Position numbers and translations under genes: made by a program. DNA of 64,000 nucleotides from an uncultured Flavobacteriaceae bacterium (GTDB lineage: Bacteria > Bacteroidota > Bacteroidia > Flavobacteriales > Flavobacteriaceae), in contig CANLVG010000001.1 in NCBI GenBank assembly GCA_947494565.1, forward strand, positions 372,001 to 436,000. The letters are read 5' to 3'. Of this stretch, positions 1 to 64,000 are shown piece after piece (the first letter of the stretch is position 1; the number at the start of each line of letters is the position of its first letter). The notes under the pieces are model-generated. The model was not told the origin of the DNA. It ran no database searches and was given only the letters and a program-made list of their open reading frames with translations.

Positions 1-141
1 CTAACACCTACTCAGTACAAAGAAGCCCATTGCAGCTAATACGTCCATATTTTTTTTTCTGGACATTCTTACCCTCTTTTTCCTTGATAGCCCATGGGAC
101 CGCCCGTAGTTTTGATGCTGTTAACTTTAAAATTCAAAACA

Positions 142-1188
142 ATGAAATCAGCAGTTTTAAGCATTCTTACGGGGCTTTTTCTTTTCATCTCCCCTGTCCA
201 TAGCCAAGGTGAGGGATTCACCTTTAAAGACAGTGTCAATACCTTGTACGACAAACTATTCGAAGAGTTGGAAGAGAACTACTTACATGCAGACAAGGTA
301 GATTGGCCATCGGTGAAATCCTATATCAAAAAAGAGGCCTTGAAAAGTGGCACATTTCAAAAGTCGTTGGCGACTTCCGTAAAATTGTTCGACACGGTAC
401 AGGGAAACCATCTTCTGCTTTTCGCAGAAAAAGACTGGTATAAAAGTACGCTGGGCAAGCAACTGGTCAAAGACCATTTCAACCAAAGTCTGCTGGACGC
501 CTATTCAAATAATAGAGGGTTCGAAACCAAGGTTGTCGATACGAGCTACGGCTATGTTCTCATACCCGGAATGTTACTAAAAGATGCGACCACAGCAGAA
601 CTTGATCAGGCAGCCCAGAAGATCTATGATGCTATTTTGGAAATCGACAAATCGAACGACCTAAAAGGATGGATCATAGACCTGCGCCTGAACATTGGCG
701 GCAACTCCAATGTCATGTTAGCCGGATTGTACCACCTACTGGGCAACGGAACGCTCTTGCTGGATTTGGATAGTAACAAAAATGCAACCACGCTTACGAG
801 TCTTGTCGATGGTGTGCTGTATCAAAACCATAAGGTCAACACCACGGTCAAACCGACTTCCAAACCGAAGCCCAAGATTCCGGTCGCCCTCATATCCGGA
901 ATCCTTACGAACAGTGCTGGTGAGTTTGTGCTCTTGGGTTTTAGAGGTCGTAAAAATACAATCGTAATCGGGGAGGAAAGCTATGGGAGTACCACGGCCA
1001 ACGACCTGTATGAACTTCCGTTCGGTATAAAAGCCGCAATTACGGAAAGCTATGGAACCGATCGATCCGCAAAATTCACGAAGACCGTCATACCGGATAT
1101 TGAAGTGATCAAACAGACCAACTTTGAAAACCTTTCCCGAGATCAGAATATTATCGAGGCCATCAAGTTTATCGAATCAAGTCAATAG
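142..1188 (+). CDS. S41 family (C-terminal processing-like) peptidase, secreted
   Basis: A 348-residue exported protein resembling S41 serine peptidases. I chose the ATG at 142 rather than 94 because it directly starts a signal peptide (about residues 1-22, cut after HSQ). The S41 core is seen as a strand ending in IIDLRLNIGGNS (about 178-189) and the nucleophile region LTNSAGE, where Ser258 is the likely catalytic residue. The family normally uses a Ser-Lys dyad; I could not assign the lysine with certainty. No PDZ domain is obvious, so it is closer to the short tail-specific or tricorn-core-like members than to CtpA. It stands alone on the plus strand. Confident on family, unsure of substrate. 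Confidence 0.8.
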   Translation: MKSAVLSILTGLFLFISPVHSQGEGFTFKDSVNTLYDKLFEELEENYLHADKVDWPSVKSYIKKEALKSGTFQKSLATSVKLFDTVQGNHLLLFAEKDWYKSTLGKQLVKDHFNQSLLDAYSNNRGFETKVVDTSYGYVLIPGMLLKDATTAELDQAAQKIYDAILEIDKSNDLKGWIIDLRLNIGGNSNVMLAGLYHLLGNGTLLLDLDSNKNATTLTSLVDGVLYQNHKVNTTVKPTSKPKPKIPVALISGILTNSAGEFVLLGFRGRKNTIVIGEESYGSTTANDLYELPFGIKAAITESYGTDRSAKFTKTVIPDIEVIKQTNFENLSRDQNIIEAIKFIESSQ

Positions 1189-1305
1189 ATCCACAAAAGA
1201 ACAGACATCCATCTATTTTGTATCTTCAGGGCAAAATCGAAGTAAATAACCTCGGGGCAAGCCCACGAGGCATTAGAAGGAAAATTAACAATGATTTCGA
1301 CGCAA

Positions 1306-1328
1306 GCCTGCCTGTCCGGCAGGCAGGC
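1306..1328. repeat. Perfect GC-rich palindrome (REP-like)
   Basis: Nine-base arms (gcctgcctg at 1306-1314 and caggcaggc at 1320-1328) flank a five-base loop, tccgg. It lies in the 186-base gap between the S41 peptidase and the sulfatase and has no T-tract, so it is not a standard terminator. GCCTGCCTG...CAGGCAGGC palindromes of this kind are familiar dispersed intergenic elements in Bacteroidetes genomes; that identity is from memory, not from a search. Confidence 0.6.
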
Positions 1329-1374
1329 ATCATAGCATTTTAAATCTCGATTATCGAGTAAACCGATCGCATCC

Positions 1375-3354
1375 ATGAAACTACTGTTCGCCCAAAGATC
1401 ATTCGTCACTATTGCCCTCTTCTTACTGGTCCAAGGACCGGTCTTGGCTCAGGAAAAACCTAATGTCATCTTGATTTTCCCGGATAACCTCGGGGTGGGT
1501 GAAGTAGCGGCTTTTGGAGGGGCACGAGGGGTACCTACGCCCAATATTGACCGAATCGGAACCGAGGGCATACGCCTGACCAACTTCAATGTGGAGTATT
1601 CCTGTACGCCTTCTCGAATCGCTATCTTGACCGGGCGCTACGCGGTTCGGGCCGGTGAAGACTATTATGCGGGTACCACCCTATGGGAGGAAACGGTGGC
1701 CGAACGTTTAAAAACCGAAGGTTATGCGACCGCACTTTTCGGCAAATGGGATTTGGGTGCAAAAAATTGGCAGGGCAAGCGCGAACCGACCCAACAGGGT
1801 TTTGACGAATGGTACGGCATTCCCGGTACCACGCATGTATCCCAATTCCCCAGTATGGAAGGTTTTGACCCCAGCTTACAACCAGCTCCGTATATTTGGG
1901 AAGGTACCGTTGGGTCTCCATCCAAAAAGGTAAAGCCCTTTACCCCCGAGACCAGACGTACCATCGATCGCGAGGCTGCGGAAAAGGGTAAAGCATTCAT
2001 CAAGGAAAATGCCAAGAAGAATACACCTTTCTTTTTGTACTATGCCATGACCCAATTGCATTTTCCCGCACTACCCCACCCTGATAAGGCCGGTACTACC
2101 GGAGCAGGTGATATGGGGGATGCCATGGCCGATGTCGATTATAATGTGGGATTGATCTTAGATCAGCTAAAGGCATCGGGAATTGAGGACAATACCTTAG
2201 TCATCTGGTGCACTGATAATGGCGCGGAAATGAGACGCCCATGGCGTGGTTCTCCGGGCCCTTGGCGCGGGTACTACAATTCGGCTATGGAAGGTGGGGT
2301 ACGAACCCCAGCCGTCATCCGATGGCCTAAAAGAATCCCTGCCGGACAGGTTTCCAATGAAATGGTGCACGAGGTAGACTTATTTACAAGTATACTCCAT
2401 GCGGCCGGTGCTCCGGATACCGTACCTCAAGATCGTATCATCGATGGGGTCAACCAAGTACCCTTTTGGGAAGGAAAACAAACCCATTCCAATCGAGAAA
2501 GTGCCATTTTCACCCAACGCTTTGGACAAATTATGGCGGTCAAGTGGCGGGATTGGAAACTGTGGTATGTCTACAAAACCGAAATGCCGGATCCTGAACC
2601 GGATAATCTGGTACGCCTATTCGATCTACGTGTCGATCCCCGGGAGGAAATCGATGTGAAAGACTATTATCCTGGGGTCATCGGTATTATGGATAAACTC
2701 GTACAGGAATACGAAGCGACCTTTATCAAACATCCGAGGGTAAGTGCTAGTGCCAATGCGGCGGACCCTTACATCGCTCCCCCGATAAATTCAGGCGCGC
2801 CCGTACAAACCTATACCCGTTCGGATAGCACCACACTCGGTCCGCGAAGTGCGGCCATGGCGAATCCTGATTTTTCCGGGACTTGGTCCACTACGGTCTT
2901 GCATCGGGTGTCCGTCATCAATAGAAAAGAAGAACCCCTTATGCCCACGTTAGGCAGCGGATGGGGAGATAAGATATCGATACAACATACGCCAACCAAA
3001 TTAGACGTAGAACGCGTGGTTTTTATCCCACGGGAAATTCAACAACTAGTCTCGTATCACTTTGCCCTGGATGGTTCTTCTTCCGAAAACCCCATTCAAA
3101 TGGGCCGGACCGGAAAGCCGATCGTTTCGACCAGTACTTGGGAAGGTGCTAGGTTGGTCATTACGTCACAATACCCGTTTCAAGATTCCAAAAGCGGAAA
3201 GTGGCTCACAAGCAAGGTCACGCAGACCCTTTGGCTTCAACCCCCCAGCGGAACGCCATGGGAACCGACTTTAATCGTCGAAACTTCGCGCGAAGGATTG
3301 TTCGGGGGATTGACCACGACCAATCGTACCGTCTATACGAAAGGGTACCGTTAG
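1375..3354 (+). CDS. Sulfatase (S1 family) with extra C-terminal beta-rich domain
   Basis: A 659-residue secreted sulfatase, hydrolysing sulfate esters, probably of algal polysaccharides. The signal peptide is about residues 1-26. The formylglycine motif C-T-P-S-R is at residues 77-81, so Cys77 would be matured by a sulfatase-modifying enzyme. The N-terminal metal motif reads PDN (36-38) instead of the usual DD, and the usual GKWHLG reads GKWDLG. The second metal site DNGAE and the EGGVRTP segment are present. After about residue 480 there is an additional domain of some 180 residues (starting near NPDFSGTW) that is not part of the sulfatase fold. It stands alone on the plus strand. Substrate unknown. 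Confidence 0.88.
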   Translation: MKLLFAQRSFVTIALFLLVQGPVLAQEKPNVILIFPDNLGVGEVAAFGGARGVPTPNIDRIGTEGIRLTNFNVEYSCTPSRIAILTGRYAVRAGEDYYAGTTLWEETVAERLKTEGYATALFGKWDLGAKNWQGKREPTQQGFDEWYGIPGTTHVSQFPSMEGFDPSLQPAPYIWEGTVGSPSKKVKPFTPETRRTIDREAAEKGKAFIKENAKKNTPFFLYYAMTQLHFPALPHPDKAGTTGAGDMGDAMADVDYNVGLILDQLKASGIEDNTLVIWCTDNGAEMRRPWRGSPGPWRGYYNSAMEGGVRTPAVIRWPKRIPAGQVSNEMVHEVDLFTSILHAAGAPDTVPQDRIIDGVNQVPFWEGKQTHSNRESAIFTQRFGQIMAVKWRDWKLWYVYKTEMPDPEPDNLVRLFDLRVDPREEIDVKDYYPGVIGIMDKLVQEYEATFIKHPRVSASANAADPYIAPPINSGAPVQTYTRSDSTTLGPRSAAMANPDFSGTWSTTVLHRVSVINRKEEPLMPTLGSGWGDKISIQHTPTKLDVERVVFIPREIQQLVSYHFALDGSSSENPIQMGRTGKPIVSTSTWEGARLVITSQYPFQDSKSGKWLTSKVTQTLWLQPPSGTPWEPTLIVETSREGLFGGLTTTNRTVYTKGYR

Positions 3355-3380
3355 CTGTATCAAGGCGCTTGGCGATTGAT

Positions 3381-3568
3381 AAATTCCAAAAGGCAAATTC
3401 CAAATTCCAATGTCCTGAACTTGTAATCAATGTTTGATGTTTGGTGCTTGGGATTTGGTGCTTGATGTTTGATGTCGGAAGCTTGAAGTAAGATCTGTCA
3501 AGTCAAAGCGACTGGCGTATAGCGTATAATAAACTGCAAAACCTGAAACCTGAAACCTGAAACCTGAA
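3381..3568. repeat. Degenerate short-repeat intergenic stretch
   Basis: The gap between the sulfatase and the convergent catabolic operon is made of short repeated words. There is aaattccaa three times (3381-3410), interleaved tttgatg/gtgcttg/tttggtg words (3430-3474), and four perfect tandem copies of acctgaa (3541-3568). No ORF or terminator hairpin is evident. It may simply be decayed low-complexity sequence. Confidence 0.6.
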
Positions 3569-3577
3569 ATTTAAAAC

Positions 3578-4576
3578 CTACCCTTTTTTGCGCTTCATTT
3601 TTTGCTCCACGACATCTACGGGATATTTGGCGGCCAGTTTGCGTATTTCATAACTGAACTCCATAAATGTTTCTTCCCATAGTTTGGCCTCTTCAGGGGT
3701 GTACTCATAAAAACCCTGGGCGTTGGCTACTCCCTTCCCTCCTGCTGCCACGATATCATCGATTAGTTTGGGCACTTCGGTGGTATTCGTCAAGGTCGGA
3801 AACAAATCCTTCATTACGGTATGATAGGCAGGTACTCCAGTGAGATCCATCCAACGGAAAACCCCCACCAAAGTCATCCAATACCCCGCATTATTGCGGC
3901 AGGCGCGGTCGACATCCGCCACCGAGGCGTAACCGTTCTCTACCAAGTGAAAGGCTTCACGGTATAGGGCATACATTAGCCGATTGGTGATGAAGCCCCG
4001 AATGTCTTTCCGTACCAATGTCGGTTCTTTTCCCCAAGCATGGGAGAGCTCATACAAGTCTTCCCCCAATTGAACATTGCTCTGCGCTCCGCAAATGATT
4101 TCCAAAAAACGGGAGATATGGGAAGGTTCGGCCCAATGCAATCCAAAAAAGCGCTCCGGATGGGTGGTTTGCTGTTGCAATAACGTAATTGGTATGGCCG
4201 AGGTGTTGCTGGCCAAAAGGCAAGTGGCGTCTACGACCGATTCGATTTTTTGATATACCGTTTTCTTGATTTCCAGGTTCTCAAGCGTACATTCTATGAC
4301 CAGATAACAACTCTTAAGCTTTGTATAGTCCTCTGTAATCGTACAGCTACTCAGATGGGTGTCCGGTTCTAGCCTTGTCAATTGCTCTTTATACGATTTC
4401 TGTAAGTGGGCTTGTATTCTGGTTTCCGCATGTTTCAGGTCGTCGGGTATGGGTGCTACGGCAATGACCTGATGTCCGGCCATCAAAAGGCAGGTGGTGA
4501 TACTGCAGCCCATAAGACCTAACCCTACTACCCCAATGGTGATTTCTTCTGTATGACGCTTGTTGTTCTTCATCAT
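3578..4576 (-). CDS. 3-hydroxyacyl-CoA dehydrogenase family protein
   Basis: A 332-residue NAD-dependent dehydrogenase of the 3-hydroxyacyl-CoA dehydrogenase fold. The Rossmann motif GLGLMG is at residues 18-23. The catalytic His-Glu pair is probably His146 and Glu158, in the segment GLHWAEPSHISRFLEII; the usual NPV after the histidine is replaced by AEP. The C-terminal helical domain is seen from about residue 185 (GFITNRLMYAL). It is the last gene of a five-gene minus-strand operon, 11 bases after the SDR gene. Because the operon handles sugars, the real substrate may be a hydroxy acid from sugar breakdown rather than a fatty acyl-CoA. That is inference. Confidence 0.8.
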   Translation of the reverse strand: MMKNNKRHTEEITIGVVGLGLMGCSITTCLLMAGHQVIAVAPIPDDLKHAETRIQAHLQKSYKEQLTRLEPDTHLSSCTITEDYTKLKSCYLVIECTLENLEIKKTVYQKIESVVDATCLLASNTSAIPITLLQQQTTHPERFFGLHWAEPSHISRFLEIICGAQSNVQLGEDLYELSHAWGKEPTLVRKDIRGFITNRLMYALYREAFHLVENGYASVADVDRACRNNAGYWMTLVGVFRWMDLTGVPAYHTVMKDLFPTLTNTTEVPKLIDDIVAAGGKGVANAQGFYEYTPEEAKLWEETFMEFSYEIRKLAAKYPVDVVEQKMKRKKG

Positions 4577-4587
4577 TTGAAATGTTC

Positions 4588-5334
4588 TTAGTATGTCGCC
4601 CGACCACCTGACAGATCAAAGGTGAATCCGGTGGAAAAACTATTTTCCTTGCTAACGATGAATAACGCCATATGGGCCAATTCGTCCAAGGTACCGCAAC
4701 GTTTCATCGGGATTTTATCCGTCATATACTTCACCTGCTCGTCGGGCATTTGCGCTACCATTGCCGTTCGAATCACGGCCGGAGCCAAGGCGTTCACGGT
4801 AATACCGGTTTCTGCATATTCCTTTCCCTGAACTTTGGTCATGGCGATTACGGCAGCTTTCGATGCCGAATAGGCCAACATACCGGCATTGCCCTCTTTT
4901 CCGGCAATGGAAGCGATATGCAATATTCGACCATAGTCTTGTTGCAGCATGAGCGGTAAGCAATATTTACTGGTCAAAAAACTGCCGACATAGTTAACAT
5001 CCATTACGGCTTTAATGTTCTCAGTTGCCGCCAAATGACTTTTTACGTTGGTTTCCCCCACAATCCCTGCACTATTGATCAAGATATGAACAGCTCCAAA
5101 TCGTTGATGTATCGATTGAATGGTGGTTTTAACCTGCTGTTCGTCCGTAATATCTATCGGATACACCTCATTCGGGTTTTGCAAAGAGGCCTGCAAGCCC
5201 AATAAAGTGTCCTCGTTTTTATCCAATAGGGCCAATTCGACTCCGTGTTCGGATAACTTATGGGCAATAGCCATCCCTAGTCCAGATGCGGCCCCGGTGA
5301 CTATGGCCACCTTGTTCTTAAAATTGTTGAACAT
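4588..5334 (-). CDS. SDR family NAD(P)-dependent oxidoreductase
   Basis: A 248-residue classical short-chain dehydrogenase. The cofactor motif TGAASGLG is at 13-20 and the NSAG motif at 87-90. The catalytic triad is Ser142, Tyr155 and Lys159 (YSASK). Length and motifs fit the FabG-like classical SDR class, whose members oxidise or reduce sugars, polyols, steroids or acyl chains. Its start codon lies inside the 3' end of the upstream NagB-like gene (17-base overlap), so the two are probably translationally coupled. With the following 3-hydroxyacyl-CoA-dehydrogenase-like gene it gives the operon two successive oxidation steps. The specific substrate is not predictable. Confidence 0.88.
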   Translation of the reverse strand: MFNNFKNKVAIVTGAASGLGMAIAHKLSEHGVELALLDKNEDTLLGLQASLQNPNEVYPIDITDEQQVKTTIQSIHQRFGAVHILINSAGIVGETNVKSHLAATENIKAVMDVNYVGSFLTSKYCLPLMLQQDYGRILHIASIAGKEGNAGMLAYSASKAAVIAMTKVQGKEYAETGITVNALAPAVIRTAMVAQMPDEQVKYMTDKIPMKRCGTLDELAHMALFIVSKENSFSTGFTFDLSGGRATY

Positions 5335-6034
5335 ACTTTTTAGTTTTCCCTTTCAAGATAAGACAATCCACATTATCATGCTTCCAAAGCCAGGTCGCGG
5401 GGCAGTTAGTAGTGATTTTACCGGATAGCAGTTGTTCCGTAGCGTCTTTTTTATGCGCTCCTGATACCAAGAGTATGATTTTTTTGGCAGCTAGAATATC
5501 CTGGATTCCAAGGGTCAATCCCTGAGCTGGTTTTGACTCAGCGCCTCTTATCATATGGTGTCCTTGCGATTCAGGGGTCAGGTTTGCGATATGACAATGC
5601 GGTTGTAGTTCATCTGCGGGTTCATTAAAACCGAGATGCCCGTTCTTTCCCAGACCTAGAATACAAAGGTCAATGGGGCCCTCGCGATTCAACCATTCCT
5701 GAACTCGTTTACATTCCCGTTCCAGGGATTTCACATTTACATTAAAGCTTAGGTAGCGCGCTATCGGAATTTTCAAGGGTTGTAGTATATAATCGTTGAT
5801 GTATGAATGACATGAACCTTCGGTAGAGGAAAGTCCGATCCATTCATCCAAGGGAATGATTCTTGCATTGGCAAAGAACTTGTCATGCTTTGCCAAATGA
5901 CGATAAAGAGGTTTTGGAGAACTTCCGGTGGCTGTACAGAGCAGGGCATTCGTTTTGCGCTTTACTTCCTGTAAAACCAACTCGGCCGCTTGCTGCCCCA
6001 TAGTTTCCTCACTTTCGAAGTATTGGATTCTCAT
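5318..6034 (-). CDS. Glucosamine/galactosamine-6-phosphate isomerase family protein (NagB-like)
   Basis: A 238-residue member of the NagB family, which converts a hexosamine 6-phosphate to a ketose 6-phosphate and ammonia. Seen: the sugar-phosphate loop ATGSSP (35-40), Asp63 in LDEW (the proton-abstracting Asp72 of E. coli NagB by position), and GLGKNGHLGFNEP (127-139) carrying His133 and Glu138. At the position of E. coli Asp141 there is Asn131, which I associate with galactosamine-type isomerases, so the natural substrate may not be glucosamine-6-phosphate. It overlaps the symporter gene by 4 bases and the SDR gene by 17. No hexosamine kinase or deacetylase gene is in the operon. Confidence 0.82.
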   Translation of the reverse strand: MRIQYFESEETMGQQAAELVLQEVKRKTNALLCTATGSSPKPLYRHLAKHDKFFANARIIPLDEWIGLSSTEGSCHSYINDYILQPLKIPIARYLSFNVNVKSLERECKRVQEWLNREGPIDLCILGLGKNGHLGFNEPADELQPHCHIANLTPESQGHHMIRGAESKPAQGLTLGIQDILAAKKIILLVSGAHKKDATEQLLSGKITTNCPATWLWKHDNVDCLILKGKTKKYVQQF

Positions 6035-7827
6035 GAGACCTCTTTTGTTTTAGCCGATTCCACTAATTTCAGGGTAATCCAGCCACATACTACACCCACA
6101 AGTATCAATACCAGTGCAATACTATAACTGCCTAATACCAAATGACCTACACTAAATAAAATACTATTTAAAAATATTACGCCAAAGACAAAACCCAACC
6201 AAGAATCCCGTGAGCTACTTTTATCCACGAGCTCGGGAACTTGTTCGGCTATAGGCTTCCACCATCCTTTTGGACGAACTTTGATATAAAAAGCAAGTAG
6301 CTTTTCGTTGTCCACCGGTTTCGTAACGAAGGTGACCACCAAACTAATGACCGTACACAGTAAAAGAATGACCGTGGCCCTGATTAGAGCCACGTCATCT
6401 TGATACCATCCATTGACCACGGTCAAGGCCTTGTCATTGATCCACCCAAAGCTATGCATCCATTTCACCCATAAAAACCCGTTGGCCAGCACCAGAGCCG
6501 AGACCATACTTGCAATTTCGGACCAAGCATTGATACGCCACCAAAACCAACGAAGCATCAATATAATGGCAATACCGGACACAATTTCAATGATATATAT
6601 CCATGCGCCTGCAATACTATCCATTTGCCATGCAGCGATGGCCGAAAGCAACAATAACAGTACAATACTCACTCGAGACACCAATAAATAATGGCGGTCA
6701 TCTCCTTTTGTATTCATAAACCGTTTGTAAATATCATTTACCATATACGACCCGCCCCAACACAAATGCGTATCAATGGTACTCATAAAAGCAGCCATAA
6801 AGGCTGCGACTAAAAGTCCCTTGAGGCCGACGGGCAAGACCGCATTGATCATCATTGGATAGGCTAATTCAGGGTCGGCCAAAAGTGCTTCCGAAGCCTC
6901 TGAAATGGGTAAAATAACAATGGAACCAAGACCGACCACAATCCATGGCCATGTCAAGATCACGACACCTGCCACCGCAAACCAAAGTGAAGCTTTGATC
7001 GCATGTTTTTCGGTACGGGCAGAAAATAAGCGTTGTACAATATAGCCATCGCCCTGTGCTTGCCCCAACCATAGTACACCAATAAGGCATACAAAAGCGA
7101 TCATCTCGGTAGCTCCGATATGGGACAAATCGGGAAACATGTCCAACACACCCGCCGGCGCATCGGATCTTGCGGCAATTTGAGTAGCCAGTGCCGTTGG
7201 GCCCCCGACTTGAATAAGTACCAAAACTGCAAGTATCATCGTACTAATGACGCCTGCGGAAAAATGCAGCATATCTAAAATCACCACACCTTTAATGCCT
7301 GAAGTCAGTGTATGCACTAAGGCAAACGTCAAGGTAATACCGAGAGCGAATTCAGCACTCCAGCCTAGCATAATATTCGAAAATTTGAGCATGGCGAGAA
7401 TCACCCATCCCATGGAAATGCAGTTTTTGAAAACTCCGAAAAAAGCGGCCGTAAACCCTCGAAGCACGGAAGCCGATTTACCACTGTAGCGCAGTTCGAT
7501 CATTTCGGCATCAGTCAAAATCTCAGCTCTACGCCAATATTTGGCATAAAAGAATACCATCATCATAATACCTGCGCCCAAATACCACCATAGCCAATTG
7601 CCATAAATACCTTTACTGCGAACTAAGGCAGTGACCGCCAACGGAGCATCTGTGGCAAACCAGGTCGCAGCAATTGAAGTTCCCAAAAGCCACCAAGGCA
7701 AATTGCGACCTGCTACAAAAAAATCCGTTATGTTCTTCGATTTGTGCTTTACGACAAAAAAGGCGAGACCTATTGCCAATAGCAGGTATGCAAAAATCAC
7801 GGCCCAATCTAGGAATTCAAGTCCCAT
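6031..7827 (-). CDS. Sodium:solute symporter family (SSS) transporter
   Basis: A 598-residue inner-membrane protein with about 14 predicted hydrophobic helices. It starts with the typical SSS opening (LDWAVIFAYLLLAIGLAFFV) and has the family segment FFVAGRNLPWWLLGTSIAATWFA near residues 36-60, which builds the sodium site. SSS transporters of this SGLT-like length bring sugars, nucleosides or sugar acids in with sodium. It sits between the GH4 glycosidase and the NagB-like gene and overlaps the latter by 4 bases, so it probably imports the glycoside cleaved by GH4 or its product. Family confident, substrate inferred. Confidence 0.88.
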   Translation of the reverse strand: MGLEFLDWAVIFAYLLLAIGLAFFVVKHKSKNITDFFVAGRNLPWWLLGTSIAATWFATDAPLAVTALVRSKGIYGNWLWWYLGAGIMMMVFFYAKYWRRAEILTDAEMIELRYSGKSASVLRGFTAAFFGVFKNCISMGWVILAMLKFSNIMLGWSAEFALGITLTFALVHTLTSGIKGVVILDMLHFSAGVISTMILAVLVLIQVGGPTALATQIAARSDAPAGVLDMFPDLSHIGATEMIAFVCLIGVLWLGQAQGDGYIVQRLFSARTEKHAIKASLWFAVAGVVILTWPWIVVGLGSIVILPISEASEALLADPELAYPMMINAVLPVGLKGLLVAAFMAAFMSTIDTHLCWGGSYMVNDIYKRFMNTKGDDRHYLLVSRVSIVLLLLLSAIAAWQMDSIAGAWIYIIEIVSGIAIILMLRWFWWRINAWSEIASMVSALVLANGFLWVKWMHSFGWINDKALTVVNGWYQDDVALIRATVILLLCTVISLVVTFVTKPVDNEKLLAFYIKVRPKGWWKPIAEQVPELVDKSSSRDSWLGFVFGVIFLNSILFSVGHLVLGSYSIALVLILVGVVCGWITLKLVESAKTKEVS

Positions 7828-7864
7828 AGGCAGCGAGTTTTTGGAGTTGGAGATCTCTATGCAT

Positions 7865-9238
7865 TTAATGGAGCGGAGGTAATACCTCTTTTTGCAAGGT
7901 CAACATTTCATTGCACATATCAATGGCATTTCGATAAGAGTCTACCGTAGGTTCAATAAGAATAGCTTGCAACAATTTATCCTTTGATTGTTCATCATAG
8001 GCCTCTACCAGAAGTTGATGAATACTGGCATGCAAGCGAATTGTTGCCGCTATACCTTCAGGTATCGGCTGCATCGCAACAGGCTGAATTCCGTCAGTAT
8101 CGCAATAAGCCGGAAGCTCCACCACTAAATTATCGGGTAGATTCGGAATAGCTCCTTTATTCGGTACATTGACCGCTTCAAGCCATTGCCTTTCATTACT
8201 AATAACCGATTCCATAATTTGCGTGGCTATCTCACCAGAACTCTTAAAGCTACCATCTTCGTTCTGTAGTTGCAGTTCTTCCGTACTTCCTACCGGTAGT
8301 AATTTCTTAGTCCAGTCTTTGGTCCATTTCCGTTCATAATCCACCCGATCAACGGTATACACGCCTTCCGGAATTTGATTGTTTTCCCAAGGATGACCAT
8401 CCGAAGGGTCATAGAAAAATTGCAATTGCGGAATCACAAATTCTTCTGCCCAACGAATATATTCCCCATAATGATTGGAAGCGGGTGAAGGCCACTGTCC
8501 GAATCTGCGAAACAGAATTCTGCCCAAGGCCAATTCATGCCATTTCGCCAACCAATCGCCTTCTTGTTCGACAGCTCGTAATTTCGGGTACAAATCCTCA
8601 CCTGTAGATTTATGCTTAATCTCTTGAAACCATGTGAAGTGATTGATACCACATGCTTTGGTTTGTAATTCATCTAGGGGAACCTGTAATAATTCGGATA
8701 ACTGTTCACGCCCCATAAAAACACCATGGCATAGGCCCACAGTTTGTATTGTGGTCAATCGTGTTACCGCCTCACATATTTTATGTTCCGGATTGGAGAA
8801 GTTCAAAAGCATCGCATTTGGGCATAACCTTTCCATGCTGCGGGCCAAATCCATAATCACCTTTATATTTCGCAGTGCATGAAAGAGCGAGCCAACTCCC
8901 CCATTTTCGCCGTAAACTTGTTTGAAACCATACTTTCTGGGAATATGAAAATCCTGCGCCCAATAGACATTTCGGTCTTTTTCAAGAGCACAAATAACAA
9001 AATCAGCTCCTTTAATGGCTTCATCCCTGTCTGTAGTAGCAATGATACGGGCTTGGCGCTTCAGCTTCTCATTGACATATTCGCCATGTTTGACCACATG
9101 GTCCAAATGGCTTTTCTCGATATCCATGAGATGAATCTCCAAACCATTCTTACATAGTGTCGTGCTCATTAAAATGTCTTGCACGATTATCGGTCCGAAT
9201 TGCAAGCTGCCTGCACCGATATAGGCTATTTTGACCAT
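7865..9238 (-). CDS. Glycoside hydrolase family 4 (NAD+ and Mn2+ dependent) glycosidase
   Basis: A 457-residue GH4 enzyme. The family uses NAD+ and a divalent metal in a redox-assisted elimination. Seen: the N-terminal Rossmann motif IGAGSLQFG (7-15), an acidic strand end (MDIE, 38-41), NFSNPEHK (146-153), the metal-binding Cys170-His171 in the motif CHGV, and His200 in CGINHF. GH4 subfamilies differ at the four-residue motif, and a CHG-type motif has been linked to uronic-acid glycosidases. An alpha-glucuronidase or alpha-galacturonidase is therefore as likely as an alpha-glucosidase or alpha-galactosidase. It is the first gene of the catabolic operon, 37 bases before the symporter. Confidence 0.87.
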   Translation of the reverse strand: MVKIAYIGAGSLQFGPIIVQDILMSTTLCKNGLEIHLMDIEKSHLDHVVKHGEYVNEKLKRQARIIATTDRDEAIKGADFVICALEKDRNVYWAQDFHIPRKYGFKQVYGENGGVGSLFHALRNIKVIMDLARSMERLCPNAMLLNFSNPEHKICEAVTRLTTIQTVGLCHGVFMGREQLSELLQVPLDELQTKACGINHFTWFQEIKHKSTGEDLYPKLRAVEQEGDWLAKWHELALGRILFRRFGQWPSPASNHYGEYIRWAEEFVIPQLQFFYDPSDGHPWENNQIPEGVYTVDRVDYERKWTKDWTKKLLPVGSTEELQLQNEDGSFKSSGEIATQIMESVISNERQWLEAVNVPNKGAIPNLPDNLVVELPAYCDTDGIQPVAMQPIPEGIAATIRLHASIHQLLVEAYDEQSKDKLLQAILIEPTVDSYRNAIDMCNEMLTLQKEVLPPLH

Positions 9239-9266
9239 GTATTTTCTTTTGATAGCTAGTGATTGC

Positions 9267-9297
9267 TAAATATAGAAGGATTTTACACCAGAAACAA
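9267..9297 (-). promoter_or_regulatory. Putative promoter of the GH4 catabolic operon
   Basis: On the minus strand there is a Bacteroidetes-type -7 box, TATATTTA (9267-9274), with a TTTG element about 20 bases upstream (around 9295-9298). It ends roughly 30 bases before the GH4 start. The fit to TTTG-N19-21-TAnnTTTG is good apart from the last base. Confidence 0.45.
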
Positions 9298-9355
9298 ATT
9301 GCCACACCTTAGTGTCTTGAAACTCAAAGGGGTCTATTTAATTGAAGATACCTGG

Positions 9356-10624
9356 CTATTCTGCAGGGAATTGATCTTGGATATCTTTGACAATCCTATA
9401 CAAATCCGGAATCACGTTCCGGGCCAATTTTGAATTCCCATTCAAAAGCACACAAATACCCAGATCGGTATCAGGAAAAAGGGCGATTTCGTTTCGGTAG
9501 TTGTTCACACTGCCACCATGGTGCCAAACGGTCGTTTTTTTAGGGGAATCCGATTGCTGAAACTCATGTATGCGCCATCCAAACCCATAAGAGGACTGTA
9601 CATGCCCCTGCCAACGTTGGTAGTACTTGTTATTGTAGTTCAAGGCGACAAAAGGTTCAAAGACATCTTGTATCGCATCTTTTGGCATCACCTCGGGCCG
9701 ATGCCCCAACAAGAAGCGCATCCATTTGGCCATATCGAGTGAGCTTGCGTTGATTCCACCTGCGACGACTGCGTTGTAATATCGATCCCGTAGAGGTAAA
9801 CTTCTCCATCCCTTTCGCCTTTTGGAATGCGGCATGGCCACATTGTCGCTCTCCAGTAGTGTACTATGGTCCATCGATATGGAAGACATTCCCAGCGGCT
9901 CGAAAAAGCGTTTGCGCAAGAGGGTCTTGACATCTTTACCTGTCGCCCGCCGCACCACTTCCTGACTTAAGGAAAACATGGCATTTTGATAACTGTACAT
10001 TTGCCCCGGTTCACTTATCGGCTTTACTTCATTGAAACGTGATGCAATTTTTTCTACGGAAAGTCCGGCCTCTACCAAATTGGTAAAGCTGTGATAGGGT
10101 GTTCCTGACGTATGCGATAAAATATGGGATAGCTTTACTTTTTGGGTATGTTGTTCATCCCCAAATTTGAACTCGGGCAGGTATTCGACTACCTTGTCAT
10201 TGAAGTCCAATTGCCCCTCTTGTTTTAGATCTGCCATCAAGACCCCACCGAATCCCTTTGAAAGGGAACCTAGCCGAAATACGGTTTCTCCATCGACCCC
10301 GGCAGCGCCTCCAATGCTTCGCTTGCCATACCCCTCGGAAATCAAAATGGAATCACCTTTTACGATACTAACCCCGGCACCTACCATGGTTCCTGATTGT
10401 ATCGCTTTTTTAAAATATCCTGCCAAGGCTTTTTGAAGCCTTTCTTGACGTGATCTATATAATTTGATTTCTTTTTTGGAGACCGAAATACGTGTGGTCA
10501 TCACTTCTACGCCGATGTCTTTTGCCTCGCGTGCAGATTCGCTCTTCAGCACATTAAGTGCCAATACCGTAAACAAGGCTGCGATGACTACAACACCGCC
10601 AACCAAGAATTTTAATTTACTCAC
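9356..10624 (-). CDS. Beta-lactamase-family serine hydrolase (class C / S12 type), membrane-anchored
   Basis: A 422-residue protein with an N-terminal hydrophobic helix (about 5-24) and a penicillin-binding-protein fold. Catalytic motifs: SxxK at Ser120-Leu-Ser-Lys123, YxN at Tyr212-Gln-Asn214 and HGG at 369-371. The family includes D-aminopeptidases, esterases and class C beta-lactamases, and the spaced FRLGSLSKGF context is typical of the esterase/peptidase branch found in Bacteroidetes. The helix probably anchors it with the domain in the periplasm. It is a single gene, 117 bases downstream of the divergently regulated region and separate from the GH4 operon. An antibiotic-resistance role should not be assumed. 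Confidence 0.88.
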   Translation of the reverse strand: MSKLKFLVGGVVVIAALFTVLALNVLKSESAREAKDIGVEVMTTRISVSKKEIKLYRSRQERLQKALAGYFKKAIQSGTMVGAGVSIVKGDSILISEGYGKRSIGGAAGVDGETVFRLGSLSKGFGGVLMADLKQEGQLDFNDKVVEYLPEFKFGDEQHTQKVKLSHILSHTSGTPYHSFTNLVEAGLSVEKIASRFNEVKPISEPGQMYSYQNAMFSLSQEVVRRATGKDVKTLLRKRFFEPLGMSSISMDHSTLLESDNVAMPHSKRRKGWRSLPLRDRYYNAVVAGGINASSLDMAKWMRFLLGHRPEVMPKDAIQDVFEPFVALNYNNKYYQRWQGHVQSSYGFGWRIHEFQQSDSPKKTTVWHHGGSVNNYRNEIALFPDTDLGICVLLNGNSKLARNVIPDLYRIVKDIQDQFPAE

Positions 10625-11058
10625 AGGTCAAGTTTAAGGTTTGGTATGATACGGACCAAGCCGCATCTGGTATATCCATAACTGAAAAAAGGACTGTTTT
10701 AGTATACAAAACATGCCATGGGGGACATTCAAACTTAACCAAGTTTTGTCAAAACCGGAAACAATTCTTGCCAAAGAAAACCTAAGACATGCATGTTTTA
10801 CGTTAAAAATACCTCAGGACCATCCATCTGTTTTCCGTTTTGGTGAAAAGCCATAAAGAAACAGTAAGAATAAACCTCTAAAGCATCTGAAACAGAGAAA
10901 TTGATCTAAAAGTGTTTGTATGAGGTGGTACTTATGGAGTCACGGACTATGGTCTAGTTCCAAGTCTTGAATCTGCCTGTTCTTTTTACGAAACCAAGGT
11001 CGAATTTTCTCTGAAATCAGTTAACTTCAAAATCTAGATAACCCATAAGCCGCTACTG
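10625..11058. promoter_or_regulatory. Divergent intergenic region with a candidate minus-strand promoter
   Basis: These 434 bases separate the serine hydrolase (minus) from the second sulfatase (plus). A minus-strand -7 box TAAGTTTG lies at 10730-10737, about 106 bases before the hydrolase start; a possible TTG element is 24 bases further upstream, a little far. For the plus strand I see only a weak TAACTTCA near 11022. No RNA gene or convincing small ORF was found. Confidence 0.35.
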
Positions 11059-12750
11059 ATGTCAAAATGGAAGTATTTTTATTTCGGATGGATCGCATTA
11101 TTGTTAGTTGGTTGTGGAGCGCCCGCTTCCAAGGACGAGCGTCCCAATATTGTCTTGATCATGTCCGACGACATGGGATATTCGGATATCGGATGCTTTG
11201 GTGGGGTTATCGAAACCCCTGTGTTGGATGGTTTGGCCGAAAACGGCTTACGCTATACCCAATTTTATAATACTGCTCGCTGTTGTCCTTCGCGGGCGGC
11301 TTTGTTAACCGGTGTTTATCCGCATCAAGCGGGAATCGGCCATATGGTCAATGATCATGGAAATGATATTTATAATGGCGATTTGAGCGCAAAAGCCGTA
11401 ACGATTGCCGAAGTTTTACGACAAGCCGGTTATGCAACGTATATGTCCGGAAAATGGCACGTGACTCCATATAAGCCCAATGAAGCGCATCCCTCTAAGG
11501 AAAATTGGCCCTTGCAACGCGGGTTTGATCGATTCTTTGGTACCATTCACGGAGCGGGAAGTTTTTATGACCCCAATTCACTGACACGCGACAATGATTT
11601 CATAGCACCATCAAAAGATTTCTATTATACCGATGCGATCTCGGACAATGCCGTCTCCTTTATTGAAAATAACGAGCCAGATACTCCATTTTTTCTCTAT
11701 GTGCCGTATACCGCGGCGCACTGGCCGATGCACGCAAAACCAACGGACATTGCAAAATATAAAGGGAAATTTGATTCGGGCTGGGATGTGATGCGAGTGG
11801 AAAAGTACGCTCAGATGCTAGACTTAGGGCTACTAAGACCTGAATGGCCGTTACCTGAAAAGGATGGCATACCCGATTGGGAGGAAACACCACATCAAGA
11901 TTGGTACAGCTCGCTCATGGAAGTCTACGCGGCCATGGTCGATAATATGGATCAAGGCATCGGGCGTATCATGAGTGCTTTGGAAGCCAAGGGACTTCAG
12001 GAAAATACCTTGGTCTTCTTTCTACAGGACAATGGCGGTTGTGCGGAAGAATTTGGTTTTCGTGCGCAAATCGAGCCAAATCACAAGGACGTATCAATGG
12101 ATTCGATTCGACCCATGGGCGACGATGAACTACAGACCCAAATGGTTCCTAAATACACACGGGACGGAAAACCCGTACTATCTGGAATAGGCCTTCAACC
12201 CGGAACTGCCGACACCTATCTCGGCTATGGAAAACCTTGGGCCAACGCGAGCAATATTCCGTTTCGGATGTACAAACACTGGGTTCACGAAGGGGGCATC
12301 GCCACTCCCTTAATCGTACACTGGCCTAAAGGTATTGCCTCAAAAAATGAATTCCGAAACCAACCCGGACATCTCATCGATATTATGGCCACCTGCGTGG
12401 ATGTGGCCAATGCCAACTATCCAAAAAACTATCATACGAATTCAATTGTGCCCATGGAGGGCATCTCTTTGGTACCTTCTTTTGAAAAAAAGCCGTTGCA
12501 AGAACGCACGCTCTTTTGGGAACATGAAGGCAACAAGGCCGTCCGGTCCGGGAACTACAAACTGGTTTCAAAATGGAATGAGCAGAGCGAATATGCCTGG
12601 GAACTATATGATATGAACTCCGACCGAACCGAAACCAAAGACCTATCACTTCAAATGCCCGAAAAAGTAAAGGAAATGGAACAGCTATGGCAGGATTGGG
12701 CAAAAAAAGTGGGTGTACGCAACTGGACAACAAAAGAAATGGTCGAATGA
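11059..12750 (+). CDS. Arylsulfatase (S1 family), lipoprotein
   Basis: A 563-residue sulfatase with a lipoprotein signal: hydrophobic run 8-18, lipobox L-V-G-C with Cys19. The DD metal ligands are at 37-38 (SDDMGYSD). The formylglycine motif is C-C-P-S-R (75-79), so Cys75 is the residue expected to be modified. SGKWHVTPY and the second metal site QDNGG are present, as is the EGGIATP loop. Length is normal for arylsulfatase A-like enzymes. The last four bases overlap the start of the GH43-like gene (ATGA), pointing to translational coupling and joint attack on a sulfated glycan at the cell surface. Substrate unknown. Confidence 0.9.
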   Translation: MSKWKYFYFGWIALLLVGCGAPASKDERPNIVLIMSDDMGYSDIGCFGGVIETPVLDGLAENGLRYTQFYNTARCCPSRAALLTGVYPHQAGIGHMVNDHGNDIYNGDLSAKAVTIAEVLRQAGYATYMSGKWHVTPYKPNEAHPSKENWPLQRGFDRFFGTIHGAGSFYDPNSLTRDNDFIAPSKDFYYTDAISDNAVSFIENNEPDTPFFLYVPYTAAHWPMHAKPTDIAKYKGKFDSGWDVMRVEKYAQMLDLGLLRPEWPLPEKDGIPDWEETPHQDWYSSLMEVYAAMVDNMDQGIGRIMSALEAKGLQENTLVFFLQDNGGCAEEFGFRAQIEPNHKDVSMDSIRPMGDDELQTQMVPKYTRDGKPVLSGIGLQPGTADTYLGYGKPWANASNIPFRMYKHWVHEGGIATPLIVHWPKGIASKNEFRNQPGHLIDIMATCVDVANANYPKNYHTNSIVPMEGISLVPSFEKKPLQERTLFWEHEGNKAVRSGNYKLVSKWNEQSEYAWELYDMNSDRTETKDLSLQMPEKVKEMEQLWQDWAKKVGVRNWTTKEMVE

Positions 12751-13805
12751 GGACACTCGGCATATTCTCGGTTCTGTTGACAGGTATTCTTATCCTCTAC
12801 GCCTGTGGTGGGCAAAAGAGCAGGAGTCTAAAGCTTGTTTCACCTTCCACTATGGAGGACATCTACGATACCATCAAAACCCCATATAAATACGGGGTAG
12901 TTTTTCAGCACCCTGATACCACCAAATTGATCGACTCCCCAACTATTTTCCGAAAAGATGGCCAATGGCACATGACCTATATTGTTTTTGACGGGCAAGG
13001 CTATGAGACTTGGCTAGCGGAAAGTCCGGATTTGCTCCAATGGGAATCAAAAGGCAAACTTTTATCGTTTACCCAAAACACTTGGGATGCCAATCAAAAG
13101 GCAGGTTATGTCTCTTTAGTCCAGTATGATTGGGGAGGGGATTATGGCGTTGAAAACTACAAAGATTCGTATTGGATGACCTATTTGGGCGGCAATAGCA
13201 GCGGATATGAAAAGGGTGTCTTGAAAATTGGTCTGGCACAGACCGACGACCTGACGCAGGTGCAGCTATGGAAGACGAAACAGGCGCCAGTGCTTTCACC
13301 GAATGATGAAGATGCCCGTTGGTTCGAAAACAAAACCATCTACAAGAGTCTCGTCATTAAGGACACGCTCTCACATACGGGCAGCCCCTTCGTGATGTTC
13401 TACAATGCGAAAGGAGGTGGGGATTTTGAAAGTATAGGTATGGCCGTCTCAGATGATATGTTAAATTGGAAACGCTATGGTGAAGATCCCGTAATCACGC
13501 GTAAAAAAGGTATTTGCGGGGATGCTCAAATTACCAAAATCAATGATGTGTACGTCATGTTCTATTTTGGTGCCTTTTGGAAACCTGGAGCTTTTGAACG
13601 TTTTGCTTGTTCGTATGACCTGATCAATTGGACGGATTGGACCGGACCAGACCTAATCGCGCCATCGGAGGATTACGATAGGGAATATGCACACAAGCCA
13701 TGGGTCATCAAATGGAACGGTATCGTCTACCACTTCTACAATGCCGTCGGCAACCAAGGACGGGTTATCGCCTTGGCAACCTCAAAACAGGTTTCCAGCG
13801 ATTAA
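12747..13805 (+). CDS. GH43/GH117-like five-bladed beta-propeller glycosidase, lipoprotein
   Basis: I start the gene at the ATG at 12747, overlapping the sulfatase stop as ATGA, because it opens a lipoprotein signal peptide with lipobox L-Y-A-C (Cys16). The 352-residue protein has repeating propeller-blade strands: DSPTIFRKDGQWHMTYIVF, then MTYLGG, VMFYNAKG, VMFYFGAFW and HKPWVIKWNG. The first conserved aspartate, in DSPT, is a likely catalytic base or pKa modulator, as in GH43/GH117-type folds. The exact family cannot be fixed by eye, and a non-catalytic propeller is possible. Coupling to the sulfatase suggests it trims a desulfated oligosaccharide. It ends 8 bases before convergent gapN. 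Confidence 0.7.
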   Translation: MRTLGIFSVLLTGILILYACGGQKSRSLKLVSPSTMEDIYDTIKTPYKYGVVFQHPDTTKLIDSPTIFRKDGQWHMTYIVFDGQGYETWLAESPDLLQWESKGKLLSFTQNTWDANQKAGYVSLVQYDWGGDYGVENYKDSYWMTYLGGNSSGYEKGVLKIGLAQTDDLTQVQLWKTKQAPVLSPNDEDARWFENKTIYKSLVIKDTLSHTGSPFVMFYNAKGGGDFESIGMAVSDDMLNWKRYGEDPVITRKKGICGDAQITKINDVYVMFYFGAFWKPGAFERFACSYDLINWTDWTGPDLIAPSEDYDREYAHKPWVIKWNGIVYHFYNAVGNQGRVIALATSKQVSSD

Positions 13806-13813
13806 AAAATGTT

Positions 13814-15400
13814 TTAAAGAATATAATCCGTACTCACAAAATTGGACAGCCGTGTCTCCAACAATTTCTCAAGAATCTCATTGTTGAGCGCATTGTCTTT
13901 TGAAGCCACAAAAGTTCGAATCGAAAAGGACCGCAGGGCATCATGAACACTTAACGTCGCCACAGCCGAATCTTTTCTGCCAGTAAACGGATACACATCC
14001 GGACCACGTTGACACGAGCTATTCAGATTGACACGGCAAACCAAGTTGGCCAGGGTGTCGATCAAGGGAGCTAGGGTATAGACATCCTTACCGAACAGGC
14101 TCACTTGTTGTCCATAATTACTCTCGGCCATATCATCCAATGGTTGTTCAATATCGTTGAAAGCCAAAATGGGAATAATCGGCCCAAATTGCTCTTCTTG
14201 ATAGACTCGCATATCCTTGGTTACTGGATAGACCACAGCAGGCCAGATGTAATTATCAAAATGTTGCCCGCCTTTTTCATTCAGCACCTTGGCTCCTTTT
14301 TCAATGGCGTCGTCCAATAATTCTTGAATATAGGCTGGCTTTCCGGCTTCGGGCAAAGGGGTGAGCTTCACGCCTTTCTCCCAGGGGTTGCCAAACGGAA
14401 GTTTGTCTACTGCTGCGCTAAAACGTTCGTTGAACTCCTCCACGATTTCTTCATGTACATAAACCACTTTTAAGGCCGTACACCGTTGTCCGTTAAAGGA
14501 AAGGGTGCCCGCCAGACATTCATCGATCGTCAAATCCAAATCGGCATCCGGTAGCACAATGGCGGGATTTTTAGCTTCAAGTCCCAATACGAGCCGCAGG
14601 CGGTTGCTCTTCGGATGCTGTTCCTGTAAAGCGTTTGCAGAGGAACTATGACCGATTAGCGCAAGTACATCCACTTTACCGGTCTTCATAATCGGCCCTG
14701 CAATGGCCCTGCCTCGCCCGAATACAACATTGACTACCCCTTTGGGAAAACTTTCTTGAAAGGCCTCTAATAAAGGGGTTATCAGCAATACCCCGATCTT
14801 CGCGGGTTTAAAAACGGCCGTATTGCCCATCAATATGGCGGGTATCAGCAAACAAAAGGTTTCGTTTAGTGGATAGTTATAGGGCCCTAAACAGAGTACG
14901 ACCCCGAGCGGACCTCTTCTAATATGTGCCAACACCTCCGATTTCTTTTGGAATTTGGCGGAGTCTCGATCTAGGTTCTTATAGTTCTCTATGGTATCAT
15001 TGATGTATTCGACGGTACGATCGAACTCCTTTTCGGAATCGGGCAATGTTTTCCCGATTTCCCACATAAGCAGTTTGACCACTTCTTCGCGTTTGGTCTT
15101 CATTTTCTCGACAAAACTCTCCATACAGGAAATCCGGTCCCTGACACGCATTGTGGGCCAAGCGCCTTGACCTTTTCCGTAGGCCCGAACAGCGGCTTCC
15201 AAAGCCTCCAATGCTTCCGTTTCGCCCATATCAGGGGCGCTGCCCAAAAAGGTGGGGGCGTAGCTTTCCGTAACCGAAATCGTCGAATAGACTTCCGCTG
15301 TTTTACCCGACCATTCTTTGAGTGTTCCGTCGACCAAATACTGTCGTTGATCGATGGTTTCAGTGATTTGGTAAGCTGCAGGTATTTCAGGTGTGTTCAT
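13814..15400 (-). CDS. gapN: NADP-dependent glyceraldehyde-3-phosphate dehydrogenase (non-phosphorylating)
   Basis: An aldehyde dehydrogenase superfamily enzyme that oxidises glyceraldehyde 3-phosphate to 3-phosphoglycerate with NADP+. I start it at 15400 ([10 protein letters not shown]...), 528 residues, because the longer ORF reads back through the ilvC terminator hairpin. Seen: Asn175 in PYNYPLN, the general base Glu275 in GLEAKNPA, and the nucleophile Cys307 in FNGQRCTA, a context characteristic of GapN. It lies downstream of the ilv operon on the same strand, so it may receive some read-through. It would supply NADPH, the cofactor that ketol-acid reductoisomerase uses; that functional link is inference. 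Confidence 0.82.
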
Positions 15401-15430
15401 CTCGATGCGTTTTTCAAATTGCCATAAATT

Positions 15431-15458
15431 TAAAAGACCCACAGGAAACCCGTGGGTC
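15431..15458 (-). terminator. Rho-independent terminator after ilvC
   Basis: Read on the minus strand, a 7-base stem (gacccac at 15436-15442 with gtgggtc at 15452-15458) is followed by a TTTTA run (15431-15435). It lies 62 bases after the ilvC stop and 35 bases before the gapN start, so gapN either has a promoter overlapping it or depends on read-through. Confidence 0.7.
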
Positions 15459-15520
15459 CTTATTGCCCTTTCCCTTATGGGGGGAACTCGCCTATCCACT
15501 GATAGACTTAAGAAAAAGGC

Positions 15521-16990
15521 CTATACGATTGGCTTCATCGCGGTCATGGACTCCCTAAGGCGCGCCCCCACGATTTCTACCGGATGCTCTCTAAGTACTT
15601 TATTGACGTGAATCAATTTGGCATTATCCACGCCATTACCTTCACCATACGCCTTACCGATGACATCGGTATCTATTTTTGTCATAAAATCGGCCAATAA
15701 CGGTTTACACGCATGGTCGAACAAATAACATCCGTATTCGGCGGTATCCGAAATGACACGGTTCATTTCAAACAGTTTCTTTCTGGCAATGGTATTGGCA
15801 ATCAAAGGCGTTTCATGCAAGGACTCATAATAAGCGGACTCACCGATGATTCCGGATTCGGTCATACTTTCATAAGCCAGCTCTACTCCTGCCCTGACCA
15901 TGGCTACCATCAACACCCCATTGTCATAATATTCTTGTTCGGAAATCTCCACATCGGCTGCGGGTGTCTTTTCAAATGCGGTCTCCCCAGTGGCAGCTCT
16001 CCACCCCAATAGATTTTTATCGTCATTGGCCCAGTCTTCCATCATGGTTTTCGAGAAGTGTCCGGTCATGATATCATCCATGTGCTTGTGGAACAATGGG
16101 CGCATGATATCCTTTAATTCCTCTGAAAGTTCAAAGGCTTTTATTTTCGCCGGGTTGGATAGACGGTCCATCATATTGGTTATTCCACCATACTTCATCC
16201 CTTCCGTAACGGTTTCCCATCCGTATTGGATCAATTTGGATGCGTAACCGGCATCCACTCCTTTTTCGATCATCTTATCGAAGCACAGAATACTTCCGGT
16301 CTGCAATAAACCACAGAGAATGGTCTGCTCACCCATCAAATCGGATTTGACCTCGGCAACGAAAGACGATTCCAAAACACCGGCCCGATGGCCTCCTGTA
16401 CCCACGGCATAGGCCTTCGCCTGCTCCAATCCCTTACCCTGTGGGTCGTTGTCGGGGTGCACTGCAATCAAGGTCGGTACCCCGAACCCTCTTTTGTATT
16501 CTTCACGTACTTCAGAACCCGGACATTTGGGTGCTACCATAATGACCGTCAAATCTTCCCGAATCTGCATTCCTTCCTCTACAATATTGAAGCCATGGGA
16601 ATACGAAAGTGTCGCGCCTTGTTTCATTAAGGGCATCACCGTACTCACCACATTGGTATGTTGCTTATCAGGAGTAAGGTTAATGACTACATCGGCATTC
16701 GGAATCAATTCTTCATAACTGCCAACTGTAAACCCGTTTTCCGTCGCGTTTAAATAGGACTGTCTTTTCTCTGAAATCGCAGCTTCACGTAAGGTATAGG
16801 AGATATCTAATCCTGAATCGCGCATGTTGAGTCCTTGGTTCAATCCTTGTGCCCCGCACCCTACAATTACGATTTTCTTTCCTTTAAGTGCGGATACGCC
16901 ATCAGAAAATTCGTTTGACTCCATGAATCGACATTTACCGAGTTGGGTCAATTGGTCCCTTAAGGATAGCGTATTGAAGTAATTTGCCAT
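15521..16990 (-). CDS. ilvC: Ketol-acid reductoisomerase (class II)
   Basis: A 489-residue enzyme converting acetolactate to dihydroxyisovalerate (and the isoleucine analogue) with NADPH and Mg2+. The length matches the long class II form, as in E. coli, rather than the 330-residue class I. Seen: the nucleotide-binding segment [19 protein letters not shown] (about 37-55) and, in the duplicated C-terminal domain, Mg-site carboxylates in [11 protein letters not shown] (about 215-225). It is the last gene of the ilv operon, 60 bases after ilvN, and is followed by a terminator hairpin. Confidence 0.96.
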
Positions 16991-17050
16991 AATAGTATTC
17001 TCTTTGTGTCTTCCCGTATCGGGAAAATGTATATTAAGGTTATTATTTAA

Positions 17051-17581
17051 TTATTCTTGTTCTTGAAATTCATTTAACATTGCCGTAATTCTCATTTCCG
17101 ATTTTGTGACGGCAATTCTACCCGAACGCACAAATTGCATGATGCCAAAGGGTTCAAAAAGGTCGTGCATTTCATCGATTTCGTGTTTTCTTCCTGTCTT
17201 CGCCAAAACGAAAAAATCGCGTGAGACCGTTACGATCTGTGAATTGCTCTCTTTGATGATATTTTGAATTTGACGCTCATCGAACAAAAGGCTACTCGCG
17301 ATTTTAAATAAGGCCGATTCTTGATAAATGGTCTCCTCATCTGTATGGTAAAAGGCTTTGATGACCTCGATTTGTTTTTCAATTTGCCCTACTATCTTGC
17401 GTGTCCAGTCCTCCGTGATATGCACGACGATAGTGAATTTCGAGACGCCCGATATTTCCGATTTCGAAACATTCAAACTCTCGATATTGATGTGTCTTTT
17501 CAAGAATATTCCAGATATTCTATTCAACAATCCTACGTTATTTTCGGAGTAGACCGAAATAGTAAACCACTGTTTTTCCAT
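17051..17581 (-). CDS. ilvN: Acetolactate synthase small (regulatory) subunit
   Basis: A 176-residue regulatory subunit with an N-terminal ACT domain (residues about 4-75, FTISVYSENNVGLLNRISGIFLKRHINIESL), which binds valine for feedback inhibition, and the usual C-terminal domain. Length matches the IlvN/IlvH family. It is 16 bases downstream of the methyltransferase gene and 60 bases upstream of ilvC. Its catalytic partner ilvB is one gene further upstream, so the two subunit genes are separated. Confidence 0.93.
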   Translation of the reverse strand: MEKQWFTISVYSENNVGLLNRISGIFLKRHINIESLNVSKSEISGVSKFTIVVHITEDWTRKIVGQIEKQIEVIKAFYHTDEETIYQESALFKIASSLLFDERQIQNIIKESNSQIVTVSRDFFVLAKTGRKHEIDEMHDLFEPFGIMQFVRSGRIAVTKSEMRITAMLNEFQEQE

Positions 17582-17597
17582 GTTATTTATATCACAA

Positions 17598-18179
17598 CTA
17601 TTTTGTTCGCACCGCGATAATCAAACCTGTGGACCAATTCATTTTGGTCAGGTTGAAATCATCTCGTTTTTCTAAATAATCCACCAATCTATTGACGTGG
17701 TTCTCATGCCCTTCCGGCCAATTTGGCTGAGCTCTCATATCATCTATAATATAAAACCCACCGATCTTCACCATGCGCAATACCTCATCGATTTCACTGT
17801 ATTTTCCAGGCCAGGCATCGGCAAAAATCAAGTCGAACTCAAGATTTTTATGTGCCTTTATCCACTTGGCACCATCTTCACAGACAATATCAAGTCGATT
17901 ATCGTTCCCGAAATAGTGTTTCGCGATTTCAATAAGTTCTGGATCATTGTCAACAGTAGTCAAGCGTGACTCTTCACCCATACCATCGACCATCCATGCT
18001 AGGCTTAATCCGATCCCGGTACCCAATTCGAGAAAACTTCCTTTTGGCTTGGAAGCCATAAGTGTTTTCAACAGTGTTCCGATATACAGGTCAGATGGCA
18101 TGGTAAATCCGATTTCTTCGGATTTACGGACTATCTCAGAATGTATGCTCGGAATATCCGAAATATAGGAATCGTTCAC
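17598..18179 (-). CDS. Class I SAM-dependent methyltransferase (O-methyltransferase-like)
   Basis: A 193-residue methyltransferase with the SAM-binding motif LELGTGIGLSLAW (about 57-69), an acidic strand end TTVDND and a post-II motif DLIFADAWPGKY with Asp/Ala-Asp residues. This order and size resemble small caffeoyl-CoA or catechol O-methyltransferase-like proteins, but the substrate cannot be told. It is placed inside the ilv operon between ilvB and ilvN, 59 and 16 bases away, and should be co-transcribed. Whether this has any connection to branched-chain amino acid synthesis is unknown. Confidence 0.8.
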   Translation of the reverse strand: MNDSYISDIPSIHSEIVRKSEEIGFTMPSDLYIGTLLKTLMASKPKGSFLELGTGIGLSLAWMVDGMGEESRLTTVDNDPELIEIAKHYFGNDNRLDIVCEDGAKWIKAHKNLEFDLIFADAWPGKYSEIDEVLRMVKIGGFYIIDDMRAQPNWPEGHENHVNRLVDYLEKRDDFNLTKMNWSTGLIIAVRTK

Positions 18180-18238
18180 TGGATCTATATATTACTAATT
18201 GGCGTATTCTTTGTTTTTACCTGTTTTTCTAATCGCTA

Positions 18239-19993
18239 TTATTTCAATCGAATATCGGAAACCGACGCTCCTGAAGGAATCATTGGAAACACGTTATCTT
18301 CTTTTTCGACTTTCACCTCTAAAAAATAGGGTTTGTCGGAAGCGATCATTTCGGCTACGGTCGATTTCAAATCTTTGCGTTCGCTTACACATTTGGCCTC
18401 AATATGATAGCCCTCGGCGATTTTCACGAAATCAGGATTCACCATGACCGTGGATGCATAGCGGCTTTCGAAGAACAGTTCTTGCCACTGTCTGACCATA
18501 CCAAGATGATCGTTGTTCAATACTACGATCTTCACCGGTATCTGATGTTGGAATATGACCCCCAACTCTTGTATGGTCATTTGATATCCGCCATCACCTA
18601 TAATGGCAACGACCTCACGCTCCATAGCCCCCATTTTGGCTCCGATGGCTGCCGGAAGGGCAAAACCCATAGTTCCTAATCCCCCTGAGGTGATGTTACT
18701 CTTTGAATCCTCGAACTTGGCATAGCGACAAGCGATCATTTGATGCTGTCCTACATCCGTAACGATAACTGCCTTATTTTTGGTCGCCAAATTGATTTCC
18801 TCGATTACCTCACCCATCGTCAGTCCAGGCTTTGTCGGATGGATATCATTTTTGATGACCGTGTCGAATTCAATTTGATACTTTTCCTTAAACACATTAT
18901 GCCAAGCCTCATGACTATTTTCATTTATTAACGGAAGCAATAGTTTTAAGGTTTCTCGCGCATTCCCCAAAACGGCTACATCGGCTTTTACATTCTTATT
19001 GATTTCTGCTGGATCGATTTCAAAATGAATCACCTTCGCCTGCTTGGCATAGGTATCCAAACTACCCGTAACGCGGTCATCAAATCGCATACCGATGGCC
19101 AATAGTACGTCACACTCATTGGTGAGTATATTCGGCCCGTAATTTCCATGCATCCCTACCATACCCACGTTCAATGGATGACTGGTCGGTATGGCAGATT
19201 CACCCATGATGGTCCATGCTGCAGGAATGCCTGCTTTTTCGATCAACGCCTTCAATTCTTCTTCCGCCTCTCCTAGAATGACGCCTTGACCCCAAACGAT
19301 ATAGGGCTTTTTGGCGGCATTGATACTATTTGCAGCGCTTTTAATCGCACTCATATCCGGTTTCGGCACGGGCTTATAACTGCGCACACCGGTACATTTT
19401 TCATAGGTAAAATCCAGCTCATCAAATTGGGCGTTCTTTGTAATATCCACTAAAACAGGGCCTGGACGCCCAGATTTCGCGATATAAAACGCCTTTGCCA
19501 TTACCTCGGGAATTTCCGAAGCCTTGGTAATCTGGTGATTCCATTTCGTCACCGGTGTTGAAATACCGATGATATCCGTTTCTTGAAAGGCATCGGAGCC
19601 CAACAGATGCCTGGGTACTTGCCCTGTCAAGCAGACCATCGGGGTCGAATCGATTTGCGCATCTGCCAAACCGGTGACCAGATTGGTTGCTCCGGGACCT
19701 GAGGTAGCCATGGCAACACCAACCTTACCCGAAACCCTAGCATAGCCTTGGGCCGCATGGGTCGCTCCTTGTTCATGTCGTGTTAGAATATGGGTCAGTT
19801 TATCCTGAAATTTGTAGAGCTCGTCATAAACAGGCATTATCGCACCACCAGGGTACCCATAAAGTAAATCGACACCTTCGGCCAAAAGGCAGTGGATTAT
19901 TGCTTCGGCCCCACTCATACGGGTGCCTTTTTGCTGTTCCGCCTTTGGCTTAGCCTCATTGGCGGATTGGTTTTTTTCTTTTACTGTTTCCAT
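18239..19993 (-). CDS. ilvB: Acetolactate synthase large (catalytic) subunit
   Basis: A 584-residue ThDP- and FAD-dependent enzyme joining pyruvate with pyruvate or 2-oxobutyrate. Seen: LLAEGVDLLYGYPGGAIMP with the following catalytic glutamate region (TRHEQGATHAAQGYAR, about 72-87), and the ThDP/Mg motif GDGGYQMTIQELGVIFQ ending in VVLNN (about 470-500). Length is standard for the biosynthetic enzyme. The N-terminus carries an extra polar stretch of about 25 residues rich in Lys and Glu before the conserved MSGAEAI. It lies 72 bases after ilvD in the ilv operon. Confidence 0.95.
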   Translation of the reverse strand: METVKEKNQSANEAKPKAEQQKGTRMSGAEAIIHCLLAEGVDLLYGYPGGAIMPVYDELYKFQDKLTHILTRHEQGATHAAQGYARVSGKVGVAMATSGPGATNLVTGLADAQIDSTPMVCLTGQVPRHLLGSDAFQETDIIGISTPVTKWNHQITKASEIPEVMAKAFYIAKSGRPGPVLVDITKNAQFDELDFTYEKCTGVRSYKPVPKPDMSAIKSAANSINAAKKPYIVWGQGVILGEAEEELKALIEKAGIPAAWTIMGESAIPTSHPLNVGMVGMHGNYGPNILTNECDVLLAIGMRFDDRVTGSLDTYAKQAKVIHFEIDPAEINKNVKADVAVLGNARETLKLLLPLINENSHEAWHNVFKEKYQIEFDTVIKNDIHPTKPGLTMGEVIEEINLATKNKAVIVTDVGQHQMIACRYAKFEDSKSNITSGGLGTMGFALPAAIGAKMGAMEREVVAIIGDGGYQMTIQELGVIFQHQIPVKIVVLNNDHLGMVRQWQELFFESRYASTVMVNPDFVKIAEGYHIEAKCVSERKDLKSTVAEMIASDKPYFLEVKVEKEDNVFPMIPSGASVSDIRLK

Positions 19994-20065
19994 ATTCCAA
20001 ACTCAAGTTCAAGTACGACGTAGTGACTCCGTAAGATACGTGTCATCACTTTGTGTACTTTTTTA

Positions 20066-21742
20066 TTAAAACTCATCGGTTACACATCCCTGTGCGGCCG
20101 AGGATACAGAGCGTGCATACTTATACAACACGCCTTTTTTAAATTTTAGCTCCGGTTCTACCCAGTTTTCCTTTCGTCTTTTCAGTTCCTCCTCTGAAAC
20201 GTCCACATTTATCGAATTGGTCTCCGCATCAATGGTAATCGTGTCACCATCCTCTACGAGTCCAATGACTCCTCCTTCTTGCGCTTCGGGCGAAATATGT
20301 CCTACGACAAAGCCGTGCGTACCACCGGAGAAGCGACCATCAGTAATCAACGCAACCTCCTTGCCTAGACCAGCGCCCATAATGGCAGCGGTCGGTTTCA
20401 ACATTTCGGGCATACCGGGACCTCCTTTAGGACCTTCATAGCGAATCACTACGACGTCTCCTTTTTGAACAAGTCCTGTTCGAATGCCATCATTCGCATC
20501 GTATTCACTATTGAAAACCTTGGCTTTTCCCTCAAAACGCAGTCCTTCTTTTCCTGTAATTTTAGCTACTGAACCATTTTGGGCCAAATTGCCATATAAC
20601 ATTCGTAAATGCCCTGTGGCCTTAATCGGTTTGTCTAGGGGGCGGATGACATCTTGGCCTTCTTCCAGATCAGGAACGTCCGCCAAATTCTCGGCCAAAG
20701 TCTTGCCTGTAACGGTCATACAATCACCATGAAGTAAGCCGTTTTTCAATAGGTATTTCAACAAAGCCGGTATTCCACCCACTCTGTGTACGTCTTCCAT
20801 CAAGTACTTTCCACTAGGTTTCAAATCGGCTATGAACGGAGTAGTGTCACTGATATGTTGAAAATCTTGTAATGTAAATTCAATATCGGCCGCTCTTGCA
20901 ATTGCTAAAAAATGCAGCACCGCATTGGTAGAGCCTCCTGTTATGGTCACAAGTCTAATGGCGTTTTCCAATGATTTTCGAGTCACGATGTCCAAAGGTT
21001 TGATGTCCTTTTCAATGAGTGTTCGCATCTGCTTCCCTGCCGCCACACACTCGGCCTCTTTGTTGTCACTTATCGCAGGATTGGAAGAATTGTAGGGCAA
21101 AGCCATTCCTAATGCCTCAATAGCCGAGGCCATAGTATTGGCTGTATACATACCTCCACAGGCCCCCGCACCCGGGATCGACTTCTTAATAATCGATTTG
21201 AACTCGGATTCTTCCATGGTACCGGCTACTTTCTCGCCCCATGCTTCAAAAGCGGAGACAATATCCAATTTCTTATCGTTATGACATCCCGAAGCAATTG
21301 TTCCGCCATAGACCAAAATAGCGGGGCGATTCAATCGTAACATCGCCATTAAAGCGCCAGGCATATTTTTATCGCATCCGACTACCGTCACCAAGCCATC
21401 GTATGACATCCCTTGAACAACGGCCTCCATTGAATCCGCGATGATATCACGAGAAGGAAGGGAAAAACGCATACCAGGGGTACCCATCGAAATACCATCA
21501 CTTATGCCGATGGTATTGAAAATAAGTCCGACCGTCTCTTTCGAGTTCACCCCCTCTTTCACCAATTTTGCAAGATCGTTCAAGTGCATGTTACAGGGGT
21601 TGCCCTCATAACCTGTACTGGCAATACCCACCAGTGGCTTTTCGAAATCCGCATCGGTAAACCCAATAGCGTATAACATGGCCTGTGCCGCTGGCTGTGT
21701 TGGGTCTTGGGTTACATTCTTACTGTATTTGTTTAATTCCAT
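20066..21742 (-). CDS. ilvD: Dihydroxy-acid dehydratase
   Basis: A 558-residue Fe-S dehydratase giving the 2-oxo acid precursors of valine and isoleucine. The three cluster-binding cysteines are recognisable in EGNPCNMH (about Cys50), VGCDKNMPG (about 122-130) and [12 protein letters not shown] (about 193-204). The C-terminal [16 protein letters not shown] segment is present. It is the first gene of the ilv operon on the minus strand. The length is complete and no frameshift is seen. Confidence 0.96.
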
Positions 21743-21790
21743 TATCGTGTTCTATTCCGGTTTTTATTCGCACATCTCAGCGCTTATTAA

Positions 21791-21798
21791 CAAATATA
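21791..21798 (-). promoter_or_regulatory. Candidate -7 box of the ilv operon
   Basis: On the minus strand TATATTTG matches the Bacteroidetes TAnnTTTG consensus exactly, 49 bases before the ilvD start. A correctly spaced TTG upstream element is not clear; the nearest is about 27 bases away. I see no leader peptide rich in Ile, Val or Leu in the 200-base leader. Confidence 0.4.
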
Positions 21799-21944
21799 GA
21801 AGTTTCCTAAAGCCCGCGTTTTAACCAAAACAGGTGGATGTAAAGTCAATTTTGCCATATTTTAGCCAACTCCTTTATATACAATAGGTTAAACCTTCTA
21901 TTCATACCATATTCATGCATTAGATCGGACTTTGGATTGTTCCT

Positions 21945-21983
21945 AAAAAAGAAAGCCTGTATCGGGTTTCGATACAGGCTTTC
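21945..21983 (-). terminator. Rho-independent terminator of the pxp operon
   Basis: A perfect 14-base stem (21951-21964 with 21970-21983) and a 5-base loop, followed on the minus strand by a run of six T (21945-21950). It lies about 115 bases after the pxpC stop and about 200 bases before the ilvD start, and separates the two operons. The plus-strand reading lacks a T-run. Confidence 0.88.
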
Positions 21984-22096
21984 TTGACAATGAAAATCCA
22001 TATCATCCCGTTATGGGACAATAAGAAGCACATTGACTACTACTTTATTTATTTTCATTACTACAATGATAGGTAAAAATTAGCAGTTGAAAAAAA

Positions 22097-22942
22097 TCAG
22101 GCCCTTAAAAGTTTGAACGCGATAGCATCTCCGAACTTTTTCTGTGCCAAAACGGAAATCGCCTTGTCGGAAAGCTGTAAAATTCTCGGATATCCGCCGG
22201 TCGTTTGACCATCTTTCATAAGAATAATCAATCGTCCGGAAGGCGTTAACTGCACGGTGCCCGGTAAAGTGGCGGAAGTCAACATTGTAAGTTGATGTCC
22301 CTCAATGGTATCGGCCAATTGGTAGGCCATACGATTATTCTCTTTCGCTACGTTGAATTCGCCAGCGAAAAGCCGCTCTAATTGTTTGTCATGCAGTTGT
22401 TCGAATTCAGGGCCTTTCGACACCTCCAAGATCGTTTCATCCAAAAAAGAATCGACCTTAATTTCCGATATTTTGGGTTCAAAGATGCTCACACCATCAT
22501 AAGGCACCTCCGCCCTATCGCTCAAACAATTTTTAATGGTCACCGGAAAGTATTGAGATCGGCTCATCAAGATGGAGTCGGTCTTAAAACCATCTTTTAC
22601 CGCCAAATAATTTCGAAACCCTTTTTTCAATCGTCCATACGATAGAATATCACCAGCTTCGACTTTGTGTATCTTATAATGTTGGATCGGATTGTTGTTC
22701 AAGGTTACCGAAATTTCGGCACCGCCTAAGCAGATATAGGTGGGTGCCTCAAATTCAATGGTGGGTCCTGTCATGGTCATCTCCATTAAGGCTGCGTTTG
22801 GTTCATTCTCCAGTAGCAAGTTGATTTTTGTAGCGGAGAACGAATCCATGAAGCCGGAAACCGGAACGCCCTTGTCCAGATAACCGAAGCGACCTTCATC
22901 TTGAATACTGGTGAAAAATCCTGATTTTAGCAGTCTAAGCAT
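22097..22942 (-). CDS. pxpC: 5-oxoprolinase subunit PxpC (biotin-dependent carboxyltransferase family)
   Basis: A 281-residue protein of the allophanate hydrolase subunit 2 / KipA family. It opens with the family signature GFFTSIQDEGRFGYLDKGVPVSGFMD (residues 8-33) and ends with the substrate-site motif MKDGQTTGGYPRILQL (about 242-257). With PxpA and PxpB it cleaves 5-oxoproline (pyroglutamate) to glutamate using ATP. Its start overlaps the pxpB end by 8 bases. It is the last gene of the operon and is followed by a strong terminator. Confidence 0.92.
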   Translation of the reverse strand: MLRLLKSGFFTSIQDEGRFGYLDKGVPVSGFMDSFSATKINLLLENEPNAALMEMTMTGPTIEFEAPTYICLGGAEISVTLNNNPIQHYKIHKVEAGDILSYGRLKKGFRNYLAVKDGFKTDSILMSRSQYFPVTIKNCLSDRAEVPYDGVSIFEPKISEIKVDSFLDETILEVSKGPEFEQLHDKQLERLFAGEFNVAKENNRMAYQLADTIEGHQLTMLTSATLPGTVQLTPSGRLIILMKDGQTTGGYPRILQLSDKAISVLAQKKFGDAIAFKLLRA

Positions 22943-23672
22943 CCAACTTGATTTTTTCCAATTTATAAATCCCGACCTCCCCTTCTATTTTATGCAGGTC
23001 GTATTCGGCTTTTTCTATAGCATAGAACTGCACCTTGTCTCCTACATTTACAAAACAGGGGTCTTCATTGCCGGGGTTGAACATCGCGACCGAACAATTT
23101 CCGATAATATTCCACCCCCCTGGTGACTCCTGCGGGTAAATACCCGTTTGCTTCCCGGCCAAGCCAACAGCTCCTTTCTGCACTTTAAGGCGCGGTTCTT
23201 TTCTTCTAGGAATTTCCAATTTTGAAGGCAAGCCTCCTAAATACATGAACCCTGGTAAAAAACCAATACCGTATACCGTGTACCGCGAGGCTGTATGGAG
23301 CTCGATTACTTCGCCTATTGACATTTTCAGCCGCTCAGCTACTTCGGGCAGATCTATTCCGAATTCCAGATCATAACACACCGGCAGTCTCCACAGAAAC
23401 CTTTCCCGACTTTCAGAGGTGAAATCCTCGGCATACCATTTGGTGATATCTGTCCGTAGTTCGGAGAAAGCAATAGGACTCTTGCGGTGGATCAGGGTAA
23501 TCGAATTGTAAGAGGGCACGATTTCCCATGCCGATTGGTCAAGACAATTTTGCTTTAAGTGTTTGGAGAACAGTAGAATATCATCAAGAATGGATTCCTC
23601 GACTTTTGGAGGCCATTCTACCAAAATAGCATGAACGCCGAACTGGCGTATGGAGATGGAATAATCGCTCAC
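22935..23672 (-). CDS. pxpB: 5-oxoprolinase subunit PxpB (KipI family)
   Basis: A 245-residue protein of the KipI / allophanate hydrolase subunit 1 family. The characteristic stretch YTVYGIGFLPGFMYLGGLPSKLEIPRRKEPR lies at about 130-160 and is followed by GAVGLAGKQTGIYPQESPGGW (about 167-187). It forms the carboxyltransferase-like pair with PxpC. It overlaps pxpA by 4 bases (ATGA type) and pxpC by 8, so the three subunits are tightly coupled. In Bacillus, the KipI homologue was first described as a kinase inhibitor, but linkage to pxpA here argues for 5-oxoproline metabolism. Confidence 0.92.
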   Translation of the reverse strand: MSDYSISIRQFGVHAILVEWPPKVEESILDDILLFSKHLKQNCLDQSAWEIVPSYNSITLIHRKSPIAFSELRTDITKWYAEDFTSESRERFLWRLPVCYDLEFGIDLPEVAERLKMSIGEVIELHTASRYTVYGIGFLPGFMYLGGLPSKLEIPRRKEPRLKVQKGAVGLAGKQTGIYPQESPGGWNIIGNCSVAMFNPGNEDPCFVNVGDKVQFYAIEKAEYDLHKIEGEVGIYKLEKIKLDA

Positions 23673-24412
23673 TTCTTGATATGCAAATTATACATGATTT
23701 GATGAGCTGAAATATACGTTAATATTTCCAAAGCAGATGGGGTATCCCCATGAATACAATAGGTATCGGCCAACATTCGTATACGCTTCCCACTCGGAAG
23801 CTTGGCCTCTCTTTCATGCACCATTCGCGCAATGTGTTCCAACACGGCTTGGGGATCTTGAATGACGGCGTTTTCTTTTTTTCTTGACATGAGCAGGCCT
23901 TCATCGGTATAATTACGATCTCCGAACGCTTCATACTTTATCTGAAAACCGGACACCAGGGCCTCTCCTTCAATGGCCGAGTTAAAGGGTACATATAGAA
24001 AGGAATCCTTTTTATAGGGTTCAATGGCTTCCAAAAACGTACGTGCTAGGTCTCTATCTACCGTAATATCATTATAAAGTGCTCCGTGCGCCTTAATGTG
24101 GTATAGCGAAATTTGTTCTTCCGTTAGAATGGAAACGAACTCGGCCATCTGTTTTTGTAAGGAATCGATCAATTGCTCCTTGGGCATTGACAGGCTTACC
24201 CGCCCAAAATTCTCCCGATCCGGATAGGAAGGGTGTGCACCGACCTTGACCTTATGTTGTTTTGCGATCTTTGCGACCTGTGCCATGGTCTTAAGGTCTC
24301 CTGCGTGACCTCCGCAAGCGATACTGCATGAAGAGACCAGGGGTAATATCTTTTCTTCATTCCCGACACCTTCACCTACATCACAATTGATATCGATAGC
24401 TACTTTTTCCAT
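23669..24412 (-). CDS. pxpA: 5-oxoprolinase subunit PxpA (LamB/YcsF family)
   Basis: A 247-residue protein of the YcsF family, a deacetylase-like beta/alpha barrel. Signature segments: DINCDVGEGVGNEEKILPLVSSCSIACGGHAGD (8-40), KVGAHPSYPDRENFGR (56-71) and ADTYCIHGDTPSA (about 219-231). The conserved Asp, His and Cys residues in these motifs are all present. It acts with PxpB and PxpC in ATP-dependent 5-oxoproline opening. Its start codon overlaps the stop of the NRAMP-like gene by one base, so the four genes form one transcription unit. Confidence 0.93.
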   Translation of the reverse strand: MEKVAIDINCDVGEGVGNEEKILPLVSSCSIACGGHAGDLKTMAQVAKIAKQHKVKVGAHPSYPDRENFGRVSLSMPKEQLIDSLQKQMAEFVSILTEEQISLYHIKAHGALYNDITVDRDLARTFLEAIEPYKKDSFLYVPFNSAIEGEALVSGFQIKYEAFGDRNYTDEGLLMSRKKENAVIQDPQAVLEHIARMVHEREAKLPSGKRIRMLADTYCIHGDTPSALEILTYISAHQIMYNLHIKK

Positions 24413-25605
24413 TATAATAGACCAATTACTTTAAATATACTCTTTAATCCCAAGGCCAGTGCCAACACTATAATAAGGATACCGATAGCATTCTGGAACT
24501 TCGTATTCCTGTAGTCGCCCATAACCGAAACCTTGTTTACGATCCACAGTAAAAACACGGCGATCAAGGGTAATAGAATGCCATTCGCTACTTGGGCGAA
24601 CTTAATGATTTCAATTGGGGTATATCCAAAAAAGAGAAAACCGACGCCCAAAGCGAGAATAACCATCCAGACCATTTTGAACTTGATGTGCTGCAATCCT
24701 ACCCGCCAGCCAAAGCAGCTATTTACCACATAGGCAGCTGCCAAAGGAGCTGTAATTGCCGAGGTCACGCCTGCCGCAAAAAGTCCTATCCCCATAAAGT
24801 ACTTCGCCGCACTACCATAAAGCGGTTGAAGTCCCTTGGCCAGATCAAGTACATTCGTAATCGTTTCACCTTGTATTGTACTTGCCGCGATAATGATACA
24901 CATAGAGACCATGCCGCCCAATGCGATTGAAATATAGGTATCGCGCCGTACGGACTTCAGGTCATCTTTTGACTTCCATTTTTCGCTGACCAAAGAGGCA
25001 TGTAGAAAAAGATTGTACGGCACTACGGTCGTACCTACCAATGCGATAAGGGTCAATATTCCGTTTTGGGGAATTTCAGGTATAAAAAGACCTTTAAAGA
25101 TCTGACCTAGATCAGGTTTAGTAATAATCGCGGTCACGACGAAAGACAAGCTCATGACGATGACCAAGGACACTAACACTTTCTCAAGCACTTTATAATT
25201 GCCGATATACAAGAGACCAAAGGCACATATACCTATAATTAAGGGATAATAATTTACATAATCGACGCCGAAAAGGGCCTCAAGTCCCAAAGTAGCTCCC
25301 CCGATATTACCCGCTTCATAAGCGGCGTTACCAATCACTATAGCCCCTAATATAATACCTATGACGCTATAGCGAATCAAAGGAGTCTTCAATTCACTTT
25401 TGATGACATCGGCCAATCCCCTTTGCGTAATGATCCCTAATCGCGCGGCCATCTCTTGTAACACTATTGTTGCTATGATCGAAAGCAACATCGCCCACAA
25501 GAGCGTATAGCCGAATGCCGCACCGGCAAGGGTGCAGGCCGTTACGGTTCCTGGGCCTATAAAGGCTGCGGCCACGAGGACACCGGGGCCAATTTTTTTG
25601 AACAT
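24412..25605 (-). CDS. NRAMP-family-like membrane transporter (YcsG-like)
   Basis: A 397-residue protein with about 11 hydrophobic helices and the NRAMP fold signature near the N-terminus (GPGVLVAAAFIGPGTVTAC, 7-25). The metal-coordinating DPGN motif of helix 1 is replaced by GPGT, and the helix 6 MPHN motif by VPYN in GTTVVPYNLFLHASLV. The residues that bind Mn2+ or Fe2+ in true NRAMPs are therefore missing. It is the first gene of the pxpABC operon, matching the ycsG-ycsF neighbourhood of B. subtilis. I infer transport of 5-oxoproline or a related compound rather than of a transition metal. Confidence 0.82.
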   Translation of the reverse strand: MFKKIGPGVLVAAAFIGPGTVTACTLAGAAFGYTLLWAMLLSIIATIVLQEMAARLGIITQRGLADVIKSELKTPLIRYSVIGIILGAIVIGNAAYEAGNIGGATLGLEALFGVDYVNYYPLIIGICAFGLLYIGNYKVLEKVLVSLVIVMSLSFVVTAIITKPDLGQIFKGLFIPEIPQNGILTLIALVGTTVVPYNLFLHASLVSEKWKSKDDLKSVRRDTYISIALGGMVSMCIIIAASTIQGETITNVLDLAKGLQPLYGSAAKYFMGIGLFAAGVTSAITAPLAAAYVVNSCFGWRVGLQHIKFKMVWMVILALGVGFLFFGYTPIEIIKFAQVANGILLPLIAVFLLWIVNKVSVMGDYRNTKFQNAIGILIIVLALALGLKSIFKVIGLL

Positions 25606-25632
25606 CTCTAGTGTGGTTGTTAACTTATCGGG

Positions 25633-25640
25633 TAAATATA
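25633..25640 (-). promoter_or_regulatory. Candidate -7 box of the pxp operon
   Basis: Minus-strand TATATTTA lies 27 bases before the NRAMP-like start. The surrounding word aaatatagaag (plus strand) is shared exactly with the ilvD and GH4 promoter candidates. No well-spaced TTTG element is seen. Confidence 0.35.
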
Positions 25641-25826
25641 GAAGGTTCTTTCCAATTCCGTTGCTATGAAAACCATATAAATTCAGAGGTTCATTTTAAC
25701 AAATTTTGTGCATTTCATCTAAAAATTTGCAGTTCGTCTAAAAGTGGGGTACCGTACATCGAGATTATATAATATTCCAAAAAAGCGTCGGTTATACTAA
25801 TCCCAAACCACAATTAACCTACTTAA

Positions 25827-26270
25827 ATGACGTGTTTAGAATGTAATAAAGAACTCGGTTACGTTGACCACAAAAACTCCATGAGCTCCCTAGGTGTAGA
25901 ACTATGCAGTCAGCATAGAATACGAATGGAAAAGCTGCGTAAGCAAAATGGAACGCCCTTAGAAGCGATACAGCTCTATTATGGACTAAAGGAGGAAGGC
26001 GTAAGTGCAATGCTAGAATGGTGGGATGGCAAGAAGTCAGTAGACATAGCTATTTCACGGGTAAAGTTGAACATTGAGATCGATTGTGAATATCATATGT
26101 TGACACATGAACAGGCCATAAACGATTTGGAAGAGGCGATGCACTCGTTTAAAAACGGGTTTACCACCATTCGAATTCCACATGTTCTCATTAAACATTA
26201 TCTCAAAGAAACCGTTCATAATATTATCGGTATTATGGAAGGATTGCGAGCGAACATCAAAGCAATTTAA
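25827..26270 (+). CDS. DUF559/PD-(D/E)XK-like small nuclease-fold protein
   Basis: A 147-residue soluble protein. The N-terminus has a possible zinc knuckle (Cys3, Cys6, Cys27, His30). The C-terminal half resembles the DUF559 / very-short-patch-repair endonuclease fold: VDIAI with Asp73, then LNIEID with Glu84 and Asp86, His90, and a final GFTTIRIPHVLI strand. In the PD-(D/E)XK superfamily the Asp and Glu bind the catalytic metal. The match is by pattern only. It lies 20 bases upstream of the GldL-like gene and could be co-transcribed with it. Function unknown; a DNA repair or restriction-type role is possible. Confidence 0.6.
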   Translation: MTCLECNKELGYVDHKNSMSSLGVELCSQHRIRMEKLRKQNGTPLEAIQLYYGLKEEGVSAMLEWWDGKKSVDIAISRVKLNIEIDCEYHMLTHEQAINDLEEAMHSFKNGFTTIRIPHVLIKHYLKETVHNIIGIMEGLRANIKAI

Positions 26271-26290
26271 TCCCCTAAAAAAACAGTTGT

Positions 26291-26854
26291 ATGTCACCCA
26301 TGAAAAAGATTTTGAAGCTACCGCTGAGAGTGTCCATTGCGATCTTATTATTCGGAATGTTGGCCAAAATATTGGAGTGGCCCTATGCCAAGGAAGTCAT
26401 GCTATTGGGCTTTTCGTTAATCGGAGTTCTATACATGCTTCGATTCGCCAAGAAAACCGAAAAGCGATTCATCGATTATACCAAATTGGTATTGATCGTC
26501 TTTTGGTCTACAAACGGAATTTTCAGGGTTCTGGACTTTCCCTATACCCTATTCTTCCAGATCATTACCGCCATTGCTTTCCTTACTTGGTTCATTATGG
26601 AAGGAACCGCTTATTTTCTCGATGAGGACCGTAGGGCAAAAAATAGTTTAGGACAAATATTATGGAACTGTCTACTTGTCGTAGGAACTTTGGGCGTAAT
26701 CGCAGGAACAATCCTTAAAGTTTTGGATTGGAGTTATGCAATTCACTTACTTTCATTAGGAATTACCTTAATCGGAGCTTATGTATTAAAGGATGTTTTC
26801 GTACCCGCTTCGCCGCGCAAGGAAGAACCGAATAATGAAGAATTTCAGCTTTGA
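26291..26854 (+). CDS. GldL-like membrane protein with three internal repeats
   Basis: A 187-residue protein with about five hydrophobic segments and a charged C-terminal tail. An internal motif occurs three times: AKILEWPYAKEVMLLG (25-40), FRVLDFPYTLFFQIIT (78-93) and LKVLDWSYAIHLLSLG (142-157). The pattern of an acidic-aromatic pair between hydrophobic runs recalls the N-terminal membrane part of gliding motility protein GldL, which together with GldM forms the motor of the type IX secretion system. The GldL cytoplasmic domain is absent, so this is a paralogue and not GldL. An alternative start is Met4 (26300). A terminator follows. Confidence 0.65.
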   Translation: MSPMKKILKLPLRVSIAILLFGMLAKILEWPYAKEVMLLGFSLIGVLYMLRFAKKTEKRFIDYTKLVLIVFWSTNGIFRVLDFPYTLFFQIITAIAFLTWFIMEGTAYFLDEDRRAKNSLGQILWNCLLVVGTLGVIAGTILKVLDWSYAIHLLSLGITLIGAYVLKDVFVPASPRKEEPNNEEFQL

Positions 26855-26886
26855 ATCCAAATGGTTGTGGAGTTAACAGGATTCTT

Positions 26887-26918
26887 GAACCATCGCAGAT
26901 AGCGATGGTTCTTTTTTT
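26887..26918 (+). terminator. Rho-independent terminator
   Basis: A 10-base perfect stem (gaaccatcgc at 26887-26896 with gcgatggttc at 26902-26911), a 5-base loop and then seven T. It ends the transcription unit of the nuclease-like and GldL-like genes, 32 bases after the stop. Confidence 0.92.
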
Positions 26919-27026
26919 GTTCGTATCCGACCGTGTTTCGCTTCAGCCTCAAAACCGGTTTGTAACCACCGTTTAGAACTTACCAACACTATTATTCGTA
27001 TCTTCTAGCTCTCAAAAAGATATGAA

Positions 27027-28136
27027 ATGAAAAACATTGATCGTAGAAAATGGCTAAAGACCGTTGGACTCTCCAGTGGTTTTGCCCTGGTGGGTGGCTT
27101 GGAGGCTTTTGCAGTTGAAACCCCGGATAAAGTTACTTCTGATGGACTCATAAAATTGAGTTCCAACGAAAACCCTTATGGCCCTTCAAAACGGGTCAGG
27201 GCGGCAATTACCGACTCATATGATGCTGCATGCCGGTATCCTTTTCAGGCGCTATCCGGTCTTGTCGAAATGATCGCTGAAAAGGAAGGTGTGACCAAAG
27301 ACCATATCGTCGTCACGGGTGGCTCAGGGGAAGGCCTGTGTGCCGCTGGATTGGTGTACGGGGTGGCCGGCGGTGAAATTATCGCGGCGGATCCTACATT
27401 TCAACAGATTCTTCGCTATGGGGAAGCACATGGCGCATACGTACATCGGGTGGCGGTAGATGCTACCTTTAATCATGATTTGGAGGCCATGGCCAAACGG
27501 ATCACCACACGTACGCGGCTCATTTACATTTGCAATCCCAATAACCCCACAGGTACGATAATCGAAAAAAACCAATTGCAGGATTTTTGTGCATCCATGA
27601 GCGAGAAGGCCGTGGTTTTTAGTGATGAGGCCTATTATGATTTTATTCTTGAGCCCGATTACCCCTCTATGGTAGAATTGGTCAAAAAAGGCAACAACGT
27701 TATCGTCTCTAAGACCTTTTCAAAGGTATATGGCATGGCAGGGCTTCGTATCGGGTATTTGGTCACGCGACCCGATATCGCCTCACGATTGAAGCGAAGC
27801 GTGATGGCCAGAACCAACATGTTGGCCATCGCCGCCGCAAAAGAGGCTTTGAAGGATGATGAATTCTATAAATTCAGCCTCATGAAAAACGCTGAGGGAA
27901 AAAAACTCATTTATGGGGCTTTGGATGATCTAGGTTTGGAATACATCAAGTCACATACCAACTTTGTTTTCTTTAAGTCTGGGAGGCATATTGACGGGTT
28001 GATAGCGGATATGAAAAAGGAGAATATTATGATCGGTCGCCCCTTCCCTCCTTTTTACAACTGGGCCCGTATCAGTACAGGGAAAGTCGAGGAAGTAGAA
28101 CTCTTTGGAAAGGCCATTCGAAAGGTACTTGGCTAA
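27027..28136 (+). CDS. Exported HisC-like PLP-dependent aminotransferase with Tat-type signal
   Basis: A 369-residue fold-type I aminotransferase of the histidinol-phosphate aminotransferase group. The N-terminus has a twin-arginine pattern (DRRKWLKTVGLSSGFALVGG, 5-24), so export by Tat already folded with its cofactor is expected. PLP-site residues: NPNNPTG (170-176), Asp200 in FSDEAY, the Schiff-base Lys233 in TFSKVYG and Arg241 in GLRIGY. The catalytic domain starts at about residue 40 (LIKLSSNENPYGPS). It is a single gene, not near other his genes, so it is unlikely to be the biosynthetic hisC. Substrate and the reason for a periplasmic aminotransferase are unknown. Confidence 0.85.
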   Translation: MKNIDRRKWLKTVGLSSGFALVGGLEAFAVETPDKVTSDGLIKLSSNENPYGPSKRVRAAITDSYDAACRYPFQALSGLVEMIAEKEGVTKDHIVVTGGSGEGLCAAGLVYGVAGGEIIAADPTFQQILRYGEAHGAYVHRVAVDATFNHDLEAMAKRITTRTRLIYICNPNNPTGTIIEKNQLQDFCASMSEKAVVFSDEAYYDFILEPDYPSMVELVKKGNNVIVSKTFSKVYGMAGLRIGYLVTRPDIASRLKRSVMARTNMLAIAAAKEALKDDEFYKFSLMKNAEGKKLIYGALDDLGLEYIKSHTNFVFFKSGRHIDGLIADMKKENIMIGRPFPPFYNWARISTGKVEEVELFGKAIRKVLG

Positions 28137-28324
28137 GGAACCGGCCCGTCGAACGGCCAAAATTATCGATAAGGCTTGATCTGTAACCATCTGTGTATCG
28201 GGTACTCATAGATAAAATACACACGTTTATCGAGCTCAAGGTCATCTGTCGAAATTATCCTCCCTTGACAGAATGGTTCGGGTACTGATATCACTTCTCG
28301 CGTTTTACTAACAAATTCATACGT

Positions 28325-28420
28325 ATGCAGAAGGAAACTTCAATCTATGCTAGTCTTTTGTATGCCTATTGCGCATTTTGCATTATTTGGGCCCTATTGG
28401 TACTTCTAATGTACACCTAA
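28325..28420 (+). CDS. Possible 31-residue single-pass membrane peptide
   Basis: A short ORF (ATG 28325, TAA 28418-28420) encodes 31 residues: a polar start (MQKETSIY), then a continuous hydrophobic helix rich in Leu, Ala, Cys, Tyr and Ile, ending MYT. It is followed 23 bases later by a stem-loop terminator that has no other obvious gene to serve. The ribosome-binding region is weak, which is common in this phylum. It may be a small membrane peptide gene or a chance ORF. Confidence 0.4.
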   Translation: MQKETSIYASLLYAYCAFCIIWALLVLLMYT

Positions 28421-28443
28421 GCGCTAGGATGCAGTAAAACTGG

Positions 28444-28473
28444 GAAGCGGCAAATGCCGCTTCTCTTTATTTT
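28444..28473 (+). terminator. Rho-independent terminator
   Basis: An eight-base stem (gaagcggc at 28444-28451 with gccgcttc at 28456-28463), a 4-base loop and then a T-rich run (tctttatttt). It is over 300 bases from the aminotransferase stop, which supports a short transcript between the two. Confidence 0.7.
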
Positions 28474-28560
28474 AAACCCTCCTAAACTCCGTTACGGAGG
28501 TAAAATTCACAATATTACCAGGTATTTTTCGTTTCTGTATTGCCTTCAAATGATATTGAA

Positions 28561-29391
28561 ATGAAGAAAATAGTTTTTTTAGCAATCGGTATTTTACTGT
28601 TCTATGCCACACCTATTCATGCTACACTTTCGAATAGCAAGAAACAGGCTCCGCCACAAACGCGAATAGAAATTACACTTCCGAACAGTGCTTCGGTCTG
28701 GTTGTCTCCAGGAAAAGTCAAAATGGAATGGTATACCAAGAACATTCCGGACGACAAGACCATACAGTTCTATCTGACCAAAGATGATATGGTGGTTCAG
28801 GAACTCGGAATTTTCAAGAACAGCAAATTCGTTGAAGACGTATCATTGGATCGAGGACTTGCGGAGGGCACGAACTACCGGGTCATCGGTATTGAACTTT
28901 TTCCGGATAATAAATATTCGATTGCAAAATTCGCCACTCCTTTTTTCACCATCAAAAAAGCCCCGCGTAAGGAAAAAGCCATTGTTCAAACCGAGGCGAA
29001 AAAGGTATTGGAAGTGTCAGAAGACAAACCCGTCGTGCGGGAAAGTTTTGACGGTAGAAATCTGAACTATGTCAATGAAATCCAGGTTAAAAGTGAAAAT
29101 ATCAAAATCAATTTGCGCGATCACGGTCGTGTTGACGGTGACATCGTATCGATTTATCTCAATGGAGAAGCGGTCGTATCAAAGTACCTACTGACTTATC
29201 GCAATAAAACTTTCGATATCAAATTAGACCCGAATAAATCGAACGATCTCTTTCTATATGCCCATAATTTGGGTACATCACCACCGAATACCGTAGCCAT
29301 TGAAATTAAGGATGGACCCGTTTCCGAAAAAATTATCTTGAATTCCGATTTAAAAAGTTGTGAGGCGGTACTCATTAAAATAGCTGACTAG
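28561..29391 (+). CDS. Secreted protein, Ig-like/KRE9-type domain plus C-terminal beta domain
   Basis: A 276-residue exported protein, started at 28561 because that ATG opens a clean signal peptide (residues 1-21, ending HATLS); the upstream ATG at 28540 adds seven unrelated residues. Residues about 33-130 (ITLPNSASVWLSPGKVKMEWYT...) look like a KRE9/KNH or Ig-like beta-sandwich. After a charged linker (about 131-165), residues 172-270 form a second beta domain (IKINLRDHGRVDGDIVSIYLNGE), a module I have seen in other Bacteroidetes secreted proteins. No catalytic motif is visible. A weak -7 box (TATTTTTC, 28523-28530) lies upstream. Function unknown. Confidence 0.72.
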   Translation: MKKIVFLAIGILLFYATPIHATLSNSKKQAPPQTRIEITLPNSASVWLSPGKVKMEWYTKNIPDDKTIQFYLTKDDMVVQELGIFKNSKFVEDVSLDRGLAEGTNYRVIGIELFPDNKYSIAKFATPFFTIKKAPRKEKAIVQTEAKKVLEVSEDKPVVRESFDGRNLNYVNEIQVKSENIKINLRDHGRVDGDIVSIYLNGEAVVSKYLLTYRNKTFDIKLDPNKSNDLFLYAHNLGTSPPNTVAIEIKDGPVSEKIILNSDLKSCEAVLIKIAD

Positions 29392-29538
29392 AACGTAGTC
29401 ATTTCATAAGATTTAGGGCGACGGGTACCGAAAACAAGCGGTATGCCAAATATACCTTACCGTTGGTCGGTCTATTGCCAAAGATATACTTCCATTACCC
29501 AATTATTAGCTACCTTAGAACAGCAACAATTGCCTGCT

Positions 29539-30267
29539 ATGAAAAAAAAATTGATCGATTTATTGAAAATCGCTCCGTTCACGTATTATCAAAATGCCAA
29601 AACAAGGGTCAAAAGGGCCAAATCAAAACGACTCATACAATCCTATTTAAAACAGGCCGATAGACCGATGCTTAATATCGGCACGGGGGTCAATGTTTTG
29701 AAAGGGTGGCTCAATACGGACCTCTATCCGCAAAAACCGGAAGTCGTTTATCTTGATGCCAGTATCAAATTTCCATTTGAGGACAATACCTTCGATCATA
29801 TTTATTCCGAACACATTTTCGAGCATCTTTATTTTGAAGACTCCTGTAATATGCTCGCGGAGTGCTATCGGGTGTTAAAACCAAATGGTGTGATGCGCTT
29901 GGCTTTACCCCATGTCGGTTTTCTTCAAGGGCTCTATAATAACCAAGAGGACAAGGTCAACAAAGCCTATATTGAATTCGCCAAAAAATACTTTATTCCT
30001 GAACAGACCAAGGTCGTTGGCGACAGTGACCACTACAACATTTATGTCATCAACAATTTCTACCGCAACTGGGGGCATCAGGTCATTCACAGTTATGAAA
30101 CGCTGAAGGAACTCGTAGAAAAGTTCCAGTTTCAACAAGTGGAACGAAAAGAGGTCGGTGAAAGTGACTTGGCCGATCTACAAGGCTTGGACGGAAATGG
30201 CCGAGCAGAGTATCCACCTGAATTCTACAAGGTACAGACGTTGATCATTGAGGCGAGAAAGGGCTAA
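29539..30267 (+). CDS. SAM-dependent methyltransferase (type 11-like)
   Basis: A 242-residue methyltransferase. I prefer the ATG at 29539 (MKKKLIDLLK) over 29443, because a TACCTTAG box resembling a -7 element lies inside the longer ORF about 30 bases upstream and the extra 32 residues look non-coding. Motifs: SAM-binding MLNIGTGVNVLKGWLNTDLY, then LDASIKFPFEDNTFDHIYSEHIFEHL, which is typical of predicted SAM methyltransferases next to glycan genes (WcaG/ubiE-like type 11). Its stop codon overlaps the stop of the convergent TIR gene by two bases. Substrate unknown. Confidence 0.75.
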   Translation: MKKKLIDLLKIAPFTYYQNAKTRVKRAKSKRLIQSYLKQADRPMLNIGTGVNVLKGWLNTDLYPQKPEVVYLDASIKFPFEDNTFDHIYSEHIFEHLYFEDSCNMLAECYRVLKPNGVMRLALPHVGFLQGLYNNQEDKVNKAYIEFAKKYFIPEQTKVVGDSDHYNIYVINNFYRNWGHQVIHSYETLKELVEKFQFQQVERKEVGESDLADLQGLDGNGRAEYPPEFYKVQTLIIEARKG

Positions 30268-31709
30268 TTTTCTGTCGATGAAGTACTACTATTGAAATCA
30301 CGTACGGCCCGAACCAAAAACTGTCGGTGGGTGCCGCGACTATTGTAGTGATACGAGGCATTACCATCGCTAAAGCGCACCAATTTCGCTTGGTTTTCGT
30401 CAAAAGGCGTTGCACTCCAATACAATTCGTCTGCAAACTGCCCTTGGTTATCAGCGCCCTGCCCTATGGTGTGGTATATCGTTTTCAATTCGTCATGGGT
30501 CGGTAAGCGCCATCCCTCTCCCAATTCTTCATGAATTTTTAGGGCATCGTTCCATATCATCGGTCCTACATCGTTCCGGTGGGCAACCCTACCCGTTTTT
30601 CCGTTAGTGTCGATTGCGAAGATGAGACCGTCGCCATAAGAATCACCAATAGTCAAGGTCAATTCCGCAGCTGCCGCATTCGAGCTTGAAGCCTCTGGTT
30701 GCTCTGCTACGGATACTTCACTTGTTGAAGCGGGTACTGCCTCTTTTGGACTAGAAGCATCCGTTGCGCTTGTTCCATTCTTAGTTTCCGGTAGTAGCTC
30801 TCCTTCGGAGTTCTTACCGAATTGCGAAAGCACGATACTTCCTAAAACGATAAGTACTGTTGCGGCTATTCCAAGAAGTATCCGTTTTCTGTTGATTGTA
30901 TTTTTAGGTGGGGTTTCCTCATTCTGATAAGGGGGAAGATCCTCGGTTACACTATCGTTAGGAGATCTTTCCTCCTCGTGCTGATACGTGGTTCGTGCAA
31001 CTTCCTCCACATCCTCAATTGCCGTCGGCACGACTTCCTCCGTTACTTCCGGTAGCACTTCCTCCGTCTTCTCTTCGACCTCTTCACCTTCCGCGGAATC
31101 CTGGGTTTTGGACTTGGTTGCAGTTTCGGCCTTCGGCGCTACAGTATCGTTCGCCTTATCCACAGTAGTATCTTTCAGAGGCATATCCTCGGGAATCGCA
31201 GCGGCATCCACTTTGGACGCTAGACGCTCAGAATACGCAATCGTAGAAGCAATTTTTCTTCTGATATAATCCGCACTTACATCCAAGGCCTTTTTGGGCG
31301 AACTCCAACTTCGCAAGGGTTTTCCCGCTTCGGGCAATACCTGTAGCTGTTTGAAACTGAAGGTGTACTCGTCGGAACTGAAATCAATGTCCCATGGACA
31401 GTCATCGATGAGGATTGGAATGAGCAAAGCATCATTGTTCCTGTAACGATCTACGACCTGCTTAAACTCCAATTGCTGTATAAAGCTCGAATGCATGAAG
31501 GTATTACTAATGAGAAAGATATAAACATCCGCCTCTTCAAAACGCGATACGATTTGAGGATACCAGTTTTTATCGGGGTAAATGGGATCATCGTACCAAA
31601 ATGAAACTCCAGCTTCTTTTTTCAAAGGGTAAAGCTGATCCAATACTTGTAAGAGCAGTGCGCTGTCCTCTTTTGTGTAAATGAAGAAAATATTCTTTGT
31701 CCCGCTCAT
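30264..31709 (-). CDS. TIR domain - transmembrane - DUF1566 domain protein
   Basis: A single-pass membrane protein. The start is uncertain: GTG 31733, ATG 31721 or ATG 31709; I use 31709 because it sits just before the TIR fold. Residue numbers here count from 31733. The TIR domain is about 10-160 (KNIFFIYTKEDS, WYDDPIYPDKNWYPQI, ISNTFMHSSFIQQLEF). Glu89 sits where the catalytic glutamate of NADase TIR domains lies. An acidic Thr/Pro-rich linker (180-282), one TM helix (284-303) and a Ser/Ala-rich stretch follow, then a C-terminal DUF1566 domain (about 360-480; WNDALKIHEELGEGWRLPTHDEL, ending RQFLVRAVRDF). Topology would place TIR inside and DUF1566 outside. Confidence 0.8.
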   Translation of the reverse strand: MSGTKNIFFIYTKEDSALLLQVLDQLYPLKKEAGVSFWYDDPIYPDKNWYPQIVSRFEEADVYIFLISNTFMHSSFIQQLEFKQVVDRYRNNDALLIPILIDDCPWDIDFSSDEYTFSFKQLQVLPEAGKPLRSWSSPKKALDVSADYIRRKIASTIAYSERLASKVDAAAIPEDMPLKDTTVDKANDTVAPKAETATKSKTQDSAEGEEVEEKTEEVLPEVTEEVVPTAIEDVEEVARTTYQHEEERSPNDSVTEDLPPYQNEETPPKNTINRKRILLGIAATVLIVLGSIVLSQFGKNSEGELLPETKNGTSATDASSPKEAVPASTSEVSVAEQPEASSSNAAAAELTLTIGDSYGDGLIFAIDTNGKTGRVAHRNDVGPMIWNDALKIHEELGEGWRLPTHDELKTIYHTIGQGADNQGQFADELYWSATPFDENQAKLVRFSDGNASYHYNSRGTHRQFLVRAVRDFNSSTSSTEN

Positions 31710-31819
31710 TTCTAAAATCATTTCGTAGGCCACCTAAAAAAACTTTAGACGGCGATGAAGCCGGGGGGACTTTATCTCCTTAATTCTGAACACTCTAAGA
31801 TATAAAATAATCTGATTTG

Positions 31820-31848
31820 CGAAAATATTGTAACTAAATAATTTTCAA
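31820..31848 (-). promoter_or_regulatory. Candidate promoter of the TIR gene
   Basis: Minus-strand TATTTTCG (31820-31827) with TTG 18 bases further upstream (31846-31848). It lies about 90-115 bases before the possible start codons. It is one base off the TAnnTTTG consensus. Confidence 0.35.
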
Positions 31849-31987
31849 GCCATTATGGGTTAATTAGTACTGCTTTGGTTGTAGTCTCTCCATTTCTTGT
31901 GACGGTATCGTTGCACGTTTCCCCGATGTCAAGTCCACACAACGAATAATTCACTATCTTACCCTTAGTATCTTAAAAACAACTAGC

Positions 31988-32557
31988 ATGATCAACACCA
32001 ACTCTTTGTGTTATCGTAGGTTAGTTCCCCTCCATAAACGTTCGGTATCTTTCGTTCTACTTACTATGGCCTTCATGGCAACCCCGATACATGCACAACA
32101 AACTGATATCGATCCGATTCAAAAGAGCACGAGCCTGATGCTGCAATTTTTTGGACCTGAAGCATTGGGTATTCATGTCAATCATAATACCACTAAAAGA
32201 ATCGCAATGAATTTTGGTCTGGGTGTGGGCTTGGATGCACATATTGGTCTTAATGGATACCTGACGGACAGAAGCCAAAAACGTTTTGCATGGTACGGGG
32301 GACTACAAGTCTACTTGATCAGAGAGGTCGTGTTCAGCGCAGGGGACATTTTCGGTAGTATGGGTTCTTCAGGGTCGAGCAACAAGGAATCTCAAATCGG
32401 GGTATACATTCCCTTAGGATTTGAGTACATCGCGACAAAAGGTTTCACCCTTCAACTGGATATTGGCCCGAATCTTATTGGCGAAGATTGGGGCCAGACC
32501 AATACGGCCCCTATCATGGGGTCTTTTAAAATCGGGTATACGTTTCGGGCGAAGTAA
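31988..32557 (+). CDS. Small outer-membrane beta-barrel-like protein
   Basis: A 189-residue exported protein. The signal peptide is long (about residues 1-36, polar n-region, cleavage near ATPIHAQQ). The mature part alternates polar and hydrophobic residues in strand-length pieces (MNFGLGVGLDAHIGLNGYL, FAWYGGLQVYLI, IGVYIPLGFEYIATKGFTLQLDIGPNL) and ends in an aromatic C-terminal strand (GSFKIGYTFRAK), as in eight-stranded outer-membrane barrels. No enzymatic motif. It lies upstream of the PadR operon but has its own start region. Function unknown. Confidence 0.65.
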   Translation: MINTNSLCYRRLVPLHKRSVSFVLLTMAFMATPIHAQQTDIDPIQKSTSLMLQFFGPEALGIHVNHNTTKRIAMNFGLGVGLDAHIGLNGYLTDRSQKRFAWYGGLQVYLIREVVFSAGDIFGSMGSSGSSNKESQIGVYIPLGFEYIATKGFTLQLDIGPNLIGEDWGQTNTAPIMGSFKIGYTFRAK

Positions 32558-32701
32558 CACTAGCTCAAAACAAGATTTCGTTTCAGCTCTAATGCGCACT
32601 GTACGAATGACGTGGTTGACCCGACCTCCTACTTCAGTACCTCTATATCCTAAATTCCCAATAATTAACAAACTGTATGGAATGTCACAAATTATTATTT
32701 A

Positions 32702-32721
32702 TATATTTGTATAATATACAA
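32702..32721 (+). promoter_or_regulatory. PadR promoter and overlapping palindromic operator
   Basis: An exact -7 box TATATTTG (32702-32709) is overlapped by a perfect palindrome: ttgtata (32707-32713), one central a, tatacaa (32715-32721). This is directly upstream of the PadR start at 32732. PadR family repressors bind AT-rich palindromes over their own promoters, so autoregulation is a direct reading of the layout. Confidence 0.6.
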
Positions 32722-32731
32722 TGTATAATTA

Positions 32732-33064
32732 ATGAAAAATAAAGGACTTGGCGAATTTGAAGAATTGGTACTTCTTGCCGTCTGTATCTTAAACGGCGAA
32801 GGATACGGAATTTCGGTAAAGAAGGAAGTCGAAAGACATTCTGGGCGATCTATTCTATTGGGAGCGGTGCACATAACCCTCTATCGCCTGCAGGAAAAGG
32901 GCCTATTACAATCTGAAATAGGCGGAAGCACCGAGAAAAGAGGAGGTCGGAGCAAACGGTTTTTCAAAATAACCGATTTGGGCCTGAAACAGTTGAAAGC
33001 TGCCCAGGCCGTACGCCAAAAAATGTGGCAATTGATTCCGCAATTGAAGATTACCCTATCATAG
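32732..33064 (+). CDS. PadR family transcriptional regulator
   Basis: A 110-residue winged-helix regulator of the short PadR subfamily. Family features seen: LGEFEELVLLAVCILNGEGYGISVKKEVE (4-32), the wing VHITLYRLQEKGLLQSEIG (about 49-67) and RSKRFFKITDLGLKQLKAA (about 74-92). The family represses neighbouring transporter or permease genes and releases DNA on binding small hydrophobic effectors. The stop TAG overlaps the GTG start of the permease by one base (TAGTG), so both are one operon. The operator at its promoter suggests autoregulation. Confidence 0.92.
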   Translation: MKNKGLGEFEELVLLAVCILNGEGYGISVKKEVERHSGRSILLGAVHITLYRLQEKGLLQSEIGGSTEKRGGRSKRFFKITDLGLKQLKAAQAVRQKMWQLIPQLKITLS

Positions 33065-35790
33065 TGAACGTAAATAAAAAGAACAGAACACCGGCTTTGG
33101 CCACTTGGCTTGCAAATAGGTTACTCAAGAGCAGTCTGCATGAGGAACTTCTTGGAGACCTTGAGGAAATTTACCTCGAACGAGTATCCGAGAACGGAAA
33201 GCTATATGCGCGTATAAAATACTGGTTGGATATGCTACATATGCTTATCGGGTTCAGTTCCCTTAACCCTTTTAAAACCGACTCCGCCATGTATAAACAC
33301 TATTTGATCATTGCCCAACGTAATTTGTGGAGAAACAAGGTCTATTCATTGATCAATATCCTTAGTCTGGGTATTGGCATGTCCGTTTGTCTATTAATTG
33401 CTGCCTACGTTTATTTTGAATTTAGCCATGATAGGTACCACGATAACTTTGAAAACACCTATCGCGTAATTCTTGAAAATACCAATGCCGCTAACGAAAA
33501 AGGATCAAGCCCTTATACCACATATGCGTTCGCTGAGGCGGCCAAAGCCGAAATACCCGAAATCGATTCGTTCACTAGGGTTTACCAGCCTGATGAAAGT
33601 GCATTGGTCACTAATCCGGAAACAGAAAAAACCATTAGTCAAAATGCCGAAAGTTTTCTTTTTGCGGATAAAAATTTCTTGGAGCGGTTCAATTTCCCTT
33701 TGAAGTCAGGAACACCCGAATCAGTCCAGAACGGAATGTATGATATGGTGATTACCGAGGAAATCGCGGAAAAATATTTTGGCAAAAAAAATCCTCTAGG
33801 AAAAAATTTAAGAATCGATGGCGGCAATTCTGCAGGGAATTATACGGTGACCGGAGTTTTAAAAAAGTTACCGTTGAACAGCCACTTGAAATTCGATTTT
33901 TTGATACCGATTAGCAACTTTTGGAATCAAGGCAACGGCGGTTCGGCAAAGCGGTATGGAGGTTGGGAACGGCAATGGTATGGAACGTATTTCACCTTGG
34001 GCACTACGGCGTCTCCAAAAACAGTGAGTGCAAAACTAGATGAAGTACTATTGAAGTATGAAGGCGAGGTACTCTCTGAAAACAGGGGTATTGAAAAAAC
34101 GACTTTACAGAACCTAGGCGATATACATTTAGCATCGGATAAATATACCGTTCCAGATTATGCAGCGAATAAAGGGAATTTGCTGAATGTCCAAATTTTT
34201 ATCATCATCGCGATTTTCATTCTTTTTACGGCTTGGTTTAACTATATCAATCTTTCTACAGCACGTTCAATGCACAGGGCGAAAGAGGTCGGTATACGAA
34301 AATCCATCGGTGCCCATAAAAAACAGTTGGCGACCCAATTCCTTACGGAGTCGCTGTTGGTCAATTTGATAGCGGCCATGTTGGCATTCAGCCTGGCATT
34401 TGTGGTTCTCCCCCTTCTAAATACCAGTATTGGCATCGAACTGGACTACGGTCTTTTTGAAACCCCATTTTTCTGGCTCTCTTTTACGACCGCAGTCATC
34501 TCAGGTTCGCTACTGTCAGGTTTGTATCCGACCTTGGTGTTAACATCCCTCGGGCCTATTGGTGCGCTTGGTGGAGGCAAAATGACATCTTTGGGAAACC
34601 TCAGTCTGCGAAAAGGGCTTATCGCCTTCCAATTTGTTGCCTCCTTATTATTGATTGCCGGAACCTTCTTGGTCTATAAGCAAGTAACCTTTATGAAGAA
34701 CCAAGAATTGGGAATGGACATGGAAAAAGTAGTGGTCCTGAAAGGTCCTACTATTATTTCTGACATGCCGGAGGTTACGGATGGCACGAATATGGATCAA
34801 ATACGAACCGCACAGGCGTTTACCAAAGCTATTTTCGATTCGTTTAAGGGAGAATTGGTCGCACATAGTGCCATTTCAGCAGTGACCGGTTCACGGGCCA
34901 TACCGGGCATGTCGCAGAGCATCTCCCGTAACGATATACGAAAGATGGGGCAACCGGCCAGTGCGGGCAAGTACGGCAGATCATTTCCTGTCGGTCCGGG
35001 ATTTGTTGAGACGTATGGCTTCAAGCTCTTGGCCGGAGCGTCGTTCAGTGAGCATACGACAAAGGATGGGCACGTAATCGTGAATGAAGAAGCCCTTAAT
35101 TCATATGGACTCGGATCTCCTCAAGATGCATTACAGCAAAAAATAATGATGGGTTCAAGTCCTAAGACGATCATAGGCGTGGTCAAAAACTTTCATTGGC
35201 AATCACTTCGTGACCAGCATACCCCATACATACTCCGTTCAGGTGGCGGAATCAACTCCTTTATTTCGGTAAAGATCAACACTTCGGACATTGCCGGATC
35301 ACTGGGACATATCAAAAAAGAATATGCTTCCTTTTACCCCGGAAATCCTCTCGATTATTTTTTTATGGATGATGCATTTGACCGACAATACCGAGAAGAT
35401 GTGCAATTCGGAAACTTGTTCTTGGGTTTTTCTATACTTACGATTTTTATTGCCTGTATTGGGCTTTTTGCACTGGTTTCTTACTCCGCAAACCTAAAGA
35501 CCAAGGAAATTGGAATACGGAAAGTGCTAGGTGCAGGTACAGGTAATTTGATGCTCCTGTTATCCAAAGAATATATTGTGATGCTGGGCATTGCAGTGGT
35601 CATATCGATTCCTGCCATCGTCTTTTTGGGTAAGTCATGGCTAAGCAATTATGCCTTTCGGACCGAATTGGGCATAGATACGATCATTGCCCCGGTTTTG
35701 GTGCTCTTACTGATATCGATTGTAACGGTAAGTCGTCAAACTTACACTTCGGCCAATTCCGATCCTGTGAAAGCATTGAGACCTGATTGA
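33064..35790 (+). CDS. FtsX/MacB-like ABC transporter permease with N-terminal prefix domain
   Basis: A permease of 908 residues if started at the GTG 33064, which I prefer over 33025 because it touches the PadR stop. Residues about 7-70 (LATWLANRLLKSSLHEELLGDLEEIYLE) form the soluble prefix found in PadR-linked permeases. Two FtsX-type halves follow, each with a large periplasmic domain after the first helix and a group of three helices (ARSMHRAKEVGIRKSIGAHKKQL; LKTKEIGIRKVLGAGTGNL). These EIGIRKxxGA segments are the coupling elements for an ATPase. No ATPase gene is next to it. Likely role: mechanotransmission-type export or lipoprotein/antimicrobial peptide handling. Confidence 0.85.
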   Translation: MNVNKKNRTPALATWLANRLLKSSLHEELLGDLEEIYLERVSENGKLYARIKYWLDMLHMLIGFSSLNPFKTDSAMYKHYLIIAQRNLWRNKVYSLINILSLGIGMSVCLLIAAYVYFEFSHDRYHDNFENTYRVILENTNAANEKGSSPYTTYAFAEAAKAEIPEIDSFTRVYQPDESALVTNPETEKTISQNAESFLFADKNFLERFNFPLKSGTPESVQNGMYDMVITEEIAEKYFGKKNPLGKNLRIDGGNSAGNYTVTGVLKKLPLNSHLKFDFLIPISNFWNQGNGGSAKRYGGWERQWYGTYFTLGTTASPKTVSAKLDEVLLKYEGEVLSENRGIEKTTLQNLGDIHLASDKYTVPDYAANKGNLLNVQIFIIIAIFILFTAWFNYINLSTARSMHRAKEVGIRKSIGAHKKQLATQFLTESLLVNLIAAMLAFSLAFVVLPLLNTSIGIELDYGLFETPFFWLSFTTAVISGSLLSGLYPTLVLTSLGPIGALGGGKMTSLGNLSLRKGLIAFQFVASLLLIAGTFLVYKQVTFMKNQELGMDMEKVVVLKGPTIISDMPEVTDGTNMDQIRTAQAFTKAIFDSFKGELVAHSAISAVTGSRAIPGMSQSISRNDIRKMGQPASAGKYGRSFPVGPGFVETYGFKLLAGASFSEHTTKDGHVIVNEEALNSYGLGSPQDALQQKIMMGSSPKTIIGVVKNFHWQSLRDQHTPYILRSGGGINSFISVKINTSDIAGSLGHIKKEYASFYPGNPLDYFFMDDAFDRQYREDVQFGNLFLGFSILTIFIACIGLFALVSYSANLKTKEIGIRKVLGAGTGNLMLLLSKEYIVMLGIAVVISIPAIVFLGKSWLSNYAFRTELGIDTIIAPVLVLLLISIVTVSRQTYTSANSDPVKALRPD

Positions 35791-36117
35791 TTTGCTGTGA
35801 AAAGCTACTTTTTGTTACATACGTCAAAAGTCGAATTCAACTAGCGTTTTGACGATGGTCTTTCTATGAATTCACTTCCCCTTCCCCACTAGCGCCAGTT
35901 CATAATACGGTCGTAGGCCCACCCGTTTTTTCAAATCTATGTCATGGAAGGTGCTGTGCGGTACATTTTAATTGACGACGGGTATTTCTGGGTTGTTTTT
36001 ATCGATGGGATGTCTGGAAAGAGAGGGAATTACCCTTTCATAAATTAAATGCTCCCCGTGGTCAAGCTCTTTTTTAAAACTGTTGTAATTGACGCTACTT
36101 GCAGCCAAAACACTGCA
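35791..36117. other. Intergenic region, nothing identified
   Basis: These 327 bases lie between the PadR-linked permease and the receptor. I see no terminator hairpin with a T-run, no RNA gene and no exact TAnnTTTG box. The extended reading frame of the receptor begins in it at 36049, but that part does not look like protein. Confidence 0.4.
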
Positions 36118-38565
36118 ATGAGATCTAAACTTCTATGTATTTTATGTTTTATGGGGTATGCAACTAGCCTATGGGCACAGGTTTCAGGTACGGTCTTAAA
36201 CGAAGATGGAAAACCCATAGCCTATGCAAACGCTACCCTTCACACTGTACCCGACGACGCATTACACTCTGGAACAATTACTGATGAAAATGGGAATTTT
36301 GAAATTGAACTTTCCGAGGAAGGAATGTACATCCTTCGTATCAGCTTACTATCCTACCAAACCTGGGCCTCTGAACCCTTTACCATCTCGTCTACATCAT
36401 CACGAAAATCCTTCCCTTCCATTACTATGCGTGAAGATATTACGCAGTTGGATGGCGTTGCCGTAATCGGGCAGCGGAAATTGATACAGCGCACCCAAGA
36501 AGGGAGCGTTATCAATGTTCAGGAAAGTATATTAACAAAAGGGAGTAACGCGTTACAGGTTTTGGAACGGTCTCCCGGAGTGATTTTGGATCGCCGCAAC
36601 AATGGTTTTTCCCTCAATGGCAAGAGTGGCACCTTAATCATGATCAACGGTAAAGTACAACGGATTCCTGTTGCCGATTTAATATCACTGCTGAATGGAA
36701 TGAGTGCCGATAACATTCAAAAAATCGAATTATTGACCAACCCCTCTGCACGTTACGATGTGGATGGAAACGCAGGTATTATTAATATTGTACTGGCCAA
36801 AAACGAAGCTTTAGGTTTAAAGGGCGCCCTTGGCCTCAGTGGTGGATATGGGGAAGGACCCAAACAGACGAGTAATTTTTCCTTAAACTATGGTGGGGAG
36901 CGTAGTTTTGCATTTGGAGCGTATACTTTTTCCTATGATGATTCCTCAAGTGGATGGAAAGGCGAAGGCGTGACGGACCTTCCTGTTCTAGGAGGTAATA
37001 CCGATATCATTTTTACCAGCAATACCCGGCAAATAAATCGGAACCATAACATCAACTTGGGGTATGAATACCGCATATCGGAAGTTGCCTTAGTGGGTGC
37101 CAGTATCCTTTACAACAAGTCGAAACCTTTGGTTTTTACCCAAAACAGGGGGTTGTATGACTTCGTCAGCGACCCCTATCTCGATGCGCGCATCAATTTA
37201 AATGGGGATGGAACAAGAAAGAATACCACGGCCTCTGCCTACTTCGAACAAAAAGGGAAGGACACGGAAAACCAAAGCACTTTTTCGGTAACGACCGATT
37301 ATGTGCACTACAATAGCCAAACCCCAAATTTTGTACGCAGCACCTATTTTGACGAAAACGGGAATTTCTATCAGCCAGATAGTGAGATTTATAATCGAGG
37401 TAACCGTGGATCAAATGAAACCGATATCAAGGTAGGGGTCTTGAAAATGGATTATAAGAAGGAACTCAACGAAAGCCTCGTTTTAGAAGGAGGCTTGAAA
37501 GGTTCCTATTCCCGAACAGGAAATGATGCCCGTATCGAAATACAAGAGGGCGATGACTTTGTTTCTGACGAACGTTTTATCAGTAGGATCGGCACAACCG
37601 AGAAAATTACAGCCCTTTATGCGATGGTCGATAATACTACCAGCGAAAAGTTAAAAACACAGGTAGGTCTCCGTTATGAAAATTGGTCACAAGATTTTGT
37701 CGATGCCACGTTGAACCGAAGTTTTGGCAAGCTTTTCCCATCGGTATTTCTTGAGTATTCCCTTTCAGATACCACGGCATTGAATTTGGCCTATACCAAA
37801 AGAATTACAAGACCCGATTATAGCGATTTGGCCTCTTTTTTGAGTTATAACGGACCAACATCGGTATTCAGCGGTAATCCACAATTGTTGCCGGCCATTT
37901 CGGATAACCTTACCCTCACCTATTCTAACAGATCATTCAGTGTGTCTTTGATCGCATCGGAAGAGAAAAATCCTTTCGCCCGTTTTCAGATCACCAAAAA
38001 TCCTCAAAGTACCGTTGCGGTCATCGCTCCCGTCAATTTGGACTACCAGCGCAGTATGGATATGCAAACGAACATTCCTATTCGCATCAACAACTGGTGG
38101 AATATCAACCTTAATGGCACTCTCGGAATCAGGGAATTCAAATTGTTGCATACCGCGGAAAAAATAACCCATGATTACCTGCATTATAATTTCAGCGGAA
38201 GTCAGACCATGATGCTACCAAAAGACTTCTCCTTAGAGCTTTCGGGTTGGTATACCTCTAAGCATTTTAACGGGAGTACCCAAGTCGACGGTTTTGGTAT
38301 GCTTAATGCTGGACTCAAGAAAACCTTTAAGAATGGCAGTAGCCTCCAGTTCTCGATTACGGATATTTTTGAAAGTTTCGATATCCGTTCACAAGTGGGC
38401 TCTTTAACACGGGAGGCATTTGGTGACGAATTTGAGGTCAACTACAGCTCCGAATCGGGCAGGTCAAGCATATACAATCTAAGTTTCACGTATCCCTTTG
38501 GAAACAGAAAAGTAAGTGAAACCAATAACAGAACCGGGGCGGCCACAGAAAAATCAAGGCTTTAA
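36118..38565 (+). CDS. Outer-membrane beta-barrel receptor (TonB-dependent receptor-like, OMP_b-brl_3 type)
   Basis: An 815-residue outer-membrane protein, started at 36118 because that ATG begins the signal peptide (MRSKLLCILCFMGYATSLWAQ). Domains: carboxypeptidase-regulatory-like beta sandwich (about 22-100, VSGTVLNEDGKPIAYANATL), plug (about 115-235; ALQVLERSPGVILDRRNNGFSLNGKSGTLIMINGK, IEKIELLTNPSARYDVDGNAGIINIVL) and a C-terminal barrel (about 245-800) with many alternating strands. The last strand (NLSFTYPFGNRK) is followed by a short polar tail. This OMP class in Bacteroidetes often sits near PadR or two-component systems. A TonB box was not identified. Ligand unknown. Confidence 0.83.
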   Translation: MRSKLLCILCFMGYATSLWAQVSGTVLNEDGKPIAYANATLHTVPDDALHSGTITDENGNFEIELSEEGMYILRISLLSYQTWASEPFTISSTSSRKSFPSITMREDITQLDGVAVIGQRKLIQRTQEGSVINVQESILTKGSNALQVLERSPGVILDRRNNGFSLNGKSGTLIMINGKVQRIPVADLISLLNGMSADNIQKIELLTNPSARYDVDGNAGIINIVLAKNEALGLKGALGLSGGYGEGPKQTSNFSLNYGGERSFAFGAYTFSYDDSSSGWKGEGVTDLPVLGGNTDIIFTSNTRQINRNHNINLGYEYRISEVALVGASILYNKSKPLVFTQNRGLYDFVSDPYLDARINLNGDGTRKNTTASAYFEQKGKDTENQSTFSVTTDYVHYNSQTPNFVRSTYFDENGNFYQPDSEIYNRGNRGSNETDIKVGVLKMDYKKELNESLVLEGGLKGSYSRTGNDARIEIQEGDDFVSDERFISRIGTTEKITALYAMVDNTTSEKLKTQVGLRYENWSQDFVDATLNRSFGKLFPSVFLEYSLSDTTALNLAYTKRITRPDYSDLASFLSYNGPTSVFSGNPQLLPAISDNLTLTYSNRSFSVSLIASEEKNPFARFQITKNPQSTVAVIAPVNLDYQRSMDMQTNIPIRINNWWNINLNGTLGIREFKLLHTAEKITHDYLHYNFSGSQTMMLPKDFSLELSGWYTSKHFNGSTQVDGFGMLNAGLKKTFKNGSSLQFSITDIFESFDIRSQVGSLTREAFGDEFEVNYSSESGRSSIYNLSFTYPFGNRKVSETNNRTGAATEKSRL

Positions 38566-38595
38566 ATACTATTTACCTCAAAGGGTTATGAAGTA

Positions 38596-40953
38596 CTACT
38601 CCGTTCTTAAACTTTGAACGGGGTTTGCAATAGCTGCTTTTACCGCCTGGAAACTTACGGTCAAAAGCGCAATGCAAATAGCGACAATACCCGCAATTAC
38701 AAATACCAATAAGTTGATCTCAATGCGGTAAGCAAAGCTTTCCAGCCAATTTTGCATACCCCACCAAGCAAGCGGGCCGGCAATTAAAAGAGCGACCAGC
38801 ACCAAACGCATAAAGTCTTTCGACAACAATTGTACAATACCCGAAACACTAGATCCCAATACTTTTCGTACCCCTATTTCCTTTTTACGTTGTTCAGCCG
38901 TATAGGCGGCTAACCCAAATAGCCCTAAGCATGAAATGATGATAGCAATCAATGCGAAGATTTTAGATAAATTTTCGATGAGTCTTTCACTTTTGAACCG
39001 CGCATTAAAGGCATCATCTACGAACTCATATTCAAAAGGGAAAGCGGGATTGTGTTTTTTCATTACACTTTCCATAGTAGAAAGCGTTTCTTTCACGCCG
39101 CTACCAGGCTTGGTTCTTACATATAGGAATTGTGCATCACCGTGATAATTAAAAAACATCACAGGATCACTACTGCCGTACATATCGCCATACAAATAGT
39201 CTTTTACCACCCCTATCACCGTGTAGGATTCATCATCACGTCTAACGGTTTTGCCCAAGGCACTTCCTTTGTCCATTAACTTGGCAAAAGTTTCCGTTAT
39301 TAGAACATTATTGTTGGCATTGTCGATATCATCGCTAAAACCCCTTCCTTCAATGATGTCCATACCCGCCGTCTCAAAAAAACCGGAACTTATGTACCGC
39401 ATCGAAATCACAATATCCTCTGTATCCGTACCTCCTTTCCACTCGAAACCCCAGCTATTGTTCCCTCCTGAAAGGACTTCAGAATTGTTCAACCCGATAT
39501 TTTCGATCATTCCCGATGCAATCATATCCTGTTGAATGGGATCGAAATTTTTAATGATATCGCCGTTTGCTGGAAGCTTGATCAGATTTTCTTTCTCAAA
39601 GCCCAAGTCGCGGCTTTTTACATGGTTTACCTGTTGGTATACGATGATGGTACTAATGATAAATACGATAGATACGGTAAACTGGGCAATTACCAAACCC
39701 TTACGAATCATGGCGGCACTGCCTTGTTTGCCAAGAGTGCCTTTCATAACATCAACAGGTTTGAAAGAGGATAGATAGAACGCTGGATACCATCCGGCCA
39801 AAAGACCACAGATCAAGGTTATGCCAAAAATTGAAAGCATGTGGGAGGCATCGAAAAGTCGAAGTTCCAACTGTTTTTCGATAAGAACGTTGAATTGAGG
39901 TAGCAACACCACTAATAAGAGTACGCTCAGTACAGCTGCAATGAGTGCCGTTATCAGTGCCTCTGCCATAAATTGTGAAATCAATGTTTCTTTCCCTGAA
40001 CCCAATACTTTGCGAACCCCAACTTCGTTGGCCCTTTTTTCACTTCGGGCCGTAGACAGGTTCATGAAATTGACACACGCGATCAAGAGGATGATAATGG
40101 CTATAAGGGCGAATAGGCGTACGTAGGTAATTTGGCCACCCACTTTTTTCCCTCCTTCAAAGTCTGACCTCAAGTACCAATCGTTCATGGAATGAAGGAA
40201 GGCAACCGCGTCTTCGTCCCCTCTTTTAGCTGGAAGGATTTCGCGTACTTTGGCATCGACGACCTCAAAATCAGCTTCTGGGGATAGTTCTACGAAAGTG
40301 TCCGAAAAAAAGTTTCCGTATTCTAACATCCAAGGCCTATCGGCTTCAATTCTTTCAAAAGGGGCGACCCAATCGAACCCATAGCTCACATTGGCCGGCA
40401 AATCTTCAAAAACCCCTGTAATGATGAAGTTGGTGTCATTGTTCACGCGAACTCCCTTGCCCAATACCGAGGTTCCTTCCCCATACAGGTGGGTCGCAGT
40501 TTCTTGCGAAATGACAATGCCTTCGGGTTCATTAAAAGCACTCTCAAGATTTCCCTCTGTAAAATTTAGACTGAACATGTTTAGAAAATCAGGGTCTGCG
40601 AACCTCCCATATTTATTGATAGAATGCTCGCCGTACTCAAAAAGAAGGTCTTCGCCTATGGTGCGGGAACTTCCAACAATTCCTGGTATCTCATCTTTCA
40701 TTGCTTTTGCCAACGGCCCTGGTGTAGATTGAAAAACGGTACGCCATTCTCCTTCAAACAATTGGTTCGTGGGTACATAATATACTTGGTCTTGCTTTTC
40801 GAAATTGCTATCAAAACTTAGCTCGTCCTCGACCCAAAGCAGTATTAGACTGGCACAGGTAATGCCTATAGCCAAACCAAAAATATTAAGGGTACTATAG
40901 CCCTTGTTTCTCCAGAGTGTTCTCCAAGCAATTTTTAGATAGTTCTTTAACAT
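38596..40953 (-). CDS. FtsX/MacB-like ABC transporter permease
   Basis: A 785-residue two-halved permease without the N-terminal prefix of its neighbour. It starts with the typical MLKNYLKIAWRTLWRNKGYSTLNIFGLAIG. The coupling segments EKRANEVGVRKVLGSGKETL and EQRKKEIGVRKVLGSSVSGI mark the two FtsX halves, each preceded by a periplasmic domain. It faces the receptor gene convergently, 30 bases apart. No ATPase gene adjoins. Paralogue of the PadR-linked permease; the two probably share an ATPase encoded elsewhere. Substrate unknown. Confidence 0.87.
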   Translation of the reverse strand: MLKNYLKIAWRTLWRNKGYSTLNIFGLAIGITCASLILLWVEDELSFDSNFEKQDQVYYVPTNQLFEGEWRTVFQSTPGPLAKAMKDEIPGIVGSSRTIGEDLLFEYGEHSINKYGRFADPDFLNMFSLNFTEGNLESAFNEPEGIVISQETATHLYGEGTSVLGKGVRVNNDTNFIITGVFEDLPANVSYGFDWVAPFERIEADRPWMLEYGNFFSDTFVELSPEADFEVVDAKVREILPAKRGDEDAVAFLHSMNDWYLRSDFEGGKKVGGQITYVRLFALIAIIILLIACVNFMNLSTARSEKRANEVGVRKVLGSGKETLISQFMAEALITALIAAVLSVLLLVVLLPQFNVLIEKQLELRLFDASHMLSIFGITLICGLLAGWYPAFYLSSFKPVDVMKGTLGKQGSAAMIRKGLVIAQFTVSIVFIISTIIVYQQVNHVKSRDLGFEKENLIKLPANGDIIKNFDPIQQDMIASGMIENIGLNNSEVLSGGNNSWGFEWKGGTDTEDIVISMRYISSGFFETAGMDIIEGRGFSDDIDNANNNVLITETFAKLMDKGSALGKTVRRDDESYTVIGVVKDYLYGDMYGSSDPVMFFNYHGDAQFLYVRTKPGSGVKETLSTMESVMKKHNPAFPFEYEFVDDAFNARFKSERLIENLSKIFALIAIIISCLGLFGLAAYTAEQRKKEIGVRKVLGSSVSGIVQLLSKDFMRLVLVALLIAGPLAWWGMQNWLESFAYRIEINLLVFVIAGIVAICIALLTVSFQAVKAAIANPVQSLRTE

Positions 40954-41422
40954 GGTTCTGATTTTGGATCTATTCGTAAGCTAGGCGTGTCTTTTGCGCA
41001 AGTGCACTGCAGTAATTTAAAGCATATATTTTAGAGACTAAAACTATGCCAACATATCAAGCGTCTCAATACCAATTCATTACAACGGAATTGATGAAAA
41101 TACCTTTGTTTTACTGTAAAAAATGTTTACACCAAATGTCTACTAATTGTACACCTGAACTACATCGTAAAGAGTTGACATCAGCCAATAGTCCATTGCT
41201 AAAGAAGAAAAGACCATAAAACGAACAGTTTTTAAGACTCCATAGATTTTCCAGACCGGTTGTATTAAACAACTTCCTTATATAACCGACCTCATATGAT
41301 GTTTTCAACACTTCGTTTTTGTATGCTTTGTTGTTAAAATTCCTGATTTAAAAATCCAGCTGACGGTTATCATTTTCTGCATGGACCTTGGGGCTTAATT
41401 TCGTCATCCAATTTGCTCAAAA
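40954..41422. other. Divergent intergenic region, no gene supported
   Basis: These 469 bases separate the minus-strand permease from the plus-strand MBL lipoprotein and should hold both promoters. No exact TAnnTTTG box was found on either strand. A 66-codon minus-strand ORF (41111-41311) exists but lacks conserved character or coding context. No hairpin with a T-run. Confidence 0.4.
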
Positions 41423-42232
41423 ATGGATGGGATAAAAGCAAAACCAAGAGGATTATGCTGGGTATGTATCTTACTGATAGGAATAACAATTCAAAGCTGT
41501 ACCATGGTAAAAGTTAGTGTAAGTGATAAACGAAATCCAGTTCCCCAAACCATGGCGTTCAACGAAAATCTGAAGATTACTGCTTGGGGCGCCATCAAAG
41601 TGAACAAGTCCGATTTTTTTCCATCGAGTTTCCAAATAGTGTCACAAGGGAAAACGATTTACATCGATCCTGTTGAAACAGGTATATCGGAAAAGGCCGA
41701 TTATATATGTATTACCCATGCACATCCTGACCATTATTCCCTGAAAACCATCGAGCGAATCGTTAAACCCGAAACCATATTCATATGCCCGAAAGAGGTC
41801 TCGAAAAAGCTTTCCAAAAAAGGCTATACCATACGGACGGTAGTACCTGATGACCGCATTGAGCTAGACAGTTTAACTATTCAAGCAGTACATGCGTACA
41901 ACACCAAAAATGTATTCTTATGGATAAAGGCGCATCCAAGGTCAAAACAAAACGTAGGCTTCATTTTAACGCTAGGGGGCAACATCCGCGTGTATCATGC
42001 TGGGGACACCGACTACATTCCTGAAATGGAAAAAATCAAGGATATTACCATAGCGATGGTGCCTGTAGGAGGAGACAATCTGACCATGAATATTGATCAG
42101 GCTTCAAAAATCATCAATAAGATCAGACCCAGGCTAGTTATACCAATGCACTATGAATTCAAACATAAGGCCGATTTGACGAAATTCAAATCTCTGGTGG
42201 ATAAGGATATTACAGTTGCCATTTTAGAGTAA
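41423..42232 (+). CDS. Metallo-beta-lactamase fold hydrolase (UlaG-like), lipoprotein
   Basis: A 269-residue MBL-fold protein with an N-terminal lipoprotein signal: hydrophobic run 12-24 and lipobox I-Q-S-C (Cys26). The metal-binding motif THAHPDH (HxHxDH) lies at about 93-99, the bridging aspartate in HAGDTDY (about 190-196) and the final histidine in PMHYEF (about 230-235). This layout fits the UlaG / YfhI-type single-domain hydrolases acting on phosphodiesters or lactones. It would face the periplasm or be membrane-attached. The small membrane protein gene follows 43 bases later. Confidence 0.85.
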   Translation: MDGIKAKPRGLCWVCILLIGITIQSCTMVKVSVSDKRNPVPQTMAFNENLKITAWGAIKVNKSDFFPSSFQIVSQGKTIYIDPVETGISEKADYICITHAHPDHYSLKTIERIVKPETIFICPKEVSKKLSKKGYTIRTVVPDDRIELDSLTIQAVHAYNTKNVFLWIKAHPRSKQNVGFILTLGGNIRVYHAGDTDYIPEMEKIKDITIAMVPVGGDNLTMNIDQASKIINKIRPRLVIPMHYEFKHKADLTKFKSLVDKDITVAILE

Positions 42233-42275
42233 GCCGTAAACGGCCAATATTAAAAGTAGAGATCAATTGGAACAC

Positions 42276-42698
42276 ATGTATGTATCAAGCAAGAACCTTC
42301 TTATTATAGGCAGCCTTTTGAGCTTCCTTGTTGTACTGTTACATATTGCACTCGCCATTAGACCAAAACTTTATGATTATTTCGGAGCTTCAAAGCTTTC
42401 CGAACTTAACGATGAAGGTTCATCGTTTACCGTATGGGTTACACTGGGGTTGGTTCTCATGTTCACCGTTTGGGGGTTTTATGGACTTTCCGGCGCAGGA
42501 ATTGTTAAAGAGCTTCCACAATTGCAGGTAGTACTGATCGGTATCGGTATCATTTACCTATTACGTGCGCTAATGCTTCCTTCGGATATCGTGAAATTTG
42601 CACAACATACCCATCCGTTCCGTTTTATTGTTTTATCGACCGGTTCTTTGTTAGCAGGCTTGTGCTATCTGATGGGTGCACTAATGACAGCCAAATGA
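42276..42698 (+). CDS. Small four-helix membrane protein
   Basis: A 140-residue protein with four hydrophobic helices (about 6-25, 48-68, 79-97 and 114-134). I start at the ATG 42276; the TTG at 42267 would add three residues. The segment FGASKLSELNDEGSSF links helices 1 and 2. It resembles small uncharacterised inner-membrane proteins of Flavobacteria. It lies between the MBL lipoprotein and rsgA on the same strand, 54 bases before rsgA. Function unknown. Confidence 0.65.
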   Translation: MYVSSKNLLIIGSLLSFLVVLLHIALAIRPKLYDYFGASKLSELNDEGSSFTVWVTLGLVLMFTVWGFYGLSGAGIVKELPQLQVVLIGIGIIYLLRALMLPSDIVKFAQHTHPFRFIVLSTGSLLAGLCYLMGALMTAK

Positions 42699-42752
42699 GA
42701 ATTTCAATACATTCGTAAAAGAACGGAACAATCGATAAAAGAAGATAAAAAA

Positions 42753-43820
42753 ATGACACTTGCAGATTTAGGTTACACGACCAGTTTAGCGCACTATCGA
42801 AAAAGCAATAATTGGGATTCTTTCCATATAGGCCGGGTCGTATCCGAACACAGAGACAGGTATGTGGTGAAAACCGATACTGGCGATTTTGAATCCGAAC
42901 TCATTGGTAATATAAGATATACCGCTGAAAACCGGTATGACCTGCCCGCCGTTGGGGATTGGGTCGCCATTTCCGAATATGATAAGGACAAAGCTTTGAT
43001 CCATTACATTTATCCAAGGCATTCGATAATTGAAAGGAAAGCGGTCGGAAAATCAGGACAGGTACAGCTAATCGCCACGAACATTGATTACGGCCTAATC
43101 GTTCAGTCGGTGAACAGGGATTTCAATACGAATAGGCTGGAACGGTATCTTGCCATCTGCAACGTTTCAAGGGTAAAACCCATTATCGTACTCAGCAAAA
43201 TCGATCTTGTAGATGAACTTGAATTGCAAAAGCGTATGCAGCAGATAAATGGACGAATCAAAGGAGTTCCATTGGTGGCCATTAGCAATGAAACCACTAT
43301 AGGGCTAGACAAACTGGAAACGCTTATAAGTGAAGGCAAGACCTATTGTTTATTGGGCTCCTCAGGCGTCGGAAAATCAACGCTCTTGAACAAGCTGTGC
43401 GGTAAGGAACTAATGAACACCGGAGCCATAAGCGAAAGTATCGATAGGGGCAAACACGTCACCAGCCATAGGGAGTTAATTGTTCTAGAAAATGGCGGGA
43501 TCCTGATCGACAACCCAGGAATGAGGGAAGTGGGCCTTACGGATTCCAGCTCAGGAATTGACATAACCTTCGAGGACATCGTAAAATTGTCGAATCATTG
43601 CAAATTCAAGGATTGTAAGCATACGACGGAAATCGGTTGCGCCGTAGTTGAAGCCCTCGAAAACGGTGATATTGATGAGGCGTCCTATGAAAACTATCTA
43701 AAAATGGAACGGGAAAAAATGCATTTTGAATCGACTATCGCTGAACGGCGCCAGAAGGACAAGGATTTTGGAAAAATGGTAAAGCGTTTCAAAAATCAAA
43801 AGCGCAGCGGCAAGGTTTAG
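42753..43820 (+). CDS. rsgA: Ribosome small subunit-dependent GTPase RsgA
   Basis: A 355-residue circularly permuted GTPase that checks 30S ribosomal subunit maturation. N-terminal OB-fold (about 22-95), then the permuted G motifs: NxxD-type ITVLSKIDLV-like stretch (IVLSKIDLVDE, about 145-155), the P-loop GSSGVGKSTLLNKL (about 201-214) and DNPGMRE (about 251-257). The C-terminal zinc site shows Cys and His in HCKFKDCKHTTEIGC (about 281-295). All expected elements are present and the length is standard. Only weakly linked to its neighbours. Confidence 0.93.
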   Translation: MTLADLGYTTSLAHYRKSNNWDSFHIGRVVSEHRDRYVVKTDTGDFESELIGNIRYTAENRYDLPAVGDWVAISEYDKDKALIHYIYPRHSIIERKAVGKSGQVQLIATNIDYGLIVQSVNRDFNTNRLERYLAICNVSRVKPIIVLSKIDLVDELELQKRMQQINGRIKGVPLVAISNETTIGLDKLETLISEGKTYCLLGSSGVGKSTLLNKLCGKELMNTGAISESIDRGKHVTSHRELIVLENGGILIDNPGMREVGLTDSSSGIDITFEDIVKLSNHCKFKDCKHTTEIGCAVVEALENGDIDEASYENYLKMEREKMHFESTIAERRQKDKDFGKMVKRFKNQKRSGKV

Positions 43821-44123
43821 AGAATACCCCAAATGCAACGGCCCCTATTTTCCATTTTTATATTGATTCCTGAAATGTGACCCAAAAACAACATTCTTGG
43901 AACACAGGCATTTTTCTCCCTTTCGTTCTTCCGATCCGGCTTTTCTCAATACTGATCAATGTCATAGATAACTAGGATCACAAATGCTAGATTGCCAACA
44001 GGCTGAAGATATCTTTCATCAAATTGCCAAATACACCTAGTGTTAGGCAAAAGATGCCAAATGGGTATTGTTCGAATAAGGAATAAATGGGCATTGCCTA
44101 TATGCCCATGCTGGCTATAATTT
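43821..44123. other. Intergenic region with an inverted repeat before the CPBP gene
   Basis: 303 bases without a gene. A perfect 8-base inverted repeat, atgggcat (44087-44094) and atgcccat (44102-44109), lies 14 bases before the CPBP start codon and has no T-run. It could be an operator or an mRNA hairpin near the ribosome site. Nothing else is recognised. Confidence 0.4.
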
Positions 44124-44975
44124 ATGAGAGACTATATAAAAAATAATCCGGTTACACTCTTCTTCATACTGACATTACTGATTTCGTGGAGCGGCATTTT
44201 GATTGTAGCAAACCAAACAGGAATCCCTGCCTCTACGGATCAATTTGATAAACTGCTTCCAATTGCCATGATCCCATATTTACTGGGCCCTAGTATTGCT
44301 GGTTTTATTATGATCGGAATAACTAAGGGAAAAGAAGGATTTAGCGCACTATTTAGAAAGCTTTTCAAATGGCGCTTGGGCAGCTCGACCTATCTGATCG
44401 CTATAGGTACCGTACCGATTATTTCGTTTATTTCCCTTTTCATTTTATATCAATTTTCAGAGGTATACATTCCGGATATTGTGACAACCACCGACAAAAT
44501 ACCCTTAATTTTAAGTGGATTGATTTATGGTATACTTGGCGGCGGTCTTTTAGAGGAACTGGGATGGTCAGGATATGCAACTCCCAAACTAAGGGAAAAA
44601 TATAGTGTATTGAAGACCGGTCTGATCATTGGTGCATTTTGGGGGGCATGGCACTTTCTTCCTGTTTTTTGGGGGTCTGGTGATAGTTCAGGTAACTTGG
44701 TGTTATCAAAGTTTTTACCAGGGTTGTTTTTTCACTATGCTGGTTTAATACCTGTGCGGATACTTATAGTCCGGCTTTATGATAGGTCGCTAAGTCTAAT
44801 TCCACCCATACTATTACATGCAACGCTAACAGCGTTCACATTTTTCATCTTCAATATTTCTCAAGTGGGTGTATCCCTTTTTATATATTATGCTCTTTTG
44901 GCTACCCTATTTTGGGTAGTTGTTGCACTTATCAAAAGGAAATCATTCTTAGAACCGACTAAGATTAGAAAATAA
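44124..44975 (+). CDS. CPBP family intramembrane protein (Abi/CAAX protease-like)
   Basis: A 283-residue protein with about eight hydrophobic helices. The CPBP motif 1 region is EELGWSGYATPKLREKY (about 147-163); the usual EExxxR reads EELGWS, so the arginine is replaced by serine. Motif 2 appears as GAFWGAWHFLP (about 173-183) with the metal-ligand histidine, and motif 4 as LLHATLTAF (about 231-239). The family contains CAAX-type proteases and bacteriocin self-immunity proteins. It lies 5' of the peptide secretion cluster but is separated from it by the first comM fragment. Immunity is possible but not shown. Confidence 0.82.
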   Translation: MRDYIKNNPVTLFFILTLLISWSGILIVANQTGIPASTDQFDKLLPIAMIPYLLGPSIAGFIMIGITKGKEGFSALFRKLFKWRLGSSTYLIAIGTVPIISFISLFILYQFSEVYIPDIVTTTDKIPLILSGLIYGILGGGLLEELGWSGYATPKLREKYSVLKTGLIIGAFWGAWHFLPVFWGSGDSSGNLVLSKFLPGLFFHYAGLIPVRILIVRLYDRSLSLIPPILLHATLTAFTFFIFNISQVGVSLFIYYALLATLFWVVVALIKRKSFLEPTKIRK

Positions 44976-45079
44976 AAATACCTCAAAAGCAATGTTGTTA
45001 CGTAAAAACAATATGTAATACAACTCCTCCACTACCGACAGTTTGCAACTGGTGGTCCCGTATGTATCTCAAAACCTAC

Positions 45080-45203
45080 CCCAACCACCCTTCTCGATCC
45101 AAACTCCGATATTGAATCGTCTCGGCAATATGATTACCGTTGGCTTCTGGGGTGTCCTCCAAATCAGCAATGGTACGGGCGACCCTTAAAATGCGATTAT
45201 AGG
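45080..45203 (-). pseudogene. Detached copy of the comM 3' end (fragment A)
   Basis: 124 bases align without gaps to the 3' end of intact comM (54326-54449), with 11 mismatches by my count. On the minus strand the frame is open and encodes the last 40 or so residues of ComM ([20 protein letters not shown] ... REGWLG), closed by TAG. Seven of the 11 changes are synonymous. Similarity weakly continues past the stop (ctaccg-cagtttgc at 45032-45046 and 54277-54291). There is no start or upstream part, so it is a relic and not a gene. The sequence around 45204-45499 shows nothing else except a promoter candidate. Confidence 0.9.
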
Positions 45204-45330
45204 TAACAAGATGGAGGTGATGCTGAAATATCAAAATCGCTCAAAAGAATATAGAAGCACCTTCTTTATACCATTTTTCACACCCTATTGTATCATTTTA
45301 TCTATAAAAATAATTAGTGTTTTCTTTACA

Positions 45331-45338
45331 TAATTTTG
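45331..45338 (+). promoter_or_regulatory. Candidate promoter of the peptide secretion cluster
   Basis: An exact TAnnTTTG box (TAATTTTG) lies 162 bases before the VKOR-fusion gene and inside the cargo block. A second near match, TATCTTTT, is at 45431-45438. Neither has an ideally spaced TTG. Confidence 0.4.
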
Positions 45339-45499
45339 TTCTCGTAAGAATAAACCTTATCTTTTGTGAAAGATAATTGCACCAATCAACCCCGATTCAA
45401 TTGTCTTAACTGTCCATCTCACCAATAAACTATCTTTTACCAAAAAGAATTGGCAGCCCCCCTGCTACTCTCTTTTGTTGAACTTAACCTAAGTCTGAT

Positions 45500-47140
45500 A
45501 TGGAAAATATTTCAGCTTTTAATGTTTTGCAGGAATTTTTAAAACATGAGAACTTCAAAGTTGATTATAAGGAACTGAAATTTCAGCTACTAAGCCACCC
45601 TTCTTATCCAAGCCTACATTCTATTACTGCTGTACTAACCCATTTTGGTATTGATACTATTGCTTTGCAAGTTCCTACAGATTTGAACATCTTGGAACAG
45701 ATGCCAGATTCATTTATTACACTTGATAACCACCACAGGTATCTGGTGGCATCAAAAAAAGAAAATGTCCTTTCCATTTTTAATGAACAGAAATTAAAAT
45801 CGACACTACTTCCTAAAGAATTTATATCCAATTGGAGTGGAATTGTTGTTGCCTTAGAAGAAGATGAAAAAAAGCTCGTAAACCAACCCAAAAACGAGGG
45901 AGCCTTTCTTTCAAGAATTGGTAACATGGGATTGGTACTTTTGGTTTTAGCGCTATTCTTGTTTTCTAAACCCAGCTGGTTTCAAACATTACATTTTGCC
46001 CTATCGCTAGTAGGTCTTATCATAAGTATCTTGATTTTAAGGCATGAATTCGGATTTCAATCAAAGGTCGTCGAGGAAGTCTGCAGCGGTACAGAATCTA
46101 CAAGTTGCGACGAGGTATTGAATTCAAAGGGCGCTCGATTTTTCGATTTTTTAAAATTGAGCGATTTAAGCATCATATATTTTTTAGCACTTAGTGCCGC
46201 CTGGCTTTTTACCGTAGTGCTAAAGGGTTCCAATACAGCTTTTATAGGTATATCGTCAATAGCAATTCCCGTTGCTTTGTACTCCATATATTACCAATAT
46301 AAGGTAGTCGAAAAATGGTGCCCCTTATGCCTGGGAGTTGTTGCCGTATTGATTTTACAATTTTGTAGTTTACTATTATCAAATAGTGCACCTACCGATT
46401 TTTTTCTTTTGAGACCTTTAGATGGGCTCATTTTACTCTCCTCTTTTGTTTTTATGTTTTCATTTTGGGTCTTTGTAAAACCGCTTCTACAAGGGGAACA
46501 AGAGGCTGAAAAACTTAGATTAGACTATTATAAGTTCAAACGTAATTTTGATTTGTTCAACGCGGTATTCGATAAAAAACCAAGCTTGAACATTACTATC
46601 CCCGAAATTCAAGAAAACGAAATTTTACTAGGAAACATTGATGCCCCACTTACCCTATTGTTGATTACTAGTCCAGGATGTAGGTATTGCAGAGCGGCCC
46701 ATACTGATATAGAGAATATTTTAAGAAATCATCCAAATGAAGTTAAGGCCATTATACGTTTTAGTGTGTATTCCGAGAACAAAAATGATGTGTCATACAG
46801 AGTAGCCGCCAGAATGCTACAGCTATATGATTTAGAATCTGCCGAGATGGTTGAAAAAGCACTGCATGAGGTGTATGCTGAAAATGCGGATTTGAAAGCA
46901 TGGCTGTCGAAATGGGGAGAAAATACCTTAGGCGCCTATGACGGAATCTTGGAGACACAACAAAAATGGTGCTTTGGCAATGGAATAGCGCTAACGCCTA
47001 GCTTGTATGTTCAGAACAAGAAATTCCCGTCAGAGTATAAACGAACGGATTTATCATTTTTTATAGAAGATCTGATCGAACAGACAGCAACCATAACCCA
47101 AAAAGAAAATAAAGAAACCAAAAAGTTAACCTCTGCCTAA
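45500..47140 (+). CDS. C39-like / VKOR / thioredoxin fusion membrane protein
   Basis: A 546-residue membrane protein with three parts. Residues 1-120 resemble a C39 peptidase fold (YKELKFQLLSHPSYPSLHSITAVLTHFGIDTIAL) but have no catalytic cysteine. Residues 140-325 form a vitamin K epoxide reductase-like helical domain with the cysteine pairs Cys195/Cys203 and CPLC (Cys274, Cys277). Residues 370-535 are a thioredoxin/DsbA-like domain with CRYC (Cys394, Cys397) and a cis-proline loop (ALTPSLYV). The VKOR-thioredoxin pair would oxidise thiols to disulfides. It is the first gene of the secretion cluster, 118 bases before the cysteine-rich peptide gene, which is its likely client. Confidence 0.85.
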   Translation: MENISAFNVLQEFLKHENFKVDYKELKFQLLSHPSYPSLHSITAVLTHFGIDTIALQVPTDLNILEQMPDSFITLDNHHRYLVASKKENVLSIFNEQKLKSTLLPKEFISNWSGIVVALEEDEKKLVNQPKNEGAFLSRIGNMGLVLLVLALFLFSKPSWFQTLHFALSLVGLIISILILRHEFGFQSKVVEEVCSGTESTSCDEVLNSKGARFFDFLKLSDLSIIYFLALSAAWLFTVVLKGSNTAFIGISSIAIPVALYSIYYQYKVVEKWCPLCLGVVAVLILQFCSLLLSNSAPTDFFLLRPLDGLILLSSFVFMFSFWVFVKPLLQGEQEAEKLRLDYYKFKRNFDLFNAVFDKKPSLNITIPEIQENEILLGNIDAPLTLLLITSPGCRYCRAAHTDIENILRNHPNEVKAIIRFSVYSENKNDVSYRVAARMLQLYDLESAEMVEKALHEVYAENADLKAWLSKWGENTLGAYDGILETQQKWCFGNGIALTPSLYVQNKKFPSEYKRTDLSFFIEDLIEQTATITQKENKETKKLTSA

Positions 47141-47258
47141 GCCTGTCCTTAAAAAGGAAAGGTCGGCAGGGGGAATAATATCTTTTCGCGAAAGATAGAC
47201 ACAAACCTTGAGTGTCGTTAAATGTTCAAGGGAAACAATAAATTTAAATCTTAGTATT

Positions 47259-47414
47259 ATGAAAAATTTAATGAATTTATCAGGAGTGGTCACTTTGGAC
47301 AAAGGGCAGCTGAAAGCTATCAACGGAGGTAATCAAGGAGGATGTGGAGAATGTTATGTTGGACATAAATGTAATCCTGGCATTATAACGGTGCAGGGTT
47401 GCGCAGTCTGTTAA
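47259..47414 (+). CDS. Double-glycine leader peptide with five-cysteine core (bacteriocin-like)
   Basis: A 51-residue peptide started at ATG 47259; a longer frame opens at 47208 but the leader begins at 47259. Residues 1-24 form a leader ending LDKGQLKAINGG, matching double-glycine leaders cut by C39 peptidases. The 27-residue core has cysteines at 29, 32, 38, 48 and 51 (spacing GCGEC ... HKC ... GCAVC) and is rich in glycine. Its position between the disulfide-forming fusion gene and the C39 exporter gene says it is the exported product. A disulfide-bonded bacteriocin or signal peptide is the best guess. Five cysteines leave one unpaired, or allow a dimer or another modification. Confidence 0.85.
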   Translation: MKNLMNLSGVVTLDKGQLKAINGGNQGGCGECYVGHKCNPGIITVQGCAVC

Positions 47415-47431
47415 TGCTGTATTGACCATGA

Positions 47432-47467
47432 AAAGGGCCATCACCAGTTTTGGGGTGGCCCTTTTTT
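47432..47467 (+). terminator. Rho-independent terminator after the peptide gene
   Basis: A 9-base stem (aaagggcca at 47432-47440 with tggcccttt at 47456-47464), extended by a few imperfect pairs, followed by a run of T. Placed 18 bases after the peptide stop, it would let the small peptide mRNA accumulate above that of the exporter genes downstream. Confidence 0.88.
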
Positions 47468-47653
47468 ATCAACTAGTAATTCATCCAATTCTTAGCTTGT
47501 TAACGATTGAAGAAATGGTTGTAAAGTCAATAGCAAAGGTATTGTGAAATTTCACTTTTCATATTGGTAACCAAAAATGTTCGTACGCATTGAACGGAAA
47601 CAATTCGATGCAATTACTTTCATGTCTTACCGATAAAAAACAATGTATTATTC

Positions 47654-49846
47654 ATGCCAAAATTTCCCTTCTATAAACAGGCAAATCTAAAGGACTGCGG
47701 TCCAACATGCATACAAATTATAGCGAAATTTTTTGGTAAAAAAATCTCAATACAGTCCTTAAGAAATTTGGCTGAGACCACCAGAGAAGGCAGCAGTTTT
47801 TTAGGTTTAAGCGAGGCAGCCGAGAAATTGGGCTTTCATACCCTTGGAGTCCAATTAGATTTTGAGAAACTGTCGGAAGCACCCTTACCTTGCATTCTTC
47901 ATTGGAACAAAGAACATTTTGTCGTACTCTATAAGATTAAAAACGACAATATGTTCATCTCGGATCCCGCACACGGACTGCTAAAATACGCGTTGCCGGA
48001 ATTCCTGAGTTTTTGGATTGGACATAATTCCGATAGTACAACCAATGAAGGTATTGCCCTATTGGTGCAGCCGACCCCGAGATTTTATGCTGATGCCGAA
48101 GAAGGTAAGGCAGATGAAAAATTTGATTTTCGCTTCATCTCGAAATACCTTTTGAAATACAAACAATTCATCTTTCAATTGGTCATTGGCTTGTTGGCGG
48201 GTAGTTTGCTACAGTTGATTGTCCCATTCCTTACTCAAAGTATTGTTGATGTCGGCATCCAAAATCAAGACCTTAATTTCATACTCCTGATCCTGGTGGC
48301 ACAATTATTTCTATTTGTCGGCCGAACGGCACTCGAAGTGGTAAGAGGTTGGATCCTTTTGCATTTGAGCACACGAATCAATATCTCTTTGATTTCCGAT
48401 TTTTTTATCAAATTGATGAACCTTCCGATGCCTTTTTTTGATGCGAAAATGACGGGAGACCTCTTACAGCGCATTAACGATCACAAGCGTATCGAAAAAA
48501 TATTGACCACTTCCTCATTGAACGTATTGTTTTCAATGGTCAATTTTGTCATTTTCGGATTGGTGCTCGCTTACTACAGCTTACAAGTTTTTGGAATTTT
48601 TCTTGTGGGAAGCATACTGTATTTTATTTGGGTTATCTACTTCTTCAAAAGAAGAAAGGTACTGGACTACAAACGTTTTTCGGAGGTTAGCCAAGAGCAG
48701 AGCAAGGTTATTGAATTGATCCGCGGTATGCAAGAGATAAAACTACACAATGCCGAACGCCGTATGCGATGGAATTGGGAGTATATTCAGGCGCGTCTCT
48801 TTAAGGTAGAAATGAAAAGCCTGGCACTTGAACAGTGGCAAAGCGTGGGTTCTTCATTTATTAACGAACTAAAAAATATCTTGATTACCGTTTTGTCTGC
48901 CAAACTTGTTATAGATGCAGAGATTACCTTGGGCATGATGTTGGCCATAGCATACATCGTAGGGCAATTGAATGCTCCCGTCGCGCAAATGATCAATTTC
49001 TTTAGGGATGCCCAAGACGCTAAGATCTCGTTAGATCGGTTGGGTGAAATCCATAATATGGAAGTCGAAGAAAAGGTCTCCGATAAAAAAATCAATCGTG
49101 TACCGGAAAATAGCGATTTTAAATTGACCAACGTTTCTTTCAGGTATGTCGGTGGATCAAACCCTGTTTTAAAGCAACTGAATCTGATTATACCTGCCAA
49201 TAAGGTAACGGCCATTGTTGGGGTTAGTGGAAGTGGAAAAACGACCCTGATGAAGTTGTTGTTGCGTTTTTACGAACCCGAACAGGGCGAAATAAAGATT
49301 GGGGAATTAACCCTTAGGGACATTTCACGGTATACATGGCGAGAGCATTGTGGCGTTGTGATGCAGGAAGGATACATTTTTAATGATACTATTGCCCAAA
49401 ACATTGCGGTAGGGGCCGATGTAATCGATGAAGAAAAAATCAGACATGCGGTTGAAGTGGCCAATATAGACGATTATGTGAATAACCTACCTCTGGGGTT
49501 CAATACCAAAATAGGTTTGGAGGGAACAGGTCTTAGCACAGGTCAAAAACAGCGGTTATTGATTGCCAGGGCGGTTTATAAAAATCCCAAATGCCTATTT
49601 TTTGACGAGGCCACTTCGGCGCTTGATGCAAATAATGAAAAGATAATCATGCAGAATTTAGAAACTTTTTTTACCAACAAAACCGTGGTCGTTATCGCCC
49701 ATCGCTTGAGTACCGTAAAGAATGCCCATCAAATTGTAGTGCTGGATCAAGGAAAGATTATTGAAATTGGAAGTCATGCAGCGCTTACGGCCCTCAAAGG
49801 GAATTATTATGATCTTGTAAAAAACCAATTGGAATTAGGAAATTAA
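47654..49846 (+). CDS. Peptidase-containing ABC exporter (C39 peptidase - TMD - NBD)
   Basis: A 730-residue bacteriocin-type exporter. The N-terminal C39 peptidase domain has Cys15 in KDCGPTC, His88 in EHFVVLY and Asp104 in ISDPAHG, so it is catalytically complete and would remove double-glycine leaders. Six transmembrane helices lie at about 165-440. The ATPase domain has Walker A GVSGSGKTT (about 522-530), signature LSTGQKQR (about 626-633) and Walker B CLFFDEATSALD (about 645-656). It should cleave and export the 51-residue peptide. The HlyD gene starts one base after its stop. Confidence 0.95.
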   Translation: MPKFPFYKQANLKDCGPTCIQIIAKFFGKKISIQSLRNLAETTREGSSFLGLSEAAEKLGFHTLGVQLDFEKLSEAPLPCILHWNKEHFVVLYKIKNDNMFISDPAHGLLKYALPEFLSFWIGHNSDSTTNEGIALLVQPTPRFYADAEEGKADEKFDFRFISKYLLKYKQFIFQLVIGLLAGSLLQLIVPFLTQSIVDVGIQNQDLNFILLILVAQLFLFVGRTALEVVRGWILLHLSTRINISLISDFFIKLMNLPMPFFDAKMTGDLLQRINDHKRIEKILTTSSLNVLFSMVNFVIFGLVLAYYSLQVFGIFLVGSILYFIWVIYFFKRRKVLDYKRFSEVSQEQSKVIELIRGMQEIKLHNAERRMRWNWEYIQARLFKVEMKSLALEQWQSVGSSFINELKNILITVLSAKLVIDAEITLGMMLAIAYIVGQLNAPVAQMINFFRDAQDAKISLDRLGEIHNMEVEEKVSDKKINRVPENSDFKLTNVSFRYVGGSNPVLKQLNLIIPANKVTAIVGVSGSGKTTLMKLLLRFYEPEQGEIKIGELTLRDISRYTWREHCGVVMQEGYIFNDTIAQNIAVGADVIDEEKIRHAVEVANIDDYVNNLPLGFNTKIGLEGTGLSTGQKQRLLIARAVYKNPKCLFFDEATSALDANNEKIIMQNLETFFTNKTVVVIAHRLSTVKNAHQIVVLDQGKIIEIGSHAALTALKGNYYDLVKNQLELGN

Positions 49847-49847
49847 T

Positions 49848-50600
49848 ATGCCTGAAAATCAACATAAAGACAAGCCTGCTATTGGACTCCGCAGTGAGGC
49901 GGTACAGGAAATATTGGGCCGCGTTCCCCATTGGATGATCCGTTGGGGAAATACATTGATCTTCACTCTGGTTGGGGGCGTACTTGTTATGTCATACTTC
50001 ATTAAATACCCAAGTTCGATTACTGCAACCGTTCTAGTAACGACCGCTAATCCTACGCAAAATATGTATGCCCCAACAACAGGAAATTTATCTGACGTGA
50101 TGGTGAAAGACGGTCAAATTGTGGAAAAAAATGAGCTATTGGCGACCCTTTCCAAGAACGAAACCGAAGAATCAATTAGGGCGTCCAGTTCAGGTCAAGT
50201 ACACTTTGTTGATTTTTGGAAAACCGGATTTACCGTTAAAAAAGGTGATTTGATGTTCAGAATAGTCCCTACGGAATATGGTTCTTTCATAGGGCGGTTG
50301 AAGATCCCACAGCAGTTAAGAATGAAGATTGACGAAGGCGATAAAGTACGAATTCGCATTTCGAAAAATCAATTGATGGAATATGAAATACTAGAGGGAG
50401 CGGTACAACATATCACATCAGTAGCAAACGAAAAAGATGCTGTTCAGGTGGAAATTGCCATCGGTCACGAGTTGATTTCTACCACCGGGAAAAAAGTGGA
50501 CTATCAGCTTGGAATGTCGGGTACAGCTGATATTATTACCGAAGACTTAAGGTTAATCGAGCGTTTTTTCTATAGATTGAAAGATATATTTGACGAGTGA
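49848..50600 (+). CDS. HlyD family periplasmic adaptor protein
   Basis: A 250-residue membrane fusion protein with an N-terminal cytoplasmic part, one TM helix (about 34-54) and a biotinyl-lipoyl-like domain (APTTGNLSDVMVKDGQIVEKNELLATL, about 73-99; SGQVHFVDFWKTGFTVKKGDLMFRIV, about 111-136) followed by a beta-barrel. The coiled-coil hairpin of longer HlyD proteins is missing, as in the short adaptors of Bacteroidetes C39 exporters. It works with the exporter one base upstream. No TolC-type channel gene is in the cluster, so an outside partner is needed. Confidence 0.88.
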   Translation: MPENQHKDKPAIGLRSEAVQEILGRVPHWMIRWGNTLIFTLVGGVLVMSYFIKYPSSITATVLVTTANPTQNMYAPTTGNLSDVMVKDGQIVEKNELLATLSKNETEESIRASSSGQVHFVDFWKTGFTVKKGDLMFRIVPTEYGSFIGRLKIPQQLRMKIDEGDKVRIRISKNQLMEYEILEGAVQHITSVANEKDAVQVEIAIGHELISTTGKKVDYQLGMSGTADIITEDLRLIERFFYRLKDIFDE

Positions 50601-50653
50601 TTTTCATATGGGTCATAGGTACATGTTGACTTTTCAATTCTACCCTTTTTGAC

Positions 50654-50823
50654 ATGTACTACGAAGAAGAGACGGCCGATTTTAAGCGAGCGGTTCAATC
50701 ACTTTCACTGTATTATTATATTTTAGTCTAAACCGTAATACTATTCAACAAGTCTATCGCATCTTCAGTTTAGAGAATCTTGTGGAAAACGCCGAAAATA
50801 CCATAAAGCAAATTGAGCATTAA
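50654..50823 (+). pseudogene. Possible decayed coding remnant before fragment B
   Basis: Two short open stretches in different frames lie end to end: MYYEEETADFKRAVQSLSLY (from 50654) and, after a frame change near 50725, NRNTIQQVYRIFSLENL... ending TAA at 50821-50823. Amino acid composition looks protein-like, which suggests a frameshifted fragment of a lost gene. No family is recognised. It may also be chance. Confidence 0.25.
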
Positions 50824-50875
50824 ATGGTTGGCACGTATCCACTCCGAGAAGTTCGCAACAACAATTACTAATCAA

Positions 50876-50975
50876 CCCAACCACCCCTCCCGATCCAAGC
50901 TTCGATACTGAATCGCCTCCGCAATATGATTTCCGTTGACTTTTGGGGTATCTTCTAAATTGGCAATGGTATGGG
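50876..50975 (-). pseudogene. Detached copy of the comM 3' end (fragment B)
   Basis: 100 bases align without gaps to comM 54326-54425 with 9 mismatches by my count. The minus-strand frame is open (HTIANLEDTPKVNGNHIAEA ... REGWLG) and closed by TGA, whereas intact comM uses TAA and fragment A uses TAG. Six of the nine changes are synonymous. It starts at the same base of comM (the last codons) as fragment A but stops 24 bases earlier inside the gene. It separates the secretion cluster from the DUF6090 array. Confidence 0.9.
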
Positions 50976-50978
50976 TTA

Positions 50979-51003
50979 TTATAATTACGTAATTTAATTA
51001 TAA
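50979..51003. repeat. AT-rich inverted repeat at the edge of fragment B
   Basis: Perfect 9-base arms, ttataatta (50979-50987) and taattataa (50995-51003), with a 7-base loop, begin three bases after the comM similarity ends. The remaining bases to 51175 are AT-rich and hold the presumed promoter of the DUF6090 array, which I could not place exactly. Confidence 0.5.
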
Positions 51004-51175
51004 GTAGAATCTTTAATAAGACTTTAAATTAAAACATAAATACTACTTTTTCAAGGTATACCAGAGTGTTTGAGGTTATACCATTAGGTTTTAATACATG
51101 GTATTTAACTATTAAACAAAAACTTTAAGAGATAAAACTGTAACTTGTTAAAGTAACCGCCCACCAATACTTCAA

Positions 51176-51922
51176 ATGATCAAATTCTTTAGACGAGTCC
51201 GTCAAAAGCTACTAACGGAAAATAAATTCAGTAAATATCTAATCTACGCCATGGGTGAGATTGTGTTAGTCGTCATAGGTATTCTATTGGCATTGCAAAT
51301 CAATACTTGGAATGAGGAAAGGAAAGACCAAAAAGAAGCGCACAAAATTCTACTGCAATTGAAAACTGAATTTGAAACGAACAATGACCTAGTCGATTCA
51401 AGTATCGAGTTTCATAGAACAAGACTAAACGCAGTCGAAGGTTTTATAGACGGGTTTGGAACCACTAAAAATTTGGATGCAGATTCTTTAAAAGTCCTAG
51501 TTTCAGGTTTGGGATCGGACTGGAAATATGAGCCCATAAAAAATATTATCGAATCGGTTATCTCTTCGGGAAAAATTAATTTAATCGAAAACGATTCTGT
51601 TATTCAGGCCATACGTTATTGGGGTACAGCAATTAATAAATATAATGATCTCTATGAGAGTCAAGATGAGCTATACAACAAAAACATATTGCCCATTTTA
51701 ACCGATAATTATCCATTTTTTGAATTTGACCCAAAACATAAGAGTAAGTTTGAGGCAAACACCTATGCCATTTTCAACAATTTAAAGAACGAAAACTCAT
51801 TTTTACTTATTGCTAAAGAAGCCGATTTACTTTTATATTGGACAGAAGAAGGTGTTAAAGCCCAACAAGATAAGATATTGGCAAAAATCGACCTTGAATT
51901 AAATGAAATGGCAGGCGAATGA
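51176..51922 (+). CDS. DUF6090 family membrane protein, copy 1
   Basis: A 248-residue protein with a conserved N-terminal block: basic amphipathic start MIKFFRRVRQKLL, then TENKFSKYLIYAMGEIVLVV with one transmembrane helix (about 22-42) and a WNEERK junction. The rest (about 50-248) is soluble, helical and divergent from the other copies, presumably outside the cytoplasm. Such proteins are common in Flavobacteria and known only as DUF6090. First of four tandem paralogues; overlaps copy 2 by 4 bases (ATGA). AT-rich relative to the housekeeping genes nearby. No function can be assigned. Confidence 0.85.
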   Translation: MIKFFRRVRQKLLTENKFSKYLIYAMGEIVLVVIGILLALQINTWNEERKDQKEAHKILLQLKTEFETNNDLVDSSIEFHRTRLNAVEGFIDGFGTTKNLDADSLKVLVSGLGSDWKYEPIKNIIESVISSGKINLIENDSVIQAIRYWGTAINKYNDLYESQDELYNKNILPILTDNYPFFEFDPKHKSKFEANTYAIFNNLKNENSFLLIAKEADLLLYWTEEGVKAQQDKILAKIDLELNEMAGE

Positions 51923-52668
51923 TAAAATTCTTTAGGCACATTAGAAAACGACTACTCTCTGAAAACAAATTCAGTAAATACCTACTCTATGCTGTTGGTG
52001 AGATTGTGCTTGTAGTCATTGGGATTTTGATTGCATTAGGAATTAATGATTGGAATGAAAATCGGAAAAATGAAACTATAATCAAAAACAATACAGTTCT
52101 TTTAATAGAGAGTCTTGTCGCTGATAGTATATATATCGTCAATAGAAAAATAGCTATTCAAAAGGATCTTGCAGTTGTTAGTGCTATTAAAAAAAGAGCT
52201 ACCATGCCCAACGTAAAAATTGACACCCTGATTATTATAGCAAGAGATGAATATACAGCAGGAGTTTCTGGGGTTAATTTTGCGAATCAAACCACGTTCA
52301 ATACCATGATGGTTTCCGGCGAAATAAATCTATACGACAAAGAATTAATTCAAGAGATTTATGGTATATATAATGACCAAGAATTTACGACATTACTTTG
52401 GGATAGTAGCTTTCAAAGATACACGGAGGCTCTAAGAGATTATCGAAGGAGGTATACATTTAATGGCCAAGCAAACATGGTTACAAAAGGCCCCTTGTTT
52501 CATAAAATATGGGATACTATTGATGAAGTAGACTTTATTGTAAAATTCAATCATATGGCAGGAAGCAAAATTTTGGTCTATAATCAAACAGGGGGAGGAA
52601 TGGATAAAGTTCAAAAAAGAATAGATGAACTACTTCCCAAACTGCGAAAAATTTTAGCCTATGATTAA
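51919..52668 (+). CDS. DUF6090 family membrane protein, copy 2
   Basis: A 249-residue paralogue. The N-terminus (MIKFFRHIRKRLLSENKFSK, then the helix GEIVLVVIGILIALGIN and WNENRK) is nearly the same as in copy 1, while residues 55-249 share little beyond a segment in the middle (TFNTMMVSGEINLYDKELI), which corresponds to SVISSGKINLIENDSVI of copy 1 and to similar stretches in copies 3 and 4. The shared S-G-[DEK]-I-N motif may be a structural core. It overlaps copy 1 by 4 bases and copy 3 by 8, so translation is coupled. Confidence 0.85.
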   Translation: MIKFFRHIRKRLLSENKFSKYLLYAVGEIVLVVIGILIALGINDWNENRKNETIIKNNTVLLIESLVADSIYIVNRKIAIQKDLAVVSAIKKRATMPNVKIDTLIIIARDEYTAGVSGVNFANQTTFNTMMVSGEINLYDKELIQEIYGIYNDQEFTTLLWDSSFQRYTEALRDYRRRYTFNGQANMVTKGPLFHKIWDTIDEVDFIVKFNHMAGSKILVYNQTGGGMDKVQKRIDELLPKLRKILAYD

Positions 52669-53404
52669 ATTTTTGAGAAAAATCCGACAACAACTACTAT
52701 CTGAAAACAAGTTCAGCAAATACCTATTATATGCTGTTGGAGAGATTGTGCTTGTAGTCATTGGTATTTTGATTGCCTTATCCATCAATAATTGGAATGA
52801 GGATAGAAAAAGAAAATCACTTATGACTACCTATATAGCATCTTTGAAAGGAGATTTAAAAAAGGATATCGAATTACTAACTCCCGGAATTTCATATATC
52901 GAATTTGATTGGAAAAAAAACAAATCATATTCCTCTAGATTGTCTTCTCCAAATGCAACAAATGATACGCTAATCAAAATAGCGCGTTATGAATTTTTTC
53001 CGGCAATGGGAGGACCTCAAAATGAGTTGAATCTAAATACATATAACACACTGTTATCAACAGGAGATATTAATTTATTAGATTCTGGTATTTTAAAAAA
53101 ACTACAAAACCATTACACCCTAGTGTCAGGGCATTTAAGCGATATGAAAATGAATGGTCAAGTTTATACTGACCATACAAAAGAATATTTGTCGTCTTAT
53201 CCAACCATATTAGATCATAATGCAATAAATGGAAGGTTAATGGCACCATTTTGGGAGAACATTGATGAAGATAATCTTAAATCAAAATTTAATGGTATTC
53301 TAACGGCTAGGATTTTTATGAGTCATGACATTAGAACTAGGAAAACTCAATTATTAAGCCAAACACAAGAATTTGTTTCCTATTTGGATTCGTTAGGTCA
53401 TTGA
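52661..53404 (+). CDS. DUF6090 family membrane protein, copy 3
   Basis: A 247-residue paralogue: MIKFLRKIRQQLLSENKFSK, TM helix with GEIVLVVIGILIALSIN, then WNEDRKRK. The central motif reads TYNTLLSTGDINLLDSGIL (about 127-145). The N-terminal 45 residues are closest to copy 2, including several identical codons, while the distal part differs. It starts within the end of copy 2 and is followed by a 63-base gap before copy 4, the only gap in the array. Confidence 0.85.
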   Translation: MIKFLRKIRQQLLSENKFSKYLLYAVGEIVLVVIGILIALSINNWNEDRKRKSLMTTYIASLKGDLKKDIELLTPGISYIEFDWKKNKSYSSRLSSPNATNDTLIKIARYEFFPAMGGPQNELNLNTYNTLLSTGDINLLDSGILKKLQNHYTLVSGHLSDMKMNGQVYTDHTKEYLSSYPTILDHNAINGRLMAPFWENIDEDNLKSKFNGILTARIFMSHDIRTRKTQLLSQTQEFVSYLDSLGH

Positions 53405-53467
53405 TATTAAATATGCCTTTATAGACCTGACGAACAGTTACAGAAAATTTACACCAGTATTAAACAA

Positions 53468-54223
53468 ATGATTAAATTTTTTAGAAAAATCCGACAACAA
53501 CTACTAACTGAAAACAAATTCAGTAAATACTTAATCTATGCCATTGGCGAGATTGTGCTGGTGGTCATTGGTATTTTGATTGCGCTACAGATTAATAACT
53601 GGAACGAAAGAAAAAAAGAAAGGGCACAGGAGCAAAAGTATTTGATTGAAATAAGGAAAAATTTAGAAGCTGATTATGCTCAAATAGAAAGTGTTGATAT
53701 AGAATATCAAAATATCATATCCAAAATTGACTCCCTACATATGTTTATAAAAAATGCAGAACCTAAAACAACTGACTATAAGAAACTATTCGACAATTTT
53801 ATGGTAGTATCTTATATACCAAAATTTAACCCTCAAAAAAATGGCTATAATAACTTAATTTCTGCTGGGGATATAAATCAAATTCAGAATCAGGAACTAA
53901 TGAAGAAAATAGCTTCACATTATAATTACATAGATTATAACAACCAACTTATAACAGAAACTCTTCGAGGTTCGAGTGCAAGAGATATTCATCCTCCCAT
54001 TAAAAGATTAATTGGCAAAAAAGAATTTTTAGCTGATTTAGGTTATGAATATTCTACGACAACTATTTCAGATGAATTTTTGTCAAAAAATGAGGAATTA
54101 ATAAGTGGTCTTATTTACAAAAAAAGATGGTTAAATATTGCATCGAGGAACACAAGTTCTTGGAAAGCAAAAACTAATAGTTTAATTGAAAATATAACAA
54201 CCGAGATTGAAAAAATAAAATAA
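53468..54223 (+). CDS. DUF6090 family membrane protein, copy 4
   Basis: A 251-residue paralogue: MIKFFRKIRQQLLTENKFSK, TM helix with GEIVLVVIGILIALQIN, then WNERKKERAQEQKYLIEIRKNLE with coiled-coil character. The central motif is GYNNLISAGDINQIQNQEL (about 125-143). It is very AT-rich: a 60-base sample at 53641-53700 has only 15 G or C. It is the last gene of the array and is followed by a 7-base hairpin without T-run (54259-54277) and then the 3' end of comM on the other strand. Confidence 0.85.
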   Translation: MIKFFRKIRQQLLTENKFSKYLIYAIGEIVLVVIGILIALQINNWNERKKERAQEQKYLIEIRKNLEADYAQIESVDIEYQNIISKIDSLHMFIKNAEPKTTDYKKLFDNFMVVSYIPKFNPQKNGYNNLISAGDINQIQNQELMKKIASHYNYIDYNNQLITETLRGSSARDIHPPIKRLIGKKEFLADLGYEYSTTTISDEFLSKNEELISGLIYKKRWLNIASRNTSSWKAKTNSLIENITTEIEKIK

Positions 54224-54321
54224 TTAAGCAAAACCAAGGTTAAAACTCATTGCTTACCGATTTCCTGAACGGAAATCTACCGCCAGTTTGCTATTCGTGG
54301 CCGCAAGAGTAAGAACTAGTA

Positions 54322-55857
54322 TTATCCCAACCACCCCTCGCGATCCAAGCTTCGATACTGAATCGCCTCAGCAATATGATTTCCGTTGACTTCTGGGGTG
54401 TCCTCCAAATCAGCAATGGTACGGGCGACCTTTAAAATGCGATCATAGGCCCGCGCGGATAGGTTCAACCGTTCCATGGCATTTTTCAATAGCTCCTTCG
54501 AAGCCGCATCGAGTTTACAGTACTCACGAATCTGCTTGGTATTCATTTGGGCATTGTAATGTACCTTATCCAAGCCGGTAAATCGTTGGGACTGTAGTTC
54601 ACGAGCCGCGGTCACCCGTTCTCGAATGGCCGCACTTTGCTCGCCCTTACGGTCATCGGACAGCTTTTCAAAGGGTACGGGCGTAACTTCGATGTGAATG
54701 TCGATACGATCCAAGAGCGGACCGGAAATCTTGCTTAAATAGCGTTGCATTTCAGCTGGAGAAGAGGTAACCGGGGCGTCGGGGTCATTGAAGTATCCAC
54801 CAGGACTCGGGTTCATACTCGCTACCAACATAAAACTACTGGGGTAGGTCACCGTAAAACGCGCACGGGAAATGGTTACCTCACGATCTTCCAAGGGTTG
54901 TCGCATGACTTCCAGAACCCCTCTTTTAAATTCCGGGAGTTCATCCAAAAATAAAACGCCATTGTGGGACAAAGAGATTTCCCCAGGTTGTGGGTACGCC
55001 CCTCCCCCGACCAGGGCTACGTCCGAAATGGTATGATGTGGTGACCGAAAGGGACGTTGGCTCATGAGTCCGGTATTCTTGACCTTTCCGACAACACTAT
55101 GGATCTTAGTCGTTTCAAGGGCCTCATGCAAGGTCATCGGCGGCAAAATGGAAGGCAGTCGTTTCGCCAACATGGTTTTTCCTGAGCCCGGGGGACCGAT
55201 TAGAATAATATTATGCCCTCCGGCTGCGGCAATCTCCATACAGCGCTTGATACTTTCTTGTCCACGTACATCGGAGAAATCAAATTCCGGAAAATCCAGA
55301 CTCTTGTGGAACTCAGCTCTGGTATCCACTATGGTCTCTTCAAGTGGTGTTCCCTTGTCAAAAAAATCGATGACCTCACTAATATTTTCTACGCCATAGA
55401 CTTTGATTCCCGAAACGATAGCGGCCTCTTTGGCATTTTCATCGGGAAGTATGAACCCCTCAAACCCTTCTTCCAAGGCTTTGATAGCAATAGGCAAGGC
55501 GCCTTTTATGGGTTGTACACTGCCATCCAATGACAGTTCCCCCATAATGATATACTTCTCTAAGTTTTTAGATTGTATCTGGCCAGATGCAGTAAGTATT
55601 CCAATAGCCAAAGTAAGGTCATACGCAGAACCTTCTTTTCGGAGGTCTGCAGGGGCAAGATTCAAGGTGATTTTCTTCCCTGGAATCTTATACCCGTTAT
55701 TAAGCAATGCGGCGGCTATCCGGTAATTGCTTTCTTTGATGGCGTTATCCGGTAGTCCGACCAAATGATAGCCGACCCCTGAATCTACATTGACCTCCAC
55801 GGTTATCGTAGTGGCCTCGATACCGAAAACGGCACTTCCATATACCTTTGTCAACAT
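54322..55857 (-). CDS. comM: ComM/YifB family Mg-chelatase-like AAA ATPase
   Basis: A 511-residue protein with the three-part ComM layout: N-terminal Lon-protease-like domain (about 1-170, VYGSAVFGIEATTITVEVNVDSGVGYHLVGLPDNAIKES), the Mg-chelatase ATPase domain with Walker A GPPGSGKTMLAKRL (about 219-232) and Walker B GVLFLDELPEF (about 301-311), and a C-terminal helical domain ([21 protein letters not shown]). ComM proteins are hexameric helicases promoting branch migration in natural transformation. The gene is complete. Its 3' end is the sequence repeated in fragments A and B. Ends convergently with the DUF6090 array, 98 bases away. Confidence 0.95.
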   Translation of the reverse strand: MLTKVYGSAVFGIEATTITVEVNVDSGVGYHLVGLPDNAIKESNYRIAAALLNNGYKIPGKKITLNLAPADLRKEGSAYDLTLAIGILTASGQIQSKNLEKYIIMGELSLDGSVQPIKGALPIAIKALEEGFEGFILPDENAKEAAIVSGIKVYGVENISEVIDFFDKGTPLEETIVDTRAEFHKSLDFPEFDFSDVRGQESIKRCMEIAAAGGHNIILIGPPGSGKTMLAKRLPSILPPMTLHEALETTKIHSVVGKVKNTGLMSQRPFRSPHHTISDVALVGGGAYPQPGEISLSHNGVLFLDELPEFKRGVLEVMRQPLEDREVTISRARFTVTYPSSFMLVASMNPSPGGYFNDPDAPVTSSPAEMQRYLSKISGPLLDRIDIHIEVTPVPFEKLSDDRKGEQSAAIRERVTAARELQSQRFTGLDKVHYNAQMNTKQIREYCKLDAASKELLKNAMERLNLSARAYDRILKVARTIADLEDTPEVNGNHIAEAIQYRSLDREGWLG

Positions 55858-55928
55858 GTCGTATAATTCTGGTCTAAATGTAAGTAAATCTTACTATTTT
55901 AACCAAATCGAATACGCTTAGGTCTCTA

Positions 55929-57701
55929 TTATTCCACCGTAATGGTCTTGGTAATGGCAACGGGGCGGCCGTATATGGAGAATCCCTCTAGTCTCAGTTC
56001 GTATTCCCCAGGAACTTCCGAGGTAAAGAAGTCCAGACCCATCTGGCTTCCTTCTAACAACACATTGGGTTGCCAGAGTAACTGATCGCGAAAATCGGGT
56101 ATTCTCGTATTGGTGTCTTCCGTGTAGGACTGGGCGAAATACCGCTTTGGTAAGCGCGGACGATCCAATTCTATTTTCGTCATACCCGTCGCATTGATCA
56201 GGTCGTAGTAATTGCCGTCTTTGGTCACCAAATTGATCAACCCAAAATAGGTCGTACCGCCCATAGCGAATTTCTCCCGTACCGTATTGACCGTTTTGAT
56301 CAGTCTAGAATCAAATTCCAATAATTCGGTTTGATCCGGCATGAGAACACCATCTACAAATACCATGGCATCGTATTCGGACTCTTCGTAAGTCTCGTCG
56401 AATGATCGCACCTTAAAAGATACCGTCTTGTCCTTGTTTCGTTTGGTCCACACATTTTCCACCAATTCCACAACGGTCTCATCGAGTGTCTTAAAGCGAG
56501 TGTATTCGTCCAAATCAAGGGTTTCTACATAGGCCCCTCCGTAGGGATCGTTTAATGCATCTAACTTCAAGGTGTCCGGTTTTACCGCGAAATAGCCGTT
56601 TTCGATTTGGTTGTGTAGACTGCGTCTCACAATCGCGTCTTGCATGTTCGTATCCATCAGGAAACGTCCAAACTGCAACCCTGAATAGTCTAGAGGCGGG
56701 TCTTTCAAGATTTCGATAGTGTAACTGCCTTTAGGAGCATCCAACACTTGTAAGATGGCTTGAGGCTCCGCATAATCCTTGGAAAGATTGATATAGAATA
56801 ATCCGGTACTATCCGTCCCCACAACTTTGATCTGGAAATCTTCCCCTGGTATGGAGATGGCTATCGGCTGACTCGCCAAGGCTAAGTCACTGGAGTTTGC
56901 CCGAATTCGCCCTTTTAACAGTTCCCCGTTTCCTTCAGGGGCAAAGGCAATGGTCTCATAGAAAATCGGAGCATTCGCCATCTGCTCGGCATGCCATTCG
57001 ATATATGACTGTGGGCTACGCTTTGGCCTGTGATTTAGGTCTTCCTTCTTTCGTACGGAAATATTGTAATTCCCATAGCCCGAGGCTCCCCTAAAGTTTT
57101 GAATGGACAGGGCTACTTTTGATTTTTTTGGATACGATTCCTTATCCGTTTCCAAAATGAAGCGTTTGTCCTCTTCCCCATTCGTCGCCCTATTTTCCGT
57201 GATGGAGGTCACATTTTCGGATAAATCGGGAAGTACGGCATCCTGATTGGTTTGATAGGGATTGATGATGCTGATGTCTTCCTGAAAAAATCGGTTCATG
57301 GCACCATTCTTCATCCACCTCGTATAGGCAATCAATTTGTAATTCCCTGACGGTACAGTGGTAGGCACAAAAAAATCGCCTTGTCCCCGACTCTTTTCCA
57401 GTCGTATTTTATGTTTGAAAACCACTTCTGTATTTTCAGAAATCAATTCCACATAGGCGATGGTACTGATATCACTGGGTTGTTTGGTCTTATCATTGAG
57501 ACAATACACCTTGTAGAATAAATATTCCCCCGTAAAAAGCAAAGATGTATTTAGGCTTACATACACTTTTTCGCTGGGAGTGTCCTTGAATTGTTCTAAA
57601 ACACTATTGCCGGTTTCTTGGGCGATGAGAGGTGTTCCCAACATCAACATCAACACTACGAATACTACTTTGTACTTTTTCATTTCTACTAATTTAATCA
57701 T
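55929..57701 (-). CDS. Secreted MG2-like / TonB-plug-like protein
   Basis: A 590-residue exported protein downstream of the DUF4249 run. Two ATGs are possible, 57701 and 57683; the second gives a tidier signal peptide (MKKYKVVFVVLMLMLGTPLIAQ). Residues about 35-160 resemble a macroglobulin MG2-like domain (EKVYVSLNTSLLFTGEYLFYKVYCLN ... PSGNYKLIAYTRWMKNG). The middle is beta-rich, and residues about 400-520 resemble a receptor plug (LDETVVELVENV, DAMVFVDGVLMPDQTELLEFDSRLIKTVN). There is no barrel. Proteins of this kind accompany DUF4249 genes in Bacteroidetes. Function unknown; a surface or outer-membrane role is inferred. Confidence 0.68.
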   Translation of the reverse strand: MIKLVEMKKYKVVFVVLMLMLGTPLIAQETGNSVLEQFKDTPSEKVYVSLNTSLLFTGEYLFYKVYCLNDKTKQPSDISTIAYVELISENTEVVFKHKIRLEKSRGQGDFFVPTTVPSGNYKLIAYTRWMKNGAMNRFFQEDISIINPYQTNQDAVLPDLSENVTSITENRATNGEEDKRFILETDKESYPKKSKVALSIQNFRGASGYGNYNISVRKKEDLNHRPKRSPQSYIEWHAEQMANAPIFYETIAFAPEGNGELLKGRIRANSSDLALASQPIAISIPGEDFQIKVVGTDSTGLFYINLSKDYAEPQAILQVLDAPKGSYTIEILKDPPLDYSGLQFGRFLMDTNMQDAIVRRSLHNQIENGYFAVKPDTLKLDALNDPYGGAYVETLDLDEYTRFKTLDETVVELVENVWTKRNKDKTVSFKVRSFDETYEESEYDAMVFVDGVLMPDQTELLEFDSRLIKTVNTVREKFAMGGTTYFGLINLVTKDGNYYDLINATGMTKIELDRPRLPKRYFAQSYTEDTNTRIPDFRDQLLWQPNVLLEGSQMGLDFFTSEVPGEYELRLEGFSIYGRPVAITKTITVE

Positions 57702-57702
57702 T

Positions 57703-58950
57703 TTATTCTTCCCAAAAATCGGGTACTATATTGCTTCCTAAGGCCGTACAATCACCACACTCTCGTTGAACGACCGTATACGGTCCTTGGCATTCTATGT
57801 CAGAGGTATTCACATCAAAATACGAGATTGCGCCTCTCGCCATCCCTTCAATCAGGGATTCTGGACATGGGTTGCCTACCATACCCTGAAAACAATAAGA
57901 TATATGTTCCAAAGGCGCTGAAAAAGGCACACAGTTCATCACATATAAGGGGAATGGCTCGTCAGGATAAAAATCGCGAAAACCGAAGAAGAGTCGCTTC
58001 TCCGATACCGAGGCGACTTCAAAATAACCCAAAACCAACTTATCCGCATTATTCTCGGCCGCAATATTTCCTTCTAACAAGCCTGGTTGAATTTCGGTAA
58101 AAACACTGGTCGAAGAGGAGAAATTTTCCAAGCTTTGATAGTACGAGAAGGCATCGGCAGATTGCACATATTGCTTCACCAAAATACTGTACCGATGCGT
58201 CAATATGAAGTCGCTACCCGGTATAAAACGTACGGGGAAACGTTGGACCCTTGTTTCAGAAAGACCGGCTGCACTGGCCTGTATGATATCTTGAGATGCT
58301 ACCGTGTTATAGCAGGTCTGTTCTTCCTGTGTTCTTCTTACGATTTCCAAGTCATAAATAATTCTAGGATCCATGAAGTCAGGATTACAAGGTTCGTAAT
58401 TGGTCAGTTCAAAGGCAAGGGGGGACCAATTTGGTGCAATAATTTTATAGGTTTCCTCGTATTCATAACGATGGTACAACGACTGTCCCGAGCTGTCAAA
58501 ACTATCTGCGTACACAAAAATACCGTCCTCCCCTTGATCATTGGTCTCCCGCTCCGCATAGATCTCTTGGATTTCGGATTCTGATTCAAAACGTTCGGTT
58601 TTTGAACGATACACCGTTCCATCCGTGGTCTCGATGGCCAAGGTATAGCCTACGCCCTTCTGGGCGGCGAATTCCGTATTGGAAACATAGGTGCCGGGTT
58701 CGCTCTCGCTGAATTCATAAGTGTTTTGCATCTCATCCAAAAGGCGCACCTGTGCGTTACGTTCTGGGGCGTTAATAGAATCTTCAAAACGAACGGCACG
58801 CGAGAGCACCACACGATGCCGTTTGGTTTCGTTGGTCAATGAGGCTTCGATAACCAGTGCATCTTGAAAGGTCTCTGTTTGGAATTCAAAAGGCTCCACA
58901 CAACCTGAAATAAAACAGAAACCAACAATAAAAATCAAATACTTCTTCAT
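57703..58950 (-). CDS. DUF4249 family lipoprotein, copy 1
   Basis: A 415-residue lipoprotein; the lipobox is at I-S-G-C (Cys17), followed by the family start VEPFEFQTE. The N-terminal part (about 25-120) is a beta-sandwich (DALVIEASLTNETKRHRVVLSRAVRFED), then a segment with HRYEYEETYKIIAPNWSPLAFEL and ILTHRYSILVKQYVQSADAFSYYQSLENFSSS, and an end with CGDCTALGSNIVPDFWEE. The two cysteines in CGDC are conserved in all copies here. DUF4249 genes usually sit beside TonB-dependent receptors, and the proteins are presumed surface-exposed partners. It lies one base before the MG2/plug-like gene. Confidence 0.88.
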   Translation of the reverse strand: MKKYLIFIVGFCFISGCVEPFEFQTETFQDALVIEASLTNETKRHRVVLSRAVRFEDSINAPERNAQVRLLDEMQNTYEFSESEPGTYVSNTEFAAQKGVGYTLAIETTDGTVYRSKTERFESESEIQEIYAERETNDQGEDGIFVYADSFDSSGQSLYHRYEYEETYKIIAPNWSPLAFELTNYEPCNPDFMDPRIIYDLEIVRRTQEEQTCYNTVASQDIIQASAAGLSETRVQRFPVRFIPGSDFILTHRYSILVKQYVQSADAFSYYQSLENFSSSTSVFTEIQPGLLEGNIAAENNADKLVLGYFEVASVSEKRLFFGFRDFYPDEPFPLYVMNCVPFSAPLEHISYCFQGMVGNPCPESLIEGMARGAISYFDVNTSDIECQGPYTVVQRECGDCTALGSNIVPDFWEE

Positions 58951-58953
58951 TTC

Positions 58954-60261
58954 TTAATCAATCCAAAAATCAGGTTTCACATTCGTTCCTAAAATCGTAC
59001 AATCTCCGCAGATACTTGGGGTCATATAATACGGCCCCTCACATTCGCCAGGGTCTTCATTGATAGCGAAATAGTTGAGCTCTTCCGCTTTTACCCGCCT
59101 AATCAGTGCAGGCGGTGGACAACCTAGCGGTTGTGGTCCATCTTTTTCGGGATTTCCCAAAGCTGGTGATAGCAGACGATCGCAATTAGTGTTTCCGAAA
59201 AAGGGGGGCAGCTCCTCACCGGGGAATAAATCAGCATAACTGAAGAAAACGCGCTTCCTATCCACACTGGCTACCTCGAAATACCCCAGCACAAGACCGT
59301 CCTCTACATCGGTTCTTCTGATATTGCCTTCCAAAAAACCAGGTTGTATTTCACTGAATACACTTTCGCTCTGCGCAAAATTGCTTAGGTTCTGATAGTA
59401 ATTATATGCCCCGCTATTAATGACATACTGATTTAAAAGCATGCTATAGCGATGCGATATAATGGCATTGTTTCTATTGATAAACCGCACGACATGGCCT
59501 TCCAAAATTGCCGCTGACAAGGTATTCGTGTTGGCCAAATCAATCGCTACACTACTATTGCTGTTGAAACAAACACGTTCTTCTTCTTGCCTTCGTTGTA
59601 ATCTCACATCGGGCCATAAAAATGTAGTGTCATTGACAAAAATACCTTCTTCACGTATGATTTCCACCTGTAGCCCACTATAGGTCGGTGCAATGATCTT
59701 ATAGGTCTCTACGTAATCATACCTGAAAAAATCGGACTCATCCGTCAAATTGGCCCCATCTGCGTAAATAATCACTCCTTCCTCTCCGTTTTCATTAAAA
59801 CCCCGTTCGACATACAGGTCATTGATCTTGGATTTCCCCGAAAGTGATTCGAACCCCGACTCATAGGTCTCTTGGTTTGCCGTCAGAATCCGTAATTGAT
59901 AGTCGGTATTTTCGGCTAGGCCGAATGGCAAGGTCGATTCGTACAGGCCGTTGTCTTTATCCGTAAACTCGATTACATTGCCCTGATCATCCACCAATTC
60001 TACCTTGGCTCCATTTTCGGGATTCAAGCGTTCATTGGTTGCTGGTACAAAGGACTGCCTTACGTCCAAAGAGTCGAATTCAATATTGACATTTGCCAAA
60101 TCAGCGGCCCGAGAAAGCACCACAAACTGATTCTTCACAATGTCGGTCATGCTAGTTTGAACCACAAGAATACCTTCGGCATCCCGTGTCTCGAACTCAA
60201 AAGGCTCGATACAAGCTGTAAATGAAAACAAGGTCGTTATGTATAGCATAAGCTTTTTCAA
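58954..60261 (-). CDS. DUF4249 family lipoprotein, copy 2
   Basis: I start this gene at a TTG at 60261, giving 435 residues. The N-terminus then reads (M)KKLMLYITTLFSFTAC, matching the start of copy 3 (MKKIVLYMTFTLFLASC) residue for residue in layout, with lipobox Cys17. The longer ORF to 60321 would overlap copy 3 by 58 bases and bury the signal peptide; the next ATG (60249) would leave it short. It has an N-terminal beta domain, the YVETYKIIAPTYSGLQVE and ISHRYSMLLNQYV segments, and the C-terminal CGDCTILGTNVKPDFWID. It follows copy 3 with 2 bases between stop and TTG. Confidence 0.85.
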   Translation of the reverse strand: MKKLMLYITTLFSFTACIEPFEFETRDAEGILVVQTSMTDIVKNQFVVLSRAADLANVNIEFDSLDVRQSFVPATNERLNPENGAKVELVDDQGNVIEFTDKDNGLYESTLPFGLAENTDYQLRILTANQETYESGFESLSGKSKINDLYVERGFNENGEEGVIIYADGANLTDESDFFRYDYVETYKIIAPTYSGLQVEIIREEGIFVNDTTFLWPDVRLQRRQEEERVCFNSNSSVAIDLANTNTLSAAILEGHVVRFINRNNAIISHRYSMLLNQYVINSGAYNYYQNLSNFAQSESVFSEIQPGFLEGNIRRTDVEDGLVLGYFEVASVDRKRVFFSYADLFPGEELPPFFGNTNCDRLLSPALGNPEKDGPQPLGCPPPALIRRVKAEELNYFAINEDPGECEGPYYMTPSICGDCTILGTNVKPDFWID

Positions 60262-60263
60262 AA

Positions 60264-61577
60264 TCAATCTATCCAAAAATCGGGTTTGACATTTGTTCCA
60301 AGGGCCGTACAATCCCCACAAATTCTTGGGGTTACAAAATAGGGGCCTTCACATATACCCGGTCCCCCGTTTAAAAAAGTGAACTCAACGGTTTCTCTTT
60401 TAATTCTACTTATTAATGGTTCTGGACACGCGCCGTCAGGGCTTGGCGGACCATCCCGTTCAGGATTCGGGATTGGAAAGCTCAGACGCCGACTACAATT
60501 GACATTAAAAAAATAAGGAGGTAGCTCCTCTCCTTCAAAGAAATCGACATAATCGAAGTACAATCGCTTCTGTGAAACGCTAGATACATCAAAATAACCA
60601 ATGACTATATCTTCTTCGGTATCCCCTCTAATATTCCCCTCTAAGAATCCAGGCTGTATTTCACTGAAAACACTTTCGCTACTTGAGAAGCTATCAAGCA
60701 CTTGGTAGTAGCTATGCGTATCATCGGAAATCACAAACTGTTTTACCAAAACACTATAGCGATGCGATAAAATCGGATTATTTCGGCTGATGAAACGTAT
60801 CAATTTTCGCTCTGAAACGGACTGGTCCAATAAATCGGCACTGGCCAATTTGATGGCCGTAGAGTTCACCGTTTTATAACAGACTTGCTCTTCTTGTGCC
60901 CTAGGCACCAGCCGTACATCGGGATACAAGGGATTGTCGAATTGATCGAACTCAAGTGCTTCCCTAGTGATTTCAAACTCCTGTTCGGTCCAGTTCGGGG
61001 CAATGATCTTATAGGTTTCCTCATAGGTGTACCGAAAATAGTTCCTTGAATTTGTTTCATCGACTCCATCCGCATAAATGGCCATCCCTTCTTCACCAGC
61101 ATCGTTTACAATCCGTTCTGCATAAATGTTTTCCAAATTGGAACTTCCCACAGCCTCCCTACTCTCCGAAGTATATGACCTACCGTCGGCAGTGGTGATC
61201 AGAAGTTGATAGTTTCTTCCTATTTCCGTGGCAAAAGGTGTTTCAGATTCATAGATTCCCTCTTCCGATTCGGAAAAAGGATAGGTGTTGCCCATATCAT
61301 CCAATACGGTTACGGTGGCATTTTTCTCCGGAATCCTGGTATCCACTTCCGAACTCTCGGGAGTACTTGAAGTTGTCACATTATTTCGGTATGGGGGGAT
61401 GTTCACGTTGTCTAAGTCTGCTGCCCTACCCAACAACACGGTTTGGTTTGAAAGTTCATCGGTCAAGGTCGCTTCAACGATCAAAATAGTGTCCACTTCC
61501 CTTGTCTCGAACTCAAAAGTTTCGATACAGGATGCCAAGAAAAGTGTAAACGTCATATATAGTACTATTTTTTTCAC
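60264..61577 (-). CDS. DUF4249 family lipoprotein, copy 3
   Basis: A 437-residue lipoprotein: MKKIVLYMTFTLFLASC with lipobox Cys17, then IETFEFETREVDTILIVEA. It shares with the other copies the segments YEETYKIIAPNWTEQEFEIT, NPILSHRYSVLVKQFVI, SESVFSEIQPGFLEGNI, LYFDYVDFFEGEELPPYF and the end CGDCTALGTNVKPDFWID. It is closest to copy 2, with which it shares RRLSFPIPNPERDGPPSP-type proline-rich stretches near the C-terminus. It begins one base after the stop of copy 4. Confidence 0.88.
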   Translation of the reverse strand: MKKIVLYMTFTLFLASCIETFEFETREVDTILIVEATLTDELSNQTVLLGRAADLDNVNIPPYRNNVTTSSTPESSEVDTRIPEKNATVTVLDDMGNTYPFSESEEGIYESETPFATEIGRNYQLLITTADGRSYTSESREAVGSSNLENIYAERIVNDAGEEGMAIYADGVDETNSRNYFRYTYEETYKIIAPNWTEQEFEITREALEFDQFDNPLYPDVRLVPRAQEEQVCYKTVNSTAIKLASADLLDQSVSERKLIRFISRNNPILSHRYSVLVKQFVISDDTHSYYQVLDSFSSSESVFSEIQPGFLEGNIRGDTEEDIVIGYFDVSSVSQKRLYFDYVDFFEGEELPPYFFNVNCSRRLSFPIPNPERDGPPSPDGACPEPLISRIKRETVEFTFLNGGPGICEGPYFVTPRICGDCTALGTNVKPDFWID

Positions 61578-61578
61578 G

Positions 61579-62826
61579 TTAATCTATCCAAAAATCAGGT
61601 TTGACATCACTGCCCAACACGGTGCAATCCCCACATGCTCTGGAACGGGTCAGATAGGGTGCCACAAAATCAGGAGGGTCTACCACTCCCGCATAAACAA
61701 TGGTTCCCGCTTGGATCTGTCCAATCAAGGGGGAATCACAATTTCCGTCACACACGCCTCTTGATCCTTCCGTACAATGATAGCCCCGAGGAATCAATCT
61801 GGGGTTGCCCAGAGTTCGGCAATTGACGGGATACTCCGGTAGTTCCTCATCAGGGAAGAGATCTTCATAATTAAAAAAGACCCGTTTTGAGCTCACCGCG
61901 GCAGTCTCAAAATATCCGATTACATTTTGATCGTCGTCGGTCATGGAGGTGATATTACCCGATAAAAAACCCGGTTGTATTTCATTGAAAACACTTTCAG
62001 ATACACTAAAGGCCTCCAAACTCTGATAATATGAATGTGCATCTACCGATTGTGAATATTGATTGACCAGAATACTATAGCGGTGTGTCAGTATATAGTT
62101 CTCGCGATTCACGAACCGGACCTCAAAATCAGAAACCGTATTGTTATCGAGATTAGCGGTTGAGACCAAAATAATGTCTTTGGACTTGTCTTGACCATAG
62201 CAAATACGCTCTTTTTGGGGATCTCGTTGCTTAATACCTACCTCAAATGCATCACCGTCAACACAGGCCAAAGAATCAATAATATTAAATGCTACAGGGT
62301 CCCAATTTGGGGCCACGATTTTATAATTCTCCTCATAATCATAGCGAAAGTACCGCGGCTGGTCACCCAAACTTTCATTATCCAAAATAATGGAAACCCC
62401 ATCTTCACCAAAGTCGTTGGTAGCCCGTTTGATTTCTATGTCCGCTATGGGTACATTGTCCGGCATCGTTTCGGCTGTCGAACTATAGGTCGCACCATCA
62501 GATGTGGTGATTTTTAGTTGGTAGCTTTCATTTGACTTCGCACCAAAGGCCACAGTCGACGTATACTGTCCGGGTGAGGTCTCTTCAAAGGTATAGCTGA
62601 TACCTGACCCCTCTTCTATGGTCACCGTAGCATTGCGCTCAGGACTACTATCGTCTTGTTCAAAAGGTCTTGCCCTGGTCAGTACTACCTGATGCTGTTT
62701 TTCTTCGTTCGTTATTCGCGCATCTACGACCAAGGCACCTTCAAAATCTAGGGTTTCTGCCTCAAAGGGTTCAATACACCCTTGGAAGAGTAAAAAAACT
62801 AGGATAACGAGGATTGATTCTTTCAT
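61579..62826 (-). CDS. DUF4249 family lipoprotein, copy 4
   Basis: A 415-residue lipoprotein: MKESILVILVFLLFQGC with lipobox Cys17, then IEPFEAETLDFEGALVVDA. It is very similar to copy 5 over the whole length (EEKQH, ARPFE, NVPIADIEI, YFRYDYEENYKIVAPNWDP, SQSVDAHSYYQSLEAFSVSE), so these two arose by a recent duplication. Extra cysteines occur in ACVDGDAF and GVCDGNCDSPLIGQ, both shared with copy 5 only. It ends CGDCTVLGSDVKPDFWID. Copy 5 ends 6 bases before its start. Confidence 0.88.
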   Translation of the reverse strand: MKESILVILVFLLFQGCIEPFEAETLDFEGALVVDARITNEEKQHQVVLTRARPFEQDDSSPERNATVTIEEGSGISYTFEETSPGQYTSTVAFGAKSNESYQLKITTSDGATYSSTAETMPDNVPIADIEIKRATNDFGEDGVSIILDNESLGDQPRYFRYDYEENYKIVAPNWDPVAFNIIDSLACVDGDAFEVGIKQRDPQKERICYGQDKSKDIILVSTANLDNNTVSDFEVRFVNRENYILTHRYSILVNQYSQSVDAHSYYQSLEAFSVSESVFNEIQPGFLSGNITSMTDDDQNVIGYFETAAVSSKRVFFNYEDLFPDEELPEYPVNCRTLGNPRLIPRGYHCTEGSRGVCDGNCDSPLIGQIQAGTIVYAGVVDPPDFVAPYLTRSRACGDCTVLGSDVKPDFWID

Positions 62827-62832
62827 ATTTTT

Positions 62833-64000
62833 TTAATCTATCCAAAAGTCGGGTTTCACTTTGCTACCCAAAACCGTGCAATCTCCACACGTCCTAGGTA
62901 AGGTATAATAGGGAGCCGCGAAATCTGCCGGTTCTGCAACGCCGGCATACACAATAGTACCCGTCTGTATCTGTCCGATCAAAGGCGAATCGCAGTTTCC
63001 ATCGCAAACACTATCGGGGGGTTGCGTACAATGGTACCCTTCCGGAATCAATTGGGGGTTACCTATGGTACGACAATTTATAGGGTACTCCGGAAGTTCT
63101 TCATCGGGAAAAAGATCTTCGTAATTAAAAAAGATCCGTTTTGAACTCACTGCCGCTGTCTCGAAATAGCCAATCACATTTTCATTCGAATCGCGGTCGG
63201 AAACGATATTCCCGGCCAAAAAACCAGGTTGTATTTCAGAGAAAATACTCTCGGATACACTAAAAGCCTCTAAACTTTGATAATAGGAATGTGCATCGAC
63301 CGACTGCGAGAATTGATGCACCAAAATGCTGTAGCGATGTGTGAGCGCGTAGTTATCCCGATTTACAAATCGAACTCGAAAATCCGTGATGCTATTGTTC
63401 TCCAAATTTGAGGTAGAGGCCAATAAAATCTCGGTGGAGGCATTTCGTCCATAGCAAATACGGCCATCGGTAGAACCTTTGGGTTCGATGTCCACTTGAA
63501 AGGCGTCTCCATCACTGCACGCGATAGAATCGATCACCTTAAAGGTAAACGGATCCCAATTCGGGGCAATGATCTTAAAATTCTCTTCATAATCATACCG
63601 GAAATACCTCGGTTGCACTCCAAAACTACTATTATCAACAAATACGGCGATGCCATCCTCACCCAGGTCATTGACTTCCCTTTGTATTTCAAGATCCGCA
63701 ATTGGCACGTTTTCGGGCATCGTCTCGGTATTAGAAGTATATGAAGCACCATTTGAGGTGGTGATCCGTAATTGATAAGATTCATTTTCCTTTGCGCCAA
63801 AAATGGCGGATGATAGATACTGCCCGGGCGCTACTTCCTCGAAGACATAGTTTGTACCTGAACCCTCAACAATACGCACCACCGCGTCGCGTTCCGGTAC
63901 CGTACCCTCTTCCTCAAAAGGACGGGCCCTTGACAATAATACGCGATGTTGTTTCTCCTCATTCGTGAGTCGCGCATCAACGACCAATGCACCTTCGAAA
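62833..64000 (-). CDS. DUF4249 family lipoprotein, copy 5 (5' end outside window)
   Basis: The frame stays open to the window edge (FEGALVVDARLTNEE at 63999 downward), so the lipoprotein signal and start lie beyond 64000; a TTG at 63987 is only an internal codon. The visible 389 or so residues match copy 4 closely, including ACSDGDAF and SVCDGNCDSPLIGQ, and end CGDCTVLGSKVKPDFWID. It is the most upstream visible gene of the minus-strand run, and more members or the associated receptor may lie upstream. Confidence 0.88.
   Translation of the reverse strand, partial: FEGALVVDARLTNEEKQHRVLLSRARPFEEEGTVPERDAVVRIVEGSGTNYVFEEVAPGQYLSSAIFGAKENESYQLRITTSNGASYTSNTETMPENVPIADLEIQREVNDLGEDGIAVFVDNSSFGVQPRYFRYDYEENFKIIAPNWDPFTFKVIDSIACSDGDAFQVDIEPKGSTDGRICYGRNASTEILLASTSNLENNSITDFRVRFVNRDNYALTHRYSILVHQFSQSVDAHSYYQSLEAFSVSESIFSEIQPGFLAGNIVSDRDSNENVIGYFETAAVSSKRIFFNYEDLFPDEELPEYPINCRTIGNPQLIPEGYHCTQPPDSVCDGNCDSPLIGQIQTGTIVYAGVAEPADFAAPYYTLPRTCGDCTVLGSKVKPDFWID

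Follow-up and report, generated by a model that had tools for sequence, protein, structure and literature searches.

Integrative islands that enter at the 3' ends of genes (tRNA genes, guaA and similar) restore the gene, and a tyrosine integrase adjoins the site. Genes of natural transformation are also targets of mobile DNA. Elements that interrupt comM, Tn7-like elements among them, are described from Proteobacteria, and loss of ComM is described there as reducing transformation with non-homologous segments (PMC11472951, PMC4774983). Prophages are reported to enter other competence genes in a site-specific manner, namely comK, comFA and comYC (PMC4774983). An account of Acinetobacter describes a test for salvage of comM by recombination, which was seen no more often than expected by chance (PMC11472951).

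We have analyzed a 64,000-nt stretch of DNA from an uncultured Flavobacteriaceae bacterium (the window), in which an intact comM gene is followed by two detached copies of its own 3' end with cargo genes between them, and have compared it with comM loci across the family. The target is the same as that of the AbaR/AbGRI Tn7-like islands of Acinetobacter and of the Aggregatibacter/Pasteurellaceae elements. Unlike those elements, the ones found here carry large serine recombinases (LSRs), lie in another phylum, use several fixed sites and are accompanied by scars of restoration. Like the competence-gene prophages they enter a transformation gene site-specifically, and the one LSR tried is distantly related to phage integrases, with 24-28% identity among the ten matches listed. 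In contrast to those prophages, the LSR has no relative in IMG/VR, where three end motifs also gave no match, and restored copies are stacked behind comM. The displaced gene end beyond the cargo recalls islands of the tRNA and guaA type, but no tyrosine integrase was found near comM in 10 genomes. In a search of open-access full texts, neither comM tails nor LSRs within comM turned out to have been described from Flavobacteriaceae. We consider it probable that site-specific mobile elements target comM at several sites in this family, and that the tails are left when its 3' end is restored.

The comM locus of the window

The intact comM gene lies at 54322..55857 on the minus strand and encodes 511 aa (ORF and genome search). 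Tail 1 occupies 45076..45203 (comM nt 1409-1536, 90.6% identity) and tail 2 50872..50975 (comM nt 1433-1536, 91% identity), both on the minus strand. A blastn search of the window with comM gave gapless matches at 45077-45203 (127 nt, 12 mismatches, comM nt 1409-1535, E 1e-43) and 50876-50975 (100 nt, 9 mismatches, comM nt 1433-1532, E 1e-33). The tails run on to their own stop codons, TAG ending at 45076 in tail 1 and TGA ending at 50872 in tail 2, while comM ends in TAA. The search thus agrees with the preliminary description of two detached tails, gapless, about 91% identical to comM and on its strand. The common outer end near the comM stop that it gave is also borne out. The inner ends are not common, lying at comM nt 1409 in tail 1 and at 1433, or ~1424 by the junction motif, in tail 2. 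No further piece of comM was found in the window's own genome besides both tails (E 0.001), and there is no third tail in the stretch between comM and the native block. The window contains no tRNA genes, and a tRNA-linked integration site there is therefore rejected.

The closest relative among the genomes compared, G013 (locus L098), has a ComM 94% identical to that of the window. At 264 nt after its comM lies a 45% identical counterpart of a window gene with TIR and Lcl_C domains (30264..31733, minus strand, Pfam), followed by a conserved block. In the window this gene is the first of the native downstream block, and the same conserved block begins at 31733, ~22.6 kb away from comM. Because the native neighbor directly follows comM in the closest relative, we take the insert of the window to extend from 54321 to about 31734. 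The extra DNA is therefore not bounded by tail 1, as had been proposed; a further 13 kb lies beyond it, with no tail at the far end.

Block 2 of the cargo, nearest to comM, comprises four tandem DUF6090 genes on the plus strand (51176..54223); PF19578 was matched by the first and last, and all four are alike. Block 1 (45500..50600, plus strand) is a peptide export cluster by Pfam, with a C39-like/VKOR/thioredoxin protein, a C39-peptidase ABC transporter, an HlyD protein and a short peptide ORF (47208-47414, plus strand) whose extent and double-glycine-type leader were judged by eye. The DNA beyond tail 1 (31734..44975) is missing between comM and the native block in the compared relatives, and encodes an Rce1-like protein, MacB/FtsX permeases, an outer-membrane beta-barrel protein and others (Pfam). 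No transposase was found among 10 window proteins scanned by Pfam.

The tails had been said to have diverged within working comM genes and not to be decaying in place, from synonymous counts of 7/11 and 6/9. Our counts are close, with 8 synonymous and 4 nonsynonymous changes in tail 1 and 6 and 3 in tail 2. The total of 14/21 synonymous does not tell divergence in a working gene from decay in place. When the changes are polarized with 16 relatives, the branch of tail 1 carries 4 nonsynonymous and 2 synonymous changes and that of tail 2 carries 3 and 1, together 7 and 3, compared with 0 and 6 on the comM branch; 5 synonymous changes are ambiguous. Synonymous placements are uncertain because third positions are near saturation; what stands firm is that the tails have acquired seven nonsynonymous changes whereas comM has acquired none. 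As judged from these substitutions, the pattern fits decay after detachment, contrary to what was claimed for the window tails. The claim does apply elsewhere. The tail of G125 differs from its host comM by 102 synonymous and 6 nonsynonymous changes and that of G331 by 67 and 12, an excess from which it follows that these ends diverged as parts of working genes.

Both window tails are nearer to the host comM than to any relative sampled. The donor, or the previous host of the element, would therefore be a near relative. Telling by nearest relative which 3' end is foreign failed as an approach, since tails are nearest to the host gene, with exceptions such as G225.

Recurrence of tails and the recombinase of split genes

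The pattern recurs across the family. comM was matched in 376 of 395 Flavobacteriaceae genomes, and at least 67 of the 376 have more than one match to the last 269 residues of ComM, a lower bound that was counted by hand with no more than six candidates scored per genome. By inspection, the 66 multi-match genomes besides the window divide into 26 with an intact comM and a same-strand piece downstream (G055 being a weak match), 15 with a split comM and 25 others (distant paralogues, contig breaks, frameshifts or remote pieces). Thus 27/376 genomes, including the window, have an intact comM with a downstream tail, and 15/376 have a split comM. A motif scan revealed a 28th tailed genome, G042. 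For the control gene ilvC, which is similarly conserved and was searched with a query of equal length, 2/311 genomes had more than one match. As a local control, 1245 ORFs of at least 150 aa in 86 comM loci were tested. Detached-tail hits numbered 17 for comM, spread over 14 of the 86 loci (L038 and L044 among the 14 being near-identical), and 25 for all other ORFs; full-length paralogues account for 20 of these 25, which leaves 5 (Fisher p 2e-13). The comM tails of the window are not due to chance. Tails are between about 71% and 99% identical to the comM of the same genome.

Eleven split comM loci lie on a single contig. Nine are cut at codon 280, at GATGT or a variant, and two (G029 and G337) at about codon 296. 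Codon 280 probably lies in the Mg-chelatase domain, where the Acinetobacter islands also enter. In G085, G171, G316 and G382 the halves of comM at codon 280 are on two contigs, and because of this separation we infer an island between them. An LSR is present in all 15 split loci, lying no more than 0.9 kb from the junction in 14 and ~5 kb inside in G068; the five LSR proteins scanned all have Resolvase, Recombinase and zinc-ribbon domains. At codon 280 the 3' half of comM is preceded by ACCACCACATTATATACTATCACA or a variant, and the nine single-contig loci cut there score 4.8 to 26.8, each with a leave-one-out matrix made from the other eight.

In the loci where comM is intact and followed by a tail, the LSR is missing from 37 of 37 (tblastn, E 1e-3, 5 to 64 kb per locus). 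The window has no LSR by tblastn at E 1e-3 and its whole genome has no PF07508 match. PF00589 has no match on the window contig or, in the nine other genomes searched, at any point less than 35 kb from comM, and a narrow regular expression found no tyrosine integrases. The reported absence of an integrase from the window is thus confirmed, and a tyrosine-integrase island at comM is rejected because PF00589 is absent near comM in these 10 genomes.

Seven loci with a whole comM (G125, G331, G172, G332, L026, L059 and G347) have by eye a tail that starts at GATGT behind similar sequence (A-type), as does the second tail of G029. A weight matrix made from the nine split loci places the left ends of six of these seven, with scores of 12.0 to 22.9, within the top 11 of the 564,790 positions in the restored loci, and G347 has no in-register score. 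The best score in the window insert is 4.3, and the window tails, which start at nt 1409 and ~1424 with no GATGT junction, fall outside the codon-280 class. G177, G225 and L085 have another common left end near codon 280 and are not A-type by matrix score. Because most long tails start at codon 280 behind the end sequence of LSR islands, we interpret them as attR remnants. In addition, G331 and G087 each have an extra piece of comM, starting ~49 nt past the restored stop and ending at GATGT, which resembles an attL scar. The tails of L059, G332 and G029 are internally shortened.

DUF6090 genes occur in 9 of 134 comM loci, and 8 of the 9 are split or tailed (8/52 split or tailed loci vs 1/82 others, p 0.002, some of the loci being redundant, their lengths unequal and the G042 locus additional). 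All but one of 34 such genes lie opposite to the comM strand. The split loci G378 and G316 also have DUF6090 genes, and this ties block 2 to comM-targeting elements. The family is named nowhere in the literature searched. Among cargo ORFs of comM loci, 66 of 75 were scanned with PADLOC and Pfam (the nine omitted comprising eight from G269b and one from G332). PADLOC matched 13 families with one ORF each, and a defense island was rejected as the identity of the cargo. No integrase is found among the 25 most frequent of the 69 Pfam families matched by these ORFs. Two of the ORFs match an IS200-like transposase (Y1_Tnp). At one locus a 39-kb insert at comM resembles a polysaccharide-use locus.

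Short tails and an empty site

Short tails share two further sites. By in-register alignment, site C (nt ~1424) comprises G307, G271 (the same locus as L055), L056, tail 2 of the window and, weakly, G269. Site D (nt ~1482) comprises G100, G210, G269, L047, L104 twice and G042. The site-C right-end motif ahead of tail 2 contains ACTTATAATTAAATT (50984..51017, minus strand), in register with G307, G271 and L056. Tail 2 starts at nt ~1424 behind the motif ACTTATAATkAAATTtTATGA in a degraded form, and its class was noticed post hoc, after some 40 tails had been viewed. Over the 34 nt before site C it matches G307 at 24 positions, G271 at 20, L056 at 19 and, weakly, G269 at 15; in 11980 shifted comparisons the maximum was 22/34, with five reaching 20 and 59 reaching 18. 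G307, G271 and L056 lie outside the genus of the window and their cargo differs from that of the window. G307 and L056, apparently of one genus, have different cargo. The cargo at site C thus ranges from the four DUF6090 genes of the window to a pentapeptide-repeat protein in G307 and a 723-aa protein in L056. The left end of tail 1 fits none of the shared motifs, that of site C included; it is private, as are those of G025, L074, G118 and G346, among others, and such ends would suit an illegitimate junction equally well.

Scanning 395 genomes at up to three mismatches, the site-C pattern was matched in two genomes, both times at comM. The site-D pattern was matched in five, four at comM and the fifth, G378, at a degraded remote comM tail. 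Neither pattern had a match when reversed. These scans are biased toward comM because the patterns contain some ten comM letters. Without those letters the site-D motif gave nine matches in 149 genomes at up to one mismatch. Both exact ones are at the comM of G042, where a second site-D end lies, and the seven with one mismatch are away from comM; the reversed pattern gave two. The site-C motif alone gave two matches in 10 chosen genomes, both at comM, and one when reversed. Tail 2 of the window is too diverged for the site-C scans, which missed it.

No comM split at site C or D was seen in 376 genomes, and none of the site-C, site-D or A'-type tails proved to have a recombinase with it. Since a recombinase is absent, it is the shared ends that would point to its action there. 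The preliminary description had left room for site-specific entry only through a system acting in trans. That restriction is not supported, as most long tails bear LSR-island ends and the start of tail 2 is at a site shared by other loci.

One clean empty site was found. In G221, of the same genus as G025, the 3' end of comM and the sequence downstream align over 2158 bp with the tail of G025 and its flank. The extra DNA of G025 consists of a comM end plus some 600 nt, in which a 136-aa ORF lies. A tail that coincides with a boundary of presence and absence, as was expected, is thus seen cleanly in one pair; none of nine other pairs compared is as clean. Some of the native genes are met again past the tail in G331/G197, G307/G161 and the two pairs that include the window, and the remaining pairs have no native genes beyond the tail within the stretch compared.

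Probable loss and restoration of the comM 3' end

These observations support repeated insertion at the 3' end of comM with the gene made whole again, as first suggested for the window. In the model that we favor, the 3' half of comM would offer elements a small number of fixed entry points, namely codon 280, codon ~296, nt ~1424 and nt ~1482. Elements entering at either of the two codons would carry an LSR and divide the gene in two. comM would become whole through a newly supplied 3' end, with no recombinase left, and the old 3' end would remain as a tail on the far side of whatever cargo was left. Repeated rounds would give stacked tails and cargo. Judging by its end sequence, tail 2 of the window may derive from a site-C element that lost or never had a recombinase, and tail 1 from a similar event at another, unmatched site. 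Restoration by a comM end carried on the element and by recombination with incoming comM DNA appear about equally probable overall. At codon 280 repair by incoming DNA fits best, because comM is found there both split and restored, restored loci have lost the recombinase and attL-like scars remain. At sites C and D repair and an element that itself supplies the last 17-36 codons are about equally likely. The units there consist of a few genes and a comM 3' end; their right end is conserved and they lack a recombinase. It is conceivable, though we think it unlikely, that they form a self-restoring cassette system with the comM 3' end as attachment site. Such a system would stack cargo behind a competence gene without disabling comM.

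Repair might instead account for every tail. All would then stem from codon-280 LSR islands in which the intact comM of a donor later took the place of the left part and of some of the tail, so that short tails would be trimmed long ones and sites C and D not real. An LSR and an intact comM never occur together in the loci examined, G331 and G087 have the attL-like scars, and tails with internal losses exist (L059, G332 and G029), all as such a history predicts. However, short tails can be recent (99.2% identity to comM in G346 and 98.2% in L056), tail length is unrelated to divergence, and starts recur at sites C and D with end motifs of their own. We regard repair as a doubtful explanation for all tails, while at codon 280 its probability overlaps with that of the favored model. 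Plain tandem duplication of the host comM 3' end, with the copies decaying in place, would agree with window tails that are nearest to the host comM and whose own changes look unconstrained. We reject it as highly improbable: cargo separates the copies, in G025 it is the tail and not the active gene that runs into the native flank, and the tails of G125 and G331 have the synonymous excess given above.

A further possibility is homology-facilitated illegitimate recombination, described for naturally competent species (PMC3240628), in which a comM end with cargo pairs with comM on one side and is joined at random on the other; comM would then be conspicuous only because its restoration is selected. 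The same layout could arise in this way, with one homologous and one non-homologous junction, and the empty site in G025 requires only one homologous junction. The LSR is absent from 37/37 restored loci, no tyrosine recombinase lies near comM in 10 genomes, and several tail starts are private, that of tail 1 included. What it does not predict is left ends shared in register at codon 280, nt ~1424 and nt ~1482, across genera and with different cargo, nor does it sit well with the ilvC control at only 2/311. In the window the second junction is private for tail 1 and recurrent for tail 2. We judge this explanation improbable for the tails as a whole.

With insertion of site-specific elements and later restoration as the favored reading, the comM locus bears on whether cells regain competence genes broken by elements, a matter not yet settled in the contest of natural transformation with mobile DNA. 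The scars at comM are a physical record of breakage and restoration across the family, one that can be ordered by divergence and that shows which cargo stays. The comM loci also reveal a serine recombinase family whose chromosomal target is conserved. The region downstream of comM is a place in which to seek acquired genes in Flavobacteriaceae, among them those for secreted proteins, DUF6090 arrays and a peptide export cluster.

The window beyond tail 1

Beyond the first detached comM 3' end (tail 1, 45076-45203, minus strand), the window carries ~13 kb of extra DNA (31734-44975) that is missing between comM and the native block, the conserved genes downstream of comM, in the relatives compared. 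No comM tail closes this stretch. Within block 1, the peptide export cluster (45500-50600, plus strand), a short ORF at 47208-47414 has a double-glycine type leader and a cysteine-rich end and probably encodes the peptide that is exported.

Junctions at a single comM

In genome G269 (contig C3; loci L117, L118 and L150) there is an array at one comM, comprising a split gene bearing a large serine recombinase (LSR) followed by three further comM tails. The array also holds several A-type ends, the right-end sequence of LSR islands that split comM at codon 280, together with 13 DUF6090 genes. Locus L047 has two distinct junctions nested at the same comM: within 13840-13990, a tail starting at site D, the recurrent start at comM nt ~1482, follows an A-type island end after ~60-90 nt. 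G042 has two site-D ends 3' of one comM, at C1:3062547 and C1:3064264; the farther adjoins a DUF6090 gene, and the nearer was detected by the final motif scan only.

In G177:C2 (loci L124, L148 and L125), ~39 kb separates comM from a 717-nt comM tail that is 98.5% identical. This insert, in which no recombinase was found, is a large capture of recent date. Its genes, inspected by eye, include sulfatase-like and SusC/D-like ones and give it the look of a polysaccharide-use locus.

comM sequences in other positions

Locus L142 of G210 (comM-oriented 1906-5300) differs from the usual downstream layout: a comM fragment covering aa 252-289 lies upstream of comM, along with four DUF6090 genes. G092 contains a second, full-length ComM-like gene (C39:174741-175493), with 56% identity over the matched part. 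Pieces of comM far away from the gene itself are present at G206:C1:4159264, G378:C1:706582, and G363:C8:337262 and 339201, suggesting comM-end islands that have since moved on or been rearranged.
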